DNA from: Bacteroidota bacterium | Lineage (GTDB): Bacteria; Bacteroidota; Bacteroidia; Chitinophagales; Saprospiraceae | Assembly (NCBI GenBank): GCA_024276375.1 | Contig: JAJRXG010000350.1 | Coordinates: 1 to 32,748, forward strand | Length of the DNA: 32,748 nucleotides | Direction: 5' to 3' | Part shown: positions 1-32,748 of the stretch, piece after piece | Layout: every line of letters starts with the position of its first letter | How positions within the stretch are numbered: the first letter of the stretch is position 1 | Made by a program: the position numbers and the translations under genes | The notes under the pieces: model-generated | What the model saw: only the letters and a program-made list of their open reading frames with translations | What the model was told of the DNA's origin: nothing | Databases searched by the model: none

Positions 1-1
1 A

Positions 2-676
2 CAAAGCGCTCTTGCTCTGCAAGAAGGTAAGGTGAGTATTGCTATAGAACAAATGCAACAACTTATAGTCCAAGATAAAGTCTCACCCGAATTGTACAGC
101 AATCTTGCACACGCTTACTATCTTCAAAATAATCTGGCTGATGCCATATTGTACTATGAGAAGGCGCTCGTACTCGATCCAAAAAATAGAGAAATTGACA
201 AAGCCCTTACAGCGGTGAGAAAAAAAATAGAAATCAATATAACTATGATTCCGGATTTCATTTTAGTAACTGCTTATCGAAGTTTTGTCAGTACATTATC
301 TTCGACAATCTGGAGCCTATTGCAGGTGGTTTTTGCATTGATTGCAGTGATCTGTCTATACTTGTATCTCTTTAAACCCGGTGTTATACTGAAAAGAAGG
401 TTAAAATATACTGGGTTGGCGATACTGTTCATTTCCTTACTCTTGAGTGTTTTTGCCTGGTCTAAGCTGAGATATGAGACTTCATCCAGAAGCGGTATCG
501 TCATGCAATCTTCTACCTCCATCTACAAGGCACCGGACGACAAAAGCCCCGAAGTTGCACCAGTAGGTTCGGGCAACAAAGTGTATATTCTGTCAGAATT
601 GGGAGGTTGGTACAAAGTCGCCTTGCAAGACAAGGATGTCGGATGGATAAAAAAAGAAAAGGTTGCTATCATCTGA
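2..676 (+). CDS. batE: BatE-like TPR and SH3 membrane protein, 5' end outside window
   Basis: The reading frame is open from base 2, and the residues before the GTG at 32 continue a TPR helix, so this is the 3' part of a longer gene rather than a 214-residue protein starting at 32. In order it shows: one TPR unit (pattern SPELYSNLAHAYYLQNN ... AILYYEKAL..DP, first 50 residues after base 32), two hydrophobic segments (about residues 90-115 and 125-143 counted from base 32) with a basic loop between them, and a C-terminal bacterial SH3 domain ending in GWIKKEKV. TPR plus membrane helices plus SH3 is the layout of BatE, the last gene of the Bacteroidota bat (aerotolerance) operon. The role in the envelope is inferred from the family only. 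The stop codon lies inside the terminator hairpin that follows. Confidence 0.7.
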   Translation, partial: QSALALQEGKVSIAIEQMQQLIVQDKVSPELYSNLAHAYYLQNNLADAILYYEKALVLDPKNREIDKALTAVRKKIEINITMIPDFILVTAYRSFVSTLSSTIWSLLQVVFALIAVICLYLYLFKPGVILKRRLKYTGLAILFISLLLSVFAWSKLRYETSSRSGIVMQSSTSIYKAPDDKSPEVAPVGSGNKVYILSELGGWYKVALQDKDVGWIKKEKVAII

Positions 677-690
677 TAACAACCTTTTTT
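659..690. terminator. Bidirectional intrinsic terminator between batE and rpmA
   Basis: The outer stem AAGGTTG (659-665) pairs with CAACCTT (680-686). After one C/A mismatch an inner TATCA (667-671) pairs with TGATA (674-678). A T-run follows on the + strand (687-692), and an A-rich run before the hairpin gives a T-run on the - strand. It can therefore end both the + strand batE transcript and the - strand rplU-rpmA transcript. Confidence 0.85.
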
Positions 691-714
691 TTCTTTTCAG
701 TCAACACCAATCAT

Positions 715-1023
715 CTATTCACTCTCGTCTTTGGAGGCCTTAGGTGGTGTCACCTTTGATTGCGGTGGATTTACACCATTGACATGTACATATGTCCTAT
801 TGTTTCTCTTACGCGTAAATTGTATCGTGCCATCAGTCAAGGCAAATAGAGTATGATCCTTACCCATGCCAACATTCTCTCCCGGATGATACTTTGTCCC
901 CCTCTGGCGGATGATAATATTGCCTGCTTTGGCCATTTGGCCACCAAAGAGCTTTACACCAAGACGTTTACTATTGCTGTCACGTCCGTTGTCTGTACTA
1001 CCTACACCTTTTTTGTGAGCCAT
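715..1023 (-). CDS. rpmA: 50S ribosomal protein L27
   Basis: This is a 102-residue protein beginning [10 protein letters not shown], the invariant L27 N-terminus, followed by [28 protein letters not shown] and GKDHTLFAL, all core L27 signatures. L27 sits at the peptidyl-transferase centre of the large subunit, where its basic N-terminal tail reaches the P-site tRNA. There is no N-terminal extension of the kind that is cleaved in Firmicutes. The C-terminal tail (about the last 17 residues, rich in P, K and S) is longer than in E. coli. It lies 5 bases downstream of rplU in the usual rplU-rpmA order and is presumably transcribed from the promoter at 1374-1403. Confidence 0.97.
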
Positions 1024-1028
1024 TTTAC

Positions 1029-1340
1029 TTAAGCTTTTATAGTATCGATTCTAATTTTTGTGAAGAGTTGACGATGTCCGTTCTTCACTTGATATCCCTT
1101 GCGACGTTTCTTTTTAAACACGATGATCTTATCACCTTTTTGAGAACCAAGGACGGTAGCATCTACAGAAGCCGAAGCAACCGTAGGGGTACCGATCTGA
1201 GTAGAAGCATCACTACCTACCAACAAAACCTCATCAAATGAGACCTTCTCACCCTCGGAGGCTCCGAGATGATTCACAAAGATCTCTTGACCTTCTGTTA
1301 TTTTAAACTGCTGTCCAGCTATTGAAACGATCGCAAACAT
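1029..1340 (-). CDS. rplU: 50S ribosomal protein L21
   Basis: The frame is open 12 codons further upstream (to 1376), but the family starts at M(F/Y)AIV, so the ATG at 1340 is chosen, giving 103 residues. The upstream alternative would also overlap the -7 promoter element at 1374-1381. Visible L21 features are [14 protein letters not shown] at the start, the central VLLVG segment, and the basic rRNA-binding [16 protein letters not shown] stretch near the C-terminus. L21 binds 23S rRNA in the large subunit. It is the first gene of a two-gene operon with rpmA. Confidence 0.96.
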
Positions 1341-1373
1341 ATGTCTTTGATTACCTATTTTTAAATTGGGCTG

Positions 1374-1403
1374 CAAAGATATGCTTTAAAACGGATAATC
1401 AAA
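1374..1403 (-). promoter_or_regulatory. Bacteroidota-type promoter of rplU-rpmA
   Basis: On the - strand, TTTG (1403-1400) is followed after 18 bases by TATCTTTG (1381-1374). This is an exact match to the -33 TTTG / -7 TAnnTTTG pattern used by the primary sigma factor of this phylum. The predicted start lies about 25-30 bases upstream of the L21 ATG. It is the cleanest promoter in the window and helps fix the phylum. Confidence 0.85.
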
Positions 1404-1409
1404 ACACTT

Positions 1410-2732
1410 TTAGTGATAGTCTTTGGATTTATACCACTCTTCGAGGCGAAATTCACGTTTAAGTCGAATTTCGTCTCTTATAAGCGTCACTTTGATCTTC
1501 TTACCTGTTCTTCTTGATAATTTTCGAGTGATATCCTGGAGGGTCATATGTTGTGTTTTGCGCTGACCCAATTTATAGATCAAATCTCCCGGTCGAATAT
1601 CTGCCCGATAAGCAGGACTATCGATCAAAACTGCTACTACATAGTATTGATTCAATTGAGAACCGATCGCAAAGATTGTCAATCCACTCTTGTCAAACTC
1701 AAATTCTTTATTGTACTTGCGTCCACCCCTCAGGTAAAGGGCTTCCCGATTATAATCTATGATCACCTTAAATCTTGACAGAAAAGTGTTGCCCAAGATT
1801 CCATTGCGTATGAGTGTTCTCCTAGTCCGAGAGGTGTCGATATCCAAATCTTGAAAACTAGTGGCAATATCATGAAACTCAAAGCTGCCCAACTGCAATT
1901 TGCGCGACTTTCCCAGATATCCTTTTAAGACCCCCGAAAGACCATATCCTAGATGGCCCAACATGATCTTGCCCGGTAGTGTCAGCGCCGAATCTGTATT
2001 GGTATGAATCAAAAAAGCAAGAGCAGCACCGGTGTCCATCAATAGTCTAACGGGTATCGTTGTACCCTCACGAATGGTCAAATCTGCTACCAAATAAGGC
2101 TTGCTACTTCTTATATCCATGTCGAATTTTTGATAATTCTTTTTGGGAGGTTTGAATTTATTTGGATGTTGGAGCAAAATCTCTTTCTTTGAATAATCTA
2201 TTTTTACAACCAAATTGGAGAAAAAACTTCCCCCAATAATCCCATTTACTTCGATACCCAACTTTTCCCTTAACAACAGATTGTTGTTTTCGAGAACTAT
2301 GATATCGCGATTCACCGATTCGCAACCCTCCAGACGCATCTTAACCCTGCGAGCTATATTGGCAATCAAAACCGAGTCAAGATCAGAACCCATAATCGGA
2401 ATCTGACGCTCAAACTCGATACCGAGCAACTGATCAATCTCCTTGTCAAACAGAATCGTGTTCTCCGCTCCTGTATCAAAGATCATTTTCAACGGTATGA
2501 TACCTTGAAGCCAGACCTTGACAACGATAAAGCCTTGCTCCATCTTGAAATCAACTTTCTCTCGTCCGTCACGATCGAGTAAGTCTAATCCGATCAACTT
2601 ATTTTGCGAAAAGACAACATGTCCGCCAAATCCGAGTAACAAGGTAACCATTATTGCAGCACGCAAATACCAAGTAGCTCGATACAAACATCTACTGATA
2701 AGCTCATCCAATACGTGTAAACATTTGATCAT
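1410..2732 (-). CDS. Two-lobed retropepsin-like aspartic protease with C-terminal PDZ domain
   Basis: This is a 440-residue exported protein. Residues 24-43 form a hydrophobic signal segment; an internal ATG at 2651 (residue 28) would give a more typical signal peptide and may be the true start. Two separate aspartyl-protease lobes follow. The first carries IFDTGAENT (catalytic Asp 86) and, about 80 residues on, GIIGGSFF. The second carries LMDTGAALAF (Asp 233) and later GILGNTFL. A PDZ domain covers about residues 355-430 (RPGDLIYKLG). Classic retropepsins supply one DTG per subunit and dimerise; here both DTG lobes are in one chain, as in pepsin. Many Bacteroidota encode aspartyl protease/PDZ proteins of this kind. 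The substrate is unknown and a periplasmic location is inferred. Confidence 0.8.
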   Translation of the reverse strand: MIKCLHVLDELISRCLYRATWYLRAAIMVTLLLGFGGHVVFSQNKLIGLDLLDRDGREKVDFKMEQGFIVVKVWLQGIIPLKMIFDTGAENTILFDKEIDQLLGIEFERQIPIMGSDLDSVLIANIARRVKMRLEGCESVNRDIIVLENNNLLLREKLGIEVNGIIGGSFFSNLVVKIDYSKKEILLQHPNKFKPPKKNYQKFDMDIRSSKPYLVADLTIREGTTIPVRLLMDTGAALAFLIHTNTDSALTLPGKIMLGHLGYGLSGVLKGYLGKSRKLQLGSFEFHDIATSFQDLDIDTSRTRRTLIRNGILGNTFLSRFKVIIDYNREALYLRGGRKYNKEFEFDKSGLTIFAIGSQLNQYYVVAVLIDSPAYRADIRPGDLIYKLGQRKTQHMTLQDITRKLSRRTGKKIKVTLIRDEIRLKREFRLEEWYKSKDYH

Positions 2733-2981
2733 TGTTCTTGCTGCAAAACTTTTTATTCCAATATCGGAAATATCATATCATAGTCAAAATCTATCTTAAT
2801 ACACAGTGATAAACTGTACTCTAAACAAGTCCTCAATCCTTCACATGTACAACATAATCAAAATGACACACCGATTGCAACTTAACCAATAGTGCTGACC
2901 AAAACAACATGGCTCGGTTGGTCAAATAAAATAGCAACTAATTAAAACCAAAACCAACCGCTTCTCACTATATTGGCTCAC
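2733..2981. other. Divergent intergenic region
   Basis: These 249 bases separate the - strand protease from the + strand helicase and must hold both promoters. I found no convincing TAnnTTTG element or hairpin, only the near match TATATTGG just before the helicase start. Confidence 0.4.
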
Positions 2982-5900
2982 ATGCCTATAGATTCTCATA
3001 TCATCACAAGCATCGATCGCTTTCATGAACGAATCCTGATTTCCACAGAAGATGCATCGTCTAAAGTACAAAAATTGCATCAACTCTTCAATATTATTGT
3101 TTACCAAATCTCTGATCAAACACAAGTCCTTTTTACCAGCTCGTTTGCCCGTCTCAGCTATATAGCTGGAGCCTACAATATCGATCACAAATCAATGTTT
3201 CTCCTTCATGCATTTAGAAAAAGCGCATCAACTGACAACCGCCTGACCAAGGTGAATGAACTCAAACTAGGATTCTTATGTGTCTCTATACTCCTCTCCA
3301 AATGGCTCAATAGAGAGCCTACATATGACCGCACAACGCTCACAGACCAATATCGGTCGATCTCAGGTGCATTTGAAAGACCCCCTGTCACCTTCATGCG
3401 CAATGCCAAAGTTGCATTGCAACATATAGACTTGAACAAAAAACGCATTGTAGCGCAACTCTATGATGAGCCTTTCTCCATCATCACGATCACATTTGAT
3501 ATTGCCGATCGCAATGAAGATTACACAGCACTGATGGAATCTGTCGTCCAACAAGATTTGCTCCCTCTCTCTGCGCAACTCATCAACATTGAAATTCATC
3601 AAGACAATACCTATGCTCCGAGCTCGATTGTCTTAGAACCGGATCTACTCTATACAGTGACGTCTATTGCGGATTGTTTTGGTGCATTCACAAGCGATGA
3701 GGTAGGTTATTTGCTGAAGAAATTTAGCCCCATGCCTTCCTCTCTTCCATTGATTGTAGGAAATGTAGTCAATTATTTCTTAGATCAGATGATGTATTAT
3801 CCAGAGCTTACTTTTAAAGAATTAACGCAATCCATTTTTTCTCTGGATCCTATAGGAATCGCCTTGCTCTCAGACGATTCCGTGCGAGATATGATACAAA
3901 AACTGGCAACGCACTATCAGACCATCCGTGATGTCGTACAAAATCAACTTGAAGACATCGGGATCAATCGCAACAATGGATTGGTAGAGCCTTCGTTTTA
4001 TTCGGCCAAATATGGTATCCAAGGAAGATTGGATCTGTTTGCTTCTACCGACAATGGGATAACGATACTCGAGTTAAAAAGTGGAAGTCCATTTAAGGCC
4101 AATACATATGGCTTGAGCAATACGCATTATCATCAGACGCTCCTATACGACATGCTTATAGAGTCGGTTTTTGGCACTGAGATTAAGCGCAATAATTTTA
4201 TACTGTATTCTAAGGAGACACATAAACCACTGCGATTTGCTCCAGCATTGAAGGGACAGCAACGTGAAACGATCAAGGCACGCAACAGATTATACCTACA
4301 CGATAGAGCTTTAGCCAAGTGTCCTGACATATTAAAATACTTGACCAAATACATAAACAAGTATAACGATCAACTCAAAGGGTATCAAAAAACGGATATT
4401 CAAGACCTGATGCGTACTTTCGATGCCCTCACACCTATTGAAAGGTCATATGTACATGCTCTGATACAGTTTGCCGTAAGAGAATGGTTAGTTCATAAAG
4501 TCGGACACAGGGATGGCAGACGAGTTAGTGGTCTCTCGACCTTATGGACATTGGATATAAACTCAAAAATGGAGCAATTCAATATCCTGAACCAGCTGAC
4601 TTTGGATACCAATAAATCGGATTCAGACGACCCTATACTCATTTTTGCCAAGAGTCACCACACCGCATTGATCAGCAACTTTCGCAAGGGAGATCTCGGA
4701 GTGCTCTACCCGTACAAAAAAGGGGTTGATGCGATTCTAAAGGGACAAGTATTTAAGGTGACTATCTTGACCATAGAGTCTGTACATATCACTATTCGCC
4801 TGAGAAGCCGACAGGAAAACGCCCAAATCTTCAGGCAACATACATACTGGAATATCGAGCATGACAGTCTAGATCGCGGATACACCGAAATGACGCGCTC
4901 AGTTTATGAATGGTCACAAGCCTCCCTTAAATATCGACGGCTGATCATGGGTCTTCAAATGCCCGCTAGGTACGAGATCAAACCCGTAAATTGTCATCAC
5001 CAATTGACTTCAGAACAATCTCAGATACTAAGTGAAATCATATCTGCTCATGATTATTATCTGCTCTGGGGTCCTCCCGGAACGGGCAAAACAAGTGTCA
5101 TGCTGAAGGAAATAGTCCGCCACTATTTGAATCACAGTTCAGCACGTATCCTGATCTTGGCATATACCAACAGAGCTGTTGATGAAATCTGTCACGCGAT
5201 ATGTTCTATAGATCCACAACCCTCCTTGATCAGGATTGGATCTCGATATAGTACCGGAGAGCCATATTTGAAATATCTGTTGAGCCATCGGACAGCATCA
5301 ACGGCGTCTCGCAAAGCGTTGAAATCTATCTTGACTGAAGAACAAATATATGTGGGCACGGTGGCATCTGTACTGGGAAAAAAAAGCATATTTGATTTGA
5401 TCCAATTTGATATAGCGATCATCGATGAAGCTTCCCAGATTCTGGAGCAATCGATGATTGGCTTGTTAAGCCGAGTCAAACGATTTATCCTCATAGGAGA
5501 TCATCAACAATTGCCTGCAATCGTTCAACAGGACGCTTCGTCAAGTCAAATAAAAAACTCTGAACTTAGATCCTTGGGCTTTGACAATCTGAATAACTCT
5601 CTGTTTGAAAGGATGTTCAGAGCTGCCAAAAAAAATCGCTGGGATCATGCTTATGGCCAACTGACGTATCAGGGTCGAATGCACAAAGAGCTGATGGCCT
5701 TTCCAAGCAAACATTTTTATCAGAACCGACTCCGGGTATTGCCCGTGATACCGCGACTCACCCAAGCACTACAAGCCTATACCGGAAGTCATGATTTGTC
5801 AAAAATATTGAGTCAACATCGATTGATGTTTGTACCGTCACAAATCGATACCACCAGCGACAGTATAAAGGTCAATGTACACGAAGCACATATTTGCGCT

Positions 5901-6305
5901 GCCATGGTATCCTCAATCCTTGAGATTTACAACTCACAGGGAAGAACGATCGACCACCAAACCTTAGGCATCATTACTCCCTACAGAGCACAAATAGCGC
6001 AGATCAAGCAGACCCTCTCAGATGCTCAAATACCCCACTTGCAAAAAATAACCATAGATACCGTAGAACGTTATCAGGGAGGAGCACGAGACATTATTAT
6101 CATGTCCACATGTATCAACTATGCATTTCAAATGAGCTCTCTTGTATCACTATCCGAGGAGGGTGTAGATCGCAAACTCAACGTCGCATTGACTAGGGTA
6201 AGAGAGCAATTTATATTGATCGGCAATCCCAATCTCCTGCGACAAAACAATCTCTACAATGCACTTATCAAAAGTGCAAAGAAAATCAGATGGGTTGAGC
6301 CTTAA
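2982..6305 (+). CDS. Dna2-like fusion of RecB-family nuclease and SF1B helicase
   Basis: The frame opens at a TTG at 2973, but the ATG three codons later (2982) is the more likely start, giving 1107 residues. The N-terminal half holds a PD-(D/E)XK RecB-type nuclease: GRLDLF (Asp 351), then ITILELKSG (Glu 364, Lys 366), then HQTLLYDML, the Q-x3-Y motif. The C-terminal half is a complete UvrD/Upf1-like helicase: Walker A LLWGPPGTGKT (about 694-704), Walker B IIDEAS (about 814-818), GDHQQLPA, YQGRMHKEL, TVERYQGGARD and VALTRVREQF (about 1068-1077). This layout matches Dna2/AAA_11-AAA_12 enzymes that process 5' flaps and resected ends. The cysteines that bind an Fe-S cluster in Dna2 and AddB are not apparent. 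It converges on queE: both stop codons share the bases TTAA at 6302-6305. Confidence 0.85.
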   Translation: MPIDSHIITSIDRFHERILISTEDASSKVQKLHQLFNIIVYQISDQTQVLFTSSFARLSYIAGAYNIDHKSMFLLHAFRKSASTDNRLTKVNELKLGFLCVSILLSKWLNREPTYDRTTLTDQYRSISGAFERPPVTFMRNAKVALQHIDLNKKRIVAQLYDEPFSIITITFDIADRNEDYTALMESVVQQDLLPLSAQLINIEIHQDNTYAPSSIVLEPDLLYTVTSIADCFGAFTSDEVGYLLKKFSPMPSSLPLIVGNVVNYFLDQMMYYPELTFKELTQSIFSLDPIGIALLSDDSVRDMIQKLATHYQTIRDVVQNQLEDIGINRNNGLVEPSFYSAKYGIQGRLDLFASTDNGITILELKSGSPFKANTYGLSNTHYHQTLLYDMLIESVFGTEIKRNNFILYSKETHKPLRFAPALKGQQRETIKARNRLYLHDRALAKCPDILKYLTKYINKYNDQLKGYQKTDIQDLMRTFDALTPIERSYVHALIQFAVREWLVHKVGHRDGRRVSGLSTLWTLDINSKMEQFNILNQLTLDTNKSDSDDPILIFAKSHHTALISNFRKGDLGVLYPYKKGVDAILKGQVFKVTILTIESVHITIRLRSRQENAQIFRQHTYWNIEHDSLDRGYTEMTRSVYEWSQASLKYRRLIMGLQMPARYEIKPVNCHHQLTSEQSQILSEIISAHDYYLLWGPPGTGKTSVMLKEIVRHYLNHSSARILILAYTNRAVDEICHAICSIDPQPSLIRIGSRYSTGEPYLKYLLSHRTASTASRKALKSILTEEQIYVGTVASVLGKKSIFDLIQFDIAIIDEASQILEQSMIGLLSRVKRFILIGDHQQLPAIVQQDASSSQIKNSELRSLGFDNLNNSLFERMFRAAKKNRWDHAYGQLTYQGRMHKELMAFPSKHFYQNRLRVLPVIPRLTQALQAYTGSHDLSKILSQHRLMFVPSQIDTTSDSIKVNVHEAHICAAMVSSILEIYNSQGRTIDHQTLGIITPYRAQIAQIKQTLSDAQIPHLQKITIDTVERYQGGARDIIIMSTCINYAFQMSSLVSLSEEGVDRKLNVALTRVREQFILIGNPNLLRQNNLYNALIKSAKKIRWVEP

Positions 6306-6928
6306 GGAATGTCCAGTAACTTATGCGTCTGAAGGCTTAATCGCCATTTGGGGTTGGCCTTGCAGATTTGGATACATGAATCAATATGTATCTTCTGTCG
6401 CTCATCATCCAGTGGTTGCAAGAAAAAGTATTCAAAATCCATGGATTCATAGGCTCCAAGATCGAGATCTGCCTGTGGATATACTATTTTGAGTTCATGA
6501 CCTATTCGAACGACTACCTCTGATCCTATTTTGGGACTCATACAGACCCAATCTATGCCCTCCGGAACCTGGATTGTACCGTTGGTTTCGATCGCTATAT
6601 AACAATGTGCTTCATGAAAAGCCCGTACAAGACGATCATCTAACTGTAGCAAGGGTTCTCCTCCGGTACATACTATGAAAGGTAATACGGCTTCATCCGG
6701 CCATAGTGACAGACATTTTTGCACAAGAGCTTGAGCTGAGTACTTACCTCCATGTTGACCATCTGTACCCCAGAAGTCTGTATCACAAAATCGGCATACC
6801 GCCGTTGTTCTGTCCTTCTCTATACCCGACCACAGATTGCATCCACTAAAACGGCAAAACACCGCAGGTCTCCCTGTATGGTAGCCCTCTCCCTGAAGGG
6901 TATAGTAAATCTCTTTAATGCTATACAT
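6302..6928 (-). CDS. queE: 7-carboxy-7-deazaguanine synthase
   Basis: This radical SAM enzyme converts 6-carboxy-tetrahydropterin to 7-carboxy-7-deazaguanine on the way to preQ0 and queuosine. The frame extends to 6955, but the ATG at 6928 gives the family start MYSIKEIYYTLQGEG, so 208 residues are annotated. The cluster-binding cysteines are in the spaced form SGCNLW ... VCRFCDTDF, with an insert between the first cysteine and the CxxC pair. That form occurs in one well-known QueE subgroup; E. coli has a compact motif. TGGEPLLQ and ETNGT are the SAM- and substrate-site motifs. No other queuosine genes are nearby. The last four bases overlap the helicase stop on the opposite strand. Confidence 0.92.
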   Translation of the reverse strand: MYSIKEIYYTLQGEGYHTGRPAVFCRFSGCNLWSGIEKDRTTAVCRFCDTDFWGTDGQHGGKYSAQALVQKCLSLWPDEAVLPFIVCTGGEPLLQLDDRLVRAFHEAHCYIAIETNGTIQVPEGIDWVCMSPKIGSEVVVRIGHELKIVYPQADLDLGAYESMDFEYFFLQPLDDERQKIHIDSCIQICKANPKWRLSLQTHKLLDIP

Positions 6929-7079
6929 AGCGTCTAAATCCGAAAAAAATATCAAATATTCATACAGACCTCAATAAACAACTTCCTCATCACATCTCAA
7001 CATCTTAAAGGTCTCTAAGTTGTTAAGAGCTCATTGGGCTGTGTAGCATCAAATCATTATGGTTTTGAATCGCAAAAAG

Positions 7080-7643
7080 TTATTCTCGGTTGATGACCTG
7101 AGAAAACAACCCATCAACATGAGCATAAGTCGAAAGCAAATCACCATCCGCAAAATATGACCTCGGCAATACCTCTGCGATGATGCCATTCTTATCTATA
7201 ACAATCATACGCCCCATACCAAGGTCTCCTTCATAGGCCATCTCACCAAATAGTGTCCCATTGGGAAAATTGGGGAAAACAATTGCTTCATTGCGGATGG
7301 CAGATGCGATAACCGAACGCTCTTCCTTGGCAAAAGCAAATACATTCAATCCATCCAAATACTTAATCTGCAATTTATTGAGCTGCTTTAACCAATCAAA
7401 AGACAAATGATCTTCAACGCTATAGAAAAACAACACAGTCACTTGCCCCCTATAGTCATGGAGAAAATGCTCTGTACCATCCATATCTTTGGCGAGAAAA
7501 GCTTCTGCCGGAAACCCTCTCAAATGTCGAATCATCTCCTGCTGAGGTGGAGTGAATTTGTCCAATTCTACGAGATAATGTCCTTGGCTCACTGATTGAA
7601 CAATGGACAAACACAAGAACATCAAGGCAATGATATACTTCAT
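7080..7643 (-). CDS. Exported thioredoxin-fold (redoxin-like) protein without CxxC
   Basis: This 187-residue protein has a clear signal peptide (MKYIIALMFLCLSIVQSVSQ). From about residue 50 it reads like a TlpA/AhpC-type thioredoxin fold: a strand near AFLAKDMDGTEHFL, the segment YRGQVTVLFFYS where the active-site cysteines would follow, and MIVIDKNGIIAEVL late in the domain. At the active-site position the sequence is YSVEDHLSF, with no cysteine. It is therefore unlikely to be a disulfide oxidoreductase of the standard type and may be a binding or scaffold version of the fold. The function is unknown. It appears to be a single transcription unit. Confidence 0.6.
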   Translation of the reverse strand: MKYIIALMFLCLSIVQSVSQGHYLVELDKFTPPQQEMIRHLRGFPAEAFLAKDMDGTEHFLHDYRGQVTVLFFYSVEDHLSFDWLKQLNKLQIKYLDGLNVFAFAKEERSVIASAIRNEAIVFPNFPNGTLFGEMAYEGDLGMGRMIVIDKNGIIAEVLPRSYFADGDLLSTYAHVDGLFSQVINRE

Positions 7644-7996
7644 ATCTATACAAGGGGTTGAGAATCACAGCAATATCTCACAAAAAATCATACATACTAA
7701 ACACTACTTATGATGATCTCTTGCTGAATTCATAATTACAATAGATATTACATCAAATACCCTTCCAAAAAGTTTCATCTTGACGTTCCCAACTGATCCT
7801 CACTCAAAATAAGTGTTACTATTCAGGTAGGCGTCATTTTGGCTAAAAAAACACTTTCCCCGTCATATTTCCGCTATTTTTTCGCCGTAGCGCTGCTATG
7901 CCTCAAAAAATAAGCGTCATCTGACGAAAAAATTGCCTTTTTTTATCTCAAAAGCACCCTCCTGAATAGTAGCAAATAAGTCCATGGTAGTACTCG
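7644..7996. other. Gene-free stretch of 353 bases with inverted repeats
   Basis: I see no coding region here that resembles a protein. The stretch holds a short inverted pair AAGTGTT (7811-7817) / AACACTT (7850-7856) and directly after it the large imperfect inverted repeat at 7861-7926, listed separately. A T-run lies at about 7930-7936. Confidence 0.5.
7861..7926. repeat. 66-base imperfect inverted repeat
   Basis: The outer arms CGTCA (7861-7865) and TGACG (7922-7926) pair. Inside them CGCT-ATTTTTT (7872-7882) pairs with AAAAAATA-AGCG with a single-base bulge, and an inner GTAGC / GCTA pairing closes around GCGCT near 7890-7896. It is too large and interrupted for an ordinary intrinsic terminator. 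Only one copy is in the window, so whether it is a dispersed genomic repeat cannot be judged here. Confidence 0.65.
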
Positions 7997-8362
7997 TCAA
8001 AAAATCTCGGTACAATTGACCTTCTGATAATTGAGCAAATCCATCCGCTCGACTTCCCTCGCATCATCAATAGACAATTTAACATAAATGCGCGGTCCTT
8101 GCGGACATACAAAACAAGCCTCACAAACAATCTCATGGTACTGCATATCAATAGTAATCTGATAGTCGGATATATCTTGTCGGTCAAAAAAATCCATTAA
8201 GCCCTGTCGATGAACCTCAGCAGTCTGTGGTATAACAGCATCGGACAACCAAGGATTGTCACCACACTGTCTCATATCAAATGAGATGCATACTGTGTCT
8301 TGTTGCGGGTCGCTTGAACATGCCGATACGGCTATGAGCAAGCACATCATCCATTTAATCAT
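7997..8362 (-). CDS. Small cysteine-rich lipoprotein, function unknown
   Basis: The protein has 121 residues. The N-terminus MIKWMMCLLIAVSAC ends in a lipobox (VSAC, lipidated Cys 15), so it is predicted to be anchored in the outer or inner membrane. The mature part has six further cysteines, in CISF, MRQCGD, the cluster CEACFVC and VNCTE, which suggests disulfides or metal binding. I do not recognise a family. It is close to the glycosyltransferase (38 bases) on the same strand, and co-transcription is possible. Confidence 0.6.
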   Translation of the reverse strand: MIKWMMCLLIAVSACSSDPQQDTVCISFDMRQCGDNPWLSDAVIPQTAEVHRQGLMDFFDRQDISDYQITIDMQYHEIVCEACFVCPQGPRIYVKLSIDDAREVERMDLLNYQKVNCTEIF

Positions 8363-8400
8363 AGTCTAATGTATTGGTGTACTTATGAGAAGGTACGACT

Positions 8401-9363
8401 TCAACCGGAAAGGGTTGGGTCAGCAATACCAATACTATCGGCGATATTGTAGGTATAGTTCTTGCCTCTTCCTTCGATTACCAATTCTGCCAAGAAACCC
8501 GTCAGAAATAGCTGCATACCTACAATCGTTGATAGAATACCAAAAAAGAACAGCGGACGATCCTGAATCCCTCCGACCTTGTAGATCATCTTAGAGATCG
8601 TCAGATACAACAGACTGAGGGCGCCTATACCCAAAAATATCAATCCCCAAGTGCCAAAAAAATGCATGGGTTGCTTATGAAATTTGCCGACAAAATAAAG
8701 CGACAACAAGTCCAAAAACCCACTGATTAATCTTTTAGGTCCAAACTTAGATACGCCATATTCACGTGGTCGATGCACCACTACTTTTTCTGCGATTTTG
8801 GTATAACCTTGCCATTTAGCAAGTACGGGCATCCATCGATGCATGTCGCCATACACATCGATATCCTTGGCTGTATCATAGGCATAAGCCTTGAGCCCAC
8901 AGTTAAAATCATGCAATTGTATCCCACTTACCTTGCGGGCTACATAGTTAAACAATTTGCTCGGTATGGTTTTGGAAAGAGGATCGTGTCGTTCTTTTTT
9001 CCATCCCGACACAAGGTCATAACCGTCCTTAACAATGAGATCATACATAGCAGGTATCTCATCCGGGCTGTCTTGAAGATCTGCATCCATTGTGATGATT
9101 ACATCGCCAGTTGCGATTTCAAACCCTTTGTTTAATGCGGCTGATTTGCCATAATTTCTCCTGAATCGCAGCGCTCTAATCCGATTGGTCTTTTGAATGC
9201 TTAGATCTTGAATCACCATCCAAGAGTTGTCAGAACTGCCATCATCAACAAAAATAACTTCATAATCATAGGCATTTTTCGTCATCACCCTTTCGATCCA
9301 TTCTATCAAAGGCGGCAAGGATTCTTCCTCATTAAAAACAGGAATGACTAGGCTAATGTCCAT
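8401..9363 (-). CDS. Family 2 glycosyltransferase of the DPM1/GtrB type
   Basis: The protein has 320 residues. The N-terminal GT-A domain begins MDISLVIPVFNEEESL and carries VDDGSSDNS (Asp 40-41), the DxD motif TMDADLQDSP (Asp 93, Asp 95) and NCGLKAY. Two C-terminal hydrophobic hairpins (about 228-262 and 272-297) anchor it in the membrane. This layout is that of polyisoprenyl-phosphate hexose transferases (DPM1, GtrB, ArnC relatives), which move a sugar from a nucleotide donor to undecaprenyl phosphate. Sugar specificity cannot be told from sequence. In many Bacteroidota this gene lies beside a DUF4199 gene and a dihydroorotase-like gene, as it does here. Confidence 0.88.
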   Translation of the reverse strand: MDISLVIPVFNEEESLPPLIEWIERVMTKNAYDYEVIFVDDGSSDNSWMVIQDLSIQKTNRIRALRFRRNYGKSAALNKGFEIATGDVIITMDADLQDSPDEIPAMYDLIVKDGYDLVSGWKKERHDPLSKTIPSKLFNYVARKVSGIQLHDFNCGLKAYAYDTAKDIDVYGDMHRWMPVLAKWQGYTKIAEKVVVHRPREYGVSKFGPKRLISGFLDLLSLYFVGKFHKQPMHFFGTWGLIFLGIGALSLLYLTISKMIYKVGGIQDRPLFFFGILSTIVGMQLFLTGFLAELVIEGRGKNYTYNIADSIGIADPTLSG

Positions 9364-9446
9364 GATCAGAAATAAATAAGCTAGGGCAAAGCTACACTTT
9401 ATTCAAGCTCATATTATATTTTTTGACAATTTGATCCCTGTCTGTG

Positions 9447-9983
9447 CTAAGATTTTTTCATGATGGCACTGATGATTAGATTCAAAATCAAACCTGGGAT
9501 CAACAATCCGATAAGCCAAGATGTCAACACGGAGGATAAACTCATAGGGTTGCCCATATTGGTCAATTGCTCCTCCGTTTTGGCTACGGCTTCTTCCATC
9601 GCTTCTTCGGGTGCGTTGAACATTTCGCCCATCATCTCAGTGGTTTTTCGCACTGTTTCGATGGTGTATTCCTTGCTAAATTCGATCAAGGAAGGATCGA
9701 TAAAATTGAACAAGATCCACATAAACAATGCGGAGATTAATGTGCCTAAAATATATGCTCCCATTCCGGTTTTCAATCCCTCACCAAAACTCAGATATCC
9801 TTCGTTATTGCTTTTTTCTTCCTTCATTGCCATTACGAGAAAGACTATTGTGACGACTCCGCTGATCAAAAGGCCTACGGCGCTTCCCATCAACCAGTCT
9901 TTATTGACGACATAAGATAAAATAGCAAACAAAATTTGAGCTGCACCTAGATAGGCGCCCCATTTAATCATCGGATTGTTCAT
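9447..9983 (-). CDS. DUF4199 membrane protein
   Basis: The protein has 178 residues and four hydrophobic segments: about 8-25, 30-52, 73-94 and 155-174. A soluble, Glu/Met-rich segment (about 95-145, EEAMEEAVAKTEEQL) lies between the third and fourth helices. The opening MIKWGAYLGAAQILF and the GEGLKTGM turn match DUF4199, a Bacteroidota family of unknown function. It is 5 bases downstream of the dihydroorotase-like gene and almost certainly in the same operon. Confidence 0.8.
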   Translation of the reverse strand: MNNPMIKWGAYLGAAQILFAILSYVVNKDWLMGSAVGLLISGVVTIVFLVMAMKEEKSNNEGYLSFGEGLKTGMGAYILGTLISALFMWILFNFIDPSLIEFSKEYTIETVRKTTEMMGEMFNAPEEAMEEAVAKTEEQLTNMGNPMSLSSVLTSWLIGLLIPGLILNLIISAIMKKS

Positions 9984-9988
9984 GATAG

Positions 9989-11257
9989 CTAATCGTTTAG
10001 ATTGAGTGATAGATTATTATATACTCCAAGGACATAACCTTGTAAAGTTTTGCCAATATAGGGATTGTTTTTTGATTTTGAAAAAAGACTTTCTACAGAT
10101 ACTTTCCATGTACGTGATGGATCGAATAGTGTGAATGAGGCCGTTGATTCTTTGACTATCGAAGCCTTGGGAATATCTAGTACAGCTCTTGGGCCTTGGC
10201 TTAGGCAATAAACTATTTTTTCAAGTGATATTTCTTTGGCGAAAGTCAACAGGGAGGAGAAAGTTGTTTCAATACTTGATGCACCGAAAGGTGAAAGGCC
10301 GAAGGGTTCATCTTTTTCCTCTATGCTTCGTGGGCTGTGGTTGGAAGTAATCACTTGGACTTTCCCTTTTTCGATAGCACGACACAATTTCTTGCGATCT
10401 GATTCGGATCTCAAGGGAGGCAATACCTTATAGTTGATATCAAAGTCTGCAACTGCAGCATCATTGTGTGACAGATTGAAGTATGCCACCGAAGCGGCGA
10501 CATCACGTCTCGAGCCTATTTTGTAGATTTTGTCTGCTGCCCAACTCAACGAAATGTTTTGAATCAATACGCGGCTGTCGGTATATGCGAGTTGTCTCAA
10601 CACCGTATTGACCGCTACTTGTTCTTGATGCATCGGGATGCCCTCTACGCCCATTAAGACACTGACATTGCCTTCGTGTACTTGTCCTTCTTCTCCAGGT
10701 TTTTTAGAGTTGACGACATAAATCATTCTGGATTCAATGCCTTTAAGATACAGCATTGATCGCTGTACTTGCCCTTCGCTCATTCTGGATCCTTTGCCAT
10801 CGCTGAAGGCGATTGCTCCTGCATGAGCCAAGTCCATGAGTTCGGCCATTTCTTGTCCTTCCTTGTTCTTAGTCAAGGCGGCAACCGGATAAATATCAAC
10901 GAGGTGTCCATTATTTTGAGCGAGTAGATAGGCTATCTGTCCTTTGGTATCTGTTGTTGGGTGACTTGTCGGAAATGGAACTACTCCGACGTAGCCACCA
11001 TGAGCGGCAGCATGTTTCAATGAGTCCAAATCCTCTCTATGTTCCATCCCGGGCTCACCATTGTAACAGCCGATATCAATCCATCCAGGAGAGACGCACA
11101 AGTTGGCGCTTTGGATTATATGCATATGTTGGGTGGACTTGATTGAGGCTTTGATATCTACTATTATGCCTTTTTCGATGAGTATATCCCTTCGCTTGAG
11201 ATGCGATGGTGAGTCAGTATCGTATATGCGACATTTCTTCAGTAAAATGAGTGTCAT
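9989..11257 (-). CDS. Dihydroorotase-like protein lacking catalytic metal ligands
   Basis: The 422-residue chain follows class I dihydroorotase (PyrC/amidohydrolase fold) along its length: PGWIDIG...GEPG at 57-70, GALTK-like AALTKNKEG at 126-134, and the C-terminal PFGASSIET block at about 323-331. The metal site is gone. The HxH after the first strand is Gly 63 and Tyr 65, a later metal His is Asn 234 (IQNIS), and the catalytic Asp of the TDHAPH motif is Asn 306 (SNHSP). It therefore should not hydrolyse dihydroorotate by the known mechanism. Similar degenerate copies sit between DUF4199 and BatA-like genes in other Bacteroidota, so this looks like a conserved pseudoenzyme rather than decay. 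A true pyrC is presumably elsewhere. The BatA-like gene ends 14 bases upstream. Confidence 0.82.
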   Translation of the reverse strand: MTLILLKKCRIYDTDSPSHLKRRDILIEKGIIVDIKASIKSTQHMHIIQSANLCVSPGWIDIGCYNGEPGMEHREDLDSLKHAAAHGGYVGVVPFPTSHPTTDTKGQIAYLLAQNNGHLVDIYPVAALTKNKEGQEMAELMDLAHAGAIAFSDGKGSRMSEGQVQRSMLYLKGIESRMIYVVNSKKPGEEGQVHEGNVSVLMGVEGIPMHQEQVAVNTVLRQLAYTDSRVLIQNISLSWAADKIYKIGSRRDVAASVAYFNLSHNDAAVADFDINYKVLPPLRSESDRKKLCRAIEKGKVQVITSNHSPRSIEEKDEPFGLSPFGASSIETTFSSLLTFAKEISLEKIVYCLSQGPRAVLDIPKASIVKESTASFTLFDPSRTWKVSVESLFSKSKNNPYIGKTLQGYVLGVYNNLSLNLND

Positions 11258-11271
11258 AGAAGGGTGATGTT

Positions 11272-13293
11272 TTATGTTTTCCAGTATTTGATCAATAAGG
11301 TCTCAATAAGGAGCATGAGCAAGGCAAGAATCAAACTCCACTTCCACAGTGGAACTCCCTGGCGTTGTTCTCGTATGACTTGCGACAGGTCCGCTTTCAA
11401 GACATTGGAAATTATCTTGGTCTGCTGGCCCATGCTTCGTTGGATCTCTTCTATATCGGCATATGATACCTCCGACTCCACGCGATCATAGTTGAATGAC
11501 AAGGTTTGCAAGTCTGTATCGTCGAGGGACAAGGTATAGTGTCCAGCCTCTTTGATTTGATCTCGGACATCTATGTAGGTCTCGCCCATTGCTCCGGATA
11601 TACCGGGGATAAACTCTTCTTTGCCCTTCATCACATATCCTCCTGTATTGGTTTTGGGCAATCTCGATGTAGGGATAATATCATCAATACCGATGGTATA
11701 GTAAAGTGGTTTTCGCACACCGGAGGACAATGCCATTTTGTACAGCATCGGTATCCAGATCTCAGCATTGATAACCAAATCGTTGTATGTTGAGGAGAGG
11801 GGTGCCACGCTCAGATATAAATTGCCTTTTTCAACTTGATACTTATTGAGATATCCTTGTCCATCCCGATACGTCAAGAGAGCTTCCCTTGTACTAATGG
11901 GTCTATCGGACAATGACCAATTTTTAGTTGTTTGGGGCAGACGAAGATTTTTTCGTTTTGTCTCATACACATTTCGAAAAACAAATTCTTCGGTATTGAT
12001 TCTACTTACTTCTTTTTTTCCTTCGTACAAAGTGGCCAATTGATCGACATTCAATTTATCCAAAAGTGTATTGTATCCCCTTACATCTGCAAGGATACTT
12101 GGAAAGATCAACAAGTTGCCACCATGACGTATGTATCTTTCCAATTCTTGTGTTAGGCCACTACTAATCTCGTTAACATCATCCAACACGATGAGCTCTT
12201 GATCGTCAAATGTCTCGTACCGAATAGTATTGACGGAAGTCTGACGGAGATGATAATATCCGATACTTTCAAACGCTCTATCTAGGAATTCATTTATTTG
12301 TCCATTGTGGATAGACAATATATCGATCTGTTCTCTGATTTCAAATGAGCCAAAGAGGCGATTGTCAAACTGGACGGGGTAGTCATTGATGACTAGTTCC
12401 AATTGATGCCATCCAGTCTCATCTACATGAATGGTAACACTATCGGTGATTGTAGTATTGGGAGGGATTTGTACGGTTCCCAAAGGGCGATCCTGATCTT
12501 GATACAAGAGTCTTAATTCTACTTCTTCAAGTTCTTGTCCATAGTTAGTGATAGAAACAGCCAGTCGATTGCTCTGATCTTTCATCGCAATAGGTGCTTC
12601 CCAGCTCATATCGCTGATCCCTACATTGTTCTCCTGAACAGCATGTATGGGCAACAAGGTCACATCGATAGAAGAGTCAATGGGGCTGTTGAAGGAAGAT
12701 ATATTGGCTTGAAAATCAGATAAAAAGTAACGTTGGTGTTTAAAGTCCTTGAGGTTACGTCCCAGTCTATCAAATACTCTTGAAACATTTTCGAGATGGG
12801 TAACTGTGGGTGAGATTTGCAATGCTTCAACAAATGATACGGCTGTTTTTTGATCTACATATCTCTGATGTTTAGCTTCCAAATCATGAGAAAGTATCAA
12901 GTATCGATCTCTCTCTTCATGCGAAAGGAGAATCTCGAGAGCTTTATCCTTGGCGATGGTCAATAGAGGCACTTCGGCCATCTCTGCTTGCATTGAGAAG
13001 GAATTGTCCACAAATATTTCAATGGCTCGGGGTGCATTATCCTGAACATTGTTGTTGGTGAGTATAGGTTGAGCAAAAGCAAATATCAAAAATGCCAGTG
13101 CCGCCATTCGAGCCAATAGAATGAGTAGATTGCGCAATCTACTTCTCGTGCTGGTTTCTTCTTTGATTTCCTTGAGCAAGTGAACATTGCTAAAGTAAAT
13201 TTTTTTGAACCTTCTAAAATGAAAAAGATGGATGATCAGCGGAATGGCCATCGCTGTCAGTGCCCACAGAAAATAAGGATATATAAATTGCAT
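11272..13293 (-). CDS. BatA-type membrane protein with von Willebrand A-like domain
   Basis: The frame opens with a GTG at 13299; the ATG at 13293 gives the family start MQFIYPYFLWAL and is chosen (673 residues). The N-terminal double-membrane BatA domain (IPLIIHLFHFRR ... LLILLARMAALAFLIFAFAQPIL) is followed by a von Willebrand A-like domain with the MIDAS pattern DNSFS (Asp 96, Ser 98, Ser 100). A long periplasmic part follows, with beta-rich and glutamine-amidotransferase-like sections, and the chain ends in one C-terminal helix (LWKWSLILALLMLLIETLLI). It is a distant relative of the aerotolerance Bat proteins. The function is not established. It heads the operon with the dihydroorotase-like and DUF4199 genes. 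Confidence 0.82.
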   Translation of the reverse strand: MQFIYPYFLWALTAMAIPLIIHLFHFRRFKKIYFSNVHLLKEIKEETSTRSRLRNLLILLARMAALAFLIFAFAQPILTNNNVQDNAPRAIEIFVDNSFSMQAEMAEVPLLTIAKDKALEILLSHEERDRYLILSHDLEAKHQRYVDQKTAVSFVEALQISPTVTHLENVSRVFDRLGRNLKDFKHQRYFLSDFQANISSFNSPIDSSIDVTLLPIHAVQENNVGISDMSWEAPIAMKDQSNRLAVSITNYGQELEEVELRLLYQDQDRPLGTVQIPPNTTITDSVTIHVDETGWHQLELVINDYPVQFDNRLFGSFEIREQIDILSIHNGQINEFLDRAFESIGYYHLRQTSVNTIRYETFDDQELIVLDDVNEISSGLTQELERYIRHGGNLLIFPSILADVRGYNTLLDKLNVDQLATLYEGKKEVSRINTEEFVFRNVYETKRKNLRLPQTTKNWSLSDRPISTREALLTYRDGQGYLNKYQVEKGNLYLSVAPLSSTYNDLVINAEIWIPMLYKMALSSGVRKPLYYTIGIDDIIPTSRLPKTNTGGYVMKGKEEFIPGISGAMGETYIDVRDQIKEAGHYTLSLDDTDLQTLSFNYDRVESEVSYADIEEIQRSMGQQTKIISNVLKADLSQVIREQRQGVPLWKWSLILALLMLLIETLLIKYWKT

Positions 13294-13298
13294 CGGCA

Positions 13299-13306
13299 CA
13301 AAAATA
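13299..13306 (-). promoter_or_regulatory. Candidate -7 element ahead of the BatA-like gene
   Basis: TATTTTTG on the - strand matches TAnnTTTG exactly and ends only 5 bases before the ATG at 13293. Transcription would start at or next to the start codon, so the mRNA may be nearly leaderless. I see no good -33 TTTG at the usual distance, so confidence is moderate. Confidence 0.45.
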
Positions 13307-13406
13307 AACTGTTCTACAATAGTTGTAAGTTTTCACACCAATCAATTCTAGCCGGACTTGTATTGATAACGATATTTGAGGTATTTTCTATGGCAAAAGG
13401 GAATAT

Positions 13407-14450
13407 CTATTGGGGCATATTGCGTAGGGCTTCGGGGTTTTTTATATTGATGTTGACACCGCTTACACTCAATAATCCCGCTTTTCTAAAATCAGAAAGA
13501 GTTCTTATCAATGTTTCTTTGGCAGTTCCGGCGAGGGATGCCAAATCCTCGCGGCTGATCCTAATGGTCTGACTATCATCTTGCTCCATACACAACAGCA
13601 AGGCATTGGCCACTTTGCGTCTTACAGAACTGTAGGCCAGATCTATCAAGAGTTGCTCTGTCTCTTGTACTTGTTGAGCAATCATCTTAATAAAGCGGGC
13701 GGCAAAATCACGTTGATTGTATAGCAATGTTGAGAAGTCCTTTTTGGGTATAAGTTTGAGTTCCGCATTTTCAAGTGCCGAGGCATAGTCTGTGTATGAT
13801 TTTTCTTGGATCAAGGGATAATAGCCAAAAAAGTCTCCCTCTTTGTGAATATGAGTGATGAGATCCTTGCCCAATTCATTGACTTGAAATATTTTCACTT
13901 GACCCGAGACGACAAAGTATAACCATCGTGCTGTCTGCCCGGGTTCATAAATGACATCCTTAGCATTGTACTTTCGGACTTCTCGGTGTTTAGACAGGTT
14001 AGAGAGTTCTTGCTCAGCACGAGCTTCAGAGAAAAAAGCCCTTACTTCATCAACGGACTTAACGCCACTATCTGAGGATCTCTTATGTTTTTTGAGGCGC
14101 ATCTCAATGGCATTGAGCAGGTCTATATCGTCAAATGGTTTGGTCAGATAATCATCTGCTCCCAAACCCATGCCTTTTCGAAAATCCTCATGCGCTGTTT
14201 TGGCGGTAAGAAAAATAAAAGGAATGTCAAATGTCTTGGCATCACCATTGAGGATTTTCAATACACCAAACCCATCTAATTCCGGCATCATAACATCACA
14301 CAGTATTAGATCAGGGAGATGCTCTTTGGTCTGGTTGACACCATCAAAGCCATTGGAAGCACTTATTACTTCATAATTTGCCAACTCTAGGATTTCACAA
14401 AGATTTTCTCTGACCTCTAGGTTGTCTTCGATGACCAGTATTTTACTCAT
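13407..14450 (-). CDS. Response regulator: receiver fused to Crp/Fnr DNA-binding module
   Basis: The protein has 347 residues. Residues 1-122 are a receiver with acidic pocket Glu 8/Asp 9, phospho-acceptor Asp 52 (LILCDVMMPELDG), Thr 82 and Lys 104 (LTKPFDD). Residues about 145-255 are a cyclic-nucleotide-binding-type beta barrel (IYEPGQTARWLYFVVSGQV) and 265-340 a Crp-type winged helix. The recognition helix keeps Glu 312 and Arg 316 (KETLIR), the pair that reads the TGA core in Crp and Fnr; the position occupied by Ser in Fnr is Ile 315. No N-terminal cysteine cluster exists, so it is not an Fnr-type oxygen sensor itself. It is 10 bases downstream of the FixL-like kinase. Functionally it merges FixJ (receiver) and FixK (Crp effector), and I infer that it binds the paired boxes at 15726-15761, 23502-23537 and 26196-26231. 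Confidence 0.9.
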   Translation of the reverse strand: MSKILVIEDNLEVRENLCEILELANYEVISASNGFDGVNQTKEHLPDLILCDVMMPELDGFGVLKILNGDAKTFDIPFIFLTAKTAHEDFRKGMGLGADDYLTKPFDDIDLLNAIEMRLKKHKRSSDSGVKSVDEVRAFFSEARAEQELSNLSKHREVRKYNAKDVIYEPGQTARWLYFVVSGQVKIFQVNELGKDLITHIHKEGDFFGYYPLIQEKSYTDYASALENAELKLIPKKDFSTLLYNQRDFAARFIKMIAQQVQETEQLLIDLAYSSVRRKVANALLLCMEQDDSQTIRISREDLASLAGTAKETLIRTLSDFRKAGLLSVSGVNINIKNPEALRNMPQ

Positions 14451-14460
14451 AGCATATACC

Positions 14461-15696
14461 TTAAGATAAATCAGCCTTGTTTGGAAGAGAAATCGTAAAC
14501 TGTGAGCCCACTCCCGGATTACTTACAAAGGAAATTTTTCCACCCACCAAGGTAAGGTATTGTCTAACAATATGAAGCCCTAAACCCGTCCCTTGAATAT
14601 TTTCGACGTTATTGGCTCTAAAAAACCTCGAAAACATATGCTTTTGATCCTCTTTAGGAATCCCTATCCCTTGATCTATGACATCTATGGTGATTTCTTG
14701 AGGCAAAAAAGTCACACTGCACCGAACCTCAGAACCCTCCGGAGAATACTTGATGGCATTGGAAAGTACATTGAACAACACATTGAGCAGGACTCTACGG
14801 TCTGTAACGATCCTATACATTTCTCCCGAGTGTTGGATGACAATCTGCTGGCCGCTTTTCAATAACCCTTCTAGGTCATCACTTGCCGCTTGACACAGAT
14901 GCAGTACATCTATGAGTTCATTTTTTACTTCTATTCTACCTTCATCCAACTTGCTGAGTGACAAGAAATCATTGAGAATGCCGGTCAGGTTGTCAACGGC
15001 GGATTTGATCCTATCGACATGTTTCATTCTTTTGTCGTGTTGCTCAACGGTGGTATATCGTGAGATCAGAGAGGCGGAAGACAAAATCGTACTCAAAGGG
15101 GTTCTAAACTCATGGGAGGCCATAGATACAAATCTAGATTTCAGTTCGTGAAGTTCTCGTTCATTCTCCAAGGCAATTTTGAGTTTAGCCTTACTTTCTT
15201 TCAAGGCTCGGTTTGTTGACAGCAATTTGTTGACCGTTGCTTCCAGCTCTAAGGTTCTTTTCTCTACCTCCTGTTCCAATCTGGAATTGGACGATTCAAG
15301 AGCTCTGCGGGCTGCGTTGACTTCACTTAGGTCATGGATTATGCCTGTAAAGATAGATCTGTTTTCCAGTTCGACATGACTCACAGCGAGTCTCAAAGGG
15401 AATATTTCACCATTTTTTCTTTGACCATATACTTCTCTCCCGATACCGACAATATGAGGTATCCTAGTACGGTGATACCGCTCGATATATTGATCATGAT
15501 TGGAACGATCCGGTTCAGGCATGAGCATGTTAATATTGCGCCCTATGACTTCAGATTCGTTATATCCAAACAAGATACAAGCAGCAATGTTAATAGATTC
15601 GACAAGTCCATTGGCATCGATTGTGATAATACCATCAATAGCCGTGCTGATGATAGCTTGTAGCATCTTGGTTACATCATTTGTGGATTGATTCAT
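14461..15696 (-). CDS. FixL-like heme-PAS sensor histidine kinase
   Basis: The frame opens at a TTG (15723), but the first ATG, at 15696, is chosen, giving 411 residues. A single PAS domain (about 10-125) aligns without gaps to the FixL heme domain. The proximal heme ligand is His 67 (SNHDQY). R206, H214, I215 and R220 of Bradyrhizobium FixL are matched by Arg 73, His 81, Ile 82 and Arg 87 (PHIVGIGR), and distal Leu 236/Ile 238 by Leu 103/Val 105. A coiled coil (about 125-180) links it to the kinase: H-box ASHEFRTPL (His 195), N-box NVLSNAIKYS, G1 DQGIGIP and G2 GTGLGLHIV. There are no transmembrane segments, so it is cytoplasmic. The predicted job is to sense O2 and phosphorylate the receiver-Crp protein encoded next to it. 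Confidence 0.9.
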   Translation of the reverse strand: MNQSTNDVTKMLQAIISTAIDGIITIDANGLVESINIAACILFGYNESEVIGRNINMLMPEPDRSNHDQYIERYHRTRIPHIVGIGREVYGQRKNGEIFPLRLAVSHVELENRSIFTGIIHDLSEVNAARRALESSNSRLEQEVEKRTLELEATVNKLLSTNRALKESKAKLKIALENERELHELKSRFVSMASHEFRTPLSTILSSASLISRYTTVEQHDKRMKHVDRIKSAVDNLTGILNDFLSLSKLDEGRIEVKNELIDVLHLCQAASDDLEGLLKSGQQIVIQHSGEMYRIVTDRRVLLNVLFNVLSNAIKYSPEGSEVRCSVTFLPQEITIDVIDQGIGIPKEDQKHMFSRFFRANNVENIQGTGLGLHIVRQYLTLVGGKISFVSNPGVGSQFTISLPNKADLS

Positions 15697-15725
15697 TCGT
15701 TTTATTGTCTGTTTAATCGCCAATA

Positions 15726-15761
15726 TTGATGAGTATCATGCAGTATTATGATTCTTGTCAA
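15726..15761. promoter_or_regulatory. Paired Fnr/FixK-like boxes between kinase and CBS-USP genes
   Basis: Box 1 is TTGAT-GAGT-ATCAT (15726-15739, centre 15732.5). Box 2 is ATGAT-TCTT-GTCAA (15748-15761, centre 15754.5). The centres are 22 bp apart, about two helical turns. For the + strand CBS gene a -7-like CATATTTG lies at 15784-15791, which places the boxes near -42 and -64 of the inferred start, the classic activating position. For the - strand kinase one box would lie near -41 and the other across the core promoter, which would allow autoregulation. Confidence 0.72.
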
Positions 15762-15814
15762 CATTCTATGATCCCAGTAGCATCATATTTGACCACAAGA
15801 TAAACACGAGTTTT

Positions 15815-16264
15815 ATGAATCTACTTGCACCTGTATCCACAATTATGGCCAGAGAGTTAATTTCATTGGATCCTGAAGATACTCTTAAAAAGGCAGAAGA
15901 AATATTTGAGAATAATAAAATTCATCACATCCCAATTGTTAAAGAGGGATTGCTTGCGGGGATGTTATCCAAATCTGATTTTTTGCATTTTAAGCAAGGG
16001 TTTCACAAAGTCAATACGGAGGAAAAATGGGAGTTGTTTAGACTGAAATCCCATCAAGTAAAGGAGATTATGACTTCAAGACTTGCCAAGTTAGAGCCTT
16101 CAGACCGAATCAACGTCGCCATTGAGGTATTTAAAGAGAACTTGTTTCATGCCCTTCCTGTTGTTGAACACGGAAAAATAGTAGGTCTTGTGACCACCTA
16201 TGACATTATAAAACATCTCGCTGAAGATAGAGAAACGATCAAAAAGTATAATAATGCCCAATAA
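15815..16264 (+). CDS. Two-CBS-domain protein
   Basis: The frame opens at a TTG (15755) that lies inside a regulatory box. The ATG at 15815 gives the natural start MNLLAPVSTIMARELISLDP and is preferred (149 residues). Two CBS motifs are present: the first about residues 6-65 (KIHHIPIVKEGLLAGMLSKSD), the second about 85-140 (LFHALPVVEHGKIVGLVTTYD). CBS pairs bind adenine nucleotides and usually report energy state; no attached effector domain exists here. The stop codon overlaps the universal stress protein start (TAATG), so translation is likely coupled. Its position behind the paired Fnr-like boxes suggests induction by low oxygen. Confidence 0.88.
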   Translation: MNLLAPVSTIMARELISLDPEDTLKKAEEIFENNKIHHIPIVKEGLLAGMLSKSDFLHFKQGFHKVNTEEKWELFRLKSHQVKEIMTSRLAKLEPSDRINVAIEVFKENLFHALPVVEHGKIVGLVTTYDIIKHLAEDRETIKKYNNAQ

Positions 16265-17409
16265 TGTCTGTAGTTGTCAAAATATATGGAAAGGAGACCT
16301 CCTTGTTTCAATTTGTTAAATACGTCTTTACAGCGTATAGAGAGAAGTATCCCATTGCATTTGATATTGTCGAAGTCAATGACTTAGATCGTATTATTGC
16401 CGATGGTATTGAGGTTATACCTTCTATTTCTATCAATGAATCTGTAATCGCTTATCAAGGAGATATCTCAATGGAGGCCTTTGCTAAGCAGGCCATTCGG
16501 TTGCTTCTAAAAGAGACAGACTATAGTGGATTGCTCAAGATACTGTCACCTACGGACTTTTCGGATCCTTCTATCAATGCTATAAACTATGCCAAATCTC
16601 TAGGTGTCGAATTAGATGCCTTGGTAAGGATCATCCATGTAGATCAAGCTACACCAATCGTTGCCGATAGCGTCATGGCAATAGAGTATTATCATGAAAA
16701 CCAAAAGCGTGAACACCTCGATATTGTTGCAGCTCCTCTATCGGATACTATCGGAGATGATATTCTTACAATTCCGATCGAATCAGAGTATGTTCAGGGC
16801 ATCACAACAGATGTTCTGCTTGAAAAATCCATGAATTTTGATCTGATCGTCATGGGTACAACAGGAACCAATAATTTAGTCACCAAGTGGCTCGGTTCGA
16901 TATCGCGTACTATGCTAAAAAAAGCCAATTGTCCCGTACTTGTTGTGCCTCCCAATGCTGTCTATAAAAAAGTCAAAAATATTGTCTTTGGCTATAGCCC
17001 GTCACCACTAGATAGCAAAAATATCGAATCTGTCTTTCGTTGGGCCAATTTGCTCAATGCTCGTATCCATGTAGTCCACGTAGCTAAGCGACATACAAAT
17101 CTCAAATCTACGGATGAAATATCGCAATACATTGGTCATCAGTATCCGGGTCAAAAGGTTTCTTATCGTACCATTCAGGCCAAATCTACAGATGAAGGCC
17201 TACTTCATATCGCCCATGAAGTAGGTGCTGAACTTCTCATCCTTGCCAAAAAAGAAAAATCACTCTGGCAATACCTCCGACAGGGAAGCCAAACAGAGCA
17301 AATGTTGCCCATAATGGATATTCCGATGCTTGTATTGCACAATACCCTTAAGAAATGTACTTGCGGAGGAGAATGCAAGAAAAAAGGAGATTCCAAATGT
17401 GATCATTAA
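16264..17409 (+). CDS. Tandem universal stress protein with thioredoxin-like N-domain and Cys-rich tail
   Basis: The protein has 381 residues. Residues 1-85 look like a small thioredoxin/glutaredoxin fold without cysteines (MSVVVKIYGK, then VIPSISINESVIAYQG where redox versions have the cis-proline loop). The first Usp domain (about 88-230) has the ATP motif G-x2-G-x9-G-S at Gly 198, Gly 201, Gly 211 and Ser 212. The second Usp domain (about 235-360) lacks it. The tail has Cys 365, 367, 371 and 379 plus His 381 (CTCGGECKKKGDSKCDH), a likely metal-binding knuckle. Tandem Usp proteins are typical targets of Fnr, Anr and Dos-type anaerobic regulators. It overlaps the CBS gene by one base and is translated after it. 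Confidence 0.85.
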   Translation: MSVVVKIYGKETSLFQFVKYVFTAYREKYPIAFDIVEVNDLDRIIADGIEVIPSISINESVIAYQGDISMEAFAKQAIRLLLKETDYSGLLKILSPTDFSDPSINAINYAKSLGVELDALVRIIHVDQATPIVADSVMAIEYYHENQKREHLDIVAAPLSDTIGDDILTIPIESEYVQGITTDVLLEKSMNFDLIVMGTTGTNNLVTKWLGSISRTMLKKANCPVLVVPPNAVYKKVKNIVFGYSPSPLDSKNIESVFRWANLLNARIHVVHVAKRHTNLKSTDEISQYIGHQYPGQKVSYRTIQAKSTDEGLLHIAHEVGAELLILAKKEKSLWQYLRQGSQTEQMLPIMDIPMLVLHNTLKKCTCGGECKKKGDSKCDH

Positions 17410-17431
17410 CTCAAATACCTCTTAGTTAATG
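17404..17431. terminator. Hairpin between convergent USP and TauE-like genes
   Basis: CATTAACT (17404-17411) pairs perfectly with AGTTAATG (17424-17431) around a 12-base loop. The stems contain the stop codons of both converging genes. There is no T-run directly after the stem, only GGGTTTTTT from 17442 on the + strand, so this may be a 3'-end stabilising hairpin rather than a strong terminator. Confidence 0.45.
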
Positions 17432-18124
17432 ACAAAGAATCGGGTTTTTTATAGCAGACAAAAAATCCAGTTCCATGGGCATGTCCACAACCCATCCACG
17501 ATAGATCAAAAATATGCCCAACACTAAATGCAGGAGAGGAAAGATTTTTTTATACTGTCCTTGTGGACGCCATTTTATCATAGATACACCAAAATGGATA
17601 CTGAGCATCATCGGCAATGTCCCTAGGCCAAAGGCCACCATAAAAGCCATTCCTGTCAATGCACTTCCTGTCGTCAATGATCCCATCAACGCCAAGTAAA
17701 CCAATCCGCACGGCAATATGGCATTCAATATACCCAAGACAAAAGGATGACGCTGTGCCAAAGAAGAGAATGTCCGTGTCAAGTGCTGCTGAAACTTCCT
17801 AAATACCCGCTGATACTTCTTGGATTTAAATATCAGGGTTTCAAGATCTATCGTGAACAAAAACAATACAACCAGAAAGATGCCACTTGTAATGGTAATG
17901 GTTTTCTGAAATCCACTTATCGCCAATACCTTGCCCAACAAACCAAACATTATACCCATAAAACCATAGGTCAATACGCGACTAAAATGATACAATAAAC
18001 CATGAATCCATCTGTTGACAATACCCGATCTAATATTGCTTGCCACTCCCAACACCAAGGGTCCACACATACCCAAGCAATGCAAGCTACCGGCAAACCC
18101 CAACCCAAAAGCCAAAGCAATCAT
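17426..18124 (-). CDS. TauE/SafE-DsbD-like membrane protein of the cbb3 cluster
   Basis: This 232-residue polytopic membrane protein has about six helices. The N-terminal motif LHCLGMCGPL (Cys 16, Cys 20) and the mid-protein motif NAILPCGLVY (a conserved Pro-Cys in a helix) are the marks of the UreH/DsbD_2-like group annotated as sulfite exporter TauE/SafE. Members sit next to ccoG/ccoH in many genomes and are thought to take part in copper or thiol handling during cbb3 assembly; the exact job is not established. The start codon overlaps the ccoH stop (ATGA, 18121-18124), so it is the last gene of the cco operon. Confidence 0.85.
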   Translation of the reverse strand: MIALAFGLGFAGSLHCLGMCGPLVLGVASNIRSGIVNRWIHGLLYHFSRVLTYGFMGIMFGLLGKVLAISGFQKTITITSGIFLVVLFLFTIDLETLIFKSKKYQRVFRKFQQHLTRTFSSLAQRHPFVLGILNAILPCGLVYLALMGSLTTGSALTGMAFMVAFGLGTLPMMLSIHFGVSMIKWRPQGQYKKIFPLLHLVLGIFLIYRGWVVDMPMELDFLSAIKNPILCH

Positions 18125-18576
18125 GGTCTCTCAATATAAAGCGGAATCTCTAAATAATACTTATTCTTGATCGTATCTACCCAATGTACTTTCATCACCC
18201 AATTGCCCATCGCCAATTGATTGGCGTCGATATTGAAGTCTCCTGAGTCGTCTCCATTTTTTAGATCAAATGACCGATCCATCGCTTTGTCAGAGGGTCT
18301 GTACAACACTCCGTAAACATCACGGACAACCTGATCTCCAAAGTCAATGGTAATCCGATTGCTTAAGGCACTAAACTCGATCATAGGTCGATGCCCCTCA
18401 AGGAGTCCATTGGAATATGCATCGTAACGATCTTGATAGGCAAGGTCGAGCGCATAATAATCGTCAATGACCAAACTATGATCCACCGTTCGGGACACTA
18501 GCACAGTACCAATCAAATAACCGATATAAAGAACAAAAAAGATCACAAGCCCATATCCCCAATGAAATTTTTTCAT
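18121..18576 (-). CDS. ccoH: cbb3 oxidase assembly protein CcoH/FixH
   Basis: The protein has 151 residues. One N-terminal membrane helix (about 7-28, YGLVIFFVLYIGYLIGTVLV) is followed by a periplasmic domain with the FixH-type pattern: an YYALDLAYQDRYDA segment after the helix, FSALSNRITIDFG, then VYGVLYRPSDKAMDRSFDL and GNWVMKVHW near the end. CcoH is a single-span protein needed for stable assembly of the cbb3 subunits. It is 6 bases downstream of ccoG and overlaps the next gene by 4 bases. Confidence 0.9.
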   Translation of the reverse strand: MKKFHWGYGLVIFFVLYIGYLIGTVLVSRTVDHSLVIDDYYALDLAYQDRYDAYSNGLLEGHRPMIEFSALSNRITIDFGDQVVRDVYGVLYRPSDKAMDRSFDLKNGDDSGDFNIDANQLAMGNWVMKVHWVDTIKNKYYLEIPLYIERP

Positions 18577-18582
18577 AGTCTT

Positions 18583-20004
18583 TTACCTTACAGGACCTAA
18601 AAAGGTCGTTGAAAAATTGTCTAAGACCTTATCACCAACTCTCGCGGTCAATTTGATTTTGGTCTTCCGTCCTTTCAATACTGTTGCAGGTATTTTAATA
18701 AATAGCGCTCCTTCGGTGTTTTCATTGCTTTCAGCACGAGGTTTTTGACCCACAAATTCTACAACTGCTTCATCTATATTTTCTATTCTAAAATCGATGT
18801 CATACTCACTATCGGCTTTGTTGATGAGCTGATAATTATAAAGATTACTGATCACCCCGGGCTCCAATTCTTGATATAACATTCCCGGTGTACGAAGCAA
18901 TAACACCTCTACCTCGGAACGACCTATAAATAAAAACGCTTCAAGAATCATCAGAACAACAAGTATGGCACTATAGCCAAGAGATCGAGGAGTGATCAGT
19001 GCATTTATATTTTCGGTGATACCTACAAGACTATCGATTCTAATAAGTCCTTTAGGGCGCTTGATTTTTTCCATCACTTCATCACAGGCGTCCATACATG
19101 CAGTACAATTAACGCACTCAAGTTGAATCCCATCGCGGATATCTATACCCGTAGGACATACTTGAACACAGAGACCACAATCGATACAATCACCCTTGCT
19201 TGATTGCTCTGTACCTCTCTTGATTCTAGCTCGGGGCTCTCCCCGGACAAAGTCATACTGTACGGCTAGACTATTCTTATCCAATAACACGCCTTGCAAT
19301 CTCCCATAAGGACAAATAGTAGTACAAACTTGCTCTCGTAATATGGAAAAAACAAAATAAAATGAAAATGAAAAAACCAACATCGCAACAAATCCCGAAG
19401 TATGTTGGCTGATTGGATCTGTGATAATATTTAACACTTTATCCATCCCAATAAAATAAGCGAGAAATGTATTGGCAATGAGAACTGCTATACCAAAAAA
19501 AATAGCCTCTTTACTGATCTTCTTAATGATTTTGCCAGTATCCCAAGGAGCTTTTCTCAACCTGCGTTGCGCCTTGGAGTCACCTTCAATCCAATATTCG
19601 ATACGACGATACACCATCTCCATAAATATAGTCTGAGGGCAGATCCATCCACAAAAAACACGTCCAAAAACAACCGTAAAAAGAGCGATGAAAACAATCC
19701 CAATAAGCATCGCCACGACAAAAATATGGAAATCCTGAGGTGTAAAAAACACGCCAAAAATCCTAAACTTGCCGTCCATAAAGTTGAACAGAAACATAGG
19801 TTCACCATTGTGCTTCAACCATGGCAACCCAAACAATACTATGAGTAATAAATAGGAAACAATCTTGCGGTAATTGTAGAACTTTCCCTTTGGTTTTTTG
19901 GGAAAAATCCAAATTCGCTTTCCGGACTTATCTACAGTTGCGAGAGAATCTCTATATGCCTCTGTATCTTTAAAGTCGTCCTCATTAGTAGCATTGTCAA
20001 TCAC
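18583..20004 (-). CDS. ccoG: cbb3 oxidase accessory ferredoxin-type protein CcoG
   Basis: The protein has 473 residues and a GTG start; no in-frame ATG is available before the conserved YRDSLATVDKSGKR segment. Membrane helices lie near 48-64, 92-114, 165-188, 198-220 and 340-355. The CGWIC motif (Cys 118, Cys 122) heads a row of conserved PQTIFMEMVYRRIEYWIEG residues. CTTICPYGRLQG lies near 225, and two 4Fe-4S motifs follow (CIDCGLCVQVCP near 270 and CVNCTACMDAC near 295). The C-terminal third is an Ig-like periplasmic domain. CcoG is reported to reduce Cu(II) to Cu(I) for the CuB site of CcoN. It follows ccoP by 42 bases. Confidence 0.94.
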   Translation of the reverse strand: MIDNATNEDDFKDTEAYRDSLATVDKSGKRIWIFPKKPKGKFYNYRKIVSYLLLIVLFGLPWLKHNGEPMFLFNFMDGKFRIFGVFFTPQDFHIFVVAMLIGIVFIALFTVVFGRVFCGWICPQTIFMEMVYRRIEYWIEGDSKAQRRLRKAPWDTGKIIKKISKEAIFFGIAVLIANTFLAYFIGMDKVLNIITDPISQHTSGFVAMLVFSFSFYFVFSILREQVCTTICPYGRLQGVLLDKNSLAVQYDFVRGEPRARIKRGTEQSSKGDCIDCGLCVQVCPTGIDIRDGIQLECVNCTACMDACDEVMEKIKRPKGLIRIDSLVGITENINALITPRSLGYSAILVVLMILEAFLFIGRSEVEVLLLRTPGMLYQELEPGVISNLYNYQLINKADSEYDIDFRIENIDEAVVEFVGQKPRAESNENTEGALFIKIPATVLKGRKTKIKLTARVGDKVLDNFSTTFLGPVR

Positions 20005-20046
20005 ATGTATAGCTTTAACTAAGCAATGAAATAGGACGATAGAGAC

Positions 20047-20940
20047 CTATTCGGGTATATACAGTTCTCCTTCTTTTGCCTTGGGATTGGGGGGTGAAGT
20101 ACCTTGAAGGGTTAAAATATAACTTGCCACTTGTTGCATTGTTTCGGGCTTCAACTGAGATTTCCAAGATATCATACCTTTCTCCGGAACACCGTATTTT
20201 ATAGTTTCAAAAACATTCTTGATTCCTCCTCCTTTCAACCAATAATCATCTGTAAGATTGGGACCTACCAATCCCTGACCTTCGACGCCATGACAGGCTG
20301 CACAATTTCTCTTAAAAACAGCCGCACCTGCGGACAAATCCTCCGGATCTGTCAATGCTACGACATTGTTTTCGTTTATGGCATTGGCCATTTTATCGAG
20401 ATAAGCATTCTTGATCTCATCCCCCGCTTTCATTTCAGCTATGTATTCATTTTCAGAACTCCATCCACTACCAGACCAATGATACTGATACATATAAATC
20501 ACGGCAAAAATCATAGAACCATACATCAACCCCAACCACCAAGGTGGCAATTTGTTGTCCAATTCTCTGATACCATCAAAATCATGGCCCAAGTCTATAC
20601 TCTTTTCGGCAGAAACAGGCACAAGATCCCATGCCCAATCATTGATACGCTTCCACAAGGGCACCTCCTCGTCCATCACAGATGTGCTTTTGGCAACAAT
20701 CCCTTTTTCTTCCAAGAGTTGCCTACTTTGGGCTTCCAGCATTTTTCTAATGATATCAGAAATCACCCATATGGCAAAAAGAAAAACCAAGAGGCCAATG
20801 ACCAAAATAATGTTTTCAACGATCCATGATCCTGCTGATTTGCTATGCCCGAGGGAAGCCTCTTGTCCCTGTCCGATTGTTACTAACAGCAATAGACTCA
20901 ACAATGCAGTCCCTTTTCTTTTTAATTTAGTGGAATTCAT
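20047..20940 (-). CDS. ccoP: cbb3 oxidase subunit III (CcoP), mono-heme form
   Basis: The protein has 297 residues. The N-terminus has a signal-like helix (13-24), a second helix (about 40-65) and a third (about 135-152). The CcoP N-terminal signature DFDGIRELDNKLPPWW is at about 119-134. A cytochrome c domain follows with one CAACHG heme site and the Met-ligand region EKGMISWKSQL. Classic CcoP carries two CxxCH sites; only one is present here. With the single site in CcoO the complex would hold two c-hemes rather than three. It passes electrons from periplasmic donors to CcoO. It starts 12 bases after ccoQ. Confidence 0.93.
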   Translation of the reverse strand: MNSTKLKRKGTALLSLLLLVTIGQGQEASLGHSKSAGSWIVENIILVIGLLVFLFAIWVISDIIRKMLEAQSRQLLEEKGIVAKSTSVMDEEVPLWKRINDWAWDLVPVSAEKSIDLGHDFDGIRELDNKLPPWWLGLMYGSMIFAVIYMYQYHWSGSGWSSENEYIAEMKAGDEIKNAYLDKMANAINENNVVALTDPEDLSAGAAVFKRNCAACHGVEGQGLVGPNLTDDYWLKGGGIKNVFETIKYGVPEKGMISWKSQLKPETMQQVASYILTLQGTSPPNPKAKEGELYIPE

Positions 20941-20952
20941 AAGTCCTGATTT

Positions 20953-21120
20953 TCAATTTTGATCTTCTTCCAATGGCAATGAAGCCATGTGGTTGATATG
21001 ATCATTATTCTTTCTAAATACCAATATAATACTGGTCACAAAAACAAATAGGAAAGTCATCAAGGCAAACAATGCCATCCAGTTTATTCCCCCCGCAACA
21101 TCTAATATATATTTATACAT
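20953..21120 (-). CDS. ccoQ: cbb3 oxidase small subunit CcoQ
   Basis: This 55-residue gene starts at the ATG at 21120 and stops at 20955-20953. It reads MYKYILDVAGGINWMALFAL..., with one membrane helix (about 14-35, WMALFALMTFLFVFVTSIILVF), then a short charged cytoplasmic tail ending LEEDQN. Its position between ccoNO and ccoP and its single-helix layout identify it as CcoQ, which stabilises the association of CcoP with the core. Sequence conservation in this family is weak, so the call relies mainly on context. Confidence 0.85.
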   Translation of the reverse strand: MYKYILDVAGGINWMALFALMTFLFVFVTSIILVFRKNNDHINHMASLPLEEDQN

Positions 21121-21150
21121 TTCTATTAACTTTTCAAATAATCAAAATAC

Positions 21151-23262
21151 TTATTTGGGTCTGGCATCAACACCTAGACGTTGCAGATATGCGATTAATG
21201 CAACGATTTCCTTTTGCGCTAAGTTCTCCTGATCGATACCATCAGCAGCCAAATTCTCTACAATCACTTGTGCTTGAGCTGACAAGTCATCAAGAGCAAT
21301 ATCAGCGTAGCCATGTTCATATGGCACTCCTAGGGTCTGCATAACCCTGATTTTGGCAGCCGTATATTTTGTATCCAAATCATCCTTCGCGAGCCAATCA
21401 TATGCCGGCATTATAGAGCCCGGAGACATGGAGGTTGGATCAATCATGTGATTGTAATGCCAACTATCAGGATACTTGCCTCCCAATCGATGCAAATCCG
21501 GACCTGTTCGTTTAGATCCCCAGAGATGAGGGAAGTCATTGACAAATTCTCCTGACTTACTAAAATCTCCATACCGTTCGGTTTCCGATCGAAAAGGTCT
21601 AATCATCTGCGAATGACAGTTATTGCAACCTTCGCGAATGTATATATCTCTGCCCTCCAATTCTAGCGGAGTATATGGTTGTACCGATGCGATCTTGGGC
21701 ACATTCTTGTCGATAAATACCATCGGCAGGATTTCTATGATACCTCCTATCAGTACTAAAACAGTTGCTAACAATAACATCTGTATTGGTTTTCTTTCGA
21801 TCCACTTATGCCAATATTCTCCTTTTTCCTTTATATGTTTCTCTCTTGGAGGATAAGCAACTTCTTTGTCCTCCACTCTATGTCCCTTGGCTGTCATATA
21901 GAGATTGTAAATCATCAAGATGGCTCCCAAGAGGTAAATTGTTCCTCCTATACCACGTATGGCATACATCGGTATAATCTGTGTGACGGTCTCTAAAAAG
22001 TTGCCATACTTCAAAAAACCTTCAGGAGTAAATGCCTTCCACATCATACTCTGTGTCCATCCCGCCCAGTACATCGGTACTACATAGAATACTGTACCCA
22101 ATGTCGCAATCCAAAAATGAGCGTTGGCCAACTTCACAGAATGTAGTTTCGTACTATACAGTCTCGGAATCAACCAATACAACATACCAAAGGTCAACAT
22201 CCCATTCCACCCCAATGTACCTACGTGCACGTGGGCCACAGTCCAGTCTGTATAGTGACTGATCGCATTGATGCTCTTGATAGCAAGAAGAGGACCCTCA
22301 AGGGTGGACATACCATATGCCGATACTGCTACAACAAAAAACTTTAGGATCGGATCTGTACGTACCCTATCCCATGCACCTCTCAAAGTCAATAGGCCGT
22401 TGAGCATCCCTCCCCAAGAGGGTGCGATCAACATCAATGAAAAAACCGTACCCAAGCTTTGTGCCCAATCCGGCAACGAAGTATAAAGCAAGTGGTGAGG
22501 TCCTGCCCAAATGTAAATAAAGATCAACCCCCAAAAATGAATTATCGATAGTTTGTACGAATACACAGGTCTCTTGGCCGCCTTCGGCAAAAAGTAATAC
22601 ATCAGCCCCAAATACGGTGTGGTCAGAAAGAAAGCCACTGCATTATGTCCATACCACCACTGCACCAAAGCATCTTGAACTCCGGCAAATACCGGAATGC
22701 TGTCCATGATGGAGACAGGAATCTCCAAACTCCTGACGACATGCAATACTGTCACCGTAACACAAGTCGCTATATAAAACCAAATAGCAACATATAAATG
22801 CTGCTCCCTTCTTTTTATCAATGTACCAAACATATTGACTCCAAAAGCAATCCATACGAGTGCAATAGCGATATCAATAGGCCACTCTAATTCTGCATAT
22901 TCATGAGATGATGTTAAACCCAAAGGCAAGGAGATCGCTGCTGCTACAATAATCGCCTGCCATCCCCAAAAATTAAAACTAGATAGAAAATTGCTCCACA
23001 TCCGTGCCTTGAGCAATCGCTGGAGAGAATAATAAGTGCCTGCAAAAATTCCGTTTCCTACAAATGCAAAAATCGCCGCATTGGTATGCAACGGCCGCAA
23101 TCGACCAAATGTTAATTCCGGAAGCACATTGAGCGATGGAAAAACCAATTCAAAGGCTACATATACTCCTACAAGCATGGCTACCACTCCCCAAACGGCA
23201 GTTGCAATGGCAAAATTTCTTACGATTTTATCATCGTACTTAAAGATATCTTTCTGATTCAT
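21151..23262 (-). CDS. ccoN: Fused cbb3 oxidase subunits CcoN-CcoO
   Basis: The protein has 703 residues. The CcoN part (about 1-460) keeps the low-spin heme ligand His 59 (RPLHTN), CuB ligand His 206 (WWYGHN), the cross-linked Tyr 250 (IFIYIW), the His 256/His 257 pair (AGPHHLLY), the proton-path Glu 322 region (TLEGP) and heme ligands His 344 and His 346 (VAHVHVG). The CcoO part (about 480-703) starts with a membrane helix (493-514), then heme-c site GCNNCHSQ (Cys 546-His 550) and Met ligand 618 (GSIMPAYDWL). Separate genes encode CcoN and CcoO in proteobacteria; the fusion is common in Bacteroidota. It is a high-affinity, proton-pumping terminal oxidase for low oxygen. It follows ccoS by 5 bases. 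Confidence 0.97.
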   Translation of the reverse strand: MNQKDIFKYDDKIVRNFAIATAVWGVVAMLVGVYVAFELVFPSLNVLPELTFGRLRPLHTNAAIFAFVGNGIFAGTYYSLQRLLKARMWSNFLSSFNFWGWQAIIVAAAISLPLGLTSSHEYAELEWPIDIAIALVWIAFGVNMFGTLIKRREQHLYVAIWFYIATCVTVTVLHVVRSLEIPVSIMDSIPVFAGVQDALVQWWYGHNAVAFFLTTPYLGLMYYFLPKAAKRPVYSYKLSIIHFWGLIFIYIWAGPHHLLYTSLPDWAQSLGTVFSLMLIAPSWGGMLNGLLTLRGAWDRVRTDPILKFFVVAVSAYGMSTLEGPLLAIKSINAISHYTDWTVAHVHVGTLGWNGMLTFGMLYWLIPRLYSTKLHSVKLANAHFWIATLGTVFYVVPMYWAGWTQSMMWKAFTPEGFLKYGNFLETVTQIIPMYAIRGIGGTIYLLGAILMIYNLYMTAKGHRVEDKEVAYPPREKHIKEKGEYWHKWIERKPIQMLLLATVLVLIGGIIEILPMVFIDKNVPKIASVQPYTPLELEGRDIYIREGCNNCHSQMIRPFRSETERYGDFSKSGEFVNDFPHLWGSKRTGPDLHRLGGKYPDSWHYNHMIDPTSMSPGSIMPAYDWLAKDDLDTKYTAAKIRVMQTLGVPYEHGYADIALDDLSAQAQVIVENLAADGIDQENLAQKEIVALIAYLQRLGVDARPK

Positions 23263-23267
23263 AGTAA

Positions 23268-23450
23268 CTAAGTGGATATATGACTTTCTGAGGTCGTATG
23301 ATCATTGACCACCTCATCATCAAATAGCATTCTCACCGATGGTGTATAATCATCTTCATATTGACCAGTTCCCACAGCCCAGAAAAAAGCCACCAAAAAA
23401 CCGCCGGCAATAAAAAGGCTTACCAAAATCAACAAAAGGATAATTTTCAT
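23268..23450 (-). CDS. ccoS: cbb3 oxidase maturation protein CcoS
   Basis: The protein has 60 residues. One N-terminal helix (3-27) is followed by the CcoS signature FFWAVGTGQYEDDYTPSVRM and LFDDE. CcoS is needed for insertion of the heme and copper cofactors into CcoN. It is the first gene after the paired Fnr-like boxes at 23502-23537, so it heads the transcript ccoS-NO-Q-P-G-H-tauE, separate from ccoI upstream. Confidence 0.93.
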   Translation of the reverse strand: MKIILLLILVSLFIAGGFLVAFFWAVGTGQYEDDYTPSVRMLFDDEVVNDHTTSESHIST

Positions 23451-23472
23451 AGCAAAAACACGAATTCCACGA

Positions 23473-23481
23473 CAAGGTATA
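23473..23481 (-). promoter_or_regulatory. Candidate -7 element of the ccoS-NOQP operon
   Basis: The - strand reads TATACCTTG, an imperfect TAnnTTTG. Its final G is 35.5 bases from the centre of the nearer Fnr-like box, about the same as at the CBS (36.5) and hemN (37.5) promoters. A weak core element beside activator boxes is what an activator-dependent promoter would look like. Confidence 0.45.
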
Positions 23482-23501
23482 AAGGCATTTTCAATTGAAA
23501 G

Positions 23502-23537
23502 GTGACTAAAGTCAAGTATAGAACTGATCTAAATCAA
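23502..23537 (-). promoter_or_regulatory. Paired Fnr/FixK-like boxes upstream of ccoS
   Basis: Read on the - strand: TTGAT-TTAG-ATCAG (23537-23524, centre 23530.5) and TTGAC-TTTA-GTCAC (23515-23502, centre 23508.5). Each is one base from a perfect TTGAY-N4-RTCAA palindrome, and the centres are 22 bp apart. They lie in the 123-base gap between ccoI and ccoS, about 50-90 bases before the ccoS ATG. Confidence 0.8.
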
Positions 23538-23573
23538 TTGTCAAATAAATAGTTGGGGTTATTGAACCCAAAA

Positions 23574-25997
23574 TCATGCTCTATCTCCCGATTTTACAGA
23601 ATAAAATTTATACAATAATGTGGTTGACAACAGCCCATACAAAATCACGGATATGCTACTCGCAGGCATCAATATCGCCGCAACAATCGGTGATAGCTTA
23701 CCTTGAACCGCAAACCACAAACCAATCACATTGTAAAATGCCGCAAAGGCAAAAGCTCCATACAACACCCATCGAGCTCTGTTGACAAATCCAAACAATC
23801 TATCAAACTCCGCAAATGAGTTAATACTCAAAATAATATCACATGCTGGCGAAAAAAATTGGTCGTCCTGAGCTATCACAACTCCTACGTCACTTTGCTT
23901 CAACGCCCCGGCATCATTCAACCCATCACCTACCATCATTACAATAGCTCCTTGCTCCCGGAGAGATTGGATATAGTTGAGCTTGTCTTGTGGTGATTGA
24001 TTGAAAAGCAATTCAGAATCAGAAGGAAACAATGCCTCCATTTGCTCCAGCTCATGTGCATTGTCTCCAGAGAGGAGATCCACCCTTAGGTTCCGATCGG
24101 CCAATTTGCCAAGGATAGAGCTCATATTGGGACGGATGGGATTGTCAAAATGGTATCGCCCCAAAACACGTCCATCGATCTCTATCAATACGGTTGTTTG
24201 ATCGATCTCCGTATCTGTGTCCAAAATAAACGAAGACGAACCCAAGCGCACTTCCCGTCCTGCTATCATACCACCGGTACCCCGTCCCACTTCCTCCTTA
24301 AAATTATCAATCCGCAATAGAGGTGTCTCATGAAAATTATCCACTATCGCTCGGCTCAAGGGATGATATGACTGTGATGCCAAGGTAAAGATGATCGATT
24401 TATCTTCTTCACTTAATGGTGTTCCTTCATATTGCACATCTGACGAACGCGTATCCGTTATCGTCCCCGTTTTATCAAAAACTACTCGATCGACCTCTGT
24501 CAATCGCTCTATTACTGCCGTATTTTTACAATATATCCCATCGTGAGACAACAGTCGGATGACATTGCCATAAATAAATGGTATCGCCAATGCCAATACG
24601 CAAGGACATGCGACAATCAACACAGCTGTAAAACTCTGAAAAGCAATATCTCTATCTATACTCCACCAATATATCAATGTCCCTAGGCTCACCAGTAAAA
24701 TAAAAAGTGTAAAGTACTTACCGATCTGATTGATGAACACAGAGGTATGTGTCGCTGAAGGATCGCCAAATATCTCCTCCTGCCATAATTGTGTGAGATA
24801 CCCTCGATCTGCTTCCTTGGTGACACGCAACTGTATTGCCCCTCCACACTGCTTCCCTCCAGCATATACCTCTTGATCGGTAGAGAGGGTCACAGGTCTA
24901 GATTCTCCCGTCACAAAACTATAATCTACATACCCTACACCATCTTCTATATAGCCATCGCAAGGGATCACTCCCTGATGCTTAATCCTTATGACATCTC
25001 CTTGTTGCACTTTGTCCACGGCTGTCGATGTCCAACTATCTCCCTCTAACTTAGCAACCGCGATCGGGAAGAAAGAACGATAATCATGATCAAAGGATAT
25101 ATGCTGAAAAGTATATTGCTGAAACCATCTCCCCACCAATAAGAAAAAAATAAAGCCTCCCAAACTATCCAGATATCCATCTCCTGTATGCGATAAAATC
25201 TCATATATACTCCTCAAAAACAAGGTTAGCATCCCTATTGCTATCGGAATGTCTATACCTATGACCCGGGCGTATAGACTCTTATACGCAGATATCAGAT
25301 AATCTCTGCCACTATAGAACAGTAAGGGAATAGACAAGAATATATTGATATAACTCAGTATCCGCACCCAATCTGCACGAACTACCCCCAGATACTCTGG
25401 AAAACTCAGCAACATTATATTGCCAAAACAAAATCCCGCAACACCGATCTGATAAATCAACTTCTTGTCCGTTAACCGCTCAGAGGCGTCCTTGGATTGT
25501 ACAAGACTCTTGAGATTCAATCGGGGGCCATACCCTATGCGATCTAAAAGCTCCACGATTGATCTTAGATTGATCTGACTTTCGTCAAATACAATGCTTG
25601 CTTTCTTTTTTAGAAAATTGACACGGCATGAACGAATACCGGGATTTAATCGATCGATATGCTCCAACAACCAGATACACGCAGAACAATGGATCTGAGG
25701 TATATCTAAACTTATTTTGACAATGCCCTCATTCCGAAAACTACTAAAATGGTGTAACACCATAGGATCATCCAAAAAACCAAAATCCTCCTCCGATACA
25801 GACTTGCTTCTGTTGATCCCCACCATATCTTCAACGCTATAATACGCGTCTAACCCATGGGCAGACAATAGAAGATATACCATCCGACATCCTTCACAAC
25901 AAAAACGCAAGTCCCCTTCCGTTGGATCTCCTTCTCTACACGGTTCTCCACAGTGATAACAGGAGACCTTAGTATCTGTATCTATGGATTGCTTCAT
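23574..25997 (-). CDS. ccoI: Copper P-type ATPase of cbb3 assembly (CcoI/FixI)
   Basis: The frame opens at 26024, but that start lies inside the promoter element at 26018-26025, so the ATG at 25997 is chosen (807 residues). The N-terminus has a cysteine-rich knuckle (CYHCGEPC ... CCEGC, about 13-37), then a heavy-metal-associated domain with CSAC (Cys 104, Cys 107). Membrane helices frame the CPC ion motif (464-466). The phosphorylation loop DKTGT has Asp 508, with TGES and GDGLNDAG further marks of P1B ATPases. This type moves Cu(I) for the CuB site of cbb3 oxidases rather than for copper resistance. Its stop is 36 bases before the paired boxes that serve ccoS. Confidence 0.95.
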   Translation of the reverse strand: MKQSIDTDTKVSCYHCGEPCREGDPTEGDLRFCCEGCRMVYLLLSAHGLDAYYSVEDMVGINRSKSVSEEDFGFLDDPMVLHHFSSFRNEGIVKISLDIPQIHCSACIWLLEHIDRLNPGIRSCRVNFLKKKASIVFDESQINLRSIVELLDRIGYGPRLNLKSLVQSKDASERLTDKKLIYQIGVAGFCFGNIMLLSFPEYLGVVRADWVRILSYINIFLSIPLLFYSGRDYLISAYKSLYARVIGIDIPIAIGMLTLFLRSIYEILSHTGDGYLDSLGGFIFFLLVGRWFQQYTFQHISFDHDYRSFFPIAVAKLEGDSWTSTAVDKVQQGDVIRIKHQGVIPCDGYIEDGVGYVDYSFVTGESRPVTLSTDQEVYAGGKQCGGAIQLRVTKEADRGYLTQLWQEEIFGDPSATHTSVFINQIGKYFTLFILLVSLGTLIYWWSIDRDIAFQSFTAVLIVACPCVLALAIPFIYGNVIRLLSHDGIYCKNTAVIERLTEVDRVVFDKTGTITDTRSSDVQYEGTPLSEEDKSIIFTLASQSYHPLSRAIVDNFHETPLLRIDNFKEEVGRGTGGMIAGREVRLGSSSFILDTDTEIDQTTVLIEIDGRVLGRYHFDNPIRPNMSSILGKLADRNLRVDLLSGDNAHELEQMEALFPSDSELLFNQSPQDKLNYIQSLREQGAIVMMVGDGLNDAGALKQSDVGVVIAQDDQFFSPACDIILSINSFAEFDRLFGFVNRARWVLYGAFAFAAFYNVIGLWFAVQGKLSPIVAAILMPASSISVILYGLLSTTLLYKFYSVKSGDRA

Positions 25998-26017
25998 AAT
26001 CGATTCTCCTGTTGTCA

Positions 26018-26041
26018 CAAACATAGTTGACTTCTAACTAT
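26018..26041 (-). promoter_or_regulatory. ccoI promoter element with overlapping palindrome
   Basis: The - strand has a perfect -7 match TATGTTTG (26025-26018), 20 bases before the ATG. Overlapping its upstream edge is the palindrome ATAGTT-N7-AACTAT (26023-26041), which could be an operator for a copper- or redox-responsive regulator. No Fnr-like box is seen at the activating distance, so ccoI is probably controlled differently from ccoS. Confidence 0.5.
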
Positions 26042-26195
26042 AGGAGGAAGTACAAGAGACCTATTATCATAACTAAAGTGAAAAACCCTTGTGGCGCCAC
26101 TGTTGTTACACAAGAACAGAAAACGGGATTTTTTAAACTCATCTGTTCATATAATTTCTTTAAACAAATATGAACCTTCTCATCTGCCTGATAAA

Positions 26196-26231
26196 ATGAC
26201 TAATATCATAGATCCTTATGACATAGGTCAA
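26196..26231 (+). promoter_or_regulatory. Paired Fnr/FixK-like boxes upstream of hemN
   Basis: ATGAC-TAAT-ATCAT (26196-26209, centre 26202.5) and ATGAC-ATAG-GTCAA (26218-26231, centre 26224.5). The centres are again exactly 22 bp apart. A -7-like GATCTTTG lies at 26255-26262, which would start transcription almost at the hemN ATG (26269). Confidence 0.75.
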
Positions 26232-26268
26232 GATAATCAATCACAATACTATATGATCTTTGGGATCA

Positions 26269-27624
26269 ATGGATACACACAACGCCCTATGGCACAAATA
26301 CAACGTTCCGGTACCGCGATATACGAGCTATCCCGCTGTACCTAACTGGAGTCAATCGATCCCTTCAGATGCTGAATGGATGCAATCAGTAAATAATAGT
26401 TTGAAAAAAGATCGACATCTGAGTATATATATTCACTTGCCCTTCTGCGAACAACTATGTACTTACTGCGCTTGCAACAAACGTATCACCAAAAATCATA
26501 AAGTAGAATCCCCCTACATAAATACGCTCCTCCAAGAGTGGCAATTCTATATTTCTAATCTCAAAGAAAAACCCATCCTGCAAGAATTGCATTTGGGAGG
26601 AGGGACTCCCACTTTTTTTAATCCGGAAGAACTGGAGCGACTGATCGGGACAATCATATCTTCTGTTGAGGTTGCTGATACAGCGGCTTTTGCATTTGAA
26701 GCACATCCAGATTCTACCAGTGAAGAACACTTGAAGACCTTGTACCAATTGGGCTTCAAGCGCATCAGTATCGGTGTCCAAGATATTTCAACGCGTATCC
26801 TTGAAGCTATCAATAGAAAGCAGACAATAGATCAAGTTCTCCAAGTCACTAACAAAGCAAGAGAGATCGGATATCAATCGATCAATTATGATATCATCTA
26901 TGGGCTACCGTTTCAAGATGAAGACAATATCCGACAGACGATGAAGCTAATCGAAAAAATGATGCCCGATCGACTGGCCTTTTATGCTTATGCGCATGTC
27001 CCTTGGAAAAGCAAAGGGCAACGTGCATTTACCAAGCACGATATCGCCCACGGACTTGAAAAACATAATCTGAAACTACTCGGTGAGAGGTTGCTCCGAC
27101 AAATGGGATACTATGCCATCGCCATGGATCACTATGCGCTGGCAACTGATTCCTTGTTTCATTCCTACGCTTCGGGTCAACTGCATCGCAATTTTATGGG
27201 ATTTACAGATAGCAAGACCAACTGTCTGATCGGATTGGGCAATTCCGCTATCTCCGATAGCGGTACCATGTATATCCAAAATGAGAAAGGCGTAGAAACA
27301 TATGAAGAAAAAATCCAACAGGGAGGTCTCGCCATCATAAAAGGACATACATTGTCTGAATCTGAAAAGAGAGTTAGAGAACATATCCTCAACCTCATCT
27401 GCAACGACCAAACCAAATCTAATGGAGATCAACTAGATCAGGCCATCCTTATCCCAGCGATACAGCGGTTGTCAGAACTCATCCATGATGGCCTCGTTAT
27501 CGTACATCACAATCAGATCAAGATCACCGATCCGGGCAAGCCATTTGTTCGTAATATCTGTGCCAAGTTAGATCCATACCTCGATCAACCTACAACCAAG
27601 AATCGGTATAGCATGTCGATATAA
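26269..27624 (+). CDS. hemN: Oxygen-independent coproporphyrinogen III oxidase
   Basis: The frame opens at a TTG (26260), but the ATG at 26269 is preferred (451 residues). The radical SAM cluster motif CEQLCTYCAC (Cys 60, 64, 67 and 69) is the HemN type C-x3-C-x2-C-x-C. Other HemN features are KYNVPVPRYTSYP at the start, HLGGGTPTFFNPEEL, RISIGVQD, NYDIIYGLPFQ and the substrate-loop segment FMGFTDSKTNCLIGLG. It decarboxylates coproporphyrinogen III to protoporphyrinogen IX without oxygen, feeding heme supply when oxygen is low; the cbb3 oxidase and the heme-PAS kinase both need that heme. The paired boxes upstream predict control by the same regulator as ccoS. Confidence 0.95.
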   Translation: MDTHNALWHKYNVPVPRYTSYPAVPNWSQSIPSDAEWMQSVNNSLKKDRHLSIYIHLPFCEQLCTYCACNKRITKNHKVESPYINTLLQEWQFYISNLKEKPILQELHLGGGTPTFFNPEELERLIGTIISSVEVADTAAFAFEAHPDSTSEEHLKTLYQLGFKRISIGVQDISTRILEAINRKQTIDQVLQVTNKAREIGYQSINYDIIYGLPFQDEDNIRQTMKLIEKMMPDRLAFYAYAHVPWKSKGQRAFTKHDIAHGLEKHNLKLLGERLLRQMGYYAIAMDHYALATDSLFHSYASGQLHRNFMGFTDSKTNCLIGLGNSAISDSGTMYIQNEKGVETYEEKIQQGGLAIIKGHTLSESEKRVREHILNLICNDQTKSNGDQLDQAILIPAIQRLSELIHDGLVIVHHNQIKITDPGKPFVRNICAKLDPYLDQPTTKNRYSMSI

Positions 27625-27649
27625 TAACACTTAGATTCAACAAAATAAG

Positions 27650-27698
27650 AGGGTGATATTTGAATATTACAAATAAGGGATGTAATCTCCCTCACCCT
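27650..27698. other. Nested inverted repeats between convergent hemN and marR
   Basis: AGGGTGA (27650-27656) pairs with TCACCCT (27692-27698). Inside lie two smaller alternatives: ATTTG/CAAAT near 27658-27674 and AGGGA (27676-27680) with TCCCT (27688-27692). The right arm includes the marR stop codon. This may serve as a transcript end for one or both genes, but no clear T-run follows. Confidence 0.4.
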
Positions 27699-28129
27699 AG
27701 ATTATCAAACACCTTATTCATTATCCGAATAAGATGATCATAATCTTCGTCCGACAGACCCTCCCATCCCTTATGCCTAGATTCTAACACCGCAGGAGTC
27801 GCTCGCTTCAACACCTCTCTGCCCTCATCCGTGATATAAATCATAAACTTTCTTCTATCTCCTTTATGAATCCTTCTCAACGTCAATCCTTTCTTGCACA
27901 AGAGATCGACAATCCTTGAGATAGTAGGAGCATCCTTATAAGTACCTTCTCCTAATTCCACTTGCGAATGTCCGTTGTTTTGACTGATTCTATCAAGCAG
28001 GAGCCACTGTTCGGGAGTGAGATCCACCTTCAATTTTCTGAATTTACGGTTGATATCTGCTTTGATCAACTTAGCCGTTCGATCGACAAAATAACCATAA
28101 GCTCTATCTTCATTATACTGTTTTGACAT
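27692..28129 (-). CDS. MarR-family transcriptional regulator
   Basis: The protein has 145 residues. The winged-helix core is clear: an N-terminal dimer helix (about 5-30), FRKLKVDLTPEQWLLLDRIS, the HTH region SQVELGEGTYKDAPTISRIVDLL (about 57-80) and the wing KGLTLRRIHKGDRRKFMIYITDEG. It has two cysteines or fewer and no extended sensor part. Targets and ligand are unknown. It converges with hemN, so it is not its co-transcribed partner. Confidence 0.9.
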   Translation of the reverse strand: MSKQYNEDRAYGYFVDRTAKLIKADINRKFRKLKVDLTPEQWLLLDRISQNNGHSQVELGEGTYKDAPTISRIVDLLCKKGLTLRRIHKGDRRKFMIYITDEGREVLKRATPAVLESRHKGWEGLSDEDYDHLIRIMNKVFDNLG

Positions 28130-28225
28130 ACCTTCTAAACATCATTGGTGGGTCAAAAATACGCAATTATAGATGTCTTATTGGCTCATCTTTAAGATTG
28201 TACTGTCCTCAATAATGGACATACC

Positions 28226-28261
28226 AAAAAGAGGCAGCGGGACGTATGTCCCAACTGCCTC
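28226..28261 (-). terminator. Intrinsic terminator of the T9SS protein gene
   Basis: GAGGCAG (28231-28237) pairs with CTGCCTC (28255-28261). An inner GGGAC / GTCCC closes on the four-base loop GTAT, with C opposite AA as a bulge. On the - strand the stem is followed by TTTTT (28230-28226). It sits about 30 bases after the stop of the gene at 28292. Confidence 0.88.
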
Positions 28262-28291
28262 TTTACAAATATCTTTATCGGTTGTATGTGA

Positions 28292-29179
28292 TTATCTCGT
28301 CACTGCGATTCGCTCCGTCAGTAGAATCTCTGACTCCGTTACTACTTGGAGCATATACGTACCGGATGACAATTCACTTGTTGTGAGTGTTGCATCCACC
28401 TGTCCCGCACTCAACTGCTCCTGCAAAACACTTCGTCCATTCAAGTCTATTATTATTATTTGAGCATCCTTGGACAACTGGCGATCAAGAGTTACTCTGA
28501 CAAAATCTGTCGTTGGATTGGGGCCTACTTTGTATGTAGCTCCTTGTGTTACTTCCAATAACTCTTCATGATTCATCGATAGATCTCCATAAAAATTGAT
28601 GTCCATACTTACCTCTTCAGTCTGAGATTTCCACTCTCCCAGCTGCACAAAAGCAGTAGCATATCTATCTGTCACTCCATCTCTTCCCCATACGATATCA
28701 TATGTATCTGATACATTGAGCACATCAAATACTAATGTTGCTATCGTCGTCCATCCATTGTGTCTGTTGAGCTTAATACCTCCGTCCTTATTGTTAACTA
28801 AGGCGATAGAAAAGTTTGCAAATCCCAATTCATCATCAAAATCCAATTGATTCACTTGTCCTGCTTCGATGCCCTTATGAGAAGCTTCAAAAACGAGAGA
28901 ACTATAAGATTGATTTAATCTGCTACTTGATTCAGATTCCATAAGATCAAGAGCAAAACTATTGTAGTAAAATCGATAATTCTGGCTACCTAAGGTAATA
29001 TCTCCGGCCTCATCATATCTTACTTGGACATTGACATATACTTTAGATTGCGTGTCATCATATCTTGATACATTCAATCTCAAATCGATTTCTGCTCCAT
29101 TTGCTAAGATCGTTCCGCTTATACAAAGAGCTGCCAGGACGAATGCCATGGCATTCAGTTTTCTTACTAAATTACACAT
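28292..29179 (-). CDS. Secreted protein with type IX secretion sorting domain
   Basis: The frame opens at 29233, but the ATG at 29179 gives a proper signal peptide (MCNLVRKLNAMAFVLAALCI..., 295 residues). Residues about 30-200 form a beta-rich domain that resembles cohesin/cadherin-like repeats in pattern (EIDLRLNVSRYD, VYVNVQVRYDEAG, WTTIATLVFDVLN); I do not recognise a catalytic site. The last 75 residues are a typical Por-secretion-tail domain (VGPNPTTDFVRVTL, IIIIDLNGRSVLQEQL, LSSGTYMLQVV), which directs export by the Bacteroidota type IX system and is then cleaved. The function at the cell surface or in the medium is unknown. It is a single transcription unit with its own terminator. Confidence 0.8.
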   Translation of the reverse strand: MCNLVRKLNAMAFVLAALCISGTILANGAEIDLRLNVSRYDDTQSKVYVNVQVRYDEAGDITLGSQNYRFYYNSFALDLMESESSSRLNQSYSSLVFEASHKGIEAGQVNQLDFDDELGFANFSIALVNNKDGGIKLNRHNGWTTIATLVFDVLNVSDTYDIVWGRDGVTDRYATAFVQLGEWKSQTEEVSMDINFYGDLSMNHEELLEVTQGATYKVGPNPTTDFVRVTLDRQLSKDAQIIIIDLNGRSVLQEQLSAGQVDATLTTSELSSGTYMLQVVTESEILLTERIAVTR

Positions 29180-29593
29180 TAGGTTGTTGTTTTTTTCGGG
29201 TAGTTCTAAGACGAGCGATTCACGGACTACCACATTTTAGCCAACATAAAAAACATGGAAAATGAAGTGTAATGACGGCTATCTTACATATTGTATTATT
29301 TGGTATTATATAAACAATTGAAAGTGAATACTGAGACGCGCAGGGCTAGATTAAAATTTTTTTATGATTTTCCTTATAGCCTTACTACGAAGTGTCTCTT
29401 AGAATTGAACATGGCTCTCTTCTTCTTAGGAAAACCTCTCTTATCGGGCGTTCCGGCCTTGTGTTCTATCCTATTGGGGAAGGGATAAGGTCACTCATAT
29501 CTTCATAACATCTCGGGTATTGCCTCTGCTATCTGTAGTCAAACCCTCCTGTTCTTCTCCTCCATGTCTTGCAACTCTTGAGACGTGGCCACC
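29180..29593. other. Intergenic region, 414 bases, no gene seen
   Basis: The region carries the 5' region of the T9SS protein gene and the 3' flank of the broken pbpC. A near-match -7 element (TATGTTGG) is read on the - strand about 60 bases before the T9SS start. The open frames here lack any protein-like pattern. Confidence 0.4.
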
Positions 29594-31833
29594 TCACTGA
29601 GCGACAATATAAAATACCTGAATCTCTTCATTTCCGTCTTCATCCACAACAGTGACTCTATGCTCTCCAATAGAAGGTTGAATAGCCATCGTATGCCATT
29701 CTTTTGTTTTGCCAAGATACTTCTCGTCAAGATACCAAAAGATTTTCTTCTGGGGATCTTGATGTACAACTTCGACGACTAACTTTTGGCGATGACCATT
29801 GAGATCCACCGGCAACAATATTTGGTCTCCATATCCCGGATAAACAAATGACAGAACCTCGCGGCTCAGGGACTCATTGGTACAAGAAGGGTGCAAAGGA
29901 GGTATGCCCCGATAAGAAGGGTGATTGCTCCGATAGTAACTAGCGGCAATCGGATCCATCTCAAAAAAAACCTCCCAATGTCCCTCAATCGATTCGCTGC
30001 ACCACTCATTGAGGCTATATTGTCCATCTGCTTGTACATACTGAGGTTTATGAAACGTACAGATCGAAGCCCTCTGTACACTGGAAGCTAGAGACAATGT
30101 GTCCCATCGTGGGCAATTGACTCCAGCCAAGAATCCCGTTTCGGAACACAATGACATCCACTGCATATCGATATATGGAGGATCAAACCACTGACCCGAC
30201 AACTCAAGATGATTGACAATCCTAAAGAGCAACTTGCCCGCAGTTGTTGAACCAACAATACCTTCACGTCCCTCACCATCCGCATTGCCCACCCATGCTG
30301 CGATGACCACTTCAGGTGTTACACCAACCGCCCAAGCATCTCGATGACCATAACTCGTGCCAGTCTTCCAAGCAATCGGAATGGAAGAATCAAATCTCTT
30401 CCAATTTCCTTCTTCATCAGGACGATGTAGATCCAAAAGCGCCTCCAATGTGTGAAACGCAGCTCCTGCATTGAAAACCCCTCCTTCTTCATGAGATACG
30501 GATAGTGCCAAATTTCGATAAGCATATGCCAACTCCAACAGCGTCACTTCTCCACCACCCAATATTAAAGACAACCCATAATAATCAGGAGACCTCCCAA
30601 GTGTCGTTATATTCAGTTGCTTTAATCGCGTTAAGAACTTAGCGATCCCATATTGTTGCAGCATGAGCACGGCCGGTACATTGAGAGATCGTTGCAACGC
30701 CCTATCGGCCGCAATCATACCCGAAAATCGCTTGTGATAATTAGAGGGGCTAAACCCATCTATATATACAGGAACATCCCGTACCAACTCATACGGTGTA
30801 ATCAATCCTTAATCAATCATGGACGCATACAAGAAGGGTTTGAGAATAGAACCCGAACTACGATACGACTGTATCATATCGACATGAGGTTCATGCGCTG
30901 TCTCGGGTATATTGCCTGCATAAGCTATCGGCTGACCACTTTTAGTATCCAGTATAACTACTCCTGCATTATATATCTCATTCCACTCCACACCTTTCCA
31001 AGATCTCGCAAAGCAACATTGACATTTTTTTGGGTATTGCTTATTATGGAAGTTTGCTTCTTTAATTTTTTTTTCTTGCAATACTCAAGATAATGTGGGG
31101 CTTCTGACGGAAGTGCATGTATCCGATCTGGAAGTTTTTCTAAAACAGCCGACTCAAAATCCAATGAATCAATAATCTGGTCTGCTAACAATCTTCTTAA
31201 AAGATCATTGCGCTTCTTCAACAAAGCATCTCGATTTCTATTGATATGGATCAAACTTGGTGCATTGGGCAATACCGCCAAAGTTGCACACTCTGCCCAA
31301 GTGAGATTTTCTGGAGATTTGCCATAGTATCGCCAACTTGCCGCTGTCAATCCTACTACATTGCCACCAAATGGTGCCAAGGACACATACCAGCGCAATA
31401 TGGTTTCTTTATCATACCACAGACTCAATCTCCATGCAAGCCAAGCTTCGTATATCTTATTCTTCAAAGTCCGTGGAGGATGATGCCTCGACAAGCGAGC
31501 AAGTTGCATCGGTATCGTACTCGCTCCACTGACTACTTCTCCGGATCGCATATTGAGTCGTATAGCCCTCAATATTGCGAGAAGGTCTATTCCCACATGG
31601 CAATAGTAACGTCGATCCTCAAATGCAACAATAGAATATCCAAATCGCAATGGAACTTCATCAGCGATGGGCATACGCCATTGACCGTCATCAGCTATCT
31701 GAGCAGACAGCAAAACTCCATTTCGGTCCTCAACAATGGCACTATATGGCTGATCCAAAAATACCACATCAGGAGGCCAACATAAGAAGAATCCAATCAA
31801 GACAATAGATCCTATGGCCAAATACTGCTTCAC
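29594..31833 (-). pseudogene. pbpC: Penicillin-binding protein 1C, broken by frameshift and in-frame stop
   Basis: Restored, the gene would encode about 746 residues, the normal PBP1C length. Frame one (31833 to about 30990) has the membrane anchor and the GT51 glycosyltransferase (FEDRRYYCHVGID, SGASTIPMQLARL). Near 30980-31000 the homologous frame shifts: frame one reads ...LGKVW then runs to a stop at 30958, while the neighbouring frame continues EIYNAGVVILDTKSG. That second frame has the transpeptidase SxxK (SILK in RSSGSILKPF). A TAA stop at 30811-30809 then falls in frame where relatives have a codon such as Glu before GLITP. Beyond it, still in frame, come SLN (RSLNVPAV), KTG (WKTGTSYGHRD) and the C-terminal domain. 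All catalytic motifs survive, so inactivation is recent or one lesion is a sequence error. Confidence 0.82.
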
Positions 31834-32167
31834 AATACGCTAACGCACATAAAAGGGTGATGGTACTTTTCAATCTCATTCCAATGGTTGACAATATGCT
31901 ATGAGCTTTGCGTTAACACGATAGACGTACTTTTAAAATGTTATATGCTCGGCTCGATTATAATACAAGAAAACAACCACTACAGTACAACAAAAAAAAG
32001 ACCCGCAAACAGCGAGCCTTTCTCTTTTGGGTAATAATTTTTTTACACCCTCTGTCCGCCTCCATCTTTATGTCATGCATTCCATTAGGTACTATAAAGA
32101 CAGATCCATCGATGAGATCCCCTACTGAGACCCTGCGGTAAAAGATATATTGGCAATAATAGGTAGA
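31834..32167. other. Intergenic region, 334 bases, holding a terminator
   Basis: Apart from the - strand terminator at 31992-32018 I see nothing firm. A frame directly downstream of the S4 gene stays open for about 68 codons but runs through the terminator and has no family resemblance. Confidence 0.4.
31992..32018 (-). terminator. Intrinsic terminator of the lepB-S4 operon
   Basis: On the - strand GGCTCGC (32018-32012) pairs with GCGGGTC (32006-32000) through seven pairs including two G-T wobbles, with loop TGTTT, followed by an eight-base T-run (31999-31992). It lies about 150 bases after the S4 gene stop. Confidence 0.75.
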
Positions 32168-32395
32168 TTATCTTATCCGGATAACTTGCCCCATAAAGTC
32201 GATCCTATCTCCAACCTTTAGCTTACATCGGACACGTAACTCCACGTCTTTGTTGACAATTATTGATCCTTTGCGGATGAGGGTTTTGGCCTCTCCGCCG
32301 GACTGCACAAAGCCTAAGGTTTTTAAGAGTTTGTTAAGTTGGATAAATGGACTATCTCCAAGCACAAAGTCGATATCTTCCTTCTGACTACTCAC
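32168..32395 (-). CDS. S4-domain RNA-binding protein (YbcJ-like)
   Basis: The protein is about 75 residues from the GTG at 32395; a GTG at 32410 would add five more. It is a single S4 fold: FIQLNKLLKTLGFVQSGGEA, KTLIRKGSIIVNKDVELR and KLKVGDRIDFMG, matching the small stand-alone S4 proteins related to YbcJ, which bind structured RNA, possibly rRNA. The true role is unknown. Both candidate starts lie inside the end of lepB (the lepB stop is at 32388-32390), which implies translational coupling. There is no ATG in the N-terminal part, so a GTG start is required. Confidence 0.85.
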   Translation of the reverse strand: MSSQKEDIDFVLGDSPFIQLNKLLKTLGFVQSGGEAKTLIRKGSIIVNKDVELRVRCKLKVGDRIDFMGQVIRIR

Positions 32396-32748
32396 TGGCC
32401 TTCTTTGCACTCATAAAGATGCGATCCCAATTCACACCTCCAAACAGGCTTCCGTCCTTAGTAGAAAACCAGATAAAGAGAGGCTTGCCCACAATATGAT
32501 CTGCAGGGACAAAACCCCAAGAACGTGAATCTTCTGAGTTATGACGGTTATCTCCCATGGCCCAATAGTAATCTTGATCAAAGGTATATCGATTGGTCTT
32601 CACTCCATCGATGATATATTGATCTCCATCAAGAGCAAAAGAGTGACCTTCATATACATTGATGATGCGTTTATACAGAGCTATGTTTTCTGGTGTAAGT
32701 GTGATGGTTACTCCCTTTTTCGGTATCCATATCGGTCCATAATTGTCA
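32388..32748 (-). CDS. lepB: Signal peptidase I, C-terminal part; 5' end outside window
   Basis: The frame is open to the window edge; about 119 residues are visible, so any start inside the window (for example the GTG at 32603) is not the real one. The visible part includes IWIPKKGVTITLTPEN, YIIDGVKTNRYTFDQDYYW and box E, MGDNRHNSEDSRSWG, which is diagnostic for SPase I. The catalytic Ser and Lys boxes lie upstream, outside the window. LepB removes signal peptides from exported proteins at the inner membrane. The spacing between the box-D side and box E is long, as is usual in Bacteroidota LepB. Confidence 0.93.
   Translation of the reverse strand, partial: DNYGPIWIPKKGVTITLTPENIALYKRIINVYEGHSFALDGDQYIIDGVKTNRYTFDQDYYWAMGDNRHNSEDSRSWGFVPADHIVGKPLFIWFSTKDGSLFGGVNWDRIFMSAKKASE

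Follow-up and report, generated by a model that had tools for sequence, protein, structure and literature searches.

The window (the whole stretch of DNA analysed here, 32,748 nucleotides of contig JAJRXG010000350.1 in the Saprospiraceae assembly GCA_024276375.1) encodes a FixL-like sensor histidine kinase, directly followed by the gene of a protein that joins a receiver domain to a CRP-type DNA-binding module (hereafter the fusion, or RR-CRP), and carries in the upstream regions of fixL, ccoNO and copA/hemN three pairs of TGA-N6-TCA palindromes (Table 1). We consider it probable that the two proteins work as a shortened FixL-FixJ-FixK cascade, in which a FixL-like heme PAS kinase controls the adjacent fusion, and the fusion binds to paired operators and activates the genes behind them. 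The sequence-only reading of this DNA had predicted a FixL-type heme sensor of oxygen outside Proteobacteria: the FixL-type heme PAS is strongly supported (by sequence, predicted fold and phylogeny), its occurrence there is not exceptional, and the partner protein and the paired operators had been overlooked.

Table 1. Positions of the genes, domains and paired boxes discussed in the text
Feature	Positions	Strand	Remarks
Receiver (Response_reg) + cNMP_binding fold + Crp-type HTH (RR-CRP), 347 aa	13407..14450	-	next gene downstream of kinase
FixL-like sensor histidine kinase	14461..15723	-	PAS-linker-HisKA-HATPase_c; 420 aa from TTG; ATG alternative start 15696
FixL-type heme PAS domain (predicted heme), residues 20-140	15304..15666	-	sequence match, model, tree
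Paired box (TGA-N6-TCA twice, spacing 22 bp)	15727..15760		fixL/CBS divergent region
Two-CBS-domain protein	15755..16264	+	divergent from fixL; true start probably ATG 15815
Universal stress protein (Usp)	16264..17409	+	
DsbD_2 family membrane protein, probably cbb3 biogenesis	17426..18124	-	
FixH	18121..18576	-	
CcoG/FixG	18583..20004	-	405 bits, cut-off 316.7
CcoP-like subunit	20047..20940	-	115 vs equivalog cut-off 180, below
CcoN-CcoO fusion of cbb3 oxidase	21151..23262	-	1233 bits, cut-off 1080
Paired box, 22 bp apart	23503..23536		upstream of ccoNO
P-type ATPase, heavy-metal (CopA/CcoI) type	23574..26024	-	above general P-type cut-off, below heavy-metal subfamily cut-off
Paired box, 22 bp apart	26197..26230		copA/hemN divergent region
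HemN, oxygen-independent coproporphyrinogen III oxidase	26260..27624	+	364 bits, cut-off 325

The kinase and its neighbourhood

The kinase gene proved to be a real open reading frame, and the ATG formerly taken as its start corresponds to residue 10 of the protein. The cbb3 and hemN genes, whose proximity had been part of the argument for an oxygen switch, are confirmed as well: the CcoN-CcoO fusion, CcoG and HemN score above their cut-offs, the CcoP-like subunit scores below its own, and FixH is also present. A promoter and terminator scan came out near chance (43 against 38.1 and 10 against 9.5 expected). At 29594-31833 we observed that the transglycosylase and BiPBP_C domains of an apparent penicillin-binding protein 1C are divided over two ORFs, which may reflect a frameshift, an assembly error or a real split.

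The receiver-CRP fusion

Beside the kinase no FixJ- or NarL-type partner was found; its neighbour is the fusion, in which a receiver (Response_reg, 90.9 bits) is joined to a cNMP_binding fold (66.7 bits) and a Crp HTH (57.9 bits), the last two above their Pfam cut-offs. The receiver possesses the acidic pair, a predicted phospho-Asp (position 52), Thr82 and Lys104, and the HTH contains the motif KETLIR. Among the 110 related loci L002-L111, which include the window itself, 107 have the fusion, and there it mostly adjoins the kinase or stands near it (it is divergent in L028). Several loci of the whole collection are probably duplicates of one contig (e.g. L008/L034 and L042/L113), so that locus counts are not independent events. 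One of the three loci without the fusion (L042) lies on a contig that is apparently that of G121, with the fusion elsewhere on it. Asp52 and Lys104 are invariant in all 107 fusions, position 82 is Thr (105) or Ser (2), and Glu312 and Arg316 of the recognition helix, which we take to be the positions that read the TGA half-site in CRP, are likewise invariant. The phosphate-cassette positions differ from those of CRP (as we assume them to lie for this comparison), and the set of four cysteines that holds the Fe-S cluster of FNR is missing: the window fusion has a single Cys between residues 130 and 347, and 104 of the 107 loci have none to two. Among the best 60 of 319 PDB matches, no chain matched both halves of the protein.

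At the level of the class, all 21 genomes with the PAS (at E <= 1e-38) carry the fusion, and 35 more have the fusion without a PAS at that threshold (a count that leaves out two receiver-only matches in the phylum, G280 and G331). We argue that the adjacent fusion is the likely partner of the kinase, and that it could combine the roles of FixJ and FixK. The own genome of the window encodes a further Crp-type regulator with a Cys-rich N-terminus (CDYDCHSC; L161, C159:1918-2133) by an apparent di-heme peroxidase (by eye), which from its sequence may be an Fe-S or NO sensor.

Paired boxes at a spacing of 22 bp

The window contains 11 copies of the palindrome TGAYNNNNRTCA, where 4.9 are expected, and six of them make up the three pairs of Table 1, each exactly 22 bp apart; when the 22 single boxes of the window were placed at random, at least two such pairs arose in 3 of 20,000 placements. 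The 80 named loci (1.50 Mb) are the best 80 of 576 from a scan in which the FG Arg was part of the search patterns, so that pocket conservation is partly built into them. They hold 68 TGA-N6-TCA pairs at 22 bp, as against 0-4 at each of the other spacings between 12 and 60 bp; at least one such pair is found in 48 of the 80, and none of the 68 is buried deep in an ORF with 150 or more residues. A gene of the query set follows 28 of the pairs (FixL 21, CcoNO 2, HemN or CopA 4, CcoG 1), and of the other 40, 31 lie within 450 bp of the start of a different ORF (150 aa or longer) and 9 have no such ORF. Among those 31 are a recurrent ORF between fusion and HemN in Mucilaginibacter and its kin, and Usp- and BON-like proteins (by eye). 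A 22-bp pair was also seen before an apparent fermentative D-lactate dehydrogenase ORF (by eye), between fusion and HemN, in L043, L054, L057 and others near position 12220, and in L047 at 6202.

The boxes have TGA-N6-TCA as their common core. Single copies of it precede ccoNO in 14 of 16 loci, where 2.4 would be expected, and single TGAY-N4-RTCA boxes precede FixL in 32 of 62 (4.2 expected), whereas the HemN genes of the named loci are not enriched in the single box upstream (2 of 44 against 3.0 expected); these expectations are rough, as the loci are related and themselves supplied the background. The canonical FNR-type box TTGAY-N4-RTCAA was rejected as the common motif, being too rare (upstream of at most one gene per class, with 0.0-0.2 expected). 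In the window, unpaired perfect TTGAT-N4-ATCAA palindromes were noted at 31241-31254 (inside the transglycosylase ORF) and at 32619-32632.

On a larger scale, 395 genomes of the phylum were scanned for the 22-bp pair and the fusion, and the class-level table was restricted to 98 of them (omitting the other 297, which lie outside the class). In the 56 that have the fusion, 228 pairs at 22 bp were counted (at least one in 44 genomes, none exact in 12). The 42 that lack it contain 28 pairs (at least one in 12 genomes), and three genomes of a single family account for 15 of these. A Mann-Whitney test on the pair numbers gives P 4e-8, relatedness ignored. Since the same 56 genomes contain 56 pairs with a spacing of 23 bp and 60 with one of 27 bp, chance would supply about one pair per genome and the excess at 22 bp is about fourfold, with the reservation that 27 is a multiple of three (coding phase may raise it) and that 23 may include some real pairs. 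These two spacings served as better chance baselines than the reversed pattern, which gave no pair in the own genome and 3 in the 56 genomes, and which understates chance because the forward single box TGAY-N4-RTCA itself outnumbers its reversed form (630 copies to 125 in the own genome). The 35 fusion genomes without the PAS have as many pairs (141, about 4 per genome), so that the boxes are associated with the fusion and not with the heme sensor. The highest number was met in one genome of the order (G447), with 29 paired boxes (the next highest being 18), of which 8 of 9 listed places are on contig C21 together with its fusion.

In the own genome 10 pairs show the spacing of 22 bp, against a single pair at 23 bp and two at 27 bp. 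Apart from the three in the window, one of the ten stands upstream of a run of cytochrome c, lipoprotein and NosZ genes (NosZ 911 bits, cut-off 625), and another upstream of cytochrome c and COX1-family genes that look like NorC/NorB, with no match to a NorB model above its cut-off; others precede two Usp genes, two CBS proteins (one site) and a porin-like ORF (by eye). The pair on contig C95 has no convincing target, and one or two of the ten may be due to chance. NosZ, Nor, Usp and CBS genes are a set to be expected for low oxygen and denitrification. It is in our view unlikely that the heme of the PAS would report NO or redox state in place of O2, with the fusion as a denitrification or nitrosative regulator: the pairs by NosZ and the NorC/NorB-like genes would suit such a role, yet of the 171 PAS rows that the profile picked up in the loci, 156 combine the FG Arg with the hydrophobic residues on the distal side (many of the loci were chosen for these very residues), and within the stretches examined a HemN or a cbb3 gene accompanies 48 of the 80 named loci (HemN 44, cbb3 29). 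Both kinds of gene rise with O2 limitation.

That some other CRP/FNR protein reads the paired boxes, the fusion acting elsewhere, appears to us distinctly unlikely. The own genome offers candidates, as it has five matches to PF13545 (HTH_Crp_2), that is four Crp-type HTH proteins besides the fusion, one of them with a Cys-rich N-terminus; however, both Glu and Arg at the TGA-reading positions (presumed from CRP) are found by eye in the fusion and in none of those four. Two further points speak against a separate reader and for the fusion as the protein that binds the pairs: their numbers track its presence across genomes, and 21 of the 68 pairs of the named loci stand before the kinase gene.

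The FixL-type PAS domain

The best match of the kinase in the PDB (phmmer) is FixL of Bradyrhizobium (1dp6, E 5.6e-32), followed by that of S. meliloti (1d06, E 2.3e-25), and the first heme PAS of a non-FixL kind is E. coli Dos (1v9y, E 1.2e-11). The resemblance to FixL goes beyond chance. As had been proposed, the alignment with 1dp6 is ungapped over the heme region (kinase residues 21-140 against 6-125) and all pocket residues are in register: the proximal His76, Arg82, His90, Ile91, the FG Arg96, Leu112 and Val114 (previous numbers plus 9) correspond to what we take to be H200, R206, H214, I215, R220, L236 and I238 in Bradyrhizobium. Val at the Ile238 position also occurs in FixL of S. meliloti and in FixL-like PAS domains of five other alphaproteobacterial records (L163-L168). 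Presumably R220 contacts O2 in FixL, and positions 206 and 214 are those that we take to contact the heme propionates. For the rhizobial FixL equivalog of NCBIfam (NF041777) the kinase reaches 164.2 bits, below the cut-off of 850.

An AlphaFold2 model of the PAS, built from an alignment of 17 sequences (the window and 16 relatives), has a mean pLDDT of 87.2 and a pTM of 0.79, and Foldseek ranks 1-20 are all FixL chains (rmsd 0.9-1.6), ahead of all other PAS domains among the matches listed. Next comes DosP, a heme PAS of the same family with a different output (about 30 percent identity, against 45-48 for FixL). The predicted fold is thus nearer to FixL than to other PAS domains, with the model weakest in the FG loop that bears Ile91 and Arg96 (mean pLDDT 62 over residues 71-80, below 50 at 74-76); as the model contains no heme, what it shows is the fold and not the distal geometry. 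In the phylogeny with FixL, one of the checks that the sequence-only reading had named, a branch with 100/99 support separates 39 pocket-bearing PAS rows (24 of the window's class, 7 from phylum genomes outside the class and 8 alphaproteobacterial) from seven look-alikes (46 rows in all). The rows of the window's class group at 84/93, below the strict mark, and the alphaproteobacterial rows do not make a single group. To judge by its sequence, the window PAS is a member of the FixL heme family, probably in a lineage of its own.

The full pocket (H200, I/V215, R220, L236, I/V238) defines the 156 rows mentioned above, and the 15 without it are look-alikes in 8 cases and in 7 either fragments or second copies of the PAS. 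A PAS that is apo or binds a different ligand, with the FixL sequence retained by descent, would accord with the fact that heme is predicted here from sequence and model, and with a related class, devoid of the FixL-type residues at 215, 236 and 238, that is also carried by kinases near the fusion (L023, L024, L026, L028-L031). We hold it to be very improbable, as H200, I/V215, R220, L236 and V/I238 are constant in all 22 rows of the pocket class, down to 38 percent PAS identity, while the equivalents of Arg206 and His214 drift among the relatives; Arg220 alone is not diagnostic, since Arg stands there in 4 of the 7 look-alikes too. A coincidence of the general PAS fold, which is common and abundant, can practically be dismissed in view of the phmmer match and the Foldseek ranking. 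Sequence, predicted fold and phylogeny strongly support a FixL-type heme PAS in the kinase; heme binding is predicted, and we infer, on sound grounds, that O2 would control the kinase.

The location of such a sensor outside Proteobacteria is as it had been described and is far from exceptional, given that the PAS profile finds a match at E <= 1e-38 in 69 of the 395 genomes of the phylum (profile matches, in part of which the pocket residues were checked). With PAS kinases of this kind widespread in the phylum, the sensor taken by itself adds one more member to a known type. The bare idea of FixL-like heme PAS domains outside Proteobacteria is not new either: in one survey of PAS domains, FixL and DosP fall in one cluster, in which about 60 percent of the sequences keep the His and are taken as possible heme binders (PMC10468136), and a metagenome study names fixL in a genome treated under Ignavibacteria and Phycisphaerae (PMC9083452).

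Sensors other than the FixL-type PAS occur with the same output. The second PAS class noted above keeps His at 200 and has Arg at 220 in 4 of 7 cases, and in its loci the sensor seems to have been swapped while the fusion stays. In Pontibacter a relay (L085:9953-14415) is formed by a double heme-PAS kinase, a lone receiver, a receiver-kinase (same HisKA, with a receiver replacing the PAS) and finally RR-CRP, and thus still ends in the fusion; this pattern was detected by tblastn in 15 of the 80 named loci and read through in L085.

Proposed mechanism and relation to known systems

In the cascade that we propose, O2 bound to the heme and held there by Arg96, which corresponds to R220, would keep the kinase off. 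At low O2 the kinase would autophosphorylate His204 and pass the phosphate to Asp52 of the fusion, which would then bind the box pairs as two neighbouring dimers and activate the genes for the cbb3 oxidase, the copper ATPase and HemN, denitrification and stress functions, together with its own operon. With a spacing of 22 bp, or about two turns of the helix, the two dimers would lie on almost the same face of the DNA, and their receivers would be near enough to touch.

The kinase resembles FixL of Bradyrhizobium and Sinorhizobium in its heme pocket residues, PAS fold, HisKA-HATPase architecture and link to cbb3, and differs from it in having one PAS, no membrane segment (by eye), a neighbour other than FixJ and a PAS group of its own (at the support given above). 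FixJ is part of the FixL-FixJ-FixK cascade, in which, as in the hFixL-FxkR-FixK cascade, an O2-sensor kinase leads to a CRP/FNR-type activator of cbb3 genes (for the latter, PMC7888657). Unlike in both, receiver and CRP/FNR-type activator are here one protein, the transcriptional step between them is gone, and the candidate operators are paired. If our reading is true, two proteins replace the three proteins and one transcriptional step of FixL-FixJ-FixK.

With CRP, FNR, FixK and DNR the fusion shares the cNMP_binding fold, the Crp HTH and TGA...TCA palindromes near its targets, but its input is a receiver in the same ORF. A 2026 analysis describes the CRP/FNR family as one-component and without response-regulator domains (PMC12937710); control by phosphorylation would, if true, run against that definition. 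Among the matches listed for FixL in Bacteroidetes/Bacteroidota, receiver-CRP fusions and FNR boxes there (titles and abstract beginnings, with most subscription papers outside the scope), neither the pair nor the operator was described.

On balance we lean towards a more general proposition, namely that many Bacteroidota run low-oxygen respiration through a phosphorylation-driven CRP/FNR protein, in which the receiver takes the place of cAMP or an Fe-S cluster, two dimers at 22 bp (perhaps bridged by their receivers) would be the active complex, and the sensor is interchangeable (heme FixL PAS, other PAS or Pontibacter-type relay). It would provide an explicit candidate for the oxygen switch of a large bacterial group, and a recognisable operator would let low-oxygen and nitrous-oxide-reduction regulons be read from genomes.

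Outside the class, in the three loci inspected (L127:1081-3182, L132:171-2796 and L133:1144-3295), the heme PAS sits on another type of kinase beside a NarL-like regulator (types by eye).
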